Below are positions 1 through 58,575 of a stretch of DNA of 58,575 nt, piece by piece (within the stretch, counting starts at the first letter, position 1; each line of letters starts with the position of its first letter). Location: IMG/VR virus record IMGVR_UViG_3300031669_000031, positions 1 through 58,575 of that record; one strand, 5' to 3'. The position numbers and the translations under genes were made by a program. The stretch is from a virus. The notes under the pieces are model-generated. The model ran no database searches, was not told the origin of the DNA, and saw only the letters and a program-made list of their open reading frames with translations.

Positions 1-1
1 A

Positions 2-307
2 AGAATGTGGTATAAGCGTTCTGGTGATACTTTTCTTGGTGGACATGCTATGTGTATCGTTGATTACGATGATTCAAGAGATGGATTTATAATACGTAAT
101 TCATGGGGTGATGATTGGGGTGATAGTGGCTATACTCTTATGAAGTATGAAGATTTTAATCTTGCTTATGAGTTTTGGACAACTATAGATGAAAAATCAA
201 ATCCTGAACCAAAACCTGAACCTGATAAAAAAACATGGATTGAAAAATATTGGTGGATAGTATTAATTGGTGTAGCAATAATTTTTTTAACTTTTTTTAT
301 ATTGTGA
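2..307 (+). CDS. Papain-like (C1A) cysteine protease, C-terminal part, with membrane anchor
   Basis: The reading frame is open at the left edge of the window, so only the last 101 codons are present. Two hallmarks of the C1A peptidase family are visible: GGHAM, holding the catalytic histidine, and RNSWGDDWGDSGY, holding the catalytic asparagine. The catalytic cysteine must lie upstream of the window. After the protease fold come a proline/glutamate-rich linker and one hydrophobic segment of about 19 residues at the extreme C-terminus, which suggests a membrane-tethered enzyme. It could process virion proteins or act at the envelope; the sequence does not decide. The stop TGA overlaps the GTG start of the next gene. 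The family call is firm, the role is unknown. Confidence 0.85.
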   Translation, partial: RMWYKRSGDTFLGGHAMCIVDYDDSRDGFIIRNSWGDDWGDSGYTLMKYEDFNLAYEFWTTIDEKSNPEPKPEPDKKTWIEKYWWIVLIGVAIIFLTFFIL

Positions 308-933
308 AATTATCAGGAATATATAAGATTCAAAGTATTATAAAATCAAATAGATGTTATATTGGTAGTGCTGTTGATATAAGTGATAGATGGAAAGTTC
401 ATTTATGTTTATTACGAAAAGGAAATCATCATTCAATTAAATTACAAAATCATTATAACAAATATGGGGAAACTGATTTTCATTTTTCAATATTACTAAA
501 CTGCGAAAAAGAAGATTTAAAAAAGGTTGAACAATATTTTATTAATTCGTATTTACCTTGGTTTAATATCAATAAAAATGCAGATAATCGATTAGGGACC
601 AAACAGTCAGAAGAATCGAAAATGAAGAGTTCAATTTCAAATAAAGGGAAACATAGCGAGAAAAAAGGCCCTCAGTCTATAAAGCATAGACAAAATATAA
701 CTAAATATGCAAGTAGTCGTCCAATTGAACATAATTATAATATAAGTAAGGGAAGAATAGGTATCATCCCTTGGAATAAAGGGTTGACTAAAGAGACTGA
801 TGAAAGGATAAATAAACAAAGTGAAACACAAAAAAAATTAATAAGAACAGAAGAACATTGTAAAAATATAAGTAAAGCAAGAATGGGTATTATACCTTGG
901 AATAAAGGATTGAAAATAAAATTATGTTCGTAG
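304..933 (+). CDS. GIY-YIG homing endonuclease with NUMOD3-like repeats
   Basis: This 209-residue protein starts with the GIY-YIG nuclease core: GIYKIQS at residues 5-11 and CYIGSAVD at 18-25, followed by a conserved RW and an NKYGE segment. The C-terminal half carries NUMOD3-like DNA-binding repeats (SEESKMKSSISNKGK and two copies of an IPWNKGL motif). I chose the GTG at 304 because the protein then aligns from its first residue with the GIY-YIG enzyme at 37192, and because GTGA couples it to the stop of the preceding protease. The gene is more AT-rich than its neighbours, as expected for a mobile gene. It probably nicks or cuts phage DNA to spread itself and is not needed for growth. Confidence 0.88.
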   Translation: MKLSGIYKIQSIIKSNRCYIGSAVDISDRWKVHLCLLRKGNHHSIKLQNHYNKYGETDFHFSILLNCEKEDLKKVEQYFINSYLPWFNINKNADNRLGTKQSEESKMKSSISNKGKHSEKKGPQSIKHRQNITKYASSRPIEHNYNISKGRIGIIPWNKGLTKETDERINKQSETQKKLIRTEEHCKNISKARMGIIPWNKGLKIKLCS

Positions 934-955
934 TATAAACTTAATAATTAAAATT

Positions 956-1336
956 ATGTCAAATCAATTTTTCAAAAACTTATTAATGGTACTAATGTCG
1001 GTAGTCGTAACAGCATTCAGTACAACTCCGCTTGACACAGCATTATTGATTATATCTTTAATCAGCGCAACACTTATTTATGTTGGCAAAAATGCTTTTT
1101 TACCAGCATTAACATCGGTTACGGCATCCGGTACATGGAACTGGAAAAACGTACTTTCAGGATTGTTAATTGCAATTGGTAACGGCATTCTTGACGGTGC
1201 GGCAATGATCATTCTTAATGGGGTGATTGATGTAAAGAAATTATTATTATTGACTCTGTCAATCGCACTTACTTATTTTGGTGCAACTGTATTTAATGGA
1301 CCTACCAATCAAACAAAAATTAAACTTGCAGCTTAG
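956..1336 (+). CDS. Small multi-span membrane protein, holin-like
   Basis: A 126-residue, strongly hydrophobic protein with about four predicted membrane segments (roughly residues 8-24, 27-43, 66-84 and 92-112) and a short lysine-containing tail. Size, topology and position next to a secreted protein and a protease fit a phage holin that permeabilises the inner membrane at the end of infection. No holin family motif is recognisable, so the role is inferred from topology and context only. It starts 22 bases after the GIY-YIG gene and is separated by 48 bases from the next gene. Confidence 0.5.
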   Translation: MSNQFFKNLLMVLMSVVVTAFSTTPLDTALLIISLISATLIYVGKNAFLPALTSVTASGTWNWKNVLSGLLIAIGNGILDGAAMIILNGVIDVKKLLLLTLSIALTYFGATVFNGPTNQTKIKLAA

Positions 1337-1384
1337 AGAAATATTATTTAACTTAGCGGTATAAATTTTATAAAATTAAGCAGC

Positions 1385-1897
1385 ATGAAAAAAATTCTAA
1401 TTTTGGTTGCTATGTTAACGATTACGTTAACAAGCTATTCTCAGGAATCCCTTCGGTCATTCCATCCATTTAGGACAGTAGAACCATTTCCGGTCATAGA
1501 CCAGGGTCAGGGAAGAAGTATGGTGTATTCCGATGTGACAGAGAAGCCTTTCAAATGGGCTTGGCGATTTGATGCTACTATGGCAGTTCAGGAAGTAACT
1601 CGTAATACTATTACGAAAGAGTGGACTACCACAACATTTAGTGCGATAGGGCCAGCAATAGGCGTCCAGAAGCTTATTCCTCGATCTAAGACAGATCCTA
1701 CTCCGGTTAATGTATTCGGTGCTAGTTTGGGTCTTGCTTTAGGTAGGAATATTCTCGAACCAAATGTTGCAGAATTAAAAGGAATACTGGCTTTGAGTAT
1801 ATGGGAATATCTTAAACTTGGAGGCACATACACAGCGAATCCCCCTCCAGATATAGGGAAACTTGGTTTCTTTGTTGGAGGAGGTATAACATTCTAA
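1385..1897 (+). CDS. Secreted, outer-membrane-barrel-like protein
   Basis: This 170-residue protein has a clear Sec signal peptide (MKKILILVAMLTITLTSYSQ, predicted cleavage after about residue 19) typical of Bacteroidetes. The mature part alternates polar and hydrophobic residues, is rich in glycine and aromatic residues and ends in GGGITF, with a terminal phenylalanine as in outer-membrane beta-barrels. It may insert in the outer membrane late in infection, for lysis or superinfection exclusion. No family is recognised. A strong terminator follows 18 bases after the stop codon. The other protein with a barrel-like C-terminus in this window is at 17208-17867. Confidence 0.6.
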   Translation: MKKILILVAMLTITLTSYSQESLRSFHPFRTVEPFPVIDQGQGRSMVYSDVTEKPFKWAWRFDATMAVQEVTRNTITKEWTTTTFSAIGPAIGVQKLIPRSKTDPTPVNVFGASLGLALGRNILEPNVAELKGILALSIWEYLKLGGTYTANPPPDIGKLGFFVGGGITF

Positions 1898-1911
1898 TCA
1901 GAGTTTGCTAC

Positions 1912-1998
1912 AATGAAAAAGCCAGGCCGTTAAAGCCTGGCTTTTTGCTTAACATTCTGACAAATGTTCCACTAAGATCGAGTGGACGATTTAACCTC
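1912..1998 (-). ncRNA. Predicted small RNA with three consecutive hairpins
   Basis: Read leftward from a promoter at 2005-2035, the transcript would start near 1998 and stop at the terminator around 1912, giving about 85 nt. It contains no credible open reading frame. It has three adjacent hairpins: CCACT/AGTGG (1985-1981 with 1973-1969), AACATT/AATGTT (1968-1963 with 1956-1951) and the terminator stem. Promoter, compact fold and terminator together fit an independently transcribed regulatory RNA. No known RNA family is recognised. The target is unknown. Confidence 0.5.
1916..1946. terminator. Bidirectional rho-independent terminator
   Basis: Stem GCCAGGC (1921-1927) pairs perfectly with GCCTGGC (1935-1941). 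It is flanked by AAAAA on the left and TTTTT on the right, so it gives a U-tail on either strand. It ends the rightward cassette (genes up to 1897) and catches leftward transcripts, both the early operon and the predicted small RNA starting near 1998. Confidence 0.88.
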
Positions 1999-2004
1999 TG
2001 ATCA

Positions 2005-2035
2005 CAAAGGTATGAATAGTATCGGAATAATCAAA
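2005..2035 (-). promoter_or_regulatory. Bacteroidetes-type promoter for the predicted small RNA
   Basis: On the minus strand TTTG (2035-2032) is followed after 19 bases by TACCTTTG (2012-2005), an exact match to the TAnnTTTG -7 element of Bacteroidetes promoters. The same -7 octamer occurs at 40730-40737. It lies between the end of the early operon and the terminator, so its only plausible product is the short RNA 1998-1912. Confidence 0.6.
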
Positions 2036-2050
2036 TTATTTTTTTAACAT

Positions 2051-2488
2051 TTATTGCAACTGTTTTTGAATTAAATCCCAATACTTTTTTGTGGCTTTTT
2101 TCTTCATGCCTTTTGCTCCACCATTCCACTCTCTCGAAATTCGCTCTGAATCCCGGTAATCAAGCTGGCTGGCATAGTGCATAAATACCTCTCTCGAATA
2201 TTCCTCAACCCACATGAAAGTAACATTATACTGTTTCCCTGTTTGTTGGTAGTAATCATTGAGTCTGTCTTGTCGCACCTGTACTCTTCCGTAGCTATGC
2301 TGTTTCAAATTCTTATCACCAATGGCATTATCATCAAATCTTGATTCAACGTAGCCAGTAGCATCCCAAATCTTTTCATAAGGATTGATTTGAGGTAGTC
2401 TCTCAATATATAGCACATTACCTAAGGTAGGTGCAAATAATTGAAAGCTAAATAGTGATATAAAGATCATCATTAACATTTTCATCAT
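2051..2488 (-). CDS. Secreted lysozyme/transglycosylase-like protein
   Basis: A 145-residue protein beginning with a hydrophobic signal-like segment (residues 1-23) when the ATG at 2488 is used; a longer start at 2524 would bury it. Downstream, GYVESRFDDNAIGD places a glutamate (residue 48) where SLT-type lytic transglycosylases have their catalytic acid, followed by SYGRVQVR, comparable to the family's AYGLMQI, and a late REWNGG. It probably cleaves peptidoglycan in the periplasm as an endolysin-type enzyme. It is the last gene of the leftward operon. The fold assignment is by motif only. Confidence 0.6.
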   Translation of the reverse strand: MMKMLMMIFISLFSFQLFAPTLGNVLYIERLPQINPYEKIWDATGYVESRFDDNAIGDKNLKQHSYGRVQVRQDRLNDYYQQTGKQYNVTFMWVEEYSREVFMHYASQLDYRDSERISREWNGGAKGMKKKATKKYWDLIQKQLQ

Positions 2489-2586
2489 ATTTAATTTGGT
2501 AAATACTATGGAGTTATAAACCACAAGGACTGTGGTGAAGTATATTAAGATGATGCAAGATAACCATTATTAATTAAATGACCAAA

Positions 2587-2934
2587 TTAAGGGGCAGGAG
2601 GACCAAACAGGATATCTCCAAGCTCTTTTATTATTTCCTTGTAATGCGAGCTCGGATCTCTGTCTGCTCTTATATCTAATTCATGCTGTATCTCCCTGAG
2701 CCTTTTCATGTCATCATGCTTCAGGACATAGCCGGTGAGACTGAATTCAACATGATCAGGCCGGGTAGGATTATCATGAAATGCAGGTTTCTTCTCCTCA
2801 GACATTTTAAGATGATCATCCCCGGTTAATGCTTTACCCCATTTAATGTATAGCTCTTTTTTGATTATTTCAGGCAGCTCGGGAATTTCCATCTCGGTAG
2901 CTGTCAATACGTGTGTTGCTGTTACTTTTTTCAT
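2587..2934 (-). CDS. Unknown early protein (115 aa)
   Basis: A charged 115-residue soluble protein with no recognised family. The middle is rich in lysine, aspartate and histidine (around residues 38-70) and the C-terminal third is predicted helical, ending in a proline-rich GPPAP tail. The start follows the small membrane protein stop at 2939 by four bases, so the two are probably co-translated. No signal peptide or membrane segment is seen. Confidence 0.6.
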   Translation of the reverse strand: MKKVTATHVLTATEMEIPELPEIIKKELYIKWGKALTGDDHLKMSEEKKPAFHDNPTRPDHVEFSLTGYVLKHDDMKRLREIQHELDIRADRDPSSHYKEIIKELGDILFGPPAP

Positions 2935-2938
2935 GATA

Positions 2939-3043
2939 CTATTCTTTATCGGTTACATAATCCCAAACGTCCCAGGCTAATAATATCAGCCCCCATACAA
3001 ATATGGCAACTATAGGCCAAAGTTTTACAAATAATCCTTCCAT
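2939..3043 (-). CDS. Single-span membrane microprotein (34 aa)
   Basis: A short reading frame of 34 codons: a few polar residues, one tryptophan-rich hydrophobic segment (about residues 4-24), then an acidic/aromatic tail ending in TDKE. It fills the space between the ASCH gene and the 115-aa gene with tight spacing (6 and 4 bases), which supports it as real. Membrane microproteins of this type are common in phages; the function is unknown. Confidence 0.5.
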   Translation of the reverse strand: MEGLFVKLWPIVAIFVWGLILLAWDVWDYVTDKE

Positions 3044-3049
3044 GATAAT

Positions 3050-3595
3050 TTATTTATTGGTTAGTACAAAATCATATTTCCATACCCAGGGGTTCTCTGT
3101 CCATGAGGAGAATCCATGTATCTTAATCCACCAGTTCTCAAATTCTGCCCTGTCCCTGCATCCTTCCAGTACTGCATCAGCCTCTGTTATGTCATGAGCC
3201 CTCTCTACAGATACTTCTTTGATCTTGGTAAAGTATCGGGCATACATCTCTGGCATGAATAATTTGTTCTTCCAATGATAGGTATTCTTTGAATTAACGG
3301 AAGAACCATAAAGGTACTCTACATTCTTTACTCCTCTAAGAGTTTCTATCACATGAATATTCGGAGCATACGGCTCCTTCAGGTAAACGATCTCCCCGGG
3401 CCGGTACCTTGGATATATAAATTTACGATTGTACTGATCATTAATAACCAGTAAAGATGGACCCTGTGGAGGTCCGCATGGCCCACTCCTTTCGTATTTA
3501 TATCCTTCTGGTATATTAACCAACCTCCTCGTCTGGATCTTCTCCCCTGACACAACCTTGTTGAACAGGGGCTCTTTGTAGCAAATACCTTTCAT
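3050..3595 (-). CDS. ASCH-domain-like phage protein
   Basis: This 181-residue protein has the pattern of the phage ASCH group: an N-terminal KPLF-like segment with SGEKIQTRR, a YRPGEIVYLKEPY motif, FMPEMYARYFTKI followed by VERAHDITEADAVLEGC, and a C-terminal NPWVWKYDF. ASCH domains bind RNA or modified nucleosides, and their phage role is unsettled. I chose the ATG at 3595 because it forms an ATGA overlap with the stop of the upstream coiled-coil gene; the frame also extends 12 codons upstream. Confidence 0.7.
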   Translation of the reverse strand: MKGICYKEPLFNKVVSGEKIQTRRLVNIPEGYKYERSGPCGPPQGPSLLVINDQYNRKFIYPRYRPGEIVYLKEPYAPNIHVIETLRGVKNVEYLYGSSVNSKNTYHWKNKLFMPEMYARYFTKIKEVSVERAHDITEADAVLEGCRDRAEFENWWIKIHGFSSWTENPWVWKYDFVLTNK

Positions 3596-4125
3596 TGCTT
3601 TATAGGGATTGGATGAAAGAGACGATCCCAAAAGTTTTGCTTTGCTATCTTACTGAGCTGAGTATTAAGATCATTAACCTGTTTTTGCAGACTGCCAATA
3701 ATATTATCTTTGGTATTTTCTTTCTGCATATTTGTTACAAGTTTAAGCTTGTGCTCGTATTCTGTTTTAAGGGTCTTTATCGCCTCGTCCTTCTCGCTAA
3801 GCTTCTTGCGATAATCAGTGATCTGCCGGTCTCTCTCATTTAACTGATCCTGTACCTTTCTGCTTTCTTCTGATCTAATGGGGCCAATCACATCTTCTAA
3901 ATTGATATATGTATGAGGGTATATTGACCAATCTTTCCGGGGATCTATTCTATTCATCCCTAATCTAACATCATAGCTTTCTTTATAAGCAGCTACTCGT
4001 TCCCGAACCTCTACCTTAATCATCTTTTGTGAAGTTTCGAGTACTGATACCTTGTATTCCTCTTGCTCTAGCTTTGTTCTCAGGGCATCAAGCTCTGATA
4101 ATGGCATTGTTACATCTGCATTCAT
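3592..4125 (-). CDS. Coiled-coil protein of unknown function
   Basis: A 177-residue, highly charged protein with two predicted coiled-coil stretches (about residues 10-50 and 85-160) separated by a short globular part containing the sequence PRKDWSIYPHTYINLED. It ends in a basic/aromatic tail. It could be a scaffold or adaptor, but no family is recognised. It is translationally coupled to the ASCH gene through a four-base overlap. Confidence 0.6.
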   Translation of the reverse strand: MNADVTMPLSELDALRTKLEQEEYKVSVLETSQKMIKVEVRERVAAYKESYDVRLGMNRIDPRKDWSIYPHTYINLEDVIGPIRSEESRKVQDQLNERDRQITDYRKKLSEKDEAIKTLKTEYEHKLKLVTNMQKENTKDNIIGSLQKQVNDLNTQLSKIAKQNFWDRLFHPIPIKQ

Positions 4126-4165
4126 AATAATAGATTTAAGTAAATAATTAAATTATATGTCATTC

Positions 4166-4372
4166 TTAATGATTTAATAAATAATGCTCAAATGCATGCT
4201 GAGTATCTTCTGTGACATTTATTAATTGTTCTATCACAAGATAAGGGTCGTCTAACCTCACCAGCATCTGCACTACCTGATGAAACAGAGCAGATTGTTT
4301 GTATTTTTCTTCTCCATTCGGGAATTTTGCTAAAATCTCGTTTGTTTTACGGTATTGTTCTTCTCGTGTCAT
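4166..4372 (-). CDS. Unknown early protein (68 aa)
   Basis: A 68-residue, mainly helical, acidic protein with no recognised family and no membrane segment. It lies in the same leftward operon, 35 bases after the membrane protein at 4408 and 40 bases before the coiled-coil gene. Confidence 0.5.
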   Translation of the reverse strand: MTREEQYRKTNEILAKFPNGEEKYKQSALFHQVVQMLVRLDDPYLVIEQLINVTEDTQHAFEHYLLNH

Positions 4373-4407
4373 TTCGGAAACTCTTTACATTTATTGATTT
4401 AGTTCAT

Positions 4408-4614
4408 TCATTTTAAAATAGTTTTAATTATATTAATAACTCTATCTATGCAAGTACCAAGCAGGGCTGCAGAGCCCAGGAAAGCGAGGATTGAAGGAAT
4501 CCCATTTAAGGAATAGGTTATATCCATTACGAATATAAGTAGCAGAAATAGTCCCAATAGGACTACAAGTGCCATGAGTGCTATAATAAGTATTGCCGGT
4601 AGTAGTATTTTCAT
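4408..4614 (-). CDS. Two-span membrane protein (68 aa)
   Basis: A 68-residue protein with two hydrophobic segments, about residues 4-29 and 38-56, joined by a short polar turn, and a basic C-terminus. It has no recognised family. In an early operon it might modify the host envelope or block superinfection, but this is only inferred from topology. Confidence 0.55.
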   Translation of the reverse strand: MKILLPAILIIALMALVVLLGLFLLLIFVMDITYSLNGIPSILAFLGSAALLGTCIDRVINIIKTILK

Positions 4615-4623
4615 AATTTATTT

Positions 4624-4992
4624 TTAATTGAACTCCATAGTGCCTTTCTCCGGCTTTTCATTTGATTTTGGTATCTTACCGTCACGCATGGCTTTTGCAC
4701 CGATTATTTTTCCTATTGCAATTCCCCTTTCATAATCCCCACATATATTTTGTTCTGATTCATCATAAGCCCATTTCTCAATATCCTCATCGCTTACAAG
4801 TTCTACTGGCTTGAGATACCAGTCAATAGTAGCCATCCAATCAGCTATTGATTCAGGATCATAAGGATTATATTCAAGATACATTACGCATTTACCATAT
4901 CTGCTTTTATCAAAAACAATATATGTTGTATGTTCTTTCGGCAAATCAGCCTCGGTTTTGATAAAGACTTTTTTGTATGTTTCTTCTTTCAT
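4624..4992 (-). CDS. Unknown early protein (122 aa)
   Basis: A 122-residue soluble, acidic protein rich in tyrosine and tryptophan, with a YNPYDPESIADWMATIDWYLKP segment split around residues 41-62. It has no recognised family. It is coupled through an ATGA overlap with the 56-residue gene upstream, part of a run of such overlaps in this operon. Confidence 0.55.
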   Translation of the reverse strand: MKEETYKKVFIKTEADLPKEHTTYIVFDKSRYGKCVMYLEYNPYDPESIADWMATIDWYLKPVELVSDEDIEKWAYDESEQNICGDYERGIAIGKIIGAKAMRDGKIPKSNEKPEKGTMEFN

Positions 4993-5159
4993 GGCTTAAT
5001 AATTAATCTTATTTCTGCGATACTTAAATCATCCAAAAGTCTTTCAATCCTTGCGTCTGTTAATAATACAGGCACAGTAAATTCATTCTTTTTGTAGTCG
5101 TAATACCTAAATTGATATTCACAATTATTTTTCATTGCTAATAGTAAAAGTTCTTTCAT
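4989..5159 (-). CDS. Small early protein (56 aa)
   Basis: A 56-codon frame beginning MKELLLLAMKNN and ending RLIIKP. Both its start and its stop form four-base ATGA overlaps with the neighbouring genes, which is the main evidence that it is translated. The central part (QFRYYDYKKNEFTVPVL) looks like two beta strands followed by a helix. No family is recognised. Confidence 0.6.
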   Translation of the reverse strand: MKELLLLAMKNNCEYQFRYYDYKKNEFTVPVLLTDARIERLLDDLSIAEIRLIIKP

Positions 5160-5452
5160 GGCTTATGTTTTTTAAGTTCTTCTCTACGGCGGTGCATTGC
5201 TTTATGTGTTTTATATCCCCATTGATGATATTCTTTCTTACAAACAGGACAAGTAATAAATTCTTCTTGCGCTCTCTCACGCTCAAATAATATCTCTATC
5301 ACCCACTCTGTATTCTTTACATCTACTGGGTATTCTTTTATTTTTTTACCATATAGAATAACCCTCCACCCTAACCGACCTTCTTTATTAAGCATTTCAA
5401 CTAAACTTTCCTCAACACTGATTAATTCAATTTTATATTCGTATTCTTTCAT
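5156..5452 (-). CDS. DUF4177-like protein fused to a C2H2 zinc finger
   Basis: Residues 1-33 (MKEYEYKIELISVEE then LNKEGRLGWRVI) match the short DUF4177 pattern, a small fold of unknown function common in phages. Residues about 68-87 hold CPVCKKEYHQWGYKTHKAMH, with two cysteines and two histidines spaced as in a C2H2 zinc finger, followed by a basic tail. This suggests a nucleic-acid-binding protein. The gene is ATGA-coupled to the next small gene. Confidence 0.6.
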   Translation of the reverse strand: MKEYEYKIELISVEESLVEMLNKEGRLGWRVILYGKKIKEYPVDVKNTEWVIEILFERERAQEEFITCPVCKKEYHQWGYKTHKAMHRRREELKKHKP

Positions 5453-5464
5453 GGCTTATAGTTG

Positions 5465-5680
5465 TTAATTCTCATATCCCTTTAAAGCATTGTATGATTT
5501 AATCATATCAATAGTATCATTTTCTGACATTGCTTTCTCTGCATTAATAACATCTAACTTCATCATGGTAGCTGCAAATAAACCCGCATTTTTTGGTAGG
5601 GATTCATATTCAGGAATCATTTCCCGAACTCTCTGAATTTCTTTAAGTAATCCACTAATTAAATTTTCTTCTTCTTTCAT
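5465..5680 (-). CDS. Small helical phage protein (71 aa)
   Basis: This 71-residue acidic, all-helical protein has the pattern EIQRVREMIPEYESLP, then FAATMMKLDVINAEKAM and IDMIKSYNALKGYE, which I have seen in short uncharacterised phage early proteins. I chose the ATG at 5680 because it overlaps the upstream stop as ATGA and has an AGGAGA-like ribosome site 10 bases upstream, a rare clear Shine-Dalgarno in this window. The function is unknown. Confidence 0.6.
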   Translation of the reverse strand: MKEEENLISGLLKEIQRVREMIPEYESLPKNAGLFAATMMKLDVINAEKAMSENDTIDMIKSYNALKGYEN

Positions 5681-5817
5681 TTCGTCTCTCCTTTCCATTC
5701 CATAAACATCTTGAAATCAGAGGCTAATTCTTCGGCAATCTGACTTTTAACTATTGCTGGCACATTTACCATTGATTCAGATGACATACTTAATATGTTA
5801 AATATATGTTCTTTCAT
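5677..5817 (-). CDS. Unknown early protein (46 aa)
   Basis: A short soluble protein of 46 residues from the ATG at 5817. The frame is open back to 5934, but that would overlap the end of the HTH gene, so the internal start is preferred; the true start is uncertain. It ends in an ATGA overlap with the 71-residue gene. The sequence is helical and has no recognised family. Confidence 0.4.
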   Translation of the reverse strand: MKEHIFNILSMSSESMVNVPAIVKSQIAEELASDFKMFMEWKGETK

Positions 5818-5866
5818 CGCATCTGTTTTTGAATTTTCTGCCAGTAAATCTTTGTAGCCTTTAATT

Positions 5867-6250
5867 TTAACGTGAGTGTTCCTGAAATCCTGTGAACTCT
5901 TTAAACATTGTAATTTCTTCTTTTTTATTATCAATATTTATAAGTATTTTGTCTTTACTCAACATAAATGTATATCCGCCTGCTGTATGATGTTGCCCTC
6001 TTAATACAAATCGAATAAGACGTGAATGAATACCTAAACAGCGTGATGCTTCCCGAATACTTTTAAATCTCCCTTTCTCAACTCCATTGCGAGTCATTGC
6101 AATTATTTCTTCTGAATCCTTTGTAAAGTGATTAATCCCAATATCCAGGGCCTGACGAATGAACCACCGGTAAGTATTTACATGATCTATCTCACCTGTT
6201 ACCTTAACCATTTCAAAGGCTAATTTATTTATAACTTCCATGTGTGTCAT
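5867..6250 (-). CDS. NUMOD1-like helix-turn-helix protein
   Basis: A 127-residue protein whose middle (about residues 61-96) reads GRFKSIREASRCLGIH, then RLIRFVLRGQHHTAGGYTFM. This is the pattern of the NUMOD1 DNA-binding module normally attached to homing endonucleases. No nuclease domain accompanies it, so it may be a captured or decayed homing-enzyme part now acting as a small DNA-binding regulator. The start at 6250 forms an ATGA overlap with the DnaA-like gene. Confidence 0.55.
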   Translation of the reverse strand: MTHMEVINKLAFEMVKVTGEIDHVNTYRWFIRQALDIGINHFTKDSEEIIAMTRNGVEKGRFKSIREASRCLGIHSRLIRFVLRGQHHTAGGYTFMLSKDKILINIDNKKEEITMFKEFTGFQEHSR

Positions 6251-6768
6251 TTCTTTGAATTTTGATGTGGATATACTTTATGAGTAACTGCCATAGTAAC
6301 TGCTTCCAGTTCTATTGCTGGTTTCGGGAAGATTACCTCTTCTTTAGCTATAAGATCTAGTACATATTGGGCCCTGGTCATATAATCTTTCTCTGATTTC
6401 ATGTGCTCCTGTGCCTTTGTGCTGGCATACCTCATTGCTGCAATCTTGCGACCAGTAATCTTAGTGAGCTCTCTCCAGCTGTATTTCTTGACCTTAATCA
6501 TCACATAGAAATAAAACTTTCTGGCATTTGCATACGGTACTTGTCTTTCCCCTGGTATCCGGGGCCTCGTCCATTGTAATGAATTGGTGCCCACATATTC
6601 TTTATCAACGATATCAGTGCTACCAAGAACCATATTTTCGGGTATTTCCCATGCCTCGGCTATTATCTCCGTTATTCTCTTTTTCCCTTTAACTCTGAGA
6701 AAAGGATATTCAAGCAGAGGCACCACGTATGCGCTTGGTCCTGATTTTCGATTAATTTGCTCATTCAT
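6247..6768 (-). CDS. DnaA domain IV-like DNA-binding protein
   Basis: A 173-residue protein. About residues 35-50 read ITEIIAEAWEIPENMVLG, and residues 85-150 hold ARKFYFYVMIKV, YSWRELTKITGRK and a long final helix. This is the helix arrangement of the DnaA C-terminal origin-binding domain, without the ATPase. Such proteins could bind an origin or operator, and a repeat-rich region lies at 18.5-19.1 kb. The ATG at 6768 is chosen because it overlaps the upstream stop as ATGA; a longer frame from 6819 would overlap by 55 bases. Homology is by pattern only. Confidence 0.5.
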   Translation of the reverse strand: MNEQINRKSGPSAYVVPLLEYPFLRVKGKKRITEIIAEAWEIPENMVLGSTDIVDKEYVGTNSLQWTRPRIPGERQVPYANARKFYFYVMIKVKKYSWRELTKITGRKIAAMRYASTKAQEHMKSEKDYMTRAQYVLDLIAKEEVIFPKPAIELEAVTMAVTHKVYPHQNSKK

Positions 6769-7142
6769 CCTATCATAATTTTTAGTGGAATTGGAATAGT
6801 CTGTTCTATTGGCCTCCATAAGTGAAGTACATATGGATGTCGATTAACGTATTCACTCTTCGAAGGATGATATTGGATAACACAATCCTCATCATCCCAA
6901 AATAAAGATTTAATATAGCACATTTCATCCCAAGACGGACATCGAATCACTATTTTCCTTTCAGGAAGTGATAAACTAACGGATACATGCTCCCATCCCA
7001 TTCCATCAGAGGCTAATGTCCTATATTGAAGCACATTCTTTTTATGGTATGGAATTATAAATAATCCATTATTCCCATAGCTTTCATCCGATTTGTAAAC
7101 TGGATCAGTCGTATTTCTATATTGATTTGGTACGTGAAACAT
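6765..7142 (-). CDS. DUF7694-like phage protein
   Basis: This 125-residue protein has the phage-wide pattern of a conserved core: GWEHVSVSL, then IRCPSWDEMCYIKSLFWDDED, then VIQYHPSKSEYVNRHPYVLHLWRP (split here). I associate this with the DUF7694 family, whose members sit in early regions of many phages and whose function is unknown. It follows the helicase loader with a two-base gap, so it belongs to the replication block. Confidence 0.65.
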   Translation of the reverse strand: MFHVPNQYRNTTDPVYKSDESYGNNGLFIIPYHKKNVLQYRTLASDGMGWEHVSVSLSLPERKIVIRCPSWDEMCYIKSLFWDDEDCVIQYHPSKSEYVNRHPYVLHLWRPIEQTIPIPLKIMIG

Positions 7143-7144
7143 TT

Positions 7145-7789
7145 TTACGGTCTTAAACTATTTCCTTTAAACTCAATAATCTTGCATAGCCGGTTAAGCC
7201 GGTCTATAGTACGATCCCCATACCTCTGTATGAATTGTACTGAGGACAGGTTAGAGGATATGATCAGGATATTAAGATCCTGCTCAGCAACATTGATGAT
7301 CTCATTGAATGATTCAAATTTCTCTCCGTAATTATTGACCATTGACTCAGTGCCAAGCTCATCTATATACGAGAACTTCCATTTCCGGTATAACTCGTAA
7401 TTCCAATTATCATGAATCGGAGATTTAGAGGGGAGCAGTGATGCATGGAATCCCGGAAGGTATTTTCCTGCTGCAATAAAAACAGGTATGAGTACTCCCA
7501 TTATGATCTTGCTTTTTCCTCTGCCACAGTCGCCAAACATAAATAATCCCTTCCCCTGATTATCTGCCATCCAATCAAGTACCTTTTCATACTCTGACAG
7601 CCACAGTAGAGGGTGCTGCTTGGTTATCGTTTTGTCATACCTTGTAAAGCATTCAATGAATACAGGCTTCATCATATCCCTTGATCCAAGAGATATATTT
7701 GTTGGTCTGCACTCATAGGGTCCGTTCTCGGACAGCCTTGCAAATGCCTTGTTGATTTTATCTAAGTGTTTCGGGTCAATAGGTTCCAT
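7145..7789 (-). CDS. DnaC-like helicase loader ATPase
   Basis: A 214-residue AAA+ protein from the ATG at 7789, one base after the stop of the initiator gene. Walker A is GDCGRGKS at residues 86-93, Walker B is FSYIDE at 139-144, and a sensor-like ILIISSN follows. This is the DnaC/IstB-type loader that places the host or phage replicative helicase at the origin. It is directly downstream of a DUF1376-type initiator, the classic phage pairing. A longer in-frame extension to 7951 is unlikely because it lies within the upstream gene. Confidence 0.85.
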   Translation of the reverse strand: MEPIDPKHLDKINKAFARLSENGPYECRPTNISLGSRDMMKPVFIECFTRYDKTITKQHPLLWLSEYEKVLDWMADNQGKGLFMFGDCGRGKSKIIMGVLIPVFIAAGKYLPGFHASLLPSKSPIHDNWNYELYRKWKFSYIDELGTESMVNNYGEKFESFNEIINVAEQDLNILIISSNLSSVQFIQRYGDRTIDRLNRLCKIIEFKGNSLRP

Positions 7790-7790
7790 A

Positions 7791-8489
7791 TTACTCTGTT
7801 TTAAATTTTGCTGGTACTTTCCCTGATACAAAGTTTTGCCCGGGATGCTGGCCTCGTTCAATACCTTTCTCTTTTTTCTCTTTCCTTTCTCTGTCCTCCC
7901 AGGTATGCACAGCTTTTTTCCAATCCTTAATTGGATGGCGTGATTTTCCATATACCCAACCTACCGTTTCATAGTGATTAAGGAAAGCGATGGGATCAAC
8001 TTCGTTTTTTCTCTCATTACAATACGCTGCAACCTCCTCAACGCTTGGAGGTTTAAAAACTTTGGCCTTGGGTGCTTTCTTCTTTCGAATATTCGATTCT
8101 CCGGGGGTTGAGGTACCATCTGGAACCGGTTTCCCGGGTTTTTTACCTGATTTCTGCTTTTCGCCATTTATGGTTTTTGGGTCTTTACCGTAATAAATGC
8201 CAAGATTCTTTGCCCTGGATTCTTTGAATCTACTCTTTTTTATCATCTCATGATCTAATCTCGTATTGTAATACAAACCATGTTCATCTATTGATAATTT
8301 TTCGAATACCTTTGGGTAATTATGCCCTTCACAGAATGTAATTACTTCATCATGCGTTAAACGACCAGTTTCAAAGATCATAGCCAGAACGTCAATATAG
8401 GCTCCTCTCTCCGCTTGTGTCATCTTTCTGGTACTTGTATAGTAATTGCCAAAATAAAAAGGTATAGATGGATCTTTTAGCTTTGTCAT
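7791..8489 (-). CDS. Replication initiator, DUF1376 (YdaU)-like N-terminus
   Basis: A 232-residue protein. The N-terminus (IPFYFGNYYTSTRKMTQAE, then RGAYIDVLAMIFETG) matches the DUF1376/YdaU winged-helix domain of phage replication proteins. A basic linker covers about residues 105-142. The C-terminal part has VEEVAAYCNERKNEVDPIAF, then HYETVGWVYGKSRHPIKDW, as in phage DnaD/O-type initiators. It probably recognises the origin and recruits the loader encoded next to it. The gene starts just after the tRNA-like element at 8518-8562. Confidence 0.72.
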   Translation of the reverse strand: MTKLKDPSIPFYFGNYYTSTRKMTQAERGAYIDVLAMIFETGRLTHDEVITFCEGHNYPKVFEKLSIDEHGLYYNTRLDHEMIKKSRFKESRAKNLGIYYGKDPKTINGEKQKSGKKPGKPVPDGTSTPGESNIRKKKAPKAKVFKPPSVEEVAAYCNERKNEVDPIAFLNHYETVGWVYGKSRHPIKDWKKAVHTWEDRERKEKKEKGIERGQHPGQNFVSGKVPAKFKTE

Positions 8490-8517
8490 AAACCTGTTTT
8501 TAGTTCAAAAACTACTT

Positions 8518-8562
8518 TGCTCCCCGGGCCTGAATCGAACAGGCAAGAGCTCCTCCCCGGGG
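8518..8562 (-). ncRNA. tRNA-like minihelix (acceptor stem plus T arm)
   Basis: Read on the minus strand, CCCCGG (8562-8557) pairs with CCGGGG (8527-8522), and GCCTG (8544-8540) pairs with CAGGC (8532-8528) around the seven-base loop TTCGATT, a canonical tRNA T-loop. The two stems stack directly and are followed by A then GCA, close to a discriminator plus CCA. Only 12 bases replace the D and anticodon arms. It is a decayed tRNA or a deliberate minihelix in the gap between two early genes, starting 8 bases after an upstream stop codon. Confidence 0.5.
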
Positions 8563-8569
8563 ATAACCA

Positions 8570-9304
8570 TTAAACTTCTATGATCAGAAGTTCAGGCATG
8601 GCCTCCTGAATCTTCTTAATCTGCTCATCAATGATCTTATTCTTTTCTACAGCAATATAATCATTGACCTCCGGGGATATCAGGCTGCAATTAAGGCTCT
8701 CTGCATTGATATTTATTTCAACCTCAAAGGTAATGGCTGGTTCTCCTTTAAAGATAGGCACAACGAGCTGAAAAGATGCAGGGATGTTTGAATCTACGGC
8801 CTGTGATTTGTGCATGGTGTAGTTTGCACGATCATCTGAATGCTTCTCAACTTCCTTGTCAACCTTTGCTTTAAAACTTCTCAGTTCCTTTACAAGCTTC
8901 ATTGCAGTCTCCTTATCCTTAAAGGCAGACCGGTTCATCTTGAACAGTTCAGCTAGGGCAGTAGTCGTTAACTCTTTCCCGGAATTAATGCCAAACTTGA
9001 CAAAATCCTCATGTAGTTCTAATTTCCCGATTATTTTATCAGGATCTTCACTTTTCGGATCGACAAAGAGTGCGATTACCATATTCTCCCGATCAATCGC
9101 GATATGTGCTTTTAAAACAGATTTACCCTCAATAGATCCATATTTAGGGAAATAGGCTTTCTGCTTCTCAATGTACCGAAATGGAGTATCAATATTCCCG
9201 GATAGATTCATAGCAGGAGCAATAAACTCATCTCTTGCTGTACCTTCCCGGAGAATGATCTCATTGCCGGTTAGTCCATTAATTACAATTTGTTCTGTTT
9301 TCAT
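8570..9304 (-). CDS. Phage protein, possibly DUF2303/YfdQ-like
   Basis: A 244-residue soluble protein. Its order of parts resembles the DUF2303 group found near recombination genes: an N-terminal region with FIAPAMNLSG, a central beta part (LKAHIAIDRENMVIALF), an LFKMNRSAFKD segment like the family's FAEFLE helix, and a C-terminal beta region (FQLVVPIFKG, then FEVEININ). Similarity is weak and the function of that group is not settled. It is directly upstream of the minihelix gap. Confidence 0.4.
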   Translation of the reverse strand: MKTEQIVINGLTGNEIILREGTARDEFIAPAMNLSGNIDTPFRYIEKQKAYFPKYGSIEGKSVLKAHIAIDRENMVIALFVDPKSEDPDKIIGKLELHEDFVKFGINSGKELTTTALAELFKMNRSAFKDKETAMKLVKELRSFKAKVDKEVEKHSDDRANYTMHKSQAVDSNIPASFQLVVPIFKGEPAITFEVEININAESLNCSLISPEVNDYIAVEKNKIIDEQIKKIQEAMPELLIIEV

Positions 9305-9313
9305 ACTTTATTA

Positions 9314-9733
9314 TTAGTCGTTAGTACCTTCTCTATTGATAGAGAATATTGTTTTCTGCCTTTCGCCTGGCAGGATCGGCCTCTGATAGACAAGTTCCCC
9401 ATCAGCATTGTAATAGCCCACTTCATCACCTTCAGTTATGATAAAGCATTTCTCATTAACAAACTCAGCCTTGTTTTTGATGTTCGTTAACAGAAGCTTA
9501 GTTTCATCTTTTAAGGGCTTCATCCTTTGCTTGAATGAATCCTTAATAGTATTCAGCTCATCCTCCAATGCATTGTAGTCAAGCATTGTCGTTGAAAGAT
9601 CATCCTTAAACACTCGGATCTGCTCCGGAGTGAAAGGCTTAGTGTAGGAAAAGTTCTCAATCCTGTCGGCTGAGCTTTCAAGAGTCTCCTCCCTTTCCTT
9701 GGCACCTACGTTTTGTAACAATCGTTTTTCCAT
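9314..9733 (-). CDS. Unknown early protein (139 aa)
   Basis: A 139-residue protein with a helical, coiled-coil-prone centre (about residues 38-90, containing LDYNALEDELNTIKDSFKQR) and a short beta-rich C-terminus (GYYNADGELVYQRPI). It is not a recognised family. It sits 9 bases upstream of the DUF2303-like gene and probably works with it. Confidence 0.55.
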   Translation of the reverse strand: MEKRLLQNVGAKEREETLESSADRIENFSYTKPFTPEQIRVFKDDLSTTMLDYNALEDELNTIKDSFKQRMKPLKDETKLLLTNIKNKAEFVNEKCFIITEGDEVGYYNADGELVYQRPILPGERQKTIFSINREGTND

Positions 9734-9755
9734 ATAAATAAAAGTGTATTAGTGA

Positions 9756-10067
9756 TTAAAATATTGGTTCCTGATGGATCGGCTTCCAGGATTTCTGTTT
9801 CTTCTTCTTGTCAAACCGATGTTTTAGCTCGTAAGGGAGATATTCCCCAAACTCCCTTATCATATTAACCTTGGCAAGTTTATGATGTTCTGCTTTCACA
9901 TCAAAATCCTTTGCCAGTATGTTCCATGCTGTTCCCCGGCTTATTCCTTTATTACATAAGCTTGCTCTGGTCCAGTTCGTAATGCTGCTCTTGGCATTAT
10001 CAAACATTTGCTTCAGTTGATCATTAGAGACCACATCTGCTATCTGCCTTGCGAGTGGTCTGTTCAT
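9756..10067 (-). CDS. Unknown early protein (103 aa), basic C-terminus
   Basis: A 103-residue protein. Residues 26-60 (SSITNWTRASLCNKGISR then GTAWNILAKDF) could form a helix-turn-helix, and the C-terminus is a lysine-rich stretch. This suggests nucleic-acid binding. No family is recognised. It starts 3 bases after the stop of the zinc-ribbon gene. Confidence 0.5.
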   Translation of the reverse strand: MNRPLARQIADVVSNDQLKQMFDNAKSSITNWTRASLCNKGISRGTAWNILAKDFDVKAEHHKLAKVNMIREFGEYLPYELKHRFDKKKKQKSWKPIHQEPIF

Positions 10068-10070
10068 GGC

Positions 10071-10304
10071 TTACTCGCAATAAGAATAGTGACAATGAGG
10101 GCAGCCTGTAATTAATTCTGAAGAAGCCCTTTCAACTGAATAACCGGATTTATATTTATCTCCCCATTGGGTATAAATATTTCTATGGCAGTTATAGCAT
10201 GATCCATTCCCCGGGGCGAAGTGAGGATAGTCCTTTTCTTTGCAATAAGCTTTTTGTGCCTCACACGCTTTTTGCACATCAAATGTTTCTGTTTTTGTAC
10301 TCAT
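10071..10304 (-). CDS. Small zinc-ribbon protein
   Basis: A 77-residue protein with two cysteine pairs: CYNCHRNIY near the middle and GCPHCHYSYC at the C-terminus, a typical small zinc ribbon found in Bacteroidetes phages. It probably binds nucleic acid or a protein partner. The ATG at 10304 is preferred over 10352 because the latter would begin inside the homing endonuclease gene that ends at 10318. Confidence 0.6.
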   Translation of the reverse strand: MSTKTETFDVQKACEAQKAYCKEKDYPHFAPGNGSCYNCHRNIYTQWGDKYKSGYSVERASSELITGCPHCHYSYCE

Positions 10305-10317
10305 AATCAATAAGGTG

Positions 10318-10800
10318 TTAAGTTTTGAAATTAAGGTTTGCGAATTCTCCATGATATTGCTTGGCTGCTATATCATAGGCTCTGGCAGCATCTTCTTCAA
10401 TCATAAAGAATCCTAAATGAATTCTTCTGCCTTTAATATAAATACATGCTCTGAATTTAGATTTATATTTCTTCCCCGAAAATGTTACTCCGAGATATTT
10501 AGAATAGCCATAAGGAGTTGTATTTATCCGATTCTGCGAATGAGTAGCATTCCTAATATTGTGCCTTTGGCAGTTTAATCCGTTGTGATCCTGATGATCT
10601 GTTAATTTTCCTTTGGGCGTGTTAAGAATTTCTCGGTGCATGTAAATAGTCTTTTGCTTCCCATTAATTCGCTTAGACGCCCTCGTTGCATAATAAGTAT
10701 TTTTAAACCTACTTGCGCACCACTTCCAGACATTCAGCCAATCATAGTCTGCATCGTCAACTTGGGCAAATTTGCCTTGAGATAATGTAATAAGTTTCAT
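10318..10800 (-). CDS. HNH homing endonuclease with AP2 DNA-binding domain
   Basis: A 160-residue enzyme. The HNH core lies around residues 55-90 (YMHREILNTP, then TDHQDHNGLNCQRHNIRNAT). The AP2 domain occupies the C-terminus (SKYLGVTFSGKKY to GEFANLNF). It is clearly related to the protein at 41096-41605. The ATG at 10800 matches the start of that homologue; the 39 in-frame codons upstream are not coding but overlap a predicted pseudoknotted RNA. The gene is AT-rich and interrupts the recombination block. Confidence 0.87.
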   Translation of the reverse strand: MKLITLSQGKFAQVDDADYDWLNVWKWCASRFKNTYYATRASKRINGKQKTIYMHREILNTPKGKLTDHQDHNGLNCQRHNIRNATHSQNRINTTPYGYSKYLGVTFSGKKYKSKFRACIYIKGRRIHLGFFMIEEDAARAYDIAAKQYHGEFANLNFKT

Positions 10801-10820
10801 ATTGTCGAACATTTGATAAA

Positions 10821-10895
10821 TCCGAACGAAAAAGAATTGGAAGGGGCGTTCGGTTCCCCTTATCAGCAAGTAGCTAATCTTGCCTATCCAATTCC
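10821..10895 (-). ncRNA. Pseudoknotted RNA leader of the HNH-AP2 gene
   Basis: Between the metallo-hydrolase stop (10920) and the HNH start (10800), the minus strand can form a three-way junction: P1 GAATTGG/CCAATTC (10894-10888 with 10840-10834), P2 GCAAG/CTTGC (10883-10879 with 10870-10866) and P3 AAGGGG/CCCCTT (10861-10856 with 10846-10841). The P3 loop contains CCGAACG (10853-10847), which is perfectly complementary to CGTTCGG (10828-10822) downstream of P1, giving a 7-bp pseudoknot. No known RNA family is recognised. It probably controls or processes the HNH message. Confidence 0.6.
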
Positions 10896-10919
10896 AAAGG
10901 TATAAAGAATTATCCATCT

Positions 10920-11660
10920 TTAATACGGTAGATGATTAAAATCAATCGTCAGTTCTTTGTCTGCTGCAATGGTAGTTTTGCAGAATTCGCCAGAGATCTC
11001 TGTAACGAATCGGGCTTCATCCGAATTTGCAGAACTTAAATGGAGAAGCACAATGTTCATTACATTTGATAAGTCCAAAGAGCGAAGTATATTTTTGGCT
11101 GTCTCCAATTCTAAATGTGTATAAAGCAATCGAGGTCTCATAACAGGGCTTAATCTGCCATTAATAATATTGTTTTCAAGAATCGAATCTTCGTAATTCA
11201 CTTCCAGGAGGATCTGATTAAGGTTCTTAAAAGTATATGGAACCGTATAGGTATCTGTGACAAAGAGTATATTTCCGGAAGAAGGATGATTAATGTGAAA
11301 ACCTAAGCAATAACAATCATGTTCAACTTCAAATCCAATAATTTTAAAGTTTCCCATCTTGTATCCTTTTTCGGGAATGACAACTTTTGCCCGGAAATGG
11401 GAGATTGGAATATTGTGAGAAGCAAACACATCTTCACTTGATAATACCCTGATTCCCGCAGCCATAACGTCTTTAATGCTTTTAGAATGATCCCTATGCC
11501 TATGAGTTGATAAAGCCCCCACTACTTTAGCTATGTTATAATTCAATGCCTTCTTAATTTGATTAAAGGGGACACCGCATTCTACTATAAGTGCTTCATC
11601 TCCTGCATCTAAAATGTAACAATTACCGACTGATCCCGATGAAACTATTTTAAGAACCAT
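10920..11660 (-). CDS. Metallo-beta-lactamase-fold hydrolase
   Basis: A 246-residue protein with the metal-binding motif THRHRDH (H53, H55, D57, H58), an N-terminal SSGSVGNCYIL strand and a downstream FVTDT (metal-binding aspartate), as in the YycJ/RNase Z-like branch of the MBL fold. In Bacteroidetes phages such proteins accompany RecT-type recombinases and may act as nucleases. Here it sits between RecT and the zinc-ribbon protein, flanked by two homing endonucleases. The substrate is not known. Confidence 0.8.
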   Translation of the reverse strand: MVLKIVSSGSVGNCYILDAGDEALIVECGVPFNQIKKALNYNIAKVVGALSTHRHRDHSKSIKDVMAAGIRVLSSEDVFASHNIPISHFRAKVVIPEKGYKMGNFKIIGFEVEHDCYCLGFHINHPSSGNILFVTDTYTVPYTFKNLNQILLEVNYEDSILENNIINGRLSPVMRPRLLYTHLELETAKNILRSLDLSNVMNIVLLHLSSANSDEARFVTEISGEFCKTTIAADKELTIDFNHLPY

Positions 11661-11663
11661 GAT

Positions 11664-12215
11664 TTAGTCATTAGTAAATTTCCATTTATATCCATAAGCT
11701 GATTTGCGCCAACCGCGACAACAGGCATATACGTTTCTAAAGTCAAAACCAAGAGCCTGCTGAATAGAACGAGAATTATCCCACTTACATAAAAACTCTC
11801 CAGATAGCAATAGTTGATTTATCTCTCTTGATTTTGGATTATCTTTGCCAACCCTTCCCGTCATTGTTCCGGGTTGCCCAAGCACCCTGTGTTTATGGGT
11901 CTCGTTCTCTGACTTAGTGGCCCATTCTAAGTTGGTTACATAATTATTACTTTTAACCCCATCTTTATGGTTGGTTGCATACTTATTTTCAGGATTAGGT
12001 ATAAATGTAAGTGCTATTAATCTATTAACTCTATAAAGTTTTGGTTTGTCATTACAAAGATGAAGAATTAGATAACCTTGTTTTTGTTTAGATTGTTTAA
12101 GAATGCGACTATGAGATGAATTTCTAAATCTTAATGACTTAATTCGACCCTTTGTTGAAGCCTGGTACCTTCCGTTAAATCCCGGAATCTCTTTCCATAT
12201 TTCCTGTTTCTCCAT
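11664..12215 (-). CDS. NUMOD4-HNH homing endonuclease with NUMOD1-like tail
   Basis: A 183-residue enzyme. NUMOD4 is at the start (EIWKEIPGFNGRYQAS, then GRIKSL), the HNH core at about residues 60-105 (VNRLIALTFIPNP, NHKDGVKSNNYVTNLEWAT), and a NUMOD1-like repeat at the end (SIQQALGFDFRNVYACCRG, ending YKWKF). The start at 12215 or the ATG six bases upstream leaves the preceding 140 bases as a structured leader; an in-frame extension to 12317 would be coincidental. It is inserted between RecT and the MBL-fold gene. Confidence 0.85.
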   Translation of the reverse strand: MEKQEIWKEIPGFNGRYQASTKGRIKSLRFRNSSHSRILKQSKQKQGYLILHLCNDKPKLYRVNRLIALTFIPNPENKYATNHKDGVKSNNYVTNLEWATKSENETHKHRVLGQPGTMTGRVGKDNPKSREINQLLLSGEFLCKWDNSRSIQQALGFDFRNVYACCRGWRKSAYGYKWKFTND

Positions 12216-12230
12216 TGCATTAAATAATAA

Positions 12231-12333
12231 AGCCCCTACGGTAGAAGGCTTATCGGTCATACCTTGCGGGATGATCGCAACTACTTTCAGGGCGTTAATA
12301 TTTCTTTTTTTGGTCATGATATAACCGATAAGC
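12231..12333 (-). ncRNA. Pseudoknotted RNA leader of the NUMOD4-HNH gene
   Basis: Read leftward, GCTTATCGGTTAT (12333-12321) pairs with ATGACCGATAAGC (12260-12248), 13 pairs with a single G-T wobble. Between them GTAG (12284-12281) pairs with CTAC (12244-12241), GCCCT (12293-12289) pairs with GGGGC (12236-12232), and TTGCG/CGCAA (12280-12276 with 12268-12264) makes a local hairpin. The order A, B, hairpin, A', B' is a pseudoknot. The element fills the gap between RecT and the HNH start. No family is recognised. Confidence 0.55.
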
Positions 12334-12357
12334 GGTACAAATATAAGCAATTTTGGT

Positions 12358-13365
12358 TTAATATCCTGGTTCTCCCGGTCCTTTGTCTTCCTGTTCTGCG
12401 CTGTGAGATCCTGAATGCTCATTATGTCGAGCTTCATTCTCAAGATCAGAAAGGTTCCCCTGTCGTCCTGGGGCTTCTTTCATCTGTTCGAGCTGTTCTT
12501 TTGGAACATTATCATTAACCTCCTCAAAAGTAGTATCGTGAATATCGAGCTGCTTCTTCCCTGATCTCTCTTTGATAGCCTCATCCCTCTCTTTTACCGG
12601 CCTGTTTTGATCATCCTCTGATATTATCTCGGAATCATCACTTGAACCAATCAGGTTATTGGTTGCCCTGTTGATTACTGTTCTGCGGCACATACGATCA
12701 GTGAATCCTTTATGTGCAGGTGAATCTCCTTTTGTCGCTCCCATCATCCATGCCTGTTTGAGCTGAACAATGGTCATGATCTCTACACCGGTTGAACCAT
12801 CATTGAAGACAACAACAGCGTATGCACCTTTGATCTTTGCAATATCCTGATTGTCGAGACTTAGTGCATGCTTGATAATTCTTTGTCTGCCATTGGTGAT
12901 ATCTACCTCATATTGAAATTCATCACCTTCATAGATACATTGGGCATTGACCTCTTTCACATCAGCATCACGCCTTGCCAGAAGGATATGTCCCCGGTAG
13001 TCAGGCTGCCATTTAAGTTCAAACTTGTCAGTAGCCTTGTTTTTGTACGGGATGAAATAGCCCTGCTTCTTCCATATGCTGAGGCCATCAATGCACATCG
13101 CCATGATTGAATTGGCAATAGAGGGCAGGGTACATTTATCAATAAGGTATATTCCATCCTTATCGGCAGCCTCTGCCAGAAATAGCATAGCTCCTTTTAC
13201 CGCATTCTCCTTTGAGTAATTTGGAGGGAATGTAATATTTCCGGTTTCCTCCAATGTCTGAAGATGCTCAAGAGTCTTAACTGCTACCTCATCCAATCTT
13301 TGTTTCCGGTTGGATGGGGGTGTACTTGTTGCAGGTACGCTCCCTGCTGTTTTTTTGTCTGTCAT
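12358..13365 (-). CDS. recT: RecT-family single-strand annealing protein
   Basis: A 335-residue protein with RecT hallmarks: LPSIANSIMAMCIDGLSIW near residues 75-95, WQPDYRGHILLARRD, IYEGDEFQYEVD and the GSTGVEIMTIVQLKQAW segment, plus an acidic, disordered C-terminal tail. It anneals single-stranded DNA during phage recombination. The ATG at 13365 gives a typical AT-rich leader; an earlier in-frame start at 13395 would overlap the Rad50-like gene. Neighbours are an SMC-type ATPase and an MBL-fold protein, which may supply the nuclease function. Confidence 0.85.
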   Translation of the reverse strand: MTDKKTAGSVPATSTPPSNRKQRLDEVAVKTLEHLQTLEETGNITFPPNYSKENAVKGAMLFLAEAADKDGIYLIDKCTLPSIANSIMAMCIDGLSIWKKQGYFIPYKNKATDKFELKWQPDYRGHILLARRDADVKEVNAQCIYEGDEFQYEVDITNGRQRIIKHALSLDNQDIAKIKGAYAVVVFNDGSTGVEIMTIVQLKQAWMMGATKGDSPAHKGFTDRMCRRTVINRATNNLIGSSDDSEIISEDDQNRPVKERDEAIKERSGKKQLDIHDTTFEEVNDNVPKEQLEQMKEAPGRQGNLSDLENEARHNEHSGSHSAEQEDKGPGEPGY

Positions 13366-13387
13366 AATATTAAATGTATTAAATGGT

Positions 13388-15382
13388 TTATCCAAATATC
13401 AATGGGTTATCCAAAGTTACGTATAATTTCACCATCTGAGCCTTTGTAGCGATAAACTCATTGGTGCTTTCAGCGTTATCAATAAAGATAGGGGCAATGA
13501 TGCCATGAGCTCTTGACATGGTGTTAATAATATCAAGTCCGATGTTGATTTTTGCAGCTCTGTTAAGATCTGAATAGGGTACCCCTTTATAAGATACTTC
13601 GCAAGTCTCGACAAGCTGACCATTGACCTGTAAATCAAACATCTTGAATTTAGCATGATCAAACAGGCTGTTTATCTGCTCCTCGAGCATGGTGATCTTA
13701 CGAAATATAAAAGCATCAATGGTAAACTGCATCTGTTCCAGATCAGCGATCTCCTGAGAGAGCTTTGTCTGCTGTCCTTCCAGTTCTGCTCTTCTGCTTT
13801 CAGCTTTTTGTATTGCATCACGCTTTGCGAGCCTTATTTTCTTATCGTCTAAAGAGTTACGAGCAAAGACGATCTCTTTCTCAATATCAGAAACATCAAC
13901 AGCTTTGATTTCCCCAAGCTTTTTAAGGGTGCTTTGAAACATTTCTAAATCAGTCACCATCTGTTGGTATTCTGCATGCGCTGCAAGCCTCTCCTCCACT
14001 GTGCCGGTTTTTAATGGCTGGTCAGCCTCTGTTAGTCGTATGCGCACAGCTTCCCGGTCCGTATTCAGCTTATCAATTTTTTTAGTCAGCTCGTCAATCT
14101 GAGTTTGCTTGCTTTCGATCTGGCCTTTGATCTTCAGGCCCTTTTCTTTATTCTGAGCGAGAGCGGAATTCTTTTCCAGGTTAAATTTGGCAATAGCTTC
14201 TTCTGTGCTGCTGTTTAACATATCTTCAGGCAGTATCTGATGGCAATTAAAGCAAAGAGTATTATCCTCACTGGATTTAAAGACTCTTTCATTGATAGCT
14301 TTCCAATCATCGATCAGGATGTTGCGCTTAGCCTGTAGCTCTGCAAGTTCCTCTTTATTATCTGCCAGGGTATTGGTAGCACGTCCAATCAGCCCTTCAT
14401 AGTCAGCCAGGTTGTTCTTGATCTCCTGTACTTTCTGCTGATGGGTATGATATTCTGATCTTATGGAATTCTCGATTTCATTCTTAATGGCAGTCATGCG
14501 CTGGCTCCAGGTATTTATATCGGATTGCAGGTCTGCCCGCTTTGTTGACTCTCCTTCCACACTGGCAAGCTTATCAGTCTTTTCAGTCTCTTTGCGCCTG
14601 ATGAATGCTTCTGCTGCCGATATGCTTACTTCAAGATCAGTCCAGTTTTCAGCCTCCGGCATTCCCCTGTTCACTTCATCCACTCTTGCAGGTATAAGAT
14701 CAAGTTCCTCTTTCAGTTTACGTTTTTCGGAAGCTATCTGTTTCATGTAGTCCTCGATAGTCTTATCCCGGGTTATAATCTTCATCAGCTCATCAAATTT
14801 GCCCTGCTGCTTCGTTTTAAGGGGTATGGATTCAATGATGCCCTCATTTGTTACTTCCGGTATCAATGCAAAGAGTGAAGCCCTCTGAGTAGTCCAGTCA
14901 AGGCCAGGGAAGTAATTAGGGTTAGTCAGTAGTTTGAACAGTGCCTCAGGGCATAAACTATCAATCTTATCCATGTACTCTTTCTGAGTGCATGGCACCC
15001 TATCGACATTATAGATTGTTTCATTGCCGGTAAATTCAGCCTGTGCCTTACCCCTGGGCTTCTCCCATTTCTCCCGGAAGGTTCTTTTCAGGATCATGGT
15101 CCTTGGGACTTCATTGTCCTCCCCATGCCAGACATGAAGCTTTCCGATTACTTCATGGTCCAACATTGGAATTACTTTCCCATTTTCATCAAGAGTCTTT
15201 ATCCCGAACTTTTTCCGGTCAGTAGAATCCTTTCCGAACATCAGCCAGAGCCATGCATCAACTACAGTTGTTTTGCCGGTCTCGTTTTCACCTTTGATGG
15301 TGGTGTCATCCGTAAAATCAATAGACAAAGACTTTAAGCCCTTGAAATTGACGATAATAAGTTGCTTTAATTCAATTTTCAT
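13388..15382 (-). CDS. Rad50/SbcC-like SMC-type ATPase
   Basis: A 664-residue protein. Walker A is GENETGKTT at residues 31-39. Two long coiled-coil arms flank a zinc-hook motif, CFNC (residues 377-380), and the C-terminal lobe holds the Walker B-like APIFIDNAE near residue 630. This is the domain order of Rad50/SbcC. An SbcD/Mre11-type nuclease is not encoded beside it; the MBL-fold protein three genes on may substitute. It probably processes DNA ends for RecT-dependent recombination or replication. Confidence 0.85.
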   Translation of the reverse strand: MKIELKQLIIVNFKGLKSLSIDFTDDTTIKGENETGKTTVVDAWLWLMFGKDSTDRKKFGIKTLDENGKVIPMLDHEVIGKLHVWHGEDNEVPRTMILKRTFREKWEKPRGKAQAEFTGNETIYNVDRVPCTQKEYMDKIDSLCPEALFKLLTNPNYFPGLDWTTQRASLFALIPEVTNEGIIESIPLKTKQQGKFDELMKIITRDKTIEDYMKQIASEKRKLKEELDLIPARVDEVNRGMPEAENWTDLEVSISAAEAFIRRKETEKTDKLASVEGESTKRADLQSDINTWSQRMTAIKNEIENSIRSEYHTHQQKVQEIKNNLADYEGLIGRATNTLADNKEELAELQAKRNILIDDWKAINERVFKSSEDNTLCFNCHQILPEDMLNSSTEEAIAKFNLEKNSALAQNKEKGLKIKGQIESKQTQIDELTKKIDKLNTDREAVRIRLTEADQPLKTGTVEERLAAHAEYQQMVTDLEMFQSTLKKLGEIKAVDVSDIEKEIVFARNSLDDKKIRLAKRDAIQKAESRRAELEGQQTKLSQEIADLEQMQFTIDAFIFRKITMLEEQINSLFDHAKFKMFDLQVNGQLVETCEVSYKGVPYSDLNRAAKINIGLDIINTMSRAHGIIAPIFIDNAESTNEFIATKAQMVKLYVTLDNPLIFG

Positions 15383-15392
15383 ATTTTAAATT

Positions 15393-15632
15393 TTAATACC
15401 TTATTTTAAATCCTGTCTTAACCTGAATCCCTGTCATCAGTGCGGCCTGTTCTACCTTCAGCCTGATGGGAGGGAAGGTATAAATTACTTTCCTCTTGCG
15501 TATGGCAACATAATGGCCTACAACAGTATCAACTGCGATCTCGTCTATCACAAAACGGATCTCGTCAAAGGTAAGCCGTTGTCCCTTTGGCAGTATCTTA
15601 CGAACAGCGATTGTTATATCTTCACTCTGCAT
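15393..15632 (-). CDS. Unknown early protein (79 aa)
   Basis: A 79-residue basic protein, mostly predicted beta strands with one helix near residues 20-30 (RLTFDEIRFVIDEI). It has no recognised family. It is placed 10 bases upstream of the Rad50-like gene and could be a small partner of it. Confidence 0.5.
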   Translation of the reverse strand: MQSEDITIAVRKILPKGQRLTFDEIRFVIDEIAVDTVVGHYVAIRKRKVIYTFPPIRLKVEQAALMTGIQVKTGFKIRY

Positions 15633-15639
15633 TTTAAAG

Positions 15640-16161
15640 TTAATGTATTAGTGCTGCATGACATAGAAATATATCGGGAACCATTTCTTTTAGATAGGTC
15701 AGGTCAACAATAATAAACCTGCTTATTTCCCCTGAGGAGGTTTGTAATAGTAGAATGTCACCAAGAGTAAGTCTCCGGTTTTTAAGAATCCCAACAATAT
15801 CATAGACCAAGCCATTTCTTAATGTTGCTACTATTTTGGCAGATCCTTTATCAGTTGAGACAGTTAAGTCAATTTCCTGAGGATATTCCTTCCTGATCTG
15901 GCTGATGTACGTGGATAACTCGCTCTCGTTGCATCTAATGAGGAACTGGAGCAGGTTTTTCTCCGGGGATGGTCTCCTGTCAATTAACCAATACGGTAAG
16001 TTTAAGATCAGGACAACAGCTAATCCAAATAAGATTGTAAAGATACATAAGGATCGTTCAAAAACAGACACCTCTGCAAATTGAAGGATCAATAGTATTA
16101 CAATCACTAGACCGCCCCAAGCATACAGGGCAGTCAGTCTTAATGATTTGTCGTCTTTCAT
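15640..16161 (-). CDS. Membrane-anchored protein of unknown function
   Basis: A 173-residue protein with two membrane segments (about residues 9-28 and 35-58) followed by a soluble domain of about 110 residues that is rich in beta strands and ends FLCHAALIH. It has no recognised family. The ATGA overlap with the next upstream gene supports the start codon. The topology would place the soluble part in the cytoplasm if both ends face inward. Confidence 0.55.
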   Translation of the reverse strand: MKDDKSLRLTALYAWGGLVIVILLILQFAEVSVFERSLCIFTILFGLAVVLILNLPYWLIDRRPSPEKNLLQFLIRCNESELSTYISQIRKEYPQEIDLTVSTDKGSAKIVATLRNGLVYDIVGILKNRRLTLGDILLLQTSSGEISRFIIVDLTYLKEMVPDIFLCHAALIH

Positions 16162-16511
16162 CCCTCGTCCTCCACTTCTTTATCTTCTTCTTTTGCCGGG
16201 ACCTGGTAATCATCATTCAGATCTTCGAATTCCTCTTTAAGTTTATGCTCAAAAGTATCACAATGACGTTTGCACCTTTGCAGGAAACGAATAGCCTCCT
16301 CGTTGATCTGTGTCTTTAGCTTCTCTGGGATTTTGTTATTGCCACTTTGGTTGGTTCTTGATCCATTTTCAGGATAGATATCAATTACACTGCCTCTGTT
16401 TGGTGCTACTAATTCGAGATTGTTTATAAGGCCAAACTTCTCTTTTAGTTTCTGCACTGACTCAACTTTCTCTGTCAGGTCAAGCCCTTTCATAAATGCT
16501 TCTTTTTTCAT
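16158..16511 (-). CDS. Unknown acidic protein (117 aa)
   Basis: A 117-residue protein starting MKKEAF, a hexapeptide also found at the start of the protein at 17208-17867. The C-terminal half is helical and ends in an extremely acidic tail (EEDKEVEDEG). I use the ATG at 16511 because it is just past the upstream stop at 16516. No family is recognised. Confidence 0.5.
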   Translation of the reverse strand: MKKEAFMKGLDLTEKVESVQKLKEKFGLINNLELVAPNRGSVIDIYPENGSRTNQSGNNKIPEKLKTQINEEAIRFLQRCKRHCDTFEHKLKEEFEDLNDDYQVPAKEEDKEVEDEG

Positions 16512-16515
16512 ATGG

Positions 16516-16956
16516 CTATTTATAAAGTGGTAACAGACCATCAATAAGGTTCAAGCGCATCTGCATCTGGTTAATTTCCACCTGAAGGCTTGCTTTTTCT
16601 TCTTCCAGGAGAGTGACAAGTTTTGGATATTGTGAAGAATCCTTGACAGTTGGAGGTATTTCTTCTTTCTTGTCTGGCTCTTTTGAAATGGTAATCTCGG
16701 TATGTTTGGTCTCAATTGGAAGATCATGCTTCTTTTTGCAATACTCTTTGAGAGATAATCCTGAGTTTATCCACTTCAGTACTTTACCCCATACGGTATT
16801 CCCTAATCGGGCCCAATAGTTCTTATTAAAAAGGTAAGATACCTGTACCGCAGTCAGCCCAATGCTGTCTCCTGCTTCTTTTTTTGATAAATGTTCTTTC
16901 TTTAATGCCGAAAGAAACTTATCTGCCGTAATTTGTTTTGAAATTTCATTCATCAT
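16516..16956 (-). CDS. HTH DNA-binding protein with C-terminal coiled coil
   Basis: A 146-residue protein. Residues 12-45 (FLSALKKEHLSKKEAGDS then IGLTAVQVSYLFNK) form a helix-turn-helix. A linker rich in lysine and glutamate follows, and a coiled coil (about residues 112-140) probably drives oligomerisation. It looks like a phage transcription regulator, possibly acting on the operator-rich region just upstream of this operon. Confidence 0.55.
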   Translation of the reverse strand: MMNEISKQITADKFLSALKKEHLSKKEAGDSIGLTAVQVSYLFNKNYWARLGNTVWGKVLKWINSGLSLKEYCKKKHDLPIETKHTEITISKEPDKKEEIPPTVKDSSQYPKLVTLLEEEKASLQVEINQMQMRLNLIDGLLPLYK

Positions 16957-16987
16957 AATAAAGTATTAATTAATAAGCGGTTATAAT

Positions 16988-17197
16988 TCATTTCAATGCT
17001 ATTAACCATTCCTGATAACCTGCATTGAATGCTATCGGATCATTTGTCCGCATCCATGTACCCCAATGGATTGTGGAGGCAGGAATCCTGCCTCCATTAC
17101 TCCATTTATCGTCCTCCGGAATGCCTAACTCGTTCAGGTATTCCTCATAAGCTACCCTTGTATTGGGTGCTGTCTTATATTCCAGTGGTCGTGCCAT
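16988..17197 (-). CDS. Unknown early protein (69 aa)
   Basis: A 69-residue protein rich in tryptophan and tyrosine (IHWGTWMRTNDPIAF near the C-terminus) without membrane segments or recognised motifs. It is 10 bases downstream of the gene ending at 17208. Confidence 0.5.
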   Translation of the reverse strand: MARPLEYKTAPNTRVAYEEYLNELGIPEDDKWSNGGRIPASTIHWGTWMRTNDPIAFNAGYQEWLIALK

Positions 17198-17207
17198 TAT
17201 AATAGGT

Positions 17208-17867
17208 TTAAAATGTTACTCCAAATATAAATCCACCTTCCCATTTAATAAAATCCATAGTGAATCCGACATTGAACCATTTGATTCTTGCTCCAACTCC
17301 CATGTCAACGGAGAGTGGGAATAAAACCTTTCTATTAATGTCATCAAAGTATTGCGTATTGCCATAATGATGATATGACAGGCCAATGGAATACAGCAAT
17401 GTTGTGCGATTCATTGTGTCTGGTACATACCGGATAGCACCTGCTGACAGCTTAATGTGGTCGTCTATGCGCTGAACGTCATCAATCCGGTAGTTGCCAT
17501 AGCTTACTCCGGTATATAGCCCTAAATTGCTTATTTGCCTGTCATAGCGCAAGCCCAAGGCCATATCTGTAGGATTATGAGTCAGCCAGAGGGTATTCCT
17601 CTGGCCTGTTGCCTGTAGGGAGGCAAATAACAGTAGTATAAATAAGAAGTGCTGGTAAGCTCCGAATACTCTTATCATCTGCTTGCGCTCTTTCTCCCTT
17701 ACAGCTGTTGCAATGGGGGATAAATCATCGGGCTCTGATAGATCAATAGTCTCAGGATCGTCTTTCAGGTTGAATACTTCCTTCGGTTTGAAGTGATCAA
17801 ACGCCTCCTGAAAGTGCTTGTCTGTCCGGGTTCTCGAACTTTCTTCTTTGAATGCTTCTTTTTTCAT
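17208..17867 (-). CDS. Hybrid protein: acidic N-terminus, signal-like segment, barrel-like C-terminus
   Basis: The 219-residue frame has three unlike parts. Residues 1-62 are charged and soluble. Residues 63-90 (MIRVFGAYQHFLFILLLF, then ASLQATGQ) look like a Sec signal peptide with its own methionine. Residues 91-219 alternate like an outer-membrane beta-barrel and end in GVTF. Either an internal start at M64 makes a secreted barrel protein, or the full chain is a membrane protein with a cytoplasmic tail. No family is recognised. Confidence 0.5.
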   Translation of the reverse strand: MKKEAFKEESSRTRTDKHFQEAFDHFKPKEVFNLKDDPETIDLSEPDDLSPIATAVREKERKQMIRVFGAYQHFLFILLLFASLQATGQRNTLWLTHNPTDMALGLRYDRQISNLGLYTGVSYGNYRIDDVQRIDDHIKLSAGAIRYVPDTMNRTTLLYSIGLSYHHYGNTQYFDDINRKVLFPLSVDMGVGARIKWFNVGFTMDFIKWEGGFIFGVTF

Positions 17868-17876
17868 TTGTCTGAT

Positions 17877-17959
17877 GCTTTAATTGGTTTACATTACTCC
17901 CGGGGACTCGCACCCCGGCTCCTCTGTATTTCTGCGGACTTGTCACCGCCAATTAAAGC
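17877..17959 (-). other. Structured intergenic element closed by an 11-bp inverted repeat
   Basis: The gap between two early genes is closed by GCTTTAATTGG (17877-17887) and CCAATTAAAGC (17949-17959), perfect complements. Inside are a 6-bp hairpin CCGGGG/CCCCGG (17900-17905 with 17913-17918) around a seven-base loop and a 4-bp hairpin GCGG/CCGC (17934-17937 with 17946-17949). On the minus strand the 6-bp hairpin with loop TGCGAGT resembles a tRNA T arm and is preceded by GAGGAGC, as in the minihelix at 8518-8562. It begins right after a stop codon. Confidence 0.45.
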
Positions 17960-18154
17960 CTATACCAATTTGAAAACATTCAGGCCTACCTTTATTATAG
18001 CCCCTCCGTCAGCCTCATCCGATTTTAAACTCTGATTGCCCTCTGTCGAAGCAATTACAATGATCTTGCCTGATTTACTCATTTCACCCTTCTCAGTTAA
18101 ATCAACTGTGATCGTCAGGGTGTCCGCTGTTCTTTCCATTCTTACGTTTCTCAT
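17960..18154 (-). CDS. Small conserved phage protein (64 aa)
   Basis: A 64-residue beta-rich protein of the type MRNVRMERTADTLTITVDLT, followed by SGKIIVIASTEGN and a final KVGLNVF. I have seen this pattern in phage early regions, but the function is unknown. Its stop codon directly abuts the structured intergenic element at 17877-17959. Confidence 0.6.
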   Translation of the reverse strand: MRNVRMERTADTLTITVDLTEKGEMSKSGKIIVIASTEGNQSLKSDEADGGAIIKVGLNVFKLV

Positions 18155-18167
18155 TTTGTCAGTGTGT

Positions 18168-18440
18168 TTAGTTTATACTTATTGGTGAAATTACTCGCTT
18201 AATTACGTTGTATAATACCCCTGCCGCTGTTTCTTCATCCTCCGCACTTATTACAGTCCATTCAAAACCTATTATCTCTACAAACTCCCTGTGAATCACT
18301 AATTCAAACAATGGCCATCTTAATCTTTCAGGATGATCTTTGCATAAATGAGCCTTGATTGATTTCATATCAGAACCAGAATATTGCTTTAATATTCCGT
18401 AATTGCTTAATTCCCTGTGTGTTATGCTTTTTGATCCCAT
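18168..18440 (-). CDS. First gene of the leftward early operon (90 aa, unknown)
   Basis: A 90-residue protein of no recognised family, with basic helical N-terminal and mixed C-terminal halves. It is the gene nearest to the putative origin and about 14 bases from the predicted transcription start of the early operon, so it is likely expressed first after infection. Early host-takeover proteins are often in this position, but nothing in the sequence shows the function. Confidence 0.55.
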   Translation of the reverse strand: MGSKSITHRELSNYGILKQYSGSDMKSIKAHLCKDHPERLRWPLFELVIHREFVEIIGFEWTVISAEDEETAAGVLYNVIKRVISPISIN

Positions 18441-18460
18441 TTGTCAGATGCTTTCGAGTA

Positions 18461-18492
18461 CAATACTACGAAATAATTAACTGCCAAACAAA
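18461..18492 (-). promoter_or_regulatory. Candidate promoter of the early operon
   Basis: On the minus strand TTTG (18492-18489) is followed after 20 bases by TAGTATTG (18468-18461), one base off the TAnnTTTG consensus. The predicted start would lie 14-16 bases before the first early gene. A second TTTG four bases closer gives a 16-base spacer. Confidence 0.4.
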
Positions 18493-18527
18493 CATTTTAA
18501 CAACTATTTTTTCAACATATGTTAGTA

Positions 18528-18824
18528 TGACATAAAATGACATTTTTATAAAGCCCTTTAGTATCACTCATAATATACTGTGTATTATATAGGTTACAAA
18601 ATAAGTGTTGAGTAATTCAACACTTTCAAAATGCGATTGTCACAAACGGAGCAAAATCGTTTGTCATTTTTTTGTCACAAATGACATTAAATCGTAAAGT
18701 GTTAGATATCAGGCATGTTTATTGGCACAAAATGACATAAAAATGACATAAAAAATAATAGGCTGTCACAATAACCTTTGTAATGGATTGATTGATATAT
18801 TCATAGCGTGTGACAAAAATGACA
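18528..18824. repeat. Array of eleven TGACA/TGTCA boxes
   Basis: TGACA or its complement TGTCA occurs eleven times in 297 bases, at 18528, 18538, 18638, 18662, 18673, 18682, 18733, 18744, 18764, 18811 and 18820. Many are extended to TGACATAAAA or GACAAAAATGACA. The density is far above chance in a region with no gene. It is a candidate binding array for a phage initiator or repressor. Within it GTGTTGA/TCAACAC (18605-18623) is a perfect 7-bp inverted repeat with a 5-base spacer. Confidence 0.65.
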
Positions 18825-19054
18825 AACAGAAATGAAAAGTATGTTTTGATATTCCGGCCTGTTATTGTGAAATAACTGCACAATAAAACAGCTCTTTTAT
18901 ATAATTTTCATGATGTGTTATTGATAGTTTTTATACTCTTGTATGTATATTAGAATCAGCTATTTATAAATGCAGTCCCGCAAGTGCGATACGCACCGTT
19001 TTTTTTACGCACAAAAAAAGAGAGCAAAAAGGTCAATTTTGGGCAAAAATCCCG

Positions 19055-19096
19055 GCACTTGCGATACGCACTTGCGAACCGCACTTGCATTACGCA
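19055..19096. repeat. Three tandem 13-bp iterons
   Basis: Three head-to-tail units, GCACTTGCGATAC (19055-19067), GCACTTGCGAACC (19068-19080) and GCACTTGCATTAC (19081-19093), are followed by GCA. An inverted partial copy (GCAAGTGC, 18980-18987) and a direct GCGATACGCAC (18986-18996, again at 19061-19071) lie upstream. Such phased short direct repeats are typical of initiator-bound iterons. Confidence 0.7.
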
Positions 19097-19199
19097 TATG
19101 TATCATTAGATATATATAGTTAATAATAGTTATTATTCTTCTTTTTAAGAAATGATTATAAGAGTAATTAATTACAATAGAAGTTTTGAATTTGTTTTT

Positions 19200-19207
19200 T
19201 AACTTTG
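19200..19207 (+). promoter_or_regulatory. Candidate -7 element, TAACTTTG
   Basis: TAACTTTG is an exact TAnnTTTG match 29 bases before the start codon at 19237. No TTTG is seen at the ideal distance upstream, so this is a half-match. Confidence 0.4.
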
Positions 19208-19236
19208 TGATGATATCAAAACATAAATTTACAGTC

Positions 19237-19479
19237 ATGACTAAAAAGAAAACAAAATCGGAAACAAAATCCTCAGTTGAGGTTTTAGAATCTCCTCCTG
19301 TTGGACCGACACAAGCTGAAAAGGATTTACAGCTGCTGAAAGCTAAGCTGAAGAAGAAATATCATCTTCTGACGGATGAAGATCTGAAATATGATGATAA
19401 AGAGACTCTATTGAGTCATGTATGCCTGGTTCTTGGTCTGCCAAGGCCGAAGCTTGATTGGGTATTGATTGACCTGTAA
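19237..19479 (+). CDS. Small lysine-rich protein next to the putative origin (80 aa)
   Basis: An 80-residue protein with a basic N-terminus (MTKKKTKSETKSS), a helical middle (LQLLKAKLKKKYHLLTDEDL) and a hydrophobic C-terminal helix. I use the ATG at 19237 because a TAnnTTTG promoter element at 19200-19207 would lie inside a longer frame that opens at 19186. It is the only rightward gene between the origin region and 23.3 kb. The family is not recognised. Confidence 0.55.
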   Translation: MTKKKTKSETKSSVEVLESPPVGPTQAEKDLQLLKAKLKKKYHLLTDEDLKYDDKETLLSHVCLVLGLPRPKLDWVLIDL

Positions 19480-19497
19480 GGGGCTTATTTGCCCTTT
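19478..19497. terminator. Weak bidirectional terminator between convergent genes
   Basis: AAGGGGC (19478-19484) pairs with GCCCTTT (19491-19497) around a six-base loop, with one G-T pair. It lies exactly at the junction of the rightward gene ending at 19479 and the leftward gene ending at 19485. Confidence 0.5.
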
Positions 19498-19685
19498 CTG
19501 GAAGCATGATGTTGTTTCAGGTGATCACCAGCGAAGTCATGCTTCTTTTTTTTCTTAGCATGTTCCGGGAGGTCCTTACCCTTTGATTCTTCATTCCAGT
19601 GTTCTACATTAACACCTTGCTTCTCCAATTCTTTCTTATGAATATTAAAATAGGCTCGCTGGGCCTCACTTACATATGGACACAT
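19485..19685 (-). CDS. Small basic protein (66 aa)
   Basis: A 66-residue protein, strongly basic and histidine-rich in the second half (HAKKKKKHDFAGDHLKQHH). It might bind nucleic acid. No family is recognised. It starts 20 bases before the end of the LAGLIDADG gene, so that insertion probably arrived between it and the nozzle gene. Confidence 0.5.
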   Translation of the reverse strand: MCPYVSEAQRAYFNIHKKELEKQGVNVEHWNEESKGKDLPEHAKKKKKHDFAGDHLKQHHASRKGK

Positions 19686-20136
19686 GATTAAGTTTGTTAT
19701 TAAGTTCAGCTAATGCTAATTTTTCTTTGGAGTTATTATGTGAATCTCCGTATTTTTCATAGAAAGATATTAATAGATCAGCCTGTTCAGCTTTCACTCT
19801 TATATATGGGCGCAATAATTTAATAACTTCATACGCTTTTCTGTCTCCATAATTGATATTCCAACAGTCTTTTTTTATTTTTCTCCGGTTTTCTTTCTGA
19901 TAAATGAGATTAATATTGCCTATATTCAATGTTTTAAGAATCCATAGTAATATTTCCTTATTAGCTTGTGTTATTATAAGCATAGGTCGAATATAAGGTT
20001 GTTTCCTATCTCTCCGTATGTGCATAATTATAGAACCTTCTCCATCAACAAACCCTGCAATATAAGCTAAGTCTTCATTCACTTGCGACATTATCTTAAA
20101 TTTTTGGTAAAGTTTATATATCTTACTGCATTTCAT
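19666..20136 (-). CDS. LAGLIDADG homing endonuclease (single motif)
   Basis: A 156-residue protein with the LAGLIDADG motif YIAGFVDGEGSI at residues 25-36, followed by the family's usual LIITQANKEILLWI and a C-terminal helix pair. One motif means it works as a homodimer. It is coupled to the upstream nozzle gene by TAATG. The gene is AT-rich. No structured RNA leader is present, in contrast to the three HNH genes. Confidence 0.85.
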   Translation of the reverse strand: MKCSKIYKLYQKFKIMSQVNEDLAYIAGFVDGEGSIIMHIRRDRKQPYIRPMLIITQANKEILLWILKTLNIGNINLIYQKENRRKIKKDCWNINYGDRKAYEVIKLLRPYIRVKAEQADLLISFYEKYGDSHNNSKEKLALAELNNKLNHVSICK

Positions 20137-22757
20137 TAAGTTAGCTTCATAGCGTAACGCTTTTCAATATCAGCGATCAGGCCTGAAATGTATGAATCAT
20201 CCTTCACTGCGCCACCTATCACGAATATAAACGATCTACAGCTGAATGAGGATCTCCCGGTTATTACCTTTTCTCCCGGAGAGACAACATGACTTGCACT
20301 GTGAACGAACCAATGTTCTCCGTCAGAACTACCAAACAGGTAAAAGGTGAAAGGTTTCATGTCTCCCGGGTTAATCCATCCATACAGGATCGATCTCATT
20401 ATCTTTTTAAAGCTTACCATTTCACCAAACTTAACAGGCCTGGTCTCTGCATGTATCATTATCTCCTGATCAGTTACAGCGAGCTCTTGCGTTATATCAT
20501 ACAGGTTGAATAATGAATTGGCATAATCAGTCCCATATACAGTCGGGAAGTCATGTATAAACGTCACCCAGGACTGAGTAATCCGAAACCACGACTTCGA
20601 TGTCAGGTTATATACATACGAGTAATTATACTCTGGATTACTTACAATGATCTCTTTACGCTCTGTTGCATTAAGCAGATTAACATTAACAAATGCTACA
20701 TTGGCATTCATTGCATACGTCCCAAATGGATCTTCATCAGTGAACAGGAGTGGGCGATACACATTTGGATCGTTCATTATCTTATCATACGAATTCAGGC
20801 CGATCAATGGCGATGCTGCCGGTCCAATGGCTTGATCACTTATCCCAATAGGATCTCTCCCTGCCAATATCATCAGGCCTTCATTACTCAGGAATATAAC
20901 CCCTCCATCAATACCTAGGATGGACTTAGCATTAATACATACAGTGCCTGATAATGGCCTGACACTTTGAATCAGTATATCTCCATCGCCTATATCAAGT
21001 GTCCAGATACCTCTGGTGGTAAAGGTGAAAATAGGGAACTGCCCAAACTGGCCCTGAGAGAGAGGTATTACATTGGTAGCCATTCCCATTATGAAACCGT
21101 CCACCCGATATGAGTTGATAGCAGGAAAGTAAAATGGGTTCTGGAATTCAGTAGCTTGTACCCTGTCTCCATCCCAATATGTTGCAGATACCTCAGGAGA
21201 ATCGATTGAATAGCCGGTATATGGTCCAATAACCTTAGGAAAGCCAAGGCCAGTATCAAGTGTGAAATAATTAACCGGCATAGCAAAAGAGAAATTCATG
21301 CCGAATACCTGGTTCATAGGGATTGTCTTTATATGCCTAATATCTGCTCCTATTTTGAACCACATATCACATTGCTTGCATCTGGCATCAGGATAACCAA
21401 TAAAGTCACGCAACGTAAACTGGAAATAATCAGGGTTTCCACCACCATCATCCCGATAATACGTGCATTCCTCCCACTCTGTCAATACACGCTTAGTACC
21501 TTCAGCAGTATCAATATCGTAAGAGATAGCTATAGAGTAAGCTGGGCCAGTTACATTATTGGTTCCTACATATAGTAACCCATGTAATGACTGTCCCTGA
21601 TATAAGGTATTTTTAATATTCCCCATGAATATCCGTTGATTATAGCTGAATAATCTTTTACCAAAGAGTCTGTGTATAGAAAAATTACCAGCAGGCATTA
21701 CATCACCCGATGATAACAAAGAAACATCAGATATAGCCACATTAGCAAATGTCTCAGCAGTAAGACTATCAATTCCGATTTTTCTTAGTTGAAAATAAAA
21801 TATCTCATTATTTATCCAGCTATTAGTCATGCCTGTAGTATATCCGGCAGGAAGTGTCATTGAATAATAATCGTCATCAACCATCAGAATCTTTTGTAAT
21901 TCTTCCAATGGTGCATGGTTTGTTATGTAGATGTTAAATGACTTAACAATGCCTTTGTATTGGGTTTTCAGGGCTATAAGGTCAGCAGATGATATGTTTA
22001 TTTTGTATTGAATGTCATACCCTGTAAATTTAACAGTAGTCCAATAGCTTGCTCCTGCATGCCATTTTCCATCAATATCACTTCCGACAATAAATGCAGG
22101 CACAGTATGCATCACGATAGAACCATCAAATAACTCCCATGCACAACGGACCAAGTATTTGCCTATCAAATAACCCTTCCTCACCATCCGTTTCCATTGA
22201 TCTTGTGCCGATCCCTTTAATGCAGTATCAATTGCATCATCAGTAGATGCAGCATCCAAGGTAATTACTTTTGTCTCATCATCCGTAGTATTGGCAACTC
22301 GCTGGAACTGGATAAGCGGCATGTCCGGGAGGAACCCATCAAAGGAACGGTAGTCTTGTGTATCAGGGTCATATAGCATCACATAGGTCTTTTCTCCCTC
22401 CTGATCACTGATCATACAGGCATTCCCTACATGACTGAAGGCTGCCTCACCTGTGATAGTTTGTAATGCTAAGTTCTGTGTTACAAGTACATCATTCTGG
22501 TATATGGCATAGGCAAGGTAAGATCCTGATGTTCCCCAAAAGGAATATACAGTCTCTGATATGATATGCTTATACATTAAGCTGAATTGTGGAGAGTCAG
22601 GAACCAGCACCTTTCCCGGGACAGGACGTAAGGCTCCATTGGTAAAGCGCATATTTATCATGTCAAGCAATGCACCATCAGGAAGGGCATCATTAGGCCT
22701 CCGGTCAATCCCCTTCAATGATATCGGCATCCGTAACTGGTTTTCCTTGGTAGCCAT
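20136..22757 (-). CDS. Tail nozzle / packaged-DNA-stabilisation-like beta-propeller protein
   Basis: An 873-residue virion protein. The start (MPISLKGIDRRPNDALPDG, then ALLDMINMRF) and the repeated strand pattern, including FTTRGIWTLDIGDGD and GGVIFLSNEGLMILAG around residues 575-640, resemble the P22 gp10/nozzle group of podovirus tail proteins, which extend the portal and close the DNA exit. It lies on the opposite strand from the portal and capsid genes. A 53-base overlap with the upstream HTH gene makes the exact start (22757 or 22730) uncertain. Confidence 0.65.
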   Translation of the reverse strand: MATKENQLRMPISLKGIDRRPNDALPDGALLDMINMRFTNGALRPVPGKVLVPDSPQFSLMYKHIISETVYSFWGTSGSYLAYAIYQNDVLVTQNLALQTITGEAAFSHVGNACMISDQEGEKTYVMLYDPDTQDYRSFDGFLPDMPLIQFQRVANTTDDETKVITLDAASTDDAIDTALKGSAQDQWKRMVRKGYLIGKYLVRCAWELFDGSIVMHTVPAFIVGSDIDGKWHAGASYWTTVKFTGYDIQYKINISSADLIALKTQYKGIVKSFNIYITNHAPLEELQKILMVDDDYYSMTLPAGYTTGMTNSWINNEIFYFQLRKIGIDSLTAETFANVAISDVSLLSSGDVMPAGNFSIHRLFGKRLFSYNQRIFMGNIKNTLYQGQSLHGLLYVGTNNVTGPAYSIAISYDIDTAEGTKRVLTEWEECTYYRDDGGGNPDYFQFTLRDFIGYPDARCKQCDMWFKIGADIRHIKTIPMNQVFGMNFSFAMPVNYFTLDTGLGFPKVIGPYTGYSIDSPEVSATYWDGDRVQATEFQNPFYFPAINSYRVDGFIMGMATNVIPLSQGQFGQFPIFTFTTRGIWTLDIGDGDILIQSVRPLSGTVCINAKSILGIDGGVIFLSNEGLMILAGRDPIGISDQAIGPAASPLIGLNSYDKIMNDPNVYRPLLFTDEDPFGTYAMNANVAFVNVNLLNATERKEIIVSNPEYNYSYVYNLTSKSWFRITQSWVTFIHDFPTVYGTDYANSLFNLYDITQELAVTDQEIMIHAETRPVKFGEMVSFKKIMRSILYGWINPGDMKPFTFYLFGSSDGEHWFVHSASHVVSPGEKVITGRSSFSCRSFIFVIGGAVKDDSYISGLIADIEKRYAMKLT

Positions 22758-23220
22758 CGTCTATTAATTTTTGGTTGAAAAACTGGAATATATTTGCAGT
22801 ATCGACATTAACCCCAGGCATATCGCTGTCTTTGGGATTGCCAATATTTTCGAGTTCACTTAGTGTTTTAAGCGTTTTTTGCAGTGCATCGATATTTCTG
22901 GTGTCCTTTGCGACTCTTATTATCCGTTCAAGTATCAGCTTCTTAGCCCTGAACATATCTTTCATGAACTGAGCTCGTTCATGTAGTGCAATATTGAGTT
23001 CCTGTTCAGGGGTATGGATAATTGCTATCTTGTCATTGTCAACATGAGGCATTAATCCATCTTTGATCTTGTTTGTCTGGTCCAGATATTGCTGATATTT
23101 GCGATAGACAGTTCTTAAATTGGCACCGGATGACTTGGCAGCATCCTGTACTGTCATGTTCTGCTCAATGATATAGAATAATGCTCTGTCAAGGGCTTTC
23201 CTGTTAGTGAATTTTGGCAT
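22705..23220 (-). CDS. HTH protein, small-terminase-like
   Basis: A 171-residue protein. Residues 8-48 (ALDRALFYIIEQNMTVQDAA then SGANLRTVYRKYQQ) form a helix-turn-helix. A long helical region follows (residues 70-125, with LERIIRVAKDTRNIDALQKT), and the C-terminal NIFQFFNQKLIDDGYQ is typical of some small terminase subunits. It may recognise DNA for packaging, or regulate the divergent promoter region at its start, where a GACAAAATGACA box lies. A second small HTH protein precedes the large terminase. Confidence 0.5.
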   Translation of the reverse strand: MPKFTNRKALDRALFYIIEQNMTVQDAAKSSGANLRTVYRKYQQYLDQTNKIKDGLMPHVDNDKIAIIHTPEQELNIALHERAQFMKDMFRAKKLILERIIRVAKDTRNIDALQKTLKTLSELENIGNPKDSDMPGVNVDTANIFQFFNQKLIDDGYQGKPVTDADIIEGD

Positions 23221-23268
23221 GTCACTATATGTTTTTGCAAAGTTTATAATAAATACTCATGTAATAGC

Positions 23269-23280
23269 GACAAAATGACA
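23269..23280. promoter_or_regulatory. GACAAAATGACA box between divergent genes
   Basis: This 12-base box lies in the 133-base gap between the leftward HTH gene and the rightward virion operon. Near-identical boxes occur at 18812-18824 (GACAAAAATGACA) and 48885-48896 (GACAAAAAGACA), also between divergent transcripts. I infer an operator for a phage regulator. No convincing TAnnTTTG promoter is seen in this gap. Confidence 0.5.
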
Positions 23281-23353
23281 GAAACTTGCGCCAAAAAAAC
23301 GCTTTACAACGGAGAAAAACTTATAAGTTTACATTTTACAAAATCTACCAGAT

Positions 23354-23914
23354 ATGATTGGCACAGCATTGGCTATAGCTTCACTTGCCGGGACAGTGCT
23401 CTCACAGGCAGAATCTGCCGCAGCTAACAAGCGAGCAGAAAGAGAACTGGCACAACGAAGGCAAGAGCTTGATCTTGAAGTCAAGTATGACTACAATCTT
23501 GACTTCCTCAATACTCCACAGGCAAAGTCAGCACTCAGCCTCCTTACTCAGAAGTATATAGAGAACACTAAGAAGGTAGCCCAGGGATCAGTAATCTCCG
23601 GGGCATCGGATGAGAAAACCGTTGCAGCCGCAGAAGAAATGCAAAAGCCCTATGTTGGTGCAATAACGAGTCTTGCCGGTTACGGACAACAGAGACAGGA
23701 CTATCTCAAAAGAAATCAGCTCAGTATGGATCAACACCTTGCAGATCTCCAATACTCTAATACACTTGCAAAAGGACAGAACTGGTCAAATCTTGGGACT
23801 AATGCCCTTAATGCAGGTATCGGATTCGCTCAGGCAGATGCTACCGGAGCATTCGAAGATATGGATAGCTGGTTTAAAGGACTTGGAGCAAAAGGCCGGG
23901 TTAAAAAGATATAA
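23354..23914 (+). CDS. Internal virion protein, small (186 aa)
   Basis: A 186-residue protein with a hydrophobic alanine-rich N-terminus (MIGTALAIASLAGTVLSQAE), a charged coiled-coil part and a glycine/alanine-rich C-terminal third ending in a basic KGRVKKI. Composition and position, first of the block that leads to the polyvalent protein and portal, match ejected internal virion proteins of podoviruses such as the T7 gp14 class. The homology is not demonstrable by eye. Confidence 0.5.
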   Translation: MIGTALAIASLAGTVLSQAESAAANKRAERELAQRRQELDLEVKYDYNLDFLNTPQAKSALSLLTQKYIENTKKVAQGSVISGASDEKTVAAAEEMQKPYVGAITSLAGYGQQRQDYLKRNQLSMDQHLADLQYSNTLAKGQNWSNLGTNALNAGIGFAQADATGAFEDMDSWFKGLGAKGRVKKI

Positions 23915-23969
23915 TCGGCAATCCCGGTAGCTCAATGAATAAGGCTCTCAACTATAATCTCAGAAATTA

Positions 23970-25208
23970 ATGGCACGATTAGACCTGGAAGAAAAACCAC
24001 CTGCTACACCAATAGCAAAAGGACCATATTCTGCACTGTTTGATTGGGAAAAAGAGACCGATACAGCAAAACAGGACTTGGAAAAGAAACAGGGAGTACA
24101 AAAAAAGATCATGCGGACCAATGCGCTTGGTGAGGCATTCAGGCTATTGGCTGAAGGAGTAGGCGCAACACAAGGCTCCACAATAACACCACGCAATGTT
24201 AATCCCGGCATCCTGTCAGCAGTTAATGAGTATGGCAAGAATGAGACCGAATACATGCAGAAGATGGCAGGAATCGATACTAAAAAGCTTGCACTGGCAT
24301 CAGAGGATCTCAAATATAAGCTTGGCACCGAAGCCGCAAAAGCAGACAGAGCGTTCAAAGAACAGGAAGCAGAGAAGGACAGAGCAGCTCAGGCAGAAAA
24401 AGAGCTAAATAACTTCATTAAAGAGCAGGAGCTATTAGAGAAACAATACAGGCTCAGAGGGATGGAGAATGAGGCAGAGGGAGCCCGAAAGATTCGTCAA
24501 ATGGCAACTGATGCAGCCCTTGGCATTGAGAGAGACCGTAAGAAAGCACAGTTCGAGAGAGGGCTTGATCTTATACCAGGTCAGGGATTAACGACAGGGA
24601 TAGATATACTCACCCCTCCGCAAAAAGGAGATAAAGGCTCCATGCAGTTTATTACACCAGACACACACCAAACCATATACCTTACCCCGGGACTTATCAA
24701 TTATATTTCAACTCAGTTATCGACAGGAAAAAGTCAGTATGACCAGACAATACCAAGAGTATTGAGGGATATTATGGCTAACAAGAATCCTCAACCAGAG
24801 GCATTAGCCAAAGCTTTTACGGATAATTGGGATTTTATAAGGGACAATATATTTGCCCCTGTTCCTGATCTTGCAGCACAGATAGGACTAAAGCCGGGAG
24901 AGGCTCCTCCTCCTTCACAATCTGCCTCATCGGCACCAACACAACAAGTAAAGGATGACGGAAGCGTAACGCTTGACGATGAATCCCAGGTTCAATTACA
25001 AATGAGAATTACTGAAATTTTAGATACCAACCCCTCCGATATGAGCGACAAAGCCATAAACGAGAAAATAAAGAAAATTGCTGATCTTAAATACACAACT
25101 CTTACTACAGCAGGATTGCCAGTAACTAAAAATGAAGCATTAAAGACAGCAATGAGTGATGTTGGGGAGTGGAGGGATGAACAAAGGAAACAGAATTCTG
25201 GTAAGTAA
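23970..25208 (+). CDS. Internal virion protein, helical (412 aa)
   Basis: A 412-residue protein. Residues about 60-200 are very long helices rich in glutamate, lysine and alanine, with probable coiled coils. Residues 205-300 form a mixed domain (DTHQTIYLTPGLINYIST), and a proline/serine linker (PPPSQSASSAPTQQ) leads to a helical C-terminus. Placed between another internal protein and the giant polyvalent protein, it is probably ejected with DNA or scaffolds that assembly. No family is recognised. Confidence 0.5.
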   Translation: MARLDLEEKPPATPIAKGPYSALFDWEKETDTAKQDLEKKQGVQKKIMRTNALGEAFRLLAEGVGATQGSTITPRNVNPGILSAVNEYGKNETEYMQKMAGIDTKKLALASEDLKYKLGTEAAKADRAFKEQEAEKDRAAQAEKELNNFIKEQELLEKQYRLRGMENEAEGARKIRQMATDAALGIERDRKKAQFERGLDLIPGQGLTTGIDILTPPQKGDKGSMQFITPDTHQTIYLTPGLINYISTQLSTGKSQYDQTIPRVLRDIMANKNPQPEALAKAFTDNWDFIRDNIFAPVPDLAAQIGLKPGEAPPPSQSASSAPTQQVKDDGSVTLDDESQVQLQMRITEILDTNPSDMSDKAINEKIKKIADLKYTTLTTAGLPVTKNEALKTAMSDVGEWRDEQRKQNSGK

Positions 25209-25222
25209 TTAAACTGATCAAA

Positions 25223-28200
25223 ATGACAGTCGATGATGTAGTTAAAGATAAGCCAGCTACTAAACAGAAGGTCTATATTCCTTCATATAAAGAGATGAAG
25301 GAAAAGGCAGAGGCACTATCCATGAAGGGAGAGCCTGATGTTATTGGCCCATATGCCAAGCAAACCGAAGAAGCAAGGCTGAAAGAAGAACAGTGGCAAC
25401 AGAAAAACGCATTTCAGAAGTTCGGGGCAGGTGCAAAAGCCGGAGGATTAGGTATGGCATCCGGGGTGGAATCATTCATTGGAGAGATGCTTCCATTACT
25501 GAGTTCAGCTTCAGGTATGGCAGGATGGCAGCCAGATGCATATATAGCCAGTAAGGTACTTCAAAACAAAGCCAGAGAGACACTTGCCAATCGAAAAGAA
25601 ATATACGGTCATGGAACTATGTTCGAATTTGGAACAATGGCTCCGCTACTTGCAGGTATTGTCGCATCAGGAGGCGCAGGAGTAGCAGGGGCAGGTCTGG
25701 CAGCCTCACTTATCGGAGAGGGAACACTGGTTGCAATGACAATGGATGTATATGGAAACTCAATACTCGAGCAGGAACTATACCAGGAGGAAACAGGAAA
25801 AGAGATCAGTGAATTACAGAAGCAGGCAGTAGCACTCGCATCAGCGGCAGCCATGCTTGTTGCCGGGAAGGTTGTAGGAAGTGGTGTGAAAGGAGTCAAT
25901 AAGATCCTTGGGGAATCCATATCAGCAACTCTTAAAGAATCCCCGGATATTGCAACTAACATTCTCAGGCGATATATCGCAGATACCCCGGCAGCAGTAC
26001 AGAAAATAGGCAGGCTGGCATGGGAGACATCAAAAGAAGCCGGGAAATCAGGTTTAATATTTGGCGCAATGACAACAGCGCAGGATATACTTGCCAACCT
26101 GAATAAATACCCTGAAGATCGCCTGCTATTTGAAGAAGTAGTTACAAATACTCTCCAATCAATCAAGATGGGAGGCATGTTAGGTGCATTCCTTGGACCA
26201 TTTGCCGCAGGACAAAGTGAAGTGTATCACTATATGAGGCGCAAAAAATCAGGGTTTAATATCATTCAGACAAAGGACGGACAGACATACGAGAAAGTAA
26301 GCGACCATCCCCTTGACCCTACAAAGGTAACGGTACTTGACCGGAAGATGAACATCAAAGATATCAACCGGGAGGATATTGTGGATCAGGTATCGATGAC
26401 TGCACCGGAGAAAGAACAACTACTCGATGCATGGAAAACAAATCAGGATGCACTGCCGGAGATTGAGAAAGCTATCCTTACCAACAATACCAGACGAGTA
26501 CTTACCGACCTGACTAACAGGGTTGCAGAGATACATCCCAAGACAGGACAGCCGGTATCAGTTAATATGATGACTGATAAGGATGGCAATGGCTATTTCC
26601 GTAAGGTCACAAAGGAAATGGGTGACGGTACCTATGCCATGATGAGCAAGATTGAGCGCAGTCCTGATGGCTCTATGACGGTCAACGACATAATGGTCAA
26701 GATACTTGATCGGGAAGGCAATCCTGCTAATGGCTGGCGAACAGATAAGACATTGACACCTGAGGAGTTTATTCAGATGGGAGTCGATGCATACAGGGGA
26801 AAGAAAGGCTGGATTCCGGGAGTACCAGGTCAGGAACCAATAGTTGATGCAAAGACAGGCGAGCCAGTGGACCCTGTTATAAGACAAGCAAATCAGGATG
26901 CAGCCAATAAAGTTGCCAAGGTAGGTGATGAGATCAAATACATGGGCCGGGATTGGGAAGTGCAGGAGGTAGGATTCGATGGAAGTATCAAGATAACAGG
27001 ACTTAAAGACGGTGAGTACACAGGTGAGGAAATGAGCATCCCTCCTGAAAAGATATCAGAGGTCAATAAGGATATCAAAGAGCCTGAGGTTGAAATGGTC
27101 AAGGTTGACGGAGTAGAACAGGCCGCACACCAGGGACCACCTTCATATGAGAAAGACGGTAATTCCGTATCAAAAGGTTATATCAGGGGAGCCATCCGCA
27201 CAGCAAAGTCACCAAAGGACTTATACGGTCTGAAATGGGAGAATGACGAGGAGCTCAATCAGATGTATAAAGCCAAGTTCCCTGAAATGGTGCAAACCTA
27301 CATGATCGGAAAGGATGAAGTGGAGAGGGATGAAGTACTTGGAGCTATCAACCATGCATCAGATCCGGCAGGCCTGACAGATATCAAGATCAATCTTGAC
27401 ACCGAATTGCAGGGAATGCTCGATGCTAAGCTGGCATCATTGGGAGTAGTGCCTGAGGTTGCCCCTGTTGAGGGGGAGACAGTTACGGAGAAAGGCTCCG
27501 AAAAGCCCCAAAAAGCCCCGGAGAAAAAACCGGCACCCGAGAAGGAGATTACACAAGCACCGTCGAAGCCAGCGCCTGAAGAGAAAAAGCCAGCTATAGA
27601 TCAGGAAGGGTTAAAATCAAGACATCAAACATTTGCTAACTGGTTTGAATTACAATATCCTCAATACAAAAATGATTATAAACTAAATACATTTGTTGAT
27701 GGTGATGTTTATATTCATGTTCCGGGAACCGCTATTCATATAAAAGAATCTGAAATGCCTGATGAGGATTTGATGAATAAGCGATTGAAAAATAAAAATA
27801 TTACAGAGAAAGAAAGATTAGAAATTCAAAATGAATTAAATCTACTAAATCAAGCTAAAGAGGTCGGACAGCCGGAGACAGAAGTAGTTAGTGGGTCGGG
27901 TAAAACTGATATTGGTGAATTTACAGTTGAGTCTTTGAATAAAAGAGCAATTCAGTATGGTCTTATAAGTAGGGATAGAGGGACTGATGTGATTGATATA
28001 ATTCTAAATGGAATGGAGACGGGACTTGCTCCAGACATAGCGAAGATACCTAAGAAAGAATGGGATCAATTACGATTAGATGCCTTTGATATAAGAAATA
28101 ATTTATCAAGAAGAATTGAAGGAAAGGAAACAGCACCGGCAGAAGCCCCTGCCTCAACCAAGCCGGAGAAAGCGCCTGAAGTAGTTGAAGGAGGGCGCAA

Positions 28201-31200
28201 GACCGCAGACAAGATCAGCACAGAGCTCACAGAGGCCGGTAATGAAGTTGAGCCAAGACCAACAGAAGCACAGATAGAGGCTGGCAATTATCCGAAAGGG
28301 CATATCTCAATACTTGGAATGAATATATCCATTGAGACAGCAGCAGGGGGGATAAGATCAGGCACTGATCCCTCAGGAAAGAAGTGGAGTATTATGATGA
28401 ACCATGATTACGGTCACATTCTTGGCACTGTATCTACTGATGGAGAGCCGGTTGATGTATTCATTGGGAAGATTGAACCGGGGCAGAAGGTGTATATTAT
28501 TTCTCAGCTAAAACCAGAAACAGGAGAATTCGATGAACTGAAAATAATGCTCGGATTTAATTCTGAATTTGATGCCAGAGCAGGATATCTCTCTAACTAT
28601 GAACCAGGATGGAAGGGATTAGGTGAAATTACAACCATGAGGTTATTAGACTTTAAAGAAATTGTCTTTACAAAGAACCGAACTCAAAGACCTATAGCTA
28701 CAGCAGGATGGAAGGAGATTGATGGCAAATATATCAACAAGGAGTGGTTATCTAACGAAAAGACTTATGGCAAGGCAGAGCCAATCGTATCAACCGAAGG
28801 AATAACTTCTCCTGGCATCGACATAACAAAGAAAGAGTTTGCTGTACTGGATATAACAAAGGGCCTTAAATCAGCATATCGCAGACAGTATCTTGATAAG
28901 TTGGGCATTGATGAGGCTGAATATGCTGCTATTAAAGAAAGCCTGTATAAGAAAAAGTTATTGCTTGCTAATGGAGGAATTGAAGGAATAGGCCGGGCAG
29001 TAGTAGCAGGATTATACAAGAGAGCAGGAGGGAACGCTATTAGTGGCGATGCTTATAGAGATCCTAACAGTAAAGTATGGAAATTATGGGACACACAACT
29101 TAAAACTGATGAGCAAGGACAAACTGAAAAACCGATTCAACCAGACATTACTCCAGAGGGCGAATTCGCAGGGGATATCGTACCAGGAGGCACAGAAACA
29201 GGCATTGGAGGAACTGAAGCGCAAGGTGAGCCAGAACCTGCAAAACCACAATTCGCAGGGGAAAAGGTAAAGTACACTCCCTTTGATGAATGGGACAAAA
29301 GCCTGATCAAAGCCCGGGACTATGCAAGGCACATCTTCTCTACAGAGGAGCTTGATGCATTGCAGGCATCCGGTGATCTTGTATGGAATAATACTGAGAG
29401 TATCGTTAGTGTTATCAATAAGAAGCTTAGCGAGGTTGAGCCGGAAGTTACTGTAGAGAAGCCCAAGCCTGCATTTGCCGGGGAAGTAGTAACGGTCAAA
29501 AAAGAAACTAAGAGTGTTGTCACAAAGAAACTTGATAAACAATCAGCAATCAAAGAGGATAAGATATTTAAGGAGCAGAAGAATCAGTTACTCGATGACT
29601 TGATTGCCGCAGAAGACTTACTGTTGGGGAGTAATAAAGAGAAAGTCCGTACTAAAGAACAAGAATTAAGGAAAGAGCCTGAGATAGATGAAAGTACTGT
29701 TGATGGTTACATAGTGAGTGAATATGAATACAAACTTGATTCTCTCCCTAAAAAAATCGAAGCTAAGTTAAATAAGCTCGGAATAAAGGTTAATGACGGC
29801 AAATTAATTATTGATATCTACAAGGATGGCACTGTAGAGGTTGGCGATATTCGGACAGCATTGAGAATAGTTGACAAGGGATTTCCGACACGGTTAAAGG
29901 AAAAAAAATACACTACCGGGCCGGGGAAGATTGGTAAATCACAGTATTGGGATAAAGCTGTATCATATGGCAGTTTAAAGGAGTCTGAGAGGCGTGTGGC
30001 CCTGGCAGAGGAGAACTTATCAAATGCAGTTAAAAATGGCAACAAGGGCCTTCAGAAAGTCATGGAGGAGCAATTAGCCGAAGTCAGAGCTATTCATGAA
30101 GTAGCAAAGAATGTTGACTATGAAAGATTAGCAAAGCAGGATAAGATTAATGCAGACGTAGAATTCAATGCCTTATGGGAAAAGAATGCTCAACAATACG
30201 ATTTTGATAATGTTCGAAAAGAAGAATTATTTGATATTCTTGAAAAAGAAGGTCGCCCCACTGAACTTACTTATGAATCAGTACAGCCATTGGTACTAAG
30301 GACACATCTGGTGAAAGAGGAAAAAACTGTTAAGGAGAAGATTATAGAGAGTAATACTAAATTACATGAGCTGAATCTGGAATTATCTGAAAAGTTTTCT
30401 CGCAAAGATGGTAAGGGTTTGAAGTTACCTAAAACACAATCAGAGACATTTACTTTAAGATCGCTACAAAATCAGATAAGGCATCTCGAACATGAAATTG
30501 CTGATCTGAAAAGATATGAACCTGAAATAAATAAACTGAGCGAAGAGCCAGCTGTACCAAAAGAGGAGAAACCTGTTACAGAAGCCCTGAAGGTAGAGAC
30601 ACCTGTAAAAGAACTCCCCACAACAAAGGATAAGATAAAGTTCACAAGAGGAGGAAGGGAATGGACGGCTGATGTTGAGCATGTATTTCCTGATGGCAAG
30701 GTGCAGGTAGATGTGTTTGGGAGGAAGATTGTCAATCCGGGAGAATACATTATTGTCGGAAAAGAAATGCCTGTAGATGGGATTATCTTTAAAAACAAGG
30801 TTTATAAATCTATGGATCAGGTTCTCGAGGCCATAGACAAAGGGGAAATAGGATTTGATGAGTCTAAGCAGTTACGAGAGGATATAAGCAAGGTTGAAGA
30901 TATTCCTAAAGTACAAGGCCCGGTTCCGGAGTTTGCAGGTAATGCAGTTGAGCCTAATCCTATTGCGGAGATCCAGGAATTACCCCCTGCAGAAAAAGAA
31001 GATGAACCCACTATCGAAAGAGAAGTTGAGCAGCTTGAGGATCCGGAAGATGCGCCTGAAGATAAGCCAATGACAGAGAAAGATGCTAAAGATGAGAAAG
31101 TTGATTTCGATGAGGCTGATCAGATTATTGAAAAGGTTGGGCCAATAACAGACTTCGGGGAGAAGATCGGGGGAGCAAGAAAAGATGAAGCAGAATCAGG

Positions 31201-34200
31201 ATTCACGAGAGGCTCAAAAGAGAAGAAAGAGAAAGTTCCTGCATGGATGTCAGGATTCACTATACTCACCGAATTGGACAAATTTCGTCCAATAAAAGCT
31301 CATGGTCAGTTTATAATATGGAAATCTAAAGATGTATTTGATAGTGAAGCAGAGGCTATAGACCGCATCAAGCTGGTAGTAGTCGGGAGTAAGTTTAAAA
31401 TAGGCAAGGTAGGCGAGAAGGGTGATGACACTTATCATGTTTACCGTAGAGTAACAGATCGTAAGAGATATTCACTTAAAGGAGGATTTGCTGATGAGAA
31501 GGAGGCAATGAAATGGCTGATCGAAAATCAGGAGTACCTACTCAACTACAAACCATCTTTCCCTGTCAGACCGCACATTGAGAATCTTGAAAGAACAGGA
31601 ACTGTATATAGGCCAAATAATGAGAATATCACTACTGATCAATTCAGAGAAACATTTGGATTCACCGGTGGGGAGTTTGGTAATTGGGTGCCGCAGGATG
31701 AGAGACAGCGTATATTGAACATGGCATACGATGGCCTAATGGATCTTGCAAGGGTGCTTAATGTACCTCCAAGAGCATTATCATTGAATGGTCAGCTATC
31801 CATTGCCTTTGGCAAAAGAGGGCAGGGGTTGCAAGGAGCCTCAGCACATTATGAGCCAGCAAGAGCAGTATTTAATCTTACAAGGATGAAGGGAGCCGGA
31901 GCCGTTGCACATGAATGGTTCCATACACTTGATCATTATTTTGGAAGACTTGCGGAAGGGTTGCCGGGAGAAAAGACCCCGGGAGAGCAGTACGAAAAAA
32001 GAGGAATATTCCTTTCAGATACTGTAAATTATCGAATGAAAGGAGTAAGAGATGAACTAAAGAATTCATTTAATACATTACTTGAAGGGATATTTAAACA
32101 GCCAAAAATCATTGAAGTCTCAATTGAGCATTATGCCAAGACAGTAAAGAGATATGAAGATAATCTCAATTATTACCTTACAGGAGCCAGGCAGTCAATA
32201 GAGAGAGGTAAATGGTATGGTAATAAAACAAAACCAGGAGCTACCCCGGAACAGCTAAAACAATGGGATGATCTTGCGGCAAAGATTCAGGCAGGAGATT
32301 ATGGAGAACCAGTCCAGTATGAAACGAAAGAGAAAGGATGGAAGGGGTCAGTCGTTACAAGAGATAGTTTTACAAACATCATTGCATTAGATGAGATCGC
32401 AAAAAAGGTTCTCGGAAGAAGTTTTCTGACCAAGAATAGTAATTTAGCTACAGTAAGTCAAACAGCAAGGTTTACCATAGGCGCAAAGGAGCAACTTGCA
32501 AGATATGAGATTGATAACAAAGAAGAGCGAGACACTCCAACAAGATTCTACTATGATGCTAAAGACCTTGATAAGTTGAGAGTATCGGATTACTGGACCA
32601 CGAATCCCGAAATGCTGGCAAGGGCATTCGAGGCATTCGTTGAGGATCAGATATCAAAAAGGGGGAATGTAAGCCAGTATCTTGTTCACAGCACCGATAA
32701 TGAGAATTACAAAGACCCATTATTTGGCGATCAAAGGCCATATCCGGAAGCCGCAGAAAGAGAGAAATTTAATGAGTTATTCCAGAAGTTTTTCGATGTA
32801 ATGATGTCCGAGGAGAAAGGTGGTAAAACAATATTATACAAGAGAGATGTCCCTCCTATTTGGGACAATCCCAACTACCCGAAGTATAATTTTGAAAACA
32901 AAGGTTGGGCCGGTGACGAATTGGATGTAATGTTCGAACATGAGATGATGCGCAGGGCAAGAATAATGACAGATCATACCGGGGTACCTATTATTGTGGT
33001 CAGGACAAAAAATGATCTTCCTGAAAGAATTAAAGCGGATATGATCAGGCGATTCGGAAAGGTTGAAGATGCCGGAGTCCCTGCATTGTATGACAAGGTT
33101 ACAAATACTGTATATGCAGTACTTGAAGATACCAGGACAATAACAAATTTTGTCAGTAATATGGCTCATGAGATTATTGCTCATCATGGATTGCCTGCAC
33201 TGCTTGGAAATGAAGCTTACATAAATGTATTGCAGCTTACATATAGAGGTATGTCTCCGGTTGATATCATCAATATATCAGAGAATTGGAACGTCCCTGA
33301 GAGCGATTGGAAAACTATTGCAGAGGAATATATCGGGGAGATGGCTGGTAATGGACAGATGAATCCTAATCTTTGGCAGAGAATACTTTCTAAGATCCGG
33401 GAATGGATAAGGAAACTATTCAATATATCCATGTCCAAGGCAGAGATAATGAACCTGCTTCGTAAGTCCAGGGAAAACCTGCAGAAAAATAAGCCAGAGT
33501 ATCAAAATGCAGGGGAATACCTTGATGCCCTTACAGCCTATACAGCAAAACCGGAGCAGGCTAAAGGTAAATTCGGATATGGCATTCATGTTGGAGAGGC
33601 CAAGGTTATAACTGAATCCGTAAGCAAGGGGAATCTTGACTACCGGACATATTTTACCGTTGCTGAAAGTGTAATAGGAGAAAAACCCTCCGGATGGATT
33701 GAAAAAGCATTGATAAGCAGTAATTTTAATTACGAGGAGGCACTTGATTACCTTGATACAAAGATGGTCCAGTATTTTAAATCCGGGAAACAATATGATA
33801 TGGTCAGAGCAGCTCGTAATTACCTTGAATCATCACCTCCTAAGAATCCTGAAGGTCTATACAAGGTGCTTGTAGGTAAAGGCAAGTCGCCAGAGGAGCT
33901 TAACTTTCTCTCATGGGAGGATTCTGTTGAGCTAAACCAACAGGAAAGTATAATGAATCAACTGGATATTGAAGGTAAGTATGATTATTCAATACAAAAT
34001 GCTTTTAAATCCGGGAAGGATCTTTATAATAAGGCTGTTAAAATATTTGGTAGCGACAGAGAAGCTTCATTATTCTTATCCCGGGCAGGCATTGACGGCA
34101 TGGCTCATTCTGAAAGCAATCTTGGACCATTTGGCACTACTCATGGAGATAAGCAGTATGTTATCTATGACAATACTCCGGTTGAGATTATTAATGAGAT

Positions 34201-37183
34201 TAGGTATAAAAGGTCTCAGAAACCAAAATTTGTTGGGGATCATCTTACTACTGCAGGTGAACGATATACTGACAAGTCTATAACAAAACGTAACTGGTCT
34301 GAAACAATGCAGGGGATAAGGGAATACTTCCAGGATATGGTTCTTCCTGTCAGGCGTTTTGAGGAAGAAATAATTAGAAGGGGAGGATTGCAGCCTAACG
34401 ATGCCAAGCCATATAGGGATATAAGCTTGTCGTTTGGCAGACAGGAAACGCTCTATAAGGATTTTCTTAATACTAAAATGAATCCTGTAAAACAGACAAT
34501 AACAAAGATTACAAAAACAGGCATGCCAGTTGAAAATGTTTTACCATACATTATCAGTAAGCATGCAATAGAGAGAAATATGGTATTTCGTGCCAGAGAA
34601 CTTGAGGAATTTGAGAATAGGCCAACACCCAATGATCCTACTCAGGACGAGATAGATGAATTTATGGATTCTATTGCTGATAAGGATTATTCCGGAGTAA
34701 TGGCATTTGATGTTAATAATGAATTTACAAATCCTGATGTGCTTGCTCAGACTATAGTGGATGAATTTGAAGCAGCAGTTCCTAAATCGCTCACAGATGA
34801 ATTATGGAACAATACTCGAAATGCCTCATCCGAGATACTCAGTATATGGGAGGCAGGGCAACAGATATCGCCAGAGCAAAAACAGGAATATCTTGATAGG
34901 TTCAAATATTTTGTTCCTCTCAGAGGATGGAGGGATGGAGCTGGAGCAGATTTAGTATATACAAAGGGAGAAGGATTCAGTAAATCCCTTATGCATGCAG
35001 AAGGCAGAAAGTCACTCGCAGAGAACCCCCTGGCTTATATGCTAAGTACAACCTTTCAAGCTATTGGAGAGCAGGTTGATAATGAGGTTAAAACATCAAT
35101 GCTGAATCTTCTTATGCGTAACCTGACAGGAGCTTCTTTATACGATCTGGCAACTGTTAAAAAATTGTATTACGTGAGGATTGATCTGCCTGATGGAACG
35201 TATGAATACGAGCCAACAATAGAACGTCCTGCCCCTGATTTATGGGATGAGCCTGGCAGAGTAACTACAAGAATATACCGGGAACACCAGAAATTAAGAT
35301 CTCCAAAACAAACAAGAGAACATGAGGTAACGGTACGCAGGCGAGCCGGGGATGTAGTGATGGTATTTAAAGGAAAAATGTTGCCGGTTGCGCAGAGCAT
35401 GAATAAGAGAAATTTCATGTATCATAATATTTTTGGTCAGGTAAAGGATGCCAGGATAATGAATAAAGCATTCACAGGACTTTCTCATGTGAATAACTTC
35501 CTAAAAGCAACTTATACTTCATTCAATATAGTTTTCCCATTAACTAACTTCATGCGTGACCTGCAGGAAGCCTCTATTACTCAGCTCATCAAAGGAGAGG
35601 CAGGTCATAAAGTTATTGTTAATTATCATAGGTCATTCCCTTCCATAATACGGTTCCTCAGAGGGAAGCTTGATATGAATAATCCTGATGATGTTAAACT
35701 CCGGGATTTCTATATGACAGGAGGAGCAACAGGATTTACACATCTCAAATCTGCAGAGGATCTTGAAAAAGAACTTATGTCTGAGATAAATCGTATGATT
35801 GGCAGAGGTACGGTAAGAGGAGAAATAAAACATTATGCGAAGCAGGTAGTCGAGATCATATCAATGTGGAATCAGGTATTTGAGGATGCAACAAGATTCT
35901 CTGTTTATCTTACTTCTATTGACCTTGGCAAATCAAAAGAAGATGCAGCCTCTGATGCAAAAGAAGCCTCTATAAACTTTAACCGGAAAGGAAAATCGAG
36001 CAAGTTTTATGATTCTATTTATGCATTCTGGAATGTAGCCCTGCAGAGTCTTCAGAAAAACTTCAAATTGTTTAAAGATTATTCAAAAGCATTCGGGGCA
36101 GTTGCCGCATCATTCATGGCTTTTGGATTTTTGGAAGCATTAATGAATCATGCAACAGATGACGAGGACCCTGAGAATGACTATTACAATATTAATCCCT
36201 GGATGAGAGAGAATTATCTTATCCTGCCAAACCTACCAAAGATTATATCAGGGGAATCGAAAGGCGATAAATATCTCAGCATTCCACTTCCTCAGTTTTG
36301 GAGAGGATTCAAGAGTATTGGTTCGTTAGCTTATGATCTTACCCAGGATAAGGTAACTGTAGGGAAAGCAATTAGCCAGTCCCTGCTGAATTTCGGAGCT
36401 TCTTTATCACCTGTTGACCCCGGGGGATTCGTCAGGGATGGAGAATTTAGCTTAGCGCCAATGGTACCTACAGTATTTAAACCATTCTATGAGATTGCAA
36501 CAAATCATAATTACATGGGTTATACTATAGCAAGGGAGCCATTTGATAAAGCACAGAAGAAATTATTAGCTAATGCTCGCTTAGGAAAAGATAACGTCAA
36601 TCCTGCAGCTAAGTTTTTTACGGATATGTTATTCCGTTGGGGAGGAGGCGATAATGCCTCAAAATATTATATTTCTAAGTCAGGAGAGGAAAAGAAAGTA
36701 CCGGGGTTCCTTGATATTAACCCTTCATTTATTGAGCATCTGTTTAAAGGTTATACGGGGGGGACTGGTATGGTATTTTCAGATCTGATTACTACTATAT
36801 CACAAGTTTTGAAGTCAGATGAAGAGATTAACTTCAAGAATGTTCCCTTTGTTAACCGGTTTATAAGACAAACACCGGAGGAAAAATGGAACATAATCTC
36901 TGAATATTATAACCTGAAAGATGTTGTTGCAATCCATAAAGGGCTCAAAAGGCAATATACCAAGCAGGCTGAGGCCGGTGGCGATACTTCACAGATTGAG
37001 AAAACCGAAGGATCGGGTTATTATGAATCTTATCAAAGCATCCTCGACAATTATGATAATGATATATCAGAAATGTCAAAAGAAATTGATTTTTCGGATA
37101 TTGAGGGGAGTGTGCAAATTTACGAACTAATGAAACAATGCATTAACGATATTGATTCACTTAAAAAAGAATTTAATAAGTAA
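25223..37183 (+). CDS. Giant polyvalent virion protein (3986 aa): InPase-like, LPD1, zincin, ART and LPD38-like domains
   Basis: One frame encodes 3986 residues. In order: hydrophobic glycine/alanine-rich segments (about 70-200) that could cross a membrane; proline/lysine linkers; an inorganic-pyrophosphatase-like domain (about 1025-1150, MMNHDYGHILGT, EPVDVFIG); coiled-coil parts; LPD1 (about 2150-2300, LSLNGQLSIAFGKRGQG, with HEWFH at 2230-2234); a second zincin-like HEIIAHHG near 2649; an ADP-ribosyltransferase-like domain (about 2860-2985, GLYKV to FLSRAGIDGM and YVIYD); and a long LPD38-like C-terminus. These are domains of phage polyvalent proteins, which are thought to be injected with DNA and to disarm the host. 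Domain borders are estimates. Confidence 0.85.
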   Translation: MTVDDVVKDKPATKQKVYIPSYKEMKEKAEALSMKGEPDVIGPYAKQTEEARLKEEQWQQKNAFQKFGAGAKAGGLGMASGVESFIGEMLPLLSSASGMAGWQPDAYIASKVLQNKARETLANRKEIYGHGTMFEFGTMAPLLAGIVASGGAGVAGAGLAASLIGEGTLVAMTMDVYGNSILEQELYQEETGKEISELQKQAVALASAAAMLVAGKVVGSGVKGVNKILGESISATLKESPDIATNILRRYIADTPAAVQKIGRLAWETSKEAGKSGLIFGAMTTAQDILANLNKYPEDRLLFEEVVTNTLQSIKMGGMLGAFLGPFAAGQSEVYHYMRRKKSGFNIIQTKDGQTYEKVSDHPLDPTKVTVLDRKMNIKDINREDIVDQVSMTAPEKEQLLDAWKTNQDALPEIEKAILTNNTRRVLTDLTNRVAEIHPKTGQPVSVNMMTDKDGNGYFRKVTKEMGDGTYAMMSKIERSPDGSMTVNDIMVKILDREGNPANGWRTDKTLTPEEFIQMGVDAYRGKKGWIPGVPGQEPIVDAKTGEPVDPVIRQANQDAANKVAKVGDEIKYMGRDWEVQEVGFDGSIKITGLKDGEYTGEEMSIPPEKISEVNKDIKEPEVEMVKVDGVEQAAHQGPPSYEKDGNSVSKGYIRGAIRTAKSPKDLYGLKWENDEELNQMYKAKFPEMVQTYMIGKDEVERDEVLGAINHASDPAGLTDIKINLDTELQGMLDAKLASLGVVPEVAPVEGETVTEKGSEKPQKAPEKKPAPEKEITQAPSKPAPEEKKPAIDQEGLKSRHQTFANWFELQYPQYKNDYKLNTFVDGDVYIHVPGTAIHIKESEMPDEDLMNKRLKNKNITEKERLEIQNELNLLNQAKEVGQPETEVVSGSGKTDIGEFTVESLNKRAIQYGLISRDRGTDVIDIILNGMETGLAPDIAKIPKKEWDQLRLDAFDIRNNLSRRIEGKETAPAEAPASTKPEKAPEVVEGGRKTADKISTELTEAGNEVEPRPTEAQIEAGNYPKGHISILGMNISIETAAGGIRSGTDPSGKKWSIMMNHDYGHILGTVSTDGEPVDVFIGKIEPGQKVYIISQLKPETGEFDELKIMLGFNSEFDARAGYLSNYEPGWKGLGEITTMRLLDFKEIVFTKNRTQRPIATAGWKEIDGKYINKEWLSNEKTYGKAEPIVSTEGITSPGIDITKKEFAVLDITKGLKSAYRRQYLDKLGIDEAEYAAIKESLYKKKLLLANGGIEGIGRAVVAGLYKRAGGNAISGDAYRDPNSKVWKLWDTQLKTDEQGQTEKPIQPDITPEGEFAGDIVPGGTETGIGGTEAQGEPEPAKPQFAGEKVKYTPFDEWDKSLIKARDYARHIFSTEELDALQASGDLVWNNTESIVSVINKKLSEVEPEVTVEKPKPAFAGEVVTVKKETKSVVTKKLDKQSAIKEDKIFKEQKNQLLDDLIAAEDLLLGSNKEKVRTKEQELRKEPEIDESTVDGYIVSEYEYKLDSLPKKIEAKLNKLGIKVNDGKLIIDIYKDGTVEVGDIRTALRIVDKGFPTRLKEKKYTTGPGKIGKSQYWDKAVSYGSLKESERRVALAEENLSNAVKNGNKGLQKVMEEQLAEVRAIHEVAKNVDYERLAKQDKINADVEFNALWEKNAQQYDFDNVRKEELFDILEKEGRPTELTYESVQPLVLRTHLVKEEKTVKEKIIESNTKLHELNLELSEKFSRKDGKGLKLPKTQSETFTLRSLQNQIRHLEHEIADLKRYEPEINKLSEEPAVPKEEKPVTEALKVETPVKELPTTKDKIKFTRGGREWTADVEHVFPDGKVQVDVFGRKIVNPGEYIIVGKEMPVDGIIFKNKVYKSMDQVLEAIDKGEIGFDESKQLREDISKVEDIPKVQGPVPEFAGNAVEPNPIAEIQELPPAEKEDEPTIEREVEQLEDPEDAPEDKPMTEKDAKDEKVDFDEADQIIEKVGPITDFGEKIGGARKDEAESGFTRGSKEKKEKVPAWMSGFTILTELDKFRPIKAHGQFIIWKSKDVFDSEAEAIDRIKLVVVGSKFKIGKVGEKGDDTYHVYRRVTDRKRYSLKGGFADEKEAMKWLIENQEYLLNYKPSFPVRPHIENLERTGTVYRPNNENITTDQFRETFGFTGGEFGNWVPQDERQRILNMAYDGLMDLARVLNVPPRALSLNGQLSIAFGKRGQGLQGASAHYEPARAVFNLTRMKGAGAVAHEWFHTLDHYFGRLAEGLPGEKTPGEQYEKRGIFLSDTVNYRMKGVRDELKNSFNTLLEGIFKQPKIIEVSIEHYAKTVKRYEDNLNYYLTGARQSIERGKWYGNKTKPGATPEQLKQWDDLAAKIQAGDYGEPVQYETKEKGWKGSVVTRDSFTNIIALDEIAKKVLGRSFLTKNSNLATVSQTARFTIGAKEQLARYEIDNKEERDTPTRFYYDAKDLDKLRVSDYWTTNPEMLARAFEAFVEDQISKRGNVSQYLVHSTDNENYKDPLFGDQRPYPEAAEREKFNELFQKFFDVMMSEEKGGKTILYKRDVPPIWDNPNYPKYNFENKGWAGDELDVMFEHEMMRRARIMTDHTGVPIIVVRTKNDLPERIKADMIRRFGKVEDAGVPALYDKVTNTVYAVLEDTRTITNFVSNMAHEIIAHHGLPALLGNEAYINVLQLTYRGMSPVDIINISENWNVPESDWKTIAEEYIGEMAGNGQMNPNLWQRILSKIREWIRKLFNISMSKAEIMNLLRKSRENLQKNKPEYQNAGEYLDALTAYTAKPEQAKGKFGYGIHVGEAKVITESVSKGNLDYRTYFTVAESVIGEKPSGWIEKALISSNFNYEEALDYLDTKMVQYFKSGKQYDMVRAARNYLESSPPKNPEGLYKVLVGKGKSPEELNFLSWEDSVELNQQESIMNQLDIEGKYDYSIQNAFKSGKDLYNKAVKIFGSDREASLFLSRAGIDGMAHSESNLGPFGTTHGDKQYVIYDNTPVEIINEIRYKRSQKPKFVGDHLTTAGERYTDKSITKRNWSETMQGIREYFQDMVLPVRRFEEEIIRRGGLQPNDAKPYRDISLSFGRQETLYKDFLNTKMNPVKQTITKITKTGMPVENVLPYIISKHAIERNMVFRARELEEFENRPTPNDPTQDEIDEFMDSIADKDYSGVMAFDVNNEFTNPDVLAQTIVDEFEAAVPKSLTDELWNNTRNASSEILSIWEAGQQISPEQKQEYLDRFKYFVPLRGWRDGAGADLVYTKGEGFSKSLMHAEGRKSLAENPLAYMLSTTFQAIGEQVDNEVKTSMLNLLMRNLTGASLYDLATVKKLYYVRIDLPDGTYEYEPTIERPAPDLWDEPGRVTTRIYREHQKLRSPKQTREHEVTVRRRAGDVVMVFKGKMLPVAQSMNKRNFMYHNIFGQVKDARIMNKAFTGLSHVNNFLKATYTSFNIVFPLTNFMRDLQEASITQLIKGEAGHKVIVNYHRSFPSIIRFLRGKLDMNNPDDVKLRDFYMTGGATGFTHLKSAEDLEKELMSEINRMIGRGTVRGEIKHYAKQVVEIISMWNQVFEDATRFSVYLTSIDLGKSKEDAASDAKEASINFNRKGKSSKFYDSIYAFWNVALQSLQKNFKLFKDYSKAFGAVAASFMAFGFLEALMNHATDDEDPENDYYNINPWMRENYLILPNLPKIISGESKGDKYLSIPLPQFWRGFKSIGSLAYDLTQDKVTVGKAISQSLLNFGASLSPVDPGGFVRDGEFSLAPMVPTVFKPFYEIATNHNYMGYTIAREPFDKAQKKLLANARLGKDNVNPAAKFFTDMLFRWGGGDNASKYYISKSGEEKKVPGFLDINPSFIEHLFKGYTGGTGMVFSDLITTISQVLKSDEEINFKNVPFVNRFIRQTPEEKWNIISEYYNLKDVVAIHKGLKRQYTKQAEAGGDTSQIEKTEGSGYYESYQSILDNYDNDISEMSKEIDFSDIEGSVQIYELMKQCINDIDSLKKEFNK

Positions 37184-37191
37184 CTTTAGGT

Positions 37192-37896
37192 ATGAAAATA
37201 ACAGGCATATATAAGATTCAGTCAAGTTCTAAACCTGAAAGGGTTTATATTGGAAGTGCTGTAAGCATACAACGCAGAAGGTATGAACATTTGTACAAGT
37301 TAAGAAAAGGGAAACATGATTCCCCAAAATTTCAAAACCACTACAATAAATACGGTGAATCAGACTTGGTATTTAGTACTATTGAAGAATGTCTTCCCTC
37401 CCTGTTAATTATCAGAGAACAATATTTTATTGACACACTAAAACCTTGGTTTAATGCTCGTTTGATAGCTGAAAGTAATTTAGGGATAAAATGGTCCGAA
37501 GAATCCCGAATAAAGATGATCGGTAATAAAAATGGTGCAGTAAAACGATCACTAGGAACTTGTGAAAACATTAGAAAATCGAAACTTGGAAATAAAAACG
37601 CAGAGGGAGCGATCCGATCAAAAGAAACCAGACAACTAATGGGTAATGCTAAGGTTGGGAATGAATATGGAGTAGGGAATAAAAGCAGAACAGGGCAAAC
37701 TAATTCTAAGGAATCAAACGAAAGCAGGAGTAAATCAATGCAAGGGAAACGTAATGCATTAGGAAGCGTACCTTGGAATAAGGGCAAAACTGGAATGTAT
37801 TCGGAAGAAACTCTTAATAAAATGAGGGGAAATAATAATGGGATGAAAAAAAAGTCTCTAATGAACAGAGAGTTAAAACTTAAAAAATCGGCATAA
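37192..37896 (+). CDS. GIY-YIG homing endonuclease with NUMOD3 repeats
   Basis: A 234-residue enzyme. The GIY-YIG core starts MKITGIYKIQS, with VYIGSAVSI at residues 18-26 and the basic RRRYEH helix. NUMOD3 repeats follow (WSEESRIKMIGNKNG, RSKETRQLMGNAKVGNE, YSEETLNKMRGNNNG). It sits exactly between the polyvalent protein and the portal: 8 bases after one stop, and its TAA overlaps the portal ATG. Insertion in such a tight structural operon without breaking either gene is typical of free-standing homing endonucleases. Confidence 0.9.
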   Translation: MKITGIYKIQSSSKPERVYIGSAVSIQRRRYEHLYKLRKGKHDSPKFQNHYNKYGESDLVFSTIEECLPSLLIIREQYFIDTLKPWFNARLIAESNLGIKWSEESRIKMIGNKNGAVKRSLGTCENIRKSKLGNKNAEGAIRSKETRQLMGNAKVGNEYGVGNKSRTGQTNSKESNESRSKSMQGKRNALGSVPWNKGKTGMYSEETLNKMRGNNNGMKKKSLMNRELKLKKSA

Positions 37897-39902
37897 TGAT
37901 ACGGACAACAACAGAGGAGCTGGTACGAAAACGTACAGTCTCTAAAATAGGAAACACTCAGCAACAAGTATTACTCCCTGCAGACCCTGACGATATGAAG
38001 GTGATGACGGAGAATATGCGTTTGCTTGAGATCTGTCGAAATGATTGGGAGTCCCTTCGTGATTTTCGCACAAGAAGAAAGAGAAACCGCAAGTACTATC
38101 GTGGTGATCAATGGTCCGACCTGGTAACAGATCCTGACAGTAAAACGCTGGTCACCGAAGAAACATATCTGAAAAAGCAAGGAAAAGTCCCGTTGCGCCA
38201 AAATCAGATTCGTCAGCTCGTAAAGAATCTTATAGGGCAATATCGTTCCAATCCTTCAAAAGCTGTAATCATAGCAAGAGACAGGGATGATGCAAAGATC
38301 AGTGAAATGCTTACCAATGCTCTGCAGGCCGCAGAACAGACTAACCGTATTGAGACACTTGATGCAAGGTTATTTGAGGAATTTTCTCTCTCTGGAGCTC
38401 CAATACAGAAATTAAGCTACCGGTACATGAGGGAAAGAAACAAACCGGATCTATATATTGAGAACGTAAATACAAACAGGATATTCTTTAATTCGGATGT
38501 TTCAGATGTACGGCTTAACGATCTTCGAAGGATTGGAGAGATCATAGACACTACACTGGATGATGTTGTGGCTACTTTCGCCAAGTCACCTGCAGAGGAA
38601 GAGCGTATTCGTAAATTATACAGGACAGTAATTACCCCTGACTTTCTGGTACAGAGTGGTCTTGATGCAACTAAGATCGATAGCCTGGACTTTTTTATTC
38701 CCAGGGACCCAAGTAAATGCCGGATCATTGAAGTTTGGGAATTAAAGGGCGAGTGGCGCACCTATGCTCATGATCTGATGGATGGCTCCTATGCTATAGT
38801 GAAAGAGACAATGAAGGAAATAGCAGCAATGAATCGCCAGAGGCTTGACTTCGGGAGATCCGTAGGTTTGCCGGATGAGGAAATAGCACTGATCGAAGCT
38901 TCCAGTAAATTTGAACAGTCATGGTATGTTAAATTCCTGACTCCATACGGACATGAGCTCTTTAAGTCAGAGACTCCGTATGATCATGAGTCGCACCCAT
39001 ACTCAATAACACTATACCCGCTACTTGATGGTGAAGTTTGGGGATTCGTTGAAGATATTATTGATCAGCAGAGATATATCAACCGGCTTATAATCTTAAT
39101 GGATTTCATTATCAGTGCCTCAGCGAAAGGAGTCCTGTTGGTTCCTGAAGATGTTATCCCTACAGGCATGAGTCCAAAAGATTTTGCTGATGAGTGGACC
39201 CGGTTCAATGGAGTGATTATATACAAACCTAACGCAGGACATTTGCAGATACCTCAGCAGATAGCAAGTAATTCTACAAACATTGGTATTCATGAAATGC
39301 TTGCCCTGCAGATGCAGCTTATTACCCAAATATCAGGTGTTCATGAAGCTATGCAGGGACAACAGGCTAAATCCGGGACTCCGGCATCATTGTACGCACA
39401 GGAAGCGCAGAATGCCTCTCTCAATACGCTGGATTACATGCAGACCTTTAACCACTTCATACAGGACAGGGACACTAAGGCTTTAAAAATAATATGCCAG
39501 TACTATAAAGAGCCCCGGTTCCTTGCTGTATCAGGGAAGAACTACAGTCAGGAAGCTAAGATGTGGGACCCTAAGAAGATTGCGGATATTGAGTTTGACC
39601 TGGTAGTGACAGCCGGTAATGACACTCCGGTTTACAGAAGCCTGATTGACCAGACACTACTTGAAATGTTACAAGGTCAACTTATTGATCTTGAAATGTA
39701 TCTTGAAAATACTACACTTCCTTTCGCAGATAACCTTCTTGAAAGCATCAGATCTAAACAACAAACTGCATCAGAAGGTCAGGTCCCGGGAGTAGAGGGT
39801 GATGATCCGCTGGCAATACAGGCAGCAAAAGCTAATCCTGCAGCGATGGCAAGGCTTGGTCCTGCAATGTCAGGCAAGGGAGGAAAGTATGACAACTTAT
39901 AG
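37896..39902 (+). CDS. Portal protein, P22-like
   Basis: A 668-residue protein. The helix-rich N-terminus (DWESLRDFRTRRKRNRKYY, then RGDQWSD), the region VPLRQNQIRQLVKNLIGQYR, the GISGVHEAMQGQQA-like segment (QISGVHEAMQGQQAKSGTPA, residues about 475-494) and the length match the P22-type portal family. Twelve copies form the channel at the vertex where the terminase docks and the tail attaches. The start overlaps the stop of the GIY-YIG gene. Confidence 0.85.
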   Translation: MIRTTTEELVRKRTVSKIGNTQQQVLLPADPDDMKVMTENMRLLEICRNDWESLRDFRTRRKRNRKYYRGDQWSDLVTDPDSKTLVTEETYLKKQGKVPLRQNQIRQLVKNLIGQYRSNPSKAVIIARDRDDAKISEMLTNALQAAEQTNRIETLDARLFEEFSLSGAPIQKLSYRYMRERNKPDLYIENVNTNRIFFNSDVSDVRLNDLRRIGEIIDTTLDDVVATFAKSPAEEERIRKLYRTVITPDFLVQSGLDATKIDSLDFFIPRDPSKCRIIEVWELKGEWRTYAHDLMDGSYAIVKETMKEIAAMNRQRLDFGRSVGLPDEEIALIEASSKFEQSWYVKFLTPYGHELFKSETPYDHESHPYSITLYPLLDGEVWGFVEDIIDQQRYINRLIILMDFIISASAKGVLLVPEDVIPTGMSPKDFADEWTRFNGVIIYKPNAGHLQIPQQIASNSTNIGIHEMLALQMQLITQISGVHEAMQGQQAKSGTPASLYAQEAQNASLNTLDYMQTFNHFIQDRDTKALKIICQYYKEPRFLAVSGKNYSQEAKMWDPKKIADIEFDLVVTAGNDTPVYRSLIDQTLLEMLQGQLIDLEMYLENTTLPFADNLLESIRSKQQTASEGQVPGVEGDDPLAIQAAKANPAAMARLGPAMSGKGGKYDNL

Positions 39903-39907
39903 AAAAA

Positions 39908-40687
39908 ATGCCACAAGATCCAGATAACGCTAATTTTGTATTGTATAATAACCTTATAGAGCAGGGATTATACACTAAATCCTATGATGAATTTCAGCAG
40001 CAGTTTTCAGGCAAAGAAAGAATTATGAAATTATTCTCTGCCATGAAAGCAGATGGTCATTACACGAAGTCAGCTAATGAATTTGAGAAGCGATTTTTTA
40101 GTCCATTGCCCGGAACAAAGAAAAATCCTATTGATCCTGCCGAGCCAAAGAAGGTAAAGATACAGGATGAAAGACAGGAAGAAAAGGCAACAGGAGTTCC
40201 TCTTTCTGATAAGTTCCGGTTCCATGCAGAAGTTGATACGCAGCACATACAACAAGTAGTTGCAACAGCAAGGAAGCATGGTGTAAATCCATATACTGCA
40301 CTGGCATTGAATCTCGCAGAAACAAGGTTTGACCCTGAATGGAAAAGTAATCCTTTCCATATGAGTAATTACGACCAGTATGGGGATATCATTGATGAGT
40401 CAATACAATTCTTTGCAGAGAAACAGAAGTATGCGCAAAAGATCGGCAAGAAAGATGAGGCAGACATTATCCAGGCATGGAATGGCTATGGCACTATTAA
40501 GGATAGAGGATATTTGTATGGGATAGATACCGATACAACCCCTATTAACATGAATGAAGATCCCATCTATGGTAAAAGAATAATTGATTTAAGAGAAAAT
40601 GTAATCAAAAAGAATCCTGAGGTTACAAGTATAGTAGATCAGGTTATGGCCTCTAACCCTGAATTAGACCGGCAGTTCTATAAGTAA
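39908..40687 (+). CDS. Virion-associated lytic transglycosylase-like protein
   Basis: A 259-residue protein. Two N-terminal repeats share the pattern YTKSxxEFxxxF (around residues 22-33 and 52-63). The C-terminal half reads ALALNLAETRFDPEWKS, with E138 in the catalytic position of SLT-type enzymes, and later IIQAWNGYG, a common end motif of that fold. It probably cuts peptidoglycan during DNA entry. It is the last gene of the rightward virion block. Confidence 0.65.
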   Translation: MPQDPDNANFVLYNNLIEQGLYTKSYDEFQQQFSGKERIMKLFSAMKADGHYTKSANEFEKRFFSPLPGTKKNPIDPAEPKKVKIQDERQEEKATGVPLSDKFRFHAEVDTQHIQQVVATARKHGVNPYTALALNLAETRFDPEWKSNPFHMSNYDQYGDIIDESIQFFAEKQKYAQKIGKKDEADIIQAWNGYGTIKDRGYLYGIDTDTTPINMNEDPIYGKRIIDLRENVIKKNPEVTSIVDQVMASNPELDRQFYK

Positions 40688-40705
40688 AAGAAATCTGAAA
40701 ATAAA

Positions 40706-40737
40706 TTTGTTTTTGTCATAATAGTATTTTACCTTTG
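40706..40737 (+). promoter_or_regulatory. Strong Bacteroidetes-type promoter
   Basis: TTTG (40706-40709), 20 bases, then TACCTTTG (40730-40737), an exact match to the Bacteroidetes consensus. The predicted start is near 40744. It could drive a 68-base transcript ending at the terminator 40784-40811, and by read-through the tRNA, structured RNA and HNH gene. Confidence 0.6.
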
Positions 40738-40783
40738 GTATGCACTTTTTTCATGGTACATAGGTTTAGTTATTAGTTAATGG

Positions 40784-40811
40784 AAGGCAGCTCAGAAATG
40801 GGCTGCTTTTT
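40784..40811 (+). terminator. Rho-independent terminator
   Basis: AAGGCAGC (40784-40791) pairs with GCTGCTTT (40802-40809) around a 10-base loop, followed by further Ts. It ends the virion operon and could also end a short RNA starting near 40744. Confidence 0.7.
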
Positions 40812-40833
40812 AAAAGTTCTTTAAAAATCTTAT

Positions 40834-40906
40834 TGCATCGTAGAGCAGAGGCCAGCTCGTTAGGCTCATAACCTAAAGGTCACAGGTTCGAATCCTGTCG
40901 ATGCTA
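40834..40906 (+). tRNA. tRNA-Met (CAT anticodon)
   Basis: All four arms are present: acceptor GCATCG/CGATGC (40835-40840 with 40899-40904), D stem GAGC/GCTC, anticodon stem TTAGG/CCTAA around CTCATAA with anticodon CAT (40867-40869), a 5-base variable loop, and T arm ACAGG/CCTGT around TTCGAAT. The 3' end continues ACAA, so CCA is not encoded. The first acceptor pair is T-T, a mismatch. The anticodon stem lacks the three G-C pairs of initiator tRNA, so it is elongator Met or a lysidine-modified Ile tRNA. Confidence 0.92.
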
Positions 40907-40923
40907 CAAACAACCCGAGAGAA

Positions 40924-41095
40924 AGGACTCTGAAAGTATCAAGTAATTATCCCAATTACAAGATATTTTCCGGTGGGATGAATGCAAAAACGGAATAGGA
41001 GTCCTGAAGAAATCAATACTGTGCTGGCAGTAACAATTAATATAAACCTATTAGGGAGTAAGGGCCAGCACCCCGAAACCTAATAGGTATTTTTT
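40924..41095 (+). ncRNA. Large structured RNA: kissing-loop junction plus pseudoknotted terminator
   Basis: Domain 1 is closed by AGGACTC/GAGTCCT (40924-40930 with 40999-41005) and holds GTAATT/AATTAC (40943-40948 with 40954-40959) and TTCCG/CGGAA (40968-40972 with 40991-40995). Loop ATCCC (40949-40953) is complementary to GGGAT (40975-40979) in the other loop. Domain 2: GTGCTGGC (41021-41028) pairs with GCCAGCAC (41064-41071), and ACCTATTAGG (41046-41055) with CCTAATAGGT (41079-41088); the stems interlock as a pseudoknot. Six Ts (41090-41095) then run into the HNH start codon. This looks like an attenuator or riboswitch-like leader, or a stand-alone RNA. No known family is recognised. Confidence 0.7.
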
Positions 41096-41605
41096 ATGAA
41101 AGAGATTAAACTAAGCCAACGAGGAAAAAACAAAGATAAATTTGTTGCATTGGTAGATGATGAAGATTTTGAATACCTTAATCAATGGAACTGGTGTGCA
41201 GCAAAGAATGGGAATACTTATTATGTTCAAAGAAGCATAAGAACTAAAGATAAGATAATAACAGTAAAAATGCATCGTGTGATTATGAACACTCCTAATG
41301 GAATAAAAACAGATCACAGAGATCGGAATGGGTTGCATTGTGAGAGGCATAATTTGAGGAACTGTACTAATGCTCAAAATGGAGCAAACAGACAATCATG
41401 GGGGAGATCGAAATATCTTGGCGTAACTTATCAGAATGGAAAAATTAAAGCCCAAATTCAAACGAATGGAAAGACAACTCATTTAGGATATTATAAAACT
41501 GAAGAATTGGCAGCAAAAGCTTATGACACAAAAGCGCAGGAGTTATTCGGAGAATTCGCTAATTTGAATTTTAAGGAGCCTTTTTTAAATAAGGCAGCAG
41601 TGTGA
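41096..41605 (+). CDS. HNH homing endonuclease with AP2 DNA-binding domain
   Basis: A 169-residue enzyme related along its whole length to the protein at 10318-10800. HNH core: KMHRVIMNTP, then TDHRDRNGLHCERHNLRNCT (around residues 60-93). AP2 domain: SKYLGVTYQNGK to GEFANLNFKEP. Its ATG directly follows the T-run of a pseudoknotted terminator, so its expression is probably controlled at that RNA. The last 35 bases overlap, tail to tail, the leftward gene at 41571. Confidence 0.9.
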   Translation: MKEIKLSQRGKNKDKFVALVDDEDFEYLNQWNWCAAKNGNTYYVQRSIRTKDKIITVKMHRVIMNTPNGIKTDHRDRNGLHCERHNLRNCTNAQNGANRQSWGRSKYLGVTYQNGKIKAQIQTNGKTTHLGYYKTEELAAKAYDTKAQELFGEFANLNFKEPFLNKAAV

Positions 41606-41996
41606 GTAACTGTCCATGGTGCTCAAGCGGGCCAATGAATCTGTCTATTGAGAAGAAATCAGGGAATGTAATTCCTAACATTGAGTAGTTATTTCCCATT
41701 TGCCCATAGTAGGCCAAATCAATTCTCCAAATTATAAATAGGCACTCGTAGAATCGTGGAAGATACACAGCCTCATTGGGCTTATTATCGAAAATGTCAT
41801 GACACTCATGGTGGCTTAACATTGTGTTTAACTTCAATGTCTGTAACTCTCTACTGGCTGAACGTCTGATCAGGTGAGCAAGTTCTCCGTAACCATCCTT
41901 TACTCTGTGCCCACAGAATCCGCAAAGAGGATAATTTTGCTGATACCAGTTTTTAATGACTGATAGTTCGTAATCTATTTGAGATTGATAACCCAT
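41571..41996 (-). CDS. HNH/NinG-like recombination nuclease
   Basis: A 141-residue protein with CGFCGHRVKDGYGELAHLIR followed by SHHECHDIFDN, an H...H...H/N arrangement with a zinc-binding CxxC as in HNH-type phage recombination proteins of the NinG/Rap kind. The context, downstream of NinB-like and VRR-NUC genes, supports a role in recombination or resolution of branched DNA. It is the last gene of the leftward terminase/recombination operon. Confidence 0.5.
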   Translation of the reverse strand: MGYQSQIDYELSVIKNWYQQNYPLCGFCGHRVKDGYGELAHLIRRSASRELQTLKLNTMLSHHECHDIFDNKPNEAVYLPRFYECLFIIWRIDLAYYGQMGNNYSMLGITFPDFFSIDRFIGPLEHHGQLLTLLPYLKKAP

Positions 41997-42163
41997 TCCA
42001 AGGCCTTTATTTGTCCCAGGAGAATATTTGTCTGCTCCTGATTTTTTGCCCCTTCACCAGATTGCATGTCTATCTGATGCATGGCGCTGTACTGCTCTTG
42101 AAGTTTCTTAACTTCAATTATACATAGATTCTTCTTTAATACAATTTCAGCAAGTCCTTTCAT
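41975..42163 (-). CDS. Small helical protein (62 aa)
   Basis: A 62-residue, helical and probably coiled-coil protein (VLKKNLCIIEVKKLQEQYSA). It overlaps the next gene by 22 bases. No family is recognised. Confidence 0.5.
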   Translation of the reverse strand: MKGLAEIVLKKNLCIIEVKKLQEQYSAMHQIDMQSGEGAKNQEQTNILLGQIKALEWVINLK

Positions 42164-42192
42164 TTCTTTACGTTTTATAATTCACAAAATAG

Positions 42193-42357
42193 CTACCAAA
42201 ACAAACCTCTGTATAGATATTTAATTGAAAAGAATATACTTATTGCTTTCCAAAAACTTCGGCACTGCCTACCAATTATTAATGACGAGATGCCTCCGTT
42301 ACCTTTATGTAGTGCGGTATGCCATTCGTTTTTTACTTTTTCGATTTTTGCTTTCAT
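42193..42357 (-). CDS. Small protein (54 aa)
   Basis: A 54-codon frame whose ATG overlaps the stop of the VRR-NUC gene as ATGA, the linkage used throughout this phage. The product has a basic N-terminus (MKAKIEKVKNEWHTALHKGN) and an aromatic, hydrophobic C-terminus that may touch the membrane. The function is unknown. Confidence 0.5.
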   Translation of the reverse strand: MKAKIEKVKNEWHTALHKGNGGISSLIIGRQCRSFWKAISIFFSIKYLYRGLFW

Positions 42358-42743
42358 CCTTTCAGGTATTTATCAATTATTTCTTTACACTCATCAAAAC
42401 CGACTCCGAATACAGCTAAGTAGCCTCTTCTCCAAAGAGCATCAAGGAAGACGTCTTGTTCATTAATATGGGCATCCGTAATTTTACCATCCTTGTTGTA
42501 TATTTTTGTTCCTTCTGCCTTAATCTCAATGAATAGTCCCTTAAAACCACCACCTAAGTAACCAGTCTGCTCAATAATGAACAGGTCAGGATAGCCCTTC
42601 CCTCCCTGTATAGATTTGAGTATGCCTGACTGAGTTTTAGTCAGATGTAGTCCTGTCGGGTCAAAATGATATAAGACCTTTGGGTATTGCAACTTTAAAT
42701 ACAAAGCAATGTCTCTGTAGATTTGCGTTTCTCTATATTCCAT
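42354..42743 (-). CDS. VRR-NUC nuclease
   Basis: A 129-residue protein of the phage VRR-NUC family (PD-(D/E)xK superfamily). The catalytic signature is visible: GYPDLFI with D53, then GLFIEIKAEG with E73 and K75, and a late VFLDALWRRGYLAVFGVGFDE split around residue 105. Such enzymes cut branched DNA such as Holliday junctions. Its start overlaps the NinB-like stop as TAATG. Confidence 0.8.
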   Translation of the reverse strand: MEYRETQIYRDIALYLKLQYPKVLYHFDPTGLHLTKTQSGILKSIQGGKGYPDLFIIEQTGYLGGGFKGLFIEIKAEGTKIYNKDGKITDAHINEQDVFLDALWRRGYLAVFGVGFDECKEIIDKYLKG

Positions 42744-43174
42744 TATATCTTTTTAGTTTGGTGTCTGAATTTAAGTTCATTGGTAAATGCCTCATTAGGT
42801 AAGGGAATGCAAATGTGTAATTCAATTTCGGCCCATGCCCGGACCTTCATGATATAATCCCAAAACTCATACATGTCAAGTCTGGTAGTTGAAGAAGTCC
42901 CAATGTAATATTGCATTTTCATTGTTTTTGGATTGTAGCGAAATTCGGGTTTAAAATTAAACATACGCTTAAAGGATTCATGTACTTCGTCAGCTGTCAT
43001 TCCAGTTTCTAAAGCTACGGCCTGATATACCACACCCCACATGTAGTCATTAGCCTCTACACTACGCAACGGGAAAACCTCTTGCAAATAAATTTTAAGA
43101 GGTAAACTCCGATGTTTGAGTAATTCATAAAGTTCATCCAGTTTTTTCTTGCTCCTGATGACAAAGTAGTCCAT
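42743..43174 (-). CDS. NinB-like recombination protein
   Basis: A 143-residue protein. The pattern NDYMWGVVYQAVALETGMTA, then DEVHESFKRMF, STTRLDMYEFWDYIMKVRAW and ELHICIPLPNEA matches NinB (Orf of lambda), which binds single-stranded DNA and recombination mediators. Adjacent VRR-NUC and HNH/NinG-like genes reproduce the nin-region logic. It overlaps the end of the GIY-YIG frame by 32 bases or more. Confidence 0.7.
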   Translation of the reverse strand: MDYFVIRSKKKLDELYELLKHRSLPLKIYLQEVFPLRSVEANDYMWGVVYQAVALETGMTADEVHESFKRMFNFKPEFRYNPKTMKMQYYIGTSSTTRLDMYEFWDYIMKVRAWAEIELHICIPLPNEAFTNELKFRHQTKKI

Positions 43175-43736
43175 TATGCTGTTTTAATTTTCTAATTACC
43201 CATTTATCTCTTAATTTGCGTTTTGTGTCCTCAGAAGCACGACTACCTTTTGTCCAAGTATTTACCCCCTTCATTCTTTCACTCTTTTTCTTAACCGATT
43301 CTTCTGATTGCTTCCAATGCTTGCCAAGAGTTTTGGTATTTCCTATTTGGGACTGCCTTATATTTTCTCTTGTTTCTTCGGAACGTTTTCCGGATGCATT
43401 CTTGTTACCAATTAATTTCTTGCAGCTTTCTTCTGGCCATTTTACACCCAAAGTATTTCCTGCAATCTTACAGATATTAAACCAAGGTTTAAGTATCTTA
43501 AAATAATATTGTTCTTTGATCGTAAGAAACATTGGGAGACATGGTTCAATGGTAACAAAAATTAAATCAGATTCCCTGTATTTATTGAAATGGTTTTGAA
43601 GTCTTGTAGAATGGTGTCTATTTTTCCTTAGATCGCATAAATGATGATCCCATCTTCTTTTAATGTTTGCGGCACTCCCGATATAACACCTCTCCGGCTT
43701 GCTTACCGACTGTATTTTATAGATGCCTTAACTCAT
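43134..43736 (-). pseudogene. GIY-YIG homing endonuclease with an in-frame stop at codon 3
   Basis: From the ATG at 43736, which overlaps the stop of the upstream gene as ATGA, the frame reads M-S-stop and then continues open as GIYKIQSVSKPERCYIGSAA, with the basic helix, NKYRESD and NUMOD3 repeats (WPEESCKKLIGNKNA, RSEETRENIRQSQIGN). The two intact paralogues read MKxxGIYKIQS here, so a nonsense change or small deletion hit the start region. The next ATG (43532) lies past the catalytic motifs, so a functional enzyme would need a non-AUG start. Otherwise it is recently broken. Confidence 0.7.
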
Positions 43737-44020
43737 TTTCGTACCTTATACTCATACTGTTTCTTATACTGCTCAGTAGTGGTGATATTAATTTTCTCAC
43801 CTGATTGCAGAGCTTCCCATGCCTCCTTGGTCATAATCAGGGAAGCTGTATGATCATTGCCAATACCTATAAGAACTTCAATCGATTCTACTAAATATTC
43901 TTTCTTATAACCAGGATTCATGACGATAATGTGAGCCTTTGGGGTGATTTTAATTTCCTTACCAAGTCTCGAAGGGTAAAAGACAGGTTGATTCGTAATG
44001 CTCTTAACAAATGTTTCCAT
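43733..44020 (-). CDS. Unknown protein (95 aa)
   Basis: A 95-residue, mainly beta-stranded protein with a C-terminal basic helix (YKKQYEYKVRK). No family is recognised. It is the first gene behind the good promoter at 44046-44077, heading the NinB/VRR-NUC group. Confidence 0.55.
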   Translation of the reverse strand: METFVKSITNQPVFYPSRLGKEIKITPKAHIIVMNPGYKKEYLVESIEVLIGIGNDHTASLIMTKEAWEALQSGEKINITTTEQYKKQYEYKVRK

Positions 44021-44045
44021 AATAGTAAATATATTAATTAATATA

Positions 44046-44077
44046 CAAAAATACTAATTAAGTGATAAATAAACAAA
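44046..44077 (-). promoter_or_regulatory. Bacteroidetes-type promoter for the recombination genes
   Basis: On the minus strand TTTG (44077-44074), 20 bases, then TATTTTTG (44053-44046), an exact TAnnTTTG match. The start is expected near 44039, 19 bases before the ATG at 44020. Confidence 0.6.
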
Positions 44078-44101
44078 TCAATTTAAGAAATTGTAATCTG
44101 T

Positions 44102-44527
44102 TCATGACGATATTGCTATATTACCAAACCACTGAGGAGATCCAGCAGGATATGCATTGACTTTAATGCATTCATCCGGTTTAAGCAGAGGATGCTTTAC
44201 TACTCTCATCCCTCTGAAGTGTCCAATTGTGGAAAGCATGTAATCTGGCATATCTATTTTTCCCGATTGTAAGGATTGAAAGCACATATCCTGAAACTGT
44301 TTATATTTATTCTCTCCCATATATAGAGCAGGAGAAGAACTATGGAAAAACATTCCAGTATTATTCCATTCGTTTAAAAAATCCTTTGGTGTTATCCCTT
44401 CAGGGACAAATAAAAGGCCTCTTGGAGGATTGACTGTTTTTTTAGTCGTTTCAGCTAATACTTTCGGTGCCACGACTGCCGCAACACTACCGAAGCCAAG
44501 CAGTCTAAGAAATCTTTTTCTGTTCAT
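44102..44527 (-). CDS. Tat-like signal protein of unknown function
   Basis: A 141-residue protein. The N-terminus (MNRKRFLRLLGFGSVAAVVA, then PKVLA) resembles a twin-arginine signal, although the pair is R-K-R. Residues 38-58 (LLFVPEGITPKDFLNEW) recall a stretch of the portal (LLVPEDVI and SPKDFADEW, residues about 410-432). No family is recognised. Export of such a protein from a phage operon between terminase and recombination genes is unexpected. Confidence 0.45.
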   Translation of the reverse strand: MNRKRFLRLLGFGSVAAVVAPKVLAETTKKTVNPPRGLLFVPEGITPKDFLNEWNNTGMFFHSSSPALYMGENKYKQFQDMCFQSLQSGKIDMPDYMLSTIGHFRGMRVVKHPLLKPDECIKVNAYPAGSPQWFGNIAISS

Positions 44528-44711
44528 TGGTTTTCATTTTATGGTATTCTTCAATAATGTCATAATCCTCATCAGTAAGATTCTGAAGCATTTTCCAAAT
44601 TAATCCTTTTGATAAGTTTTTTAGATCAACCGGGACTCCGATCTGCATTAAGCCTCTTGTCATATTCTGACTACTAAGCCATTCCATTGATACATTACCT
44701 GTTAGATTCAT
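44505..44711 (-). CDS. Unknown protein (68 aa)
   Basis: A 68-residue acidic helical protein (DEDYDIIEEYHKMKTNEQ at the C-terminus), overlapping its neighbours by 17 and 23 bases. No family is recognised. Confidence 0.45.
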   Translation of the reverse strand: MNLTGNVSMEWLSSQNMTRGLMQIGVPVDLKNLSKGLIWKMLQNLTDEDYDIIEEYHKMKTNEQKKIS

Positions 44712-45066
44712 TATTAATAGATTTTATTGTTTCGACATAAGATTTGCGTATAACATTGTTCTTAGTGATAACAGCGAAACACTGTCTAAGCATCTGATTG
44801 TAATCCTGATACATAGGGAAGTACCTAACCTTTTTTGCTCTGAGGTTTTTAAGATCAATAGAGTTCACTTCATCAAAGCCGCCACCTACATTTTTGAGGA
44901 TATAGTAGGTCCTGCCATCATTGGCATTTTTCATTTTTGCCCTCTTGATGGCTCGCTCAATAGCTTTCCGATCACGCTTTACATTCCAGACGGATTGACG
45001 GTAGGCTCTCCATTCTATCCAATCGATCCTGATCTTGGTTTTTAAATCTGTTAAGATGTTTGACAT
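44695..45066 (-). CDS. Unknown basic protein (123 aa)
   Basis: A 123-residue basic protein with helical N-terminal part (AYRQSVWNVKRDRKAIERAI) and a beta-rich middle (RTYYILKNVGGGFDEVN). It overlaps the methylase gene by 16 bases. No family is recognised; a nucleic-acid-binding role is possible from its charge. Confidence 0.5.
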   Translation of the reverse strand: MSNILTDLKTKIRIDWIEWRAYRQSVWNVKRDRKAIERAIKRAKMKNANDGRTYYILKNVGGGFDEVNSIDLKNLRAKKVRYFPMYQDYNQMLRQCFAVITKNNVIRKSYVETIKSINNESNR

Positions 45067-45557
45067 AATTTTATGTATTTTCCGTTAATTATAGATTTAG
45101 ATAACCGTTTGTCTGCCTCTTTCCCATAGGCTATCAATACTGAAGGAGCTCCTCCATTCCATTTGGCCTTCTTGCCTGATACGCTGAAAAAGCTTAACCT
45201 TCCTTTGATAAACAAAACAGAATAAGCATTAGGCCAGACATATTGGAAAAACATCTTAGTCTCTGTGCGAGCAAAGATAAGTGCAATTCCATTATTATGT
45301 ATTGCTAATCTATTGAGCCAAAATACTGTTTCGTTCCCATAAGGAGGATTACACCAGACAAACCCTTCCCAAGGCTGTAACAATCCATTATCTTCAGTAG
45401 TAAAGTGTTTTTTTGCTGTTGCCCAAGGGCGAATAATTGGAGCACAAGGATCAAGATCAAAAGGGCCTAAGTCCAGAATAATATCCGGAGGAGTAAGCCA
45501 TTCATCGCTTATCATTTTTGTTGACTGATGAGATCCCATTCCATTCATAACTATCAT
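45051..45557 (-). CDS. Phage DNA N6-adenine methyltransferase (Dam-like)
   Basis: A 168-residue protein with the phage Dam pattern: DEWLTPPDIILDLGPFDLDP, the catalytic NPPY (residues 70-73, in FVWCNPPYGN), and AKKHFTTEDNGLLQPWEGF between them. It transfers a methyl group from S-adenosylmethionine to adenine, probably to protect phage DNA from restriction. I use the ATG at 45557, one base after the terminase stop codon; a TTG at 45566 is the alternative. Confidence 0.85.
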   Translation of the reverse strand: MIVMNGMGSHQSTKMISDEWLTPPDIILDLGPFDLDPCAPIIRPWATAKKHFTTEDNGLLQPWEGFVWCNPPYGNETVFWLNRLAIHNNGIALIFARTETKMFFQYVWPNAYSVLFIKGRLSFFSVSGKKAKWNGGAPSVLIAYGKEADKRLSKSIINGKYIKLCQTS

Positions 45558-45558
45558 T

Positions 45559-48500
45559 TTATCCAAAACTCGCTTCCGAAATTATAATATTTTTGTTTGT
45601 CGTAAATGGTTTACTTACTACAGGCAGTGGAAGATATTTTAAACTCATCCAAACCACCCCGGCTGTAGTAATCGCCACATCATCATGGCATCCATCCACT
45701 GCTCCGATAGTGCCATCAATTTTATATTCAAGAGTGTCCATTTCGTCACACGCTTTATCCCATTTCTCAACATAGAGGTTATCCCTGAGTGCTGCATTAA
45801 GTGTATTTATAATAAGAGACTTAGTTCCTGAATTAGTATGAAATCCATACTTTATAGGTACTTTCATTCTGATCTTTTCAGGGTCTGTCCTTGAAAACAT
45901 ATTAGTATAATACGGAGCAATCTCATCAAGTATAGTTATGAAGTGATCTCCCTCTGTAGATTTTTTTGTTCTCAGTGAATTTGTCTCTATTGCAAGCAGG
46001 GCAATACCATAAAACATGCCAAGCTGTGCTGATATCCATGCAAAGATGTCCTGGTCGCAGTTATGAACAACGTAACAAGCTGTTGAGTATGAATTATCTT
46101 CTTCAACTTCTAAATTATACACGAACCCCGAATACGGCTGACTTGTTTTTGTTTTGACCTTATAGGCTATATTATTTGCATCTTGAAGTAAGGAATACTT
46201 CTTGATTTCCGATACAGTCCATACTATATTGTATCTTGGCCTTTTGCTTTTTATATAGCTATTTTTAGTTTTTGCAATTACCCTGTATATTCCAGGGCGG
46301 TATCCCAGCAATATTAGAATATCCCTTATCTGTCTCGCAAGAATGGGAGATACTGTTGATGCCGAATGTGTTATTGTTTGATCTGTATTGTATGTAGAAC
46401 CATCCCCCTTCCAGTAGCTTTCCAGTAACTCGGATAATAATTCTTTTGAGGATTCTAAAACGACTGAACTTATCTTTTTCTCCCATGAGTGCTCTCCACA
46501 TAATTCAAGAACAAGCGATGCAAGGTGAGTATCACAAACTCTCACCCTGCAAACTCCGACATCCTTATATTCTATGATAGAGCTTTTAAACCCAAGTTTT
46601 AAAAGTTTTTCATAACAGTCTTTTGCTACAGTTTCTCTTTCATAATATGAAAATGAGAAATATACACCATAAGGTTTTTTATTCTTACCCTTATGGTTTA
46701 TATGGCCCTCGGCTAAATAATAACCAAGAATAGAATAAAAGACTTTCAGGTCTGTTATTTCACGAACTGTATCTTTCGACTTACCTCCATTATATTTATT
46801 GATAATGAATGAAGGATTAAATTCTACTCTATTTTTAGAATATGCAATGTATTGTAAATTATTAGCTTCAATCCATTTAGGGTCTCCAATACATTCTTTT
46901 TTATTGTATTGATAACGATTTCTCCAAGGTACTCTTTCAATTTTATTTACAACATTATTGCTGTAAAACGGATGTTCAGGAGTACAGGTAACTGTTTCGT
47001 AATTTCCTTGCGATCTTATTGAAATGACTTCTCCACTATAGTTATTTTTATATGTTTTGATGACTTTTTTGAATCTGTTTTTATGTGTCCATACAAGATC
47101 GCCTACCTTAACATCTTTAATTTGCTTAAATCCATCAGATGTATATATCAGTGTGTCAGGGACAAAGCAATGGCCCCACCAGGTAGCAACAATCTCAGGT
47201 CTGCCTCCATCCATCATCCAGTATCGATCTATAACCCTTAGGCAAGAATAGTCAGCAAGAATAGTCCTTCCTCCAACGTCCCCAAAGATAGCATACCTAT
47301 CAGTGATATCTTCTGTTATATCCGGCATACTCCATATAAGCAGATTCCCTCTTGGATTTTCAAGAAACTTTATATTCTTCAGGCTATCGGGGCCAACCTG
47401 TGCATCTCCTTTTAATTCTCCGACATAGACAGGTTTCACGCAACCATTGCGCATGTTAAGTACATATTCTGGTGAAAATACCCTTCTTCCTGTTGAGGCG
47501 AATGCTTCTTTATCGTTACTTGGAAAATCTTCATTCATCCTCCATGTATCGTAGTTCTCTCCTATCTTAGTATCAAAATACCATTTGATACCTTCCAGGG
47601 TAGCTCCTATGCTCCAAAGATATTTTGCATAGCCTGTAGTTTCCGCAAGCATCCATTCAATGAACTTAGGTAAATCATTCTCTTTTATTGTTTTCTGATA
47701 TCTCTCTATCTCAAACCATGCGACAAATACAGGATCATACGAGCTCTCTCCTTTTTTTGCAGCCTGCCATTCCCTGTGAAAAGCATTGCCTACACCTTTA
47801 GCTGTGGATTCAAGGACTATAATAGAGTCAGGTGCATTGGGGACTGTTGACCGGAGATTCTGCAGAAGATCTTCCGTTGACCGCTGTGGAGTTGATTTGA
47901 ACTTCCCAAGCTCCGAAACATGAAGCATTGCGAAGTCATAAGATGCAAGGCTTTCCGGCTTCTGTGCAGAGCCAACTCCAACAATACAATTTCTCTCTTT
48001 GATCATCTTAGTCTTGCTGGACCCTTCATATGGCACGAATGTTATTGTTCCGAACTGTTGCGGATATAACCTTCCGAGCCTCCGGTACATACCTCTTATG
48101 TTTCTGGCCTGATCATCTACATCAGCAATGATAGCAGAATGCCAGTTGGTTTTTAGTACTCGCTGAATCCATGCCATATATATTTGAACGAGAGTCGATC
48201 CTCCCCATTGGCGAGCTTTAAGAAGTACAATCCTGATCGGCACTCCTTCGGTACGCATTTTTTCAAGACGGCTAAGTAATTTTCTTTGAGCCCTGTTAAG
48301 GATGAATGGGATCTCCTGCTTGGTTACCTTATCCTGAATCTTCGCACATACAAAGGCCCAAAATTCAAAGTCATAATCAAATCGTTTCTTACTTAAATCG
48401 TTTATGATAGCCTGAGTTGTAAGAAAATCATTTGTCCCTACAGCCTTTTCTACCGATCCCTCATCTCTTATCTTTTGGAGTATTGGCAGATCATCGAACA

Positions 48501-48666
48501 TTTGTTTTGGGAAGTAGATAGAATAATTAACGTCTGCATGGGAAAAATCTACTTTGATTCGCTTTAAAGGAGAACCTAACCCGGTTGCAGGGTTATAGGG
48601 AGTATTCAATTTATCCCTACGAATCTTGTTTTCAGCAAGGATCTTATCTAATTGATCACTTGGCAT
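45559..48666 (-). CDS. terL: Large terminase subunit (TerL) interrupted by an intein
   Basis: A 1035-residue precursor. The terminase part has a Walker A-like KARQWGGST (residues 150-158), Walker B FAMLHVSE (245-252, E252) and the RNase H-like nuclease acids D463 (FGDVGG), E894 (AIETNS) and D995/D996 (CHDDVAI). Residues 500-869 are an intein; splicing would leave a 665-residue terminase. The enzyme cuts concatemers and drives DNA into the prohead through the portal. It follows a small HTH gene with an 11-base overlap. Confidence 0.92.
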   Translation of the reverse strand: MPSDQLDKILAENKIRRDKLNTPYNPATGLGSPLKRIKVDFSHADVNYSIYFPKQMFDDLPILQKIRDEGSVEKAVGTNDFLTTQAIINDLSKKRFDYDFEFWAFVCAKIQDKVTKQEIPFILNRAQRKLLSRLEKMRTEGVPIRIVLLKARQWGGSTLVQIYMAWIQRVLKTNWHSAIIADVDDQARNIRGMYRRLGRLYPQQFGTITFVPYEGSSKTKMIKERNCIVGVGSAQKPESLASYDFAMLHVSELGKFKSTPQRSTEDLLQNLRSTVPNAPDSIIVLESTAKGVGNAFHREWQAAKKGESSYDPVFVAWFEIERYQKTIKENDLPKFIEWMLAETTGYAKYLWSIGATLEGIKWYFDTKIGENYDTWRMNEDFPSNDKEAFASTGRRVFSPEYVLNMRNGCVKPVYVGELKGDAQVGPDSLKNIKFLENPRGNLLIWSMPDITEDITDRYAIFGDVGGRTILADYSCLRVIDRYWMMDGGRPEIVATWWGHCFVPDTLIYTSDGFKQIKDVKVGDLVWTHKNRFKKVIKTYKNNYSGEVISIRSQGNYETVTCTPEHPFYSNNVVNKIERVPWRNRYQYNKKECIGDPKWIEANNLQYIAYSKNRVEFNPSFIINKYNGGKSKDTVREITDLKVFYSILGYYLAEGHINHKGKNKKPYGVYFSFSYYERETVAKDCYEKLLKLGFKSSIIEYKDVGVCRVRVCDTHLASLVLELCGEHSWEKKISSVVLESSKELLSELLESYWKGDGSTYNTDQTITHSASTVSPILARQIRDILILLGYRPGIYRVIAKTKNSYIKSKRPRYNIVWTVSEIKKYSLLQDANNIAYKVKTKTSQPYSGFVYNLEVEEDNSYSTACYVVHNCDQDIFAWISAQLGMFYGIALLAIETNSLRTKKSTEGDHFITILDEIAPYYTNMFSRTDPEKIRMKVPIKYGFHTNSGTKSLIINTLNAALRDNLYVEKWDKACDEMDTLEYKIDGTIGAVDGCHDDVAITTAGVVWMSLKYLPLPVVSKPFTTNKNIIISEASFG
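46060..47169 (-). mobile_element. Intein with LAGLIDADG endonuclease domain in TerL
   Basis: 370 residues from Cys500 to Asn869. Splicing blocks are visible: block A CFVPDTLIYTSDGFK, block B TVTCTPEHPFYS, block F/G YSGFVYNLEVEED and CYVVHN, followed by the +1 cysteine of the extein. The endonuclease domain has two LAGLIDADG-type motifs, ILGYYLAEG (646-654) and LLESYWKGDG (747-756). The site lies in the terminase nuclease domain, between the first and second metal-binding acids. The DNA is more AT-rich than the flanking terminase. Confidence 0.9.
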
Positions 48667-48853
48667 TATCTTTCTCCCGGAATTTCTTAGTTATTATTTT
48701 ACAGACATATCTGTTTGAATAATTAGTTCTTCGGGCAACCTCATCATACATTGACCCTTTTGATTGAAATCGGGCATCTTTTCCTTTTTCTAATATTACC
48801 TGTGTATATACACTAAATATCGCTTCATGCCTCTGTTTAGTGTTGTCATTCAT
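48656..48853 (-). CDS. Small HTH protein before TerL, possible small terminase
   Basis: A 65-residue protein from the ATG at 48853. Residues 33-60 (SMYDEVARRTNYSNRYVCKI, then ITKKFREKD) form a helix-turn-helix. Position directly upstream of the large terminase, with an 11-base overlap, suggests the small terminase subunit, but it is shorter than usual. The longer HTH protein at 22705-23220 competes for that role. The frame extends upstream to 48910, across the predicted promoter. Confidence 0.5.
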   Translation of the reverse strand: MNDNTKQRHEAIFSVYTQVILEKGKDARFQSKGSMYDEVARRTNYSNRYVCKIITKKFREKDNAK

Positions 48854-48875
48854 CGAAGAGAGGTATTGGTTTGAG

Positions 48876-48947
48876 CAAATATAAGACAAAAAGACAGATA
48901 TTAGCGACAATTTGCGATTAATTTACAAACATAAAGGAGTAGATTTG
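48876..48947. promoter_or_regulatory. Divergent promoter region with operator box
   Basis: TATATTTG on the minus strand (48883-48876) is an exact TAnnTTTG element 22 bases before the small HTH gene, and TAGATTTG (48940-48947, plus strand) is another 37 bases before the scaffold gene. Ideal TTTG -33 boxes are missing. Between them lie GACAAAAAGACA (48885-48896) and TAGCGACAA, both shared with the 23.27 kb region. Confidence 0.45.
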
Positions 48948-48984
48948 AACTTATTATTTCATAAACCTAAAAAACATATTTAAT

Positions 48985-50091
48985 ATGGCAGAAGGTGGGA
49001 GTTCAAATTCAGGCGCAAGCGCAGGTGCAGCAGGCAGTTCAGATGCAGGAGCAGGAACAGCCGGGACAGCAGTAAGTACCGAAGCGGCAGCTGTAAAAAG
49101 CGAAGGAACAGAAAGCAGCGAGTCAGCAAAAGAGTTATCAGATGTATTAACCCAGGATGAAGAAAAAGCCTCTAAAGTAGAAAAGCCTCCGGAAACAGAG
49201 AAAGCCCCGGAGAAGGTTGGAAAGATAATTGATGATAAGCCGGTAACGGTGCAGGAGGTAAAGGATAAGACAACTATTGACAAAGATCATGTAGTGGGCG
49301 AAGAAAAGAAGCCCGAGGAAAAGAAAGAAGAAGTTAAAAAACATAAATATCACGACAGGTTGATTAAAGAATTTCCCGACAGGAAGTTCGCCTCTGATGA
49401 TGAGTATGAAGCATCACATGAGGAATATGTTAAGAACCTTGAGGGATATAGAGAACGAGGGACGATAGCTAACCAGAAGTTAGTAGCGTTGTTTGAAGCC
49501 GAGCCACAGATAGCAGATGTTGTATCAGAGATGATCAGAGGAGCAACTATGCGGTCCGCATTGGCAAGGCACATTGGAGCAGAGGACTTAGTTCCGGAGG
49601 AAGGGGACCCTGATTATTCCGTTTGGGATAAAAACACAAAAGAGAGACTTGAAAGGATTGAGAAATCAAACAAGTTCAATCAGGAGTTCAATGAGAATGT
49701 TGAATTTTCAGTTAAATCGATACATGAATTCGCTGAAGAAAACAAACTCCCTCCCGAGGAAGCAGAGAAAATCTTAGGAGAATTTAATGATATGCTCAAA
49801 GACATTTATCGTGGAAAGATCACGAAAGAGACTCTCACCAAAATTACGAAAGCAGTTAAGCATGATGAGGCAGTAAAGGAAGCAATTAAAGATGCTAAAG
49901 AGGAGGGTGAAATAAAGGGAAAGAACGAAGCTGTCAAAGCAAAGAAGGAAGTAGAATCGCTTAAAAAGGATGATGGAATCCCGGCTCTCAAAAAAACAGG
50001 TGATACCATAGAGGAGACACCAGAAAAGCCCGAACAGGCTCAAATCATAGATCGCATATTTGGCGCAGCCAAGAAAAGATCAAACTTTTAA
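48985..50091 (+). CDS. Scaffolding protein
   Basis: A 368-residue, very acidic and low-complexity protein. A serine/alanine/glycine-rich N-terminus is followed by lysine/glutamate-rich helices, a middle region with YVKNLEGYRERGTIANQKLV, and a helical C-terminus ending in a basic FGAAKKRSNF. Composition and position immediately before the major capsid gene fit a scaffold that guides capsid assembly and then leaves. The phrase KPVTVQEVKDKTTIDKDHV near residue 90 also recurs, altered, at the capsid N-terminus. Confidence 0.65.
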   Translation: MAEGGSSNSGASAGAAGSSDAGAGTAGTAVSTEAAAVKSEGTESSESAKELSDVLTQDEEKASKVEKPPETEKAPEKVGKIIDDKPVTVQEVKDKTTIDKDHVVGEEKKPEEKKEEVKKHKYHDRLIKEFPDRKFASDDEYEASHEEYVKNLEGYRERGTIANQKLVALFEAEPQIADVVSEMIRGATMRSALARHIGAEDLVPEEGDPDYSVWDKNTKERLERIEKSNKFNQEFNENVEFSVKSIHEFAEENKLPPEEAEKILGEFNDMLKDIYRGKITKETLTKITKAVKHDEAVKEAIKDAKEEGEIKGKNEAVKAKKEVESLKKDDGIPALKKTGDTIEETPEKPEQAQIIDRIFGAAKKRSNF

Positions 50092-50120
50092 AAATTAATA
50101 TAAACTAAAAAATTCTTCAA

Positions 50121-51500
50121 ATGAAAAACAATATTTTTTATCACGCATCCAGAATATTCGGAATAACATTGGCAATCGCCATGCTATTCGTATTCAATGG
50201 ATTTATTGCTATGGGCTCAGGAATAGCCTATGCCGTTGCTACCGGTGCAGTCGTTGCCGATGATCCGGTAACTGTTGAGGATGTTAAGGCCGGAAGTACT
50301 ATCGACAGAGATTATGTGTCGAAGAAAATAACCGACATGCGGCCTGCCGCTACTCCACTGGACACGATACTTCGTACTATAGAGAACCAGGTTACAGTAG
50401 CTTCATTCAAAACAGAATTCTATGCTGTCAGTTCCAGGGATCTTGTTGATACTGTAAATACAGCTTTCACAAGAGACACAGACGGAGTAAATAGTGTTGC
50501 TCTTAAAGTGAATAACATCTCAGCATGGACTCCCGATGATACACTCATGGCATATGGGGTTACAAGTGGGGCAGTAGCATCAGGTTATAGCGATGGACTC
50601 GATCTTGTTTGTTTTGTTGTGTCACGAGATGTGTCTGCAGAAACAATACTTATTCAACCGCTTAACGGACCTGAAGGATTAAATGCAAAAGCAGGAACGA
50701 TGGTTCTTCCGTCCATTCCAATCAACACCAAGCTCGTCAGGATGGGAACCTGTAAAAATGAACTCGATGCTCAGACATCGCCTTACGGAATTGTACCTGT
50801 CAAAGATTACAACTATCTGCAGATATTTATGGCTCAGGCAGAAGAAGGAACATTCCAGAAGCTGCACGAAAAAGAGGTTGAATTCTCATTCAGTGATTAT
50901 GAGGCTCAGAACATATATGACATGAGGGCAAGAATGGAGTATTCATTCCTGTTTGGAGCTAGAAAATTATTTACTGATGTTACGAATGCAAAAACAAGAT
51001 ATACAACCGGTGGACTTACAAGGTACATTACAAGTGCTCTTGAATATGGAACAGGAGGAGCAGATAGGGAGATTGATAATACAACCGTCATTAACTGGAC
51101 CAAATCAATATTCAGAGGCAATTCCGGATCAGATCGAAGAGTTATGTTTATGGGTGATGGGTTTGCTGCCTATATGATGGCTGCAGATACAGTTCAGAGA
51201 CAGATCGATGCCAAGAAAACCGAGAGAGTGTATGGAATAACATTCAACCTGGTTGAAACTAATTTTGGTCAGCTTCTTTGCAAACACCACAACCTGTTAG
51301 ATTTAGCAGGATGGGGAGAAAAGGCTATTGTTCTTGATCTTAACTATGTTGAGAAGCACACATGGAAGCCGATGGCTGTTCGTCAGCTTGACTTAAAAGG
51401 TTCAGGTCAGAGGAATGTAATTGCAACCGTCATAGAGGAAACAGCAGGAGCAGTTCTGAGGTACCCTGGCGTTCATGCAATAATCGGACCGGCTGCTTAA
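50121..51500 (+). CDS. Major capsid protein, SU10/DUF5309-like
   Basis: A 459-residue protein. After residue 45 the sequence matches the SU10-type capsid pattern: ITDMRPAATPLDTILRTI, FKTEFYAVSSRD, then FLFGARKLFTD and a C-terminal ETAGAVLRYPGVHAII. The first 40 residues form a strongly hydrophobic helix followed by AYAVATG, unusual for a capsid. The phrase DPVTVEDVKAGSTIDRDYVS (residues 49-68) is shared with the scaffold. A strong terminator follows 10 bases after the stop, so capsid is probably made from abundant discrete transcripts. Confidence 0.8.
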   Translation: MKNNIFYHASRIFGITLAIAMLFVFNGFIAMGSGIAYAVATGAVVADDPVTVEDVKAGSTIDRDYVSKKITDMRPAATPLDTILRTIENQVTVASFKTEFYAVSSRDLVDTVNTAFTRDTDGVNSVALKVNNISAWTPDDTLMAYGVTSGAVASGYSDGLDLVCFVVSRDVSAETILIQPLNGPEGLNAKAGTMVLPSIPINTKLVRMGTCKNELDAQTSPYGIVPVKDYNYLQIFMAQAEEGTFQKLHEKEVEFSFSDYEAQNIYDMRARMEYSFLFGARKLFTDVTNAKTRYTTGGLTRYITSALEYGTGGADREIDNTTVINWTKSIFRGNSGSDRRVMFMGDGFAAYMMAADTVQRQIDAKKTERVYGITFNLVETNFGQLLCKHHNLLDLAGWGEKAIVLDLNYVEKHTWKPMAVRQLDLKGSGQRNVIATVIEETAGAVLRYPGVHAIIGPAA

Positions 51501-51510
51501 AGAATTATCA

Positions 51511-51544
51511 GGGAGGAGAAGTATCTTTTCCTCCCTTAATTTTT
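51511..51544 (+). terminator. Strong terminator after the capsid gene
   Basis: GGGAGGAGAAG (51511-51521) pairs with CTTTTCCTCCC (51525-51535), 11 pairs with one G-T, around the loop TAT, followed by TTAATTTTT. Confidence 0.85.
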
Positions 51545-51567
51545 ATACCACTTAATAATAAATTCCA

Positions 51568-52014
51568 ATGGAAAGAAAACAAAAGACTTATCAGTCAGTT
51601 CATTTTGTTCAGTTAGATACTTATTTAAAAGTTAAGGGACAAAGGACATTGATTGAATTTCGTGGAGGCACATTAGAACCAAAAAGGAATGGTACTTATA
51701 ACTGTACTGATCCTGATATTATCGAGGCACTGGATGCGAATATTAAAAGAATAGGGCAGAAATGCTCATACAAGTGCATTCACGAGGAGATCCTTTTCGA
51801 AGATGATTCACCTCAAAAAAAGAAAGGTAATTCTGTTATGAGGGATGTCCCGGAAATCAATACCGTTACCGCAGGCAGAGAATGGCTTATTAATGCATCA
51901 GCCGAAGGTCAGATTGAAGAAGGGATAACTCCGAGCATGATTAAGAATAGAACGGATGTTTTGCGTATTGCGGAAGAAAACGGAATCCGTTTTGTTGACC
52001 TGCCAGTAAGTTAA
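51568..52014 (+). CDS. Virion or head-completion protein, unknown (148 aa)
   Basis: A 148-residue protein. The N-terminal half is beta-rich (LIEFRGGTLEPKRNGTYNC), the C-terminal half helical, including INTVTAGREWLINASAEGQ. It lies between capsid and connector genes, where head-completion proteins are found. No family is recognised. Confidence 0.5.
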   Translation: MERKQKTYQSVHFVQLDTYLKVKGQRTLIEFRGGTLEPKRNGTYNCTDPDIIEALDANIKRIGQKCSYKCIHEEILFEDDSPQKKKGNSVMRDVPEINTVTAGREWLINASAEGQIEEGITPSMIKNRTDVLRIAEENGIRFVDLPVS

Positions 52015-52032
52015 TTTGAAAAATGGAACTAA

Positions 52033-53205
52033 ATGGACAGAGAGGGCATATTAACAAAGGTTCGTATCAAAATGGACGAAGCCACTCCCCCGGGAGTAGA
52101 GTTGCCCTTTGATGACTTTATTGGACCTATCCTTGACGAATGCGCCAAGGAAGTAGCTCAAATTGCCCCACTCCATTTACTTTCTCCATTATCAATGATT
52201 AACAGTTCTCTTACAAGAATGATGGATGGGAATATTGCCACTATTGGATTAGGCATACATCCATATCAGGTTGGAGATTCTATTACAGTATCTGGATTCC
52301 CCACAGCAGAAAGTTATTATAATGGCGATTTTATTATAACAGCCATTACCTCAACATCAATTTCATATCCTGTTACTCCTTTAGTTGTTGCAACAGAATG
52401 GATTTCAGAGAGTGGGTTTGATGTATTTACAAATACAGGACTTGAGATAAGCGTTGCTCAGAATGCTGCAGGCATTTGTTCTGCAGAAAGTGATATTCAA
52501 TTTGCTACGGTTGCAGGTACAAAGATCAGGGTCCAGGGAACCTTAGCACTAAATTCAGCCCCGGGAACAGAACCGGTAATATTCATTGATAATTCTGATA
52601 TAAAAACATTGGCAGTAGGAGTAAATGACATTGAATTAGTCGCGACTACCTCTATTCCTTTAGGGATAGCTACTATTTATCGGAACGGAGCAACAGATTA
52701 TACTTTTACAGGAGTTTCAATAACAAAAACCACAGATCCCATCAAGGATTATACTTCTGGACTGGTAACATTCAAAACGATATCTGTTAATGATCTGACT
52801 TATATTACTAAACCATTAAATTTTCTAAGGCTTTACGAGATGAAGTTCCCATTATGGGTTAAGCCTGTAAGGGAAACGACAAAGCCTGATTCTGATGGCG
52901 GGAAAATACAGGATAATCCTTATCTCGCATCAGGGATCGGGAGACCCTCTGTAGTTCTTAAAACTACCAGGCCTACCGGTGGATCGCTTGGAGAATATCT
53001 TATATGTGGCAAAGTAACATCATCCTCAATCCCCACAGCTCTTTTTGTTAAAACACCTAAACCTGAGGACCTTCCTGATCTATTGATCGATTCCTTGACC
53101 TGGCTTTGTTCTTCGAAAGTATTACAGATATCAGGGTACGGTGATAAAGCGCAGGGCGCAATGCAGCAATACCAGCTCACATTAACACAATTAGCACAAG
53201 CATAA
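52033..53205 (+). CDS. Head-tail connector-like protein with inserted beta domains (390 aa)
   Basis: The ends (MDREGILTKVRIKMDEATPP to LSMI, and LPDLLIDSLTWLCSSKVL at about 352-370) have the helical pattern of head-tail adaptors. Inserted between them, about residues 65-260, are beta-rich modules, one with IHPYQVGDSITVSGFPTAES and YYNGDFIITAITSTSISYPV. That module recurs in the proteins at 53245 and 56316. The insertions may decorate the capsid-tail junction. Confidence 0.55.
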   Translation: MDREGILTKVRIKMDEATPPGVELPFDDFIGPILDECAKEVAQIAPLHLLSPLSMINSSLTRMMDGNIATIGLGIHPYQVGDSITVSGFPTAESYYNGDFIITAITSTSISYPVTPLVVATEWISESGFDVFTNTGLEISVAQNAAGICSAESDIQFATVAGTKIRVQGTLALNSAPGTEPVIFIDNSDIKTLAVGVNDIELVATTSIPLGIATIYRNGATDYTFTGVSITKTTDPIKDYTSGLVTFKTISVNDLTYITKPLNFLRLYEMKFPLWVKPVRETTKPDSDGGKIQDNPYLASGIGRPSVVLKTTRPTGGSLGEYLICGKVTSSSIPTALFVKTPKPEDLPDLLIDSLTWLCSSKVLQISGYGDKAQGAMQQYQLTLTQLAQA

Positions 53206-53244
53206 ATAATTTCTTAATATTAATTTATTTAAATCCTTAAAACG

Positions 53245-54009
53245 ATGATTACAGATCGAAATCTCAAAATTAAGAAATGGTTGCCAGAATTGATATTACA
53301 TTCAACAGATCCTGACAAGCATATTGCCAATCTTAGTGTTGGCGCAACTCAACTTCTACATGAAGGAATTGCATTCTCTAACTTAAAAACCGTCAAAAAA
53401 CTTATCGGGGCAGTAGGTGTGGAAGATTGTGATTTCAACTTTGCGACAGCAAATAATGTAACAGAGCAACCTATTGATTTAGGAGCAATAGTCCCTGCCT
53501 TTGCCAGGGTACTTGATGTCAAGACAGTAACCGAAGCAGCTTTTGCTGCCGAAGCAACAGCAATAGCATCATGGTCAGTAGATACAAATGTTTGCACTAT
53601 TATAACAGCAGCAAATCATGGAATTGTTTCTACCAACTCTGTTGTTATCGCAGGTATGACTGAGACAGCAATTAATGGCACTCATACTGCTACAAGAGTT
53701 GATGATACTACATTTACTATTCCATTGACTCATGCTGATGCAGGAACAACCGCAGATATTACAGGAACAGTAGTCCATACAGCCATGACTCTGGTTGCTG
53801 AAACAGGTAATGCAACATCAGGAGCTCAGTTTATTGCCAGTGCAACTATTAAAGCCCTCAATGCCATTACTGCAGCCAATCTCACTACAATGAATGTTGC
53901 ACCATCGGCATCAGCAAGTCATGTTTGGGTGTCAGCAACTCCTGAAAGTAAATGGGATCATATTACAACCGGCCAATTAGCTGTCTATGTAAGTTATCTT
54001 GAGATCTAA
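53245..54009 (+). CDS. Virion protein with shared beta module (254 aa)
   Basis: A 254-residue protein. Residues about 110-180 hold the same module as the neighbouring virion genes (NVCTIITAANHGIVSTNSVV, TFTIPLTHADAG). The outer parts look like tail or decoration proteins, with a C-terminal VYVSYLEI. No exact family is recognised. Composition is alanine/threonine-rich as in exposed virion proteins. Confidence 0.5.
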   Translation: MITDRNLKIKKWLPELILHSTDPDKHIANLSVGATQLLHEGIAFSNLKTVKKLIGAVGVEDCDFNFATANNVTEQPIDLGAIVPAFARVLDVKTVTEAAFAAEATAIASWSVDTNVCTIITAANHGIVSTNSVVIAGMTETAINGTHTATRVDDTTFTIPLTHADAGTTADITGTVVHTAMTLVAETGNATSGAQFIASATIKALNAITAANLTTMNVAPSASASHVWVSATPESKWDHITTGQLAVYVSYLEI

Positions 54010-54020
54010 TACTTCATCCG

Positions 54021-54416
54021 ATGAGCATATTTGCCGGGAGTACACCGAAATATCGCATTCGTCTAAAGGATGAGGCAGGCACACAACTTAACCCGGAAGA
54101 TACAGGACAGATCCTTGAAGTAAAAATCTGGATTTATAATAGTATCTCCGGGGATGTTGTAGCAAAATTCTATTTGAATGATGCTCCTGATCCTATTGGC
54201 ACATGGAGGCAGGCAGGTATTAAGGAAATTGTTCCAGGAGATAAGCAAGTACATATTTATCTTACAACTTCTGAGACTGAGGAGGCTGCTCCTGATATGA
54301 ATATAATGCAAGTCGCAGTGACAGTTCCTGATGCTGATTTTGCTGATGGCAAACGCATTATTGTTAAGAAAGGCCGGTTTCATGACATTAAATACGCAAA
54401 ACTAATCCTAAGTTGA
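54021..54416 (+). CDS. Virion protein, unknown (131 aa)
   Basis: A 131-residue beta-rich protein (ILEVKIWIYNSISGDVVAKF, MNIMQVAVTVPDADF) of the kind found among phage tail and baseplate accessory proteins. The stop overlaps the start of the tailspike gene as TGATG, so the two are coupled. Confidence 0.5.
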   Translation: MSIFAGSTPKYRIRLKDEAGTQLNPEDTGQILEVKIWIYNSISGDVVAKFYLNDAPDPIGTWRQAGIKEIVPGDKQVHIYLTTSETEEAAPDMNIMQVAVTVPDADFADGKRIIVKKGRFHDIKYAKLILS

Positions 54417-56296
54417 TGGAAACAATAGATCTCGATGTAATTCTCGATGGGACGGTACTATTTCAATTAGGGTACAAAGCATCCAATTATGCTAATCTTC
54501 CTGCAGCGATAGCTGCTATTAGTACTACTCCCGGTACTCTATATATTGATTCTTCGCAGTCAGTAACTGACGATTTAGTAATCCCTGAAACACTATCAGT
54601 TGTTATTTTAAAACCAGGACTGCTAACGATTAGCAGTGGAAAGACATTAACCATAAATGGACCTTTTGATGCCGGAATTTATCAGGTATTTTCAGGAGCA
54701 GGATCTGTTTCTTTCAGTGGCAATAAATATTTACAAGAAGTTTATCCTGAGTGGTGGGGAGCTATTGCTGATGGGATTACTGATTGCACTATTTCAATTC
54801 AGGCAGCAGTGGATTCCTTTGATAGCGTTTGCTTCTCTGAAGGAACTTATCTAAGTGATACCGTAACCTTGAACGAAAACAATTCTCTTTATGGGCGGGG
54901 ATCTCTGTCAATAATCAAGCAGAATGCCATTACAGGAAGTAGTTACGGAACACTATATGTAAATTCCGGTTCATCCAGTACATATATTGACAATATTTCT
55001 ATTAAAGATCTGCAGGTATTGGGAAATGTAGCAGTTGATGGGTTTTCTCAGTTTCAGCATTTGATAAGTCTGAATGGAGTTAGCAATGTGAATATCAAAA
55101 ATTGTCTCATTAAAGGATTTCGGGGTGACGGTATATATATAGGATCGGGTGTAACCGGTGGTGATGAAAGGCATAATAAGAATGTAAAAATTGAAAATTG
55201 CACTATTGACGGAGTTAATAAAGACAATCGAAATGGAATCAGCGTTATTGATTGCAATAACTTGATCGTACAAAAGTGCATATTTCAGAATTGCACAAGA
55301 GCTGATATGCCCGGGGCTATTGATATTGAACCAGATAATAATGTATTTCATATAGCAAAAAATATTAAAGTTATAGGTAACAGCTTCTATAACATCGGTG
55401 GCAATGTGGCGATTGTCTCATTGGTATTTAATCTTGCAACCTTTACAGTACAGCCTGAATTATTTGTTGTCGCAGGTAATACTTTTGATGATTCAACAGC
55501 CTTATGTGCTGTCGGCTTTTTTAATAATGCCATTTATGCCAGACCATTTAATCTCTCTATTATTGGTAATACTTCTCGTATTGCATTATTTCAGGGATAC
55601 ACTTATCTCAGAGGCCTTTCAATCATTGGGAACACAATGTATAAAGCCGATTGCTATTTCGGGTATAACTCCACTGATATTTGTAATAACATGGTATTTA
55701 GTGGAAATGTTATTTACGGAAATGCCTCTGGAAGTGGAATGGTTATAAGGGGTGCTGATGGAGTAGTAATTAATAATAACACTTTCAATTATATAGTTGA
55801 CTATGCAATTCAGATAGGTCATGCTACTGATGCAGTTGTCACAAATTGCAATATCTCAAACAACATATTCTTGAATATTACAGGCACTGGTTATGCAGTT
55901 CTCACAAACGGAGGAGTAAGCGGAGCATCTTGCGTATATAAAAATAATATTGGAGGGGCTGCTCATAATTTCCCTGCTTGGCTCAATGATGATTGTGGAG
56001 TGGTCATAAATGGCACTTCTGCAGTATCTTTTAATAGCGCTACTTTGCCAGATTCATTTCCAGTGGGAATATGTACTTGCATCATTAATGGAGACACAGG
56101 AGTACCAAGCACAGGAGCCTATCAGGGGACTTTAATAAATTATCGCTTTGCATGGAGTGGAGGAGCGTATGAGAAATTTACATACCAGCATTACTATTCT
56201 GCAAATAATTCTGTTGACCCTGACAGTTTCTATATCAGAAAACGAAATGCAGGAGCTAATACATGGACTGCATGGTATAAAGTAACTGGAGTATAA
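54416..56296 (+). CDS. Tailspike with right-handed beta-helix (pectate-lyase-like)
   Basis: A 626-residue protein. An N-terminal adaptor (about 1-105) precedes EVYPEWWGAIADGITDCTIS (about residue 110), the usual entry to phage pectate-lyase-type beta-helices. Then come about 18 repeats of the form VxIxNCxIxG (for example NVNIKNCLIKGF, NVKIENCTIDGV) to about residue 520. The C-terminal NYRFAWSGGAYEKFTYQHYY to TWTAWYKV is a receptor-binding cap. It probably binds or cleaves a host surface polysaccharide. Confidence 0.75.
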   Translation: METIDLDVILDGTVLFQLGYKASNYANLPAAIAAISTTPGTLYIDSSQSVTDDLVIPETLSVVILKPGLLTISSGKTLTINGPFDAGIYQVFSGAGSVSFSGNKYLQEVYPEWWGAIADGITDCTISIQAAVDSFDSVCFSEGTYLSDTVTLNENNSLYGRGSLSIIKQNAITGSSYGTLYVNSGSSSTYIDNISIKDLQVLGNVAVDGFSQFQHLISLNGVSNVNIKNCLIKGFRGDGIYIGSGVTGGDERHNKNVKIENCTIDGVNKDNRNGISVIDCNNLIVQKCIFQNCTRADMPGAIDIEPDNNVFHIAKNIKVIGNSFYNIGGNVAIVSLVFNLATFTVQPELFVVAGNTFDDSTALCAVGFFNNAIYARPFNLSIIGNTSRIALFQGYTYLRGLSIIGNTMYKADCYFGYNSTDICNNMVFSGNVIYGNASGSGMVIRGADGVVINNNTFNYIVDYAIQIGHATDAVVTNCNISNNIFLNITGTGYAVLTNGGVSGASCVYKNNIGGAAHNFPAWLNDDCGVVINGTSAVSFNSATLPDSFPVGICTCIINGDTGVPSTGAYQGTLINYRFAWSGGAYEKFTYQHYYSANNSVDPDSFYIRKRNAGANTWTAWYKVTGV

Positions 56297-56315
56297 ACGA
56301 TTAACAAATATTATA

Positions 56316-57050
56316 ATGGAAGCAAAATTTAACATTAATCGATCAACACTGGTAGATGTAACTGGTCACGATTTTATCGATTACCTGGTAGCAAAAACAC
56401 TGACCAAAAAGATTGATACTAATGTGGCAACAATAACTTGCGACAGGGCACATAAGCGGATTCCCGGGGATGTGGTTTTTATCTTTGGGCTTACTACTAC
56501 TTTGGAGTATAATGGTTACTTTAAAATCTCAGCTGTATCAGCAGATGGATTAGCGTTCTCATATGCACTAACTCATGCTGACGATGCCGAGAATGTTGAT
56601 CTTGGAGGAGAGATACATGATCCTATTGGTAAAGATGGGAAGACATTCTTCATAAGATCGGCTGCAGGGAATATCTGTTATAGCCTTGCGGGGAATATAG
56701 CCATAAAGACAGCAACAAAGAAGATCATATCAAATGTTGCGACCATCACTACACAGGGACCTCATGGCTTGCATGTAGGGAATACGGTTATGATAAGCGG
56801 ATTGGGTGGAGATCATGCTGCAGATTATAATATCTACGCAACAGTTACAGCTGTCTCTGCACCTAACTCATTCTCATATGCACTAACTCATGCTGACGAT
56901 GCCGAGAATGTTGATGCAGGAGGGTGTGTAGATGAATGCGTTTTAAAGACTGTAGCAGCACAGGTTAACTACATTGATCCTGAGATTTGCCGCAAAATAT
57001 TTAAAACAGGAACTACAGCAACCGGGATTTATGTAGGTTATGGGATATAG
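56316..57050 (+). CDS. Virion protein with two tandem beta modules (244 aa)
   Basis: Two copies of the module fill about residues 28-105 and 125-205: VATITCDRAHKRIPGDVVF to FSYALTHADDAENVD, and VATITTQGPHGLHVGNTVM to the same FSYALTHADDAENVD. Ends look like those of a small virion or decoration protein. The duplicated DNA (TCATATGCACTAACTCATGC and beyond, near 56560 and 56875) is identical over about 40 bases, which indicates recent duplication or gene conversion. Confidence 0.55.
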   Translation: MEAKFNINRSTLVDVTGHDFIDYLVAKTLTKKIDTNVATITCDRAHKRIPGDVVFIFGLTTTLEYNGYFKISAVSADGLAFSYALTHADDAENVDLGGEIHDPIGKDGKTFFIRSAAGNICYSLAGNIAIKTATKKIISNVATITTQGPHGLHVGNTVMISGLGGDHAADYNIYATVTAVSAPNSFSYALTHADDAENVDAGGCVDECVLKTVAAQVNYIDPEICRKIFKTGTTATGIYVGYGI

Positions 57051-57052
57051 TC

Positions 57053-57226
57053 ATGGAGTTGATTAATAGTTGGAGGTCAACTGTAAAACAGGGAGGCAAG
57101 ATCTCAGTGAAAGTCAGGTTTGGAAAGATTACGTTTTTTGATATATATATTGACAAGCCAAAGAAACGATGGGGCATAACGATATTAAACATTGGGATTA
57201 AAAACAGTTTGCAAAAACAGAAATAA
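57053..57226 (+). CDS. Small basic protein (57 aa)
   Basis: A 57-codon frame starting MELINSWRSTVKQGGKI. It fills the gap between two virion genes with a 2-base separation on either side, which supports it. The product is basic with three short beta strands (SVKVRFGKITFFDIYIDKP). No family is recognised. Confidence 0.5.
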   Translation: MELINSWRSTVKQGGKISVKVRFGKITFFDIYIDKPKKRWGITILNIGIKNSLQKQK

Positions 57227-57228
57227 AG

Positions 57229-58062
57229 ATGGCAAATTACATTTATGATGCTGATGAGCAACTTTATCATAACTTGCAGGAGTTTGTTGATGCACTTGCC
57301 AGTGAGACCGGAGATACCTATCTAATGTTATTTGCCCTTCCAATAGAAGCTCTGTTTGAGAAGATTAAGAGAAGGTCCGCACTTAGAGGGAAATTAGCCA
57401 TAGACAACCAGGGTAAGTCACAGCTTGAACATTTCCAGATCACAGAAGATGAGAGAGACATTTACCTTGACTTTCTTCAATCAGGATCAGCGAATATATT
57501 TAAAAGCATATCAGGATTCTCCAAAACCCTGCATGGGGCATTCCGGTTTAATGCAAACTTCGGAGATCCCGAATTTGGAGGGATCATAACAGCAGTCAGC
57601 ATAGATGGGCTAACAATTACTGATAGTACTCTATCTATGGTAGTGAACGAATATGCCGGGATGAAACTTGTTATCGCCAGTGCAGGGATATACGAGAATA
57701 TGGAGAGAACTATTGTTTCAAATACTGCAACAGAATTTGTTATTAACGAAGCATTCCCGGCGAATCTTACCACTTATGAATATTTCATAACAGCACAGAC
57801 GGAGAAGTGTATATTGATATATTCGTCAATGGATGTAGAGCAATTTGATACTAATGTAATTATTGGGATTGAAGCATTACTGGAAAAGACACTGATTGGG
57901 ACTGTACTAAGAGATTGGTACCTGATTAATCGATTCATGGATGACTATGGAATTGAAGAAGGGTTACTTAAAAATGACATCTCTGATCTGAGGATGCATT
58001 ATTTCCAAAGCAGGAAACCGGCCAGGGCAACAGAATTTTTTAATGATAACGATATTGATTAA
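57229..58062 (+). CDS. Virion protein, unknown (277 aa)
   Basis: A 277-residue protein. A helical N-terminus is followed by a beta domain (about residues 115-190) of the type seen in phage structural proteins (GIITAVSIDGLTITDSTL, MERTIVSNTATEFVINEAF), and then a helical C-terminal region. Position suggests a tail or decoration protein. No specific family is recognised. Confidence 0.5.
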   Translation: MANYIYDADEQLYHNLQEFVDALASETGDTYLMLFALPIEALFEKIKRRSALRGKLAIDNQGKSQLEHFQITEDERDIYLDFLQSGSANIFKSISGFSKTLHGAFRFNANFGDPEFGGIITAVSIDGLTITDSTLSMVVNEYAGMKLVIASAGIYENMERTIVSNTATEFVINEAFPANLTTYEYFITAQTEKCILIYSSMDVEQFDTNVIIGIEALLEKTLIGTVLRDWYLINRFMDDYGIEEGLLKNDISDLRMHYFQSRKPARATEFFNDNDID

Positions 58063-58068
58063 ACGGAC

Positions 58069-58401
58069 ATGAGTATAACAGGAGTCAGATGTTCATTAAG
58101 TACCCTTGATACTCTCGTCAGATACAGACCAGGGTTAATAACATATACAGATGAAGAAATGAAATATCCAATACAGACAGTCGATCTTGAAGCTGATGTT
58201 GTACTCCCTGTCTCTACATCGATTACAACTAAGCCATATAACATCTTTCTTTTCCTCTTTAACGCAGGTACGGAAAGATGGGATAATATTACTCAGAGTG
58301 TTGATATCTCTGTTGCAATCCCCGAAGGAGAGACAACTTATACCGTTTACATCTTATCCGGAGCTCCGCTATCTAGTGTTGACCTTTTAATTCTATACTA
58401 A
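58069..58401 (+). CDS. Virion protein, unknown (110 aa)
   Basis: A 110-residue protein, mostly beta strands (ITTKPYNIFLFLFNAGTERW, SVDISVAIPEGETTYTVYIL), resembling a small immunoglobulin-like or decoration domain. Its stop overlaps the next start as TAATG. Confidence 0.5.
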   Translation: MSITGVRCSLSTLDTLVRYRPGLITYTDEEMKYPIQTVDLEADVVLPVSTSITTKPYNIFLFLFNAGTERWDNITQSVDISVAIPEGETTYTVYILSGAPLSSVDLLILY

Positions 58402-58575
58402 TGAAAAAATTACAATTAATAATTATATTTCTGGTTCTTGCGGTATTCTGCTATGGACAAGTTCCGCTTTATAAAAACCTTGAGATAAGAAAACCAGCTC
58501 CTCAATTTTGGGGAAATGGTACAGGAGCACAGCTTAAGTTATATAATTCTACAATAACTGAAAGTGACGGCAAAT
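58401..58575 (+). CDS. Secreted protein, N-terminal part only
   Basis: The gene runs off the right edge. The visible 58 residues start with a Sec signal peptide (MKKLQLIIIFLVLAVFCYGQ), followed by PAPQFWGNGTGAQLKLYNST. Presence of a signal peptide on a gene in the virion block is unusual. It may be an envelope or lysis protein, or a virion protein with a cleaved leader. Confidence 0.55.
   Translation, partial: MKKLQLIIIFLVLAVFCYGQVPLYKNLEIRKPAPQFWGNGTGAQLKLYNSTITESDGK

Follow-up and report, generated by a model that had tools for sequence, protein, structure and literature searches.

A probable leader RNA with kissing loops upstream of a phage homing endonuclease gene belongs to a wider group of pseudoknotted leaders

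The RNA encoded at positions 40924-41095 of the phage sequence analyzed here is not unique: it represents one of a number of leader-RNA classes found upstream of homing endonuclease genes (HEGs). Several sequence-unrelated classes of pseudoknotted HEG leader exist; the arrangement seen here departs significantly from chance, has a defined geometry relative to the start codon, and recurs before HEGs of different families. The leading reading of the element is that of a cis-acting attenuator. On balance, we regard it as the 5′ leader of the HNH/AP2 HEG that follows it, a pseudoknotted leader that would limit expression of this gene by transcription termination combined with occlusion of the start site. 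The analyzed DNA, called the window, is the whole 58,575-nt stretch of the virus record IMGVR_UViG_3300031669_000031 from IMG/VR.

The leader RNA is immediately preceded by tRNA-Met (CAT) at 40834-40907 (+), recognized by ARAGORN and by Rfam RF00005, and is followed by the gene of a 169-aa free-standing homing endonuclease of the HNH/AP2 type (41096-41605, +). Relatives of this protein are up to 61% identical across its whole length, and its homologs match Pfam HNH_3 and AP2. The portal protein of the phage is nearest, among cultured phages, to those of Bacteroides phages (about 39-40% identity); it has no relatives in IMG/VR, and hence there was no near-identical phage in which covariation could be tested. 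When the sequence between tRNA-Met and the leader was read by eye, no recognizable promoter was seen, and TAnnTTTG is absent there. The 9-nt match of 40760-40768 with 41043-41051 was put down to chance. Before tRNA-Met, positions 40706-40815 (+) may constitute a separate small RNA unit, with a Bacteroidota-type promoter (TTTG, 20 nt, TACCTTTG at 40730-40737), a strong terminator at 40781-40812, and a very faint resemblance to FopS, an sRNA family of Bacteroidetes (E=5).

The working unit is probably the 3′ part of the RNA (41017-41095, +). Its first hairpin, UACU[GUGCUGGC]AGUA, occupies 41017-41032, and the entire 8-nt loop, GTGCTGGC (41021-41028), is complementary to GCCAGCAC (41064-41071). 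The latter segment lies inside the S2 hairpin (41046-41088, +), whose 10-bp stem is formed by ACCTATTAGG (41046-41055) and CCTAATAGGT (41079-41088), and whose interior contains a GG/CC pairing (41062-41063/41072-41073) that closes the kissing loop. One A and a run of six U residues (41090-41095, +) follow the stem and abut the ATG at 41096, which places the end of the S2 stem 7 nt from the AUG. The original prediction had listed six pairings in 40924-41095, among them these two interlocked stems of 8 and 10 bp, and a distal hairpin whose six Ts end at the HNH start codon. All six pairings are present where they were claimed, far beyond chance, and the proposed combination of kissing loops and pseudoknot was supported, the same arrangement recurring before HNH homing endonucleases.

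The 3′ pseudoknot has a stacking score of −35.25 kcal/mol, a sum without loop terms whose significance is taken from shuffles and gene controls and not from absolute energies; none of 1000 dinucleotide shuffles matched it (z = −4.3), and it outscored all 2600 85-nt windows of the contig on both strands. The nested minimum-energy fold of 191 nt gave z = −3.4, with 1 of 200 shuffles folding as well. Regarded as an intrinsic terminator, the S2 hairpin has a G+C-containing stem directly before a U-run (10-bp stem, A, U6); its loop, however, is not short but 23 nt long, partly structured, and longer than canonical, and the hairpin was not listed by a consensus terminator scan with loops of 3-8 nt. 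We propose that most, or part, of the transcripts would end at the U-run following the S2 hairpin. In read-through transcripts, the S2 stem, which would cover the ribosome-binding region because of its short distance from the AUG, would lie inside the ribosome footprint and keep endonuclease synthesis low. The original prediction had suggested a terminator that forms unless the pseudoknot is blocked. The kiss between hairpin 1 and the S2 loop, however, is nested with the terminator stem and compatible with it, so that it could equally lock the S2 hairpin, or may tune it; a signal that releases the structure may exist.

The 5′ domain (domain 1; 40924-41005, +) consists of a closing stem (40924-40931/40998-41005) around an inner pseudoknot, and none of 500 shuffles was as good. 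The closing stem had been anticipated as 7 bp (AGGACTC 40924-40930 / GAGTCCT 40999-41005) and comprises 8 bp with a U-G pair. Two inner hairpins with complementary loops had also been described, and both can be located: GTAATT 40943-40948 / AATTAC 40954-40959 with the loop ATCCC (40949-40953), and TTCCG 40968-40972 / CGGAA 40991-40995 with GGGAT (40975-40979) within the loop, the two loop segments being fully complementary. These hairpins are not the only option, since competing helices are individually stronger than their 5-bp and 6-bp stems. A 9-bp helix, P2 (40932-40940/40962-40970, GAAAGUAUC/GAUAUUUUC), clashes with the 5-bp TTCCG/CGGAA stem, and an 8-bp helix (40947-40954/40974-40981, UUAUCCCA/UGGGAUGA), which includes the ATCCC/GGGAT kiss, clashes with the 6-bp stem. 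A single-sequence model of domain 1 run against the HEG loci and the window gave no convincing homolog; a match at 4962-5046 (−) in the window was rejected, as this region reads as coding sequence.

The RNA had been described as a complex structure of no recognized family, and this was upheld in Rfam 15, where no family reached its gathering threshold for 40924-41095 and the best sub-threshold match by E-value was TEG147 (19.2 bits against a cut-off of 56.1 bits). Gathering and permissive Rfam thresholds likewise gave nothing for all three leaders of this phage, the other two of which are described below. In phage records, DNA similarity searching with the RNA matched only the tRNA. No close homolog of the RNA was found, and its own pairs are therefore without covariation support; as the sequence search yielded no relative of the RNA itself, leaders of the relatives of the HEG were examined. 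Two candidate identities were rejected: a group I intron, which gave no covariance-model match and is at odds with the intact tRNA, and HEARO, the omega RNA of IscB, for which no HEARO model match was obtained.

The survey set comprised 232 non-redundant leaders of HNH-type HEGs (HNH/AP2 and NUMOD4-HNH) from phage contigs, and the controls were 297 intergenic leaders of non-HEG genes from the same contigs. With a cut-off of z < −2.5 against each leader's own shuffles, pseudoknots were found in 73 HEG leaders (31.5%) versus 19 controls (6.4%; odds ratio 6.7, Fisher p = 3.6e-14), and about 69% of the HNH-type HEG leaders have no significant pseudoknot. Many leaders of HEG relatives carry helices interlocked in the order S1a-S2a-S1b-S2b near the start codon, with unrelated sequences. 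For 75 strong canonical cases, the median RNA start is at −96 and the median end of the last helix (S2) at −15 relative to the AUG, and the 8 nt after S2 contain a mean of 4.6 U. The exact Bacteroidota −7 box TAnnTTTG was present within the 35 nt preceding S1a for 34 of 71 strong leaders versus 7 of 284 background windows, which indicates that the HEG's own transcript often, or usually, begins with the leader RNA. The 40924-41095 element is an exception among these relatives, many of which have a visible promoter of their own.

Inspected HEGs of cultured phages, most of which follow the preceding gene closely, showed no clear pseudoknot leaders, and the classes are therefore known almost entirely from metagenomic contigs. 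For a GIY-YIG HEG, only two relatives were found. Strong leader pseudoknots also precede replication-initiator-like genes, at 7791-8489 (−) in the window and in four surveyed contigs (L029 rev 2614; L049 +3106; L091 +608; L179 +2103); the association with HEGs is thus strong but not exclusive. One contig, IMGVR_UViG_3300033150_000717, carries three HNH/AP2 HEG copies in a single phage (L050, L091, and L166), at least two of whose leaders (L050 and L166) are strongly pseudoknotted, their stems being unrelated; the leader of another HNH gene, at L050 +434, is structured as well. Leader-peptide attenuation was considered and rejected by eye: short open frames occur in some leaders, but their stops and frames are inconsistent.

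The class represented by 41017-41095, termed class K ("kissing terminator"), was captured by a descriptor that makes no use of the pseudoknot score: a hairpin in which 7 nt or more of the loop are Watson-Crick complementary to a loop enclosed by a stem of 7 bp or longer, with U-rich sequence after this stem and a homing-endonuclease start codon within 30 nt of it. This descriptor was matched by 23 of the 232 HEG leaders, by 4 of 301 controls, and by 7 of 2320 shuffled leaders. The 41017-41095 element matches it with loops complementary over 8 of 8 nt, a 10-bp stem, and U6 before the ATG, compared with none of its 2000 shuffles; its membership is architectural, as it has no sequence homolog, and it lacks the accessory promoter box seen in about half of the strong leaders. 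Clear examples are L252, L257, L262, L266, L278, L283, L226, L146, and L029, and between L262 and L266 a pair-preserving change is found in hairpin 1 (CAUUGU/ACAAUG versus CAUCGU/ACGAUG). For class K, the MAFFT alignment does not reflect structure and was left out of the pair counts.

Two further leaders were found in the same phage. The second leader RNA (10798-10896, −) was detected by the covariance model R1, trained without the window (68.2 bits, E=9.1e-10), and is assigned to class A as the sole R1 match in the window, the model giving no match at 40908-41095. It contains P1 (10895-10887/10841-10833), S2a (10853-10847) paired with S2b (10828-10822), and a third copy, GTTCG (10810-10806), near the ATG at 10800; the downstream ORF (10318-10800, −) encodes an HNH/AP2 homing endonuclease and has its own TACCTTTG box. 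The third leader (12232-12333, −) is a long-stem pseudoknot, in which a 16-bp S1 (12333-12318/12263-12248) is interlocked with S2 (GCCCU 12293-12289 / GGGGC 12236-12232). It precedes a NUMOD4-HNH homing endonuclease gene (11664-12215, −; Pfam NUMOD4 E=1e-14, HNH_3 E=9e-8), and in the pseudoknot scan of all ORF leaders of the window it ranked first, with the 41017-41095 element second. All three detected HNH-type HEGs of this phage therefore have pseudoknotted leaders, belonging to three classes. The NUMOD4-HNH HEG adjoins a metallo-beta-lactamase-like gene (10920-12215, −, for the pair), a neighborhood also present in Enterococcus and Polaribacter phages and perhaps reflecting a shared homing site.

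Class A leaders fold as a three-way junction in which GATAG is conserved, and the loop of their second hairpin pairs downstream of the junction. The 16-nt loop sequence of this class, GGGAAACCAGAACTCC, was searched in 2.9 million viral contigs blind to protein content, which gave 15 stretches, 2 due to chance and 13 genuine. At all 13 genuine places, a homing endonuclease gene begins with its ATG 56-61 nt downstream, and the endonucleases are of at least three types (HNH/AP2, NUMOD4-HNH, and a third HNH-like type); the RNA is hence a module that serves more than one endonuclease family. In ten leaders whose loop sequences are distinct, a third copy complementary to the S2a loop lies just before the AUG (mean 5.5 nt versus 2.9 in mismatched leaders, permutation p<5e-5; S2a and S2b were assigned by hand, whereas P1 and the third copy were checked by script). 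A MAFFT/RNAalifold consensus of the class misses P1 owing to one-base shifts. Among 395 Bacteroidota genomes, the class-A model matched one, the known phage-bearing assembly, and none of the other 394.

The natural reading of class A is a start-site switch in which the S2a loop pairs either with S2b or with the third copy, and the 40924-41095 element could by analogy be a purely translational switch, with S2 and its alternatives gating the start site and the U-run representing a mere A/U-rich initiation region. The covariation of the third copy with S2a fits such a mechanism, as does its overlap with the Shine-Dalgarno sequence in two class-A leaders (L041 and L102); Bacteroidota hosts rarely use Shine-Dalgarno sequences, which we count on the same side. 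The kissing and Firmicutes-type leaders, however, are U-rich and not A-rich right after S2 and lack a clear third copy, the 40924-41095 element having none, and we consider a solely translational mechanism unlikely here. In three HNH leaders with Firmicutes-type signals (L113, L096, and L101), a third copy of S1 overlaps the Shine-Dalgarno sequence, which would offer S1b the start site as a partner in place of S1a.

The position of the element after tRNA-Met raises another explanation, namely that it is an ordinary intrinsic terminator of the tRNA transcript that happens to precede the HNH gene, with the other pairings incidental. The S2 hairpin with U6 is indeed the first terminator-like element after the tRNA, and the leader has no visible promoter of its own. 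Against this, the terminator contains an 8 × 8-nt loop complementarity that was found in none of the 2000 shuffles, and the same arrangement occurs before HEGs elsewhere, no tRNA having been found in 29 of 30 HEG loci scanned; this explanation is thus rather improbable.

We also regard as improbable, to a slightly greater degree, a stand-alone or termination-released small RNA with its own function, for example as a partner of the endonuclease in a loosely HEARO/omega-like manner, with the HNH gene expressed by read-through. The RNA is compact and would have its own 3′ end, and its relatives often have their own promoter. A dedicated RNA-protein pair is nevertheless argued against by the survey, in which unrelated RNAs precede similar endonucleases and the same class precedes unrelated ones, as well as by the failure of the HEARO models to match and by the small size of the endonuclease.

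A more speculative extension of the attenuator reading, to which we assign a low probability, is that unrelated phage HEG families share swappable, self-limiting pseudoknotted leaders and that, in the kissing class, a terminated leader kisses the leaders of other copies, so that expression would fall with copy number, as in plasmid copy-number control. Such dosage sensing would explain why each element has a private complementary loop pair. Finally, a 5′-terminal mRNA stabilizer or nuclease block without regulation is very improbable: the RNA starts near the inferred transcription start in many relatives, but no transcription start is visible at the 40924-41095 RNA, and this role leaves both the U-run and the class-A third copy unexplained.

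Few selfish genes are as common in phages as those of homing endonucleases, and, to our knowledge, how free-standing HEGs avoid harming the host is known from only a few T4-like examples, via simple hairpins. HEG start sites of T4-like phages are sequestered by RNA structures, including hairpins at I-TevI, segB, and Aeh1 mobE; mobE and segF have intrinsic terminators at their 5′ ends, and about 30% of transcripts end at that of mobE (PMC2988022, PMC3014915). These systems, together with I-TevII and I-TevIII, resemble the present leaders in that a 5′ RNA structure limits phage HEG expression (PMC2988022, PMC3014915), but their hairpins are simple, whereas the leaders described here are kissing or pseudoknotted, have a defined length, and fall into several classes common to different HEG families. 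The gene 32 leader of T4, T2, and RB69, the gp32 translational operator, is likewise a pseudoknot in a phage mRNA leader that ends upstream of an A/U-rich start region, and a 2010 description calls the T4 pseudoknot perhaps the only one in viruses used for translational autoregulation (PMC3014915). That gene, however, encodes an ssDNA-binding protein which binds its own operator, while here a homing endonuclease is encoded and long stems are followed by a U-run. Like our element, HEARO/omega RNA is structured and immediately precedes an HNH nuclease gene, but our element has no Rfam HEARO match and its protein is a 169-aa HNH/AP2 homing endonuclease and not IscB. The fluoride, ZTP, and preQ1 riboswitches attenuate transcription and contain pseudoknots; they resemble the leader in that a pseudoknot and a terminator are coupled ahead of the regulated gene, whereas the kissing class has no Rfam match, conserved ligand-binding core, or known ligand.

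A full-text literature search, whose coverage leaves out most subscription journals and which is therefore not proof of novelty, gave no description of pseudoknotted or kissing HEG leaders. The frequency of pseudoknotted leaders before HNH-type HEGs suggests an undescribed way of keeping such genes quiet. Pseudoknotted leader classes that recur, are exchanged among HEG families, and occur three times in the same phage would represent a general and testable layer of control; they would also provide new Rfam families, natural kissing-loop switches, and a metagenome marker for HEGs.

Other features of the window were recorded as separate observations. A polyvalent protein ORF of 3986 aa occupies 25223-37183 (+), and the large terminase subunit gene (45559-48666, −) appears to bear an intein, as judged by eye from the translation. 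A type-P3 twister ribozyme, flanked by two small ORFs, lies at 17880-17956 (−) and scores 45.6 bits, above the Rfam gathering score.
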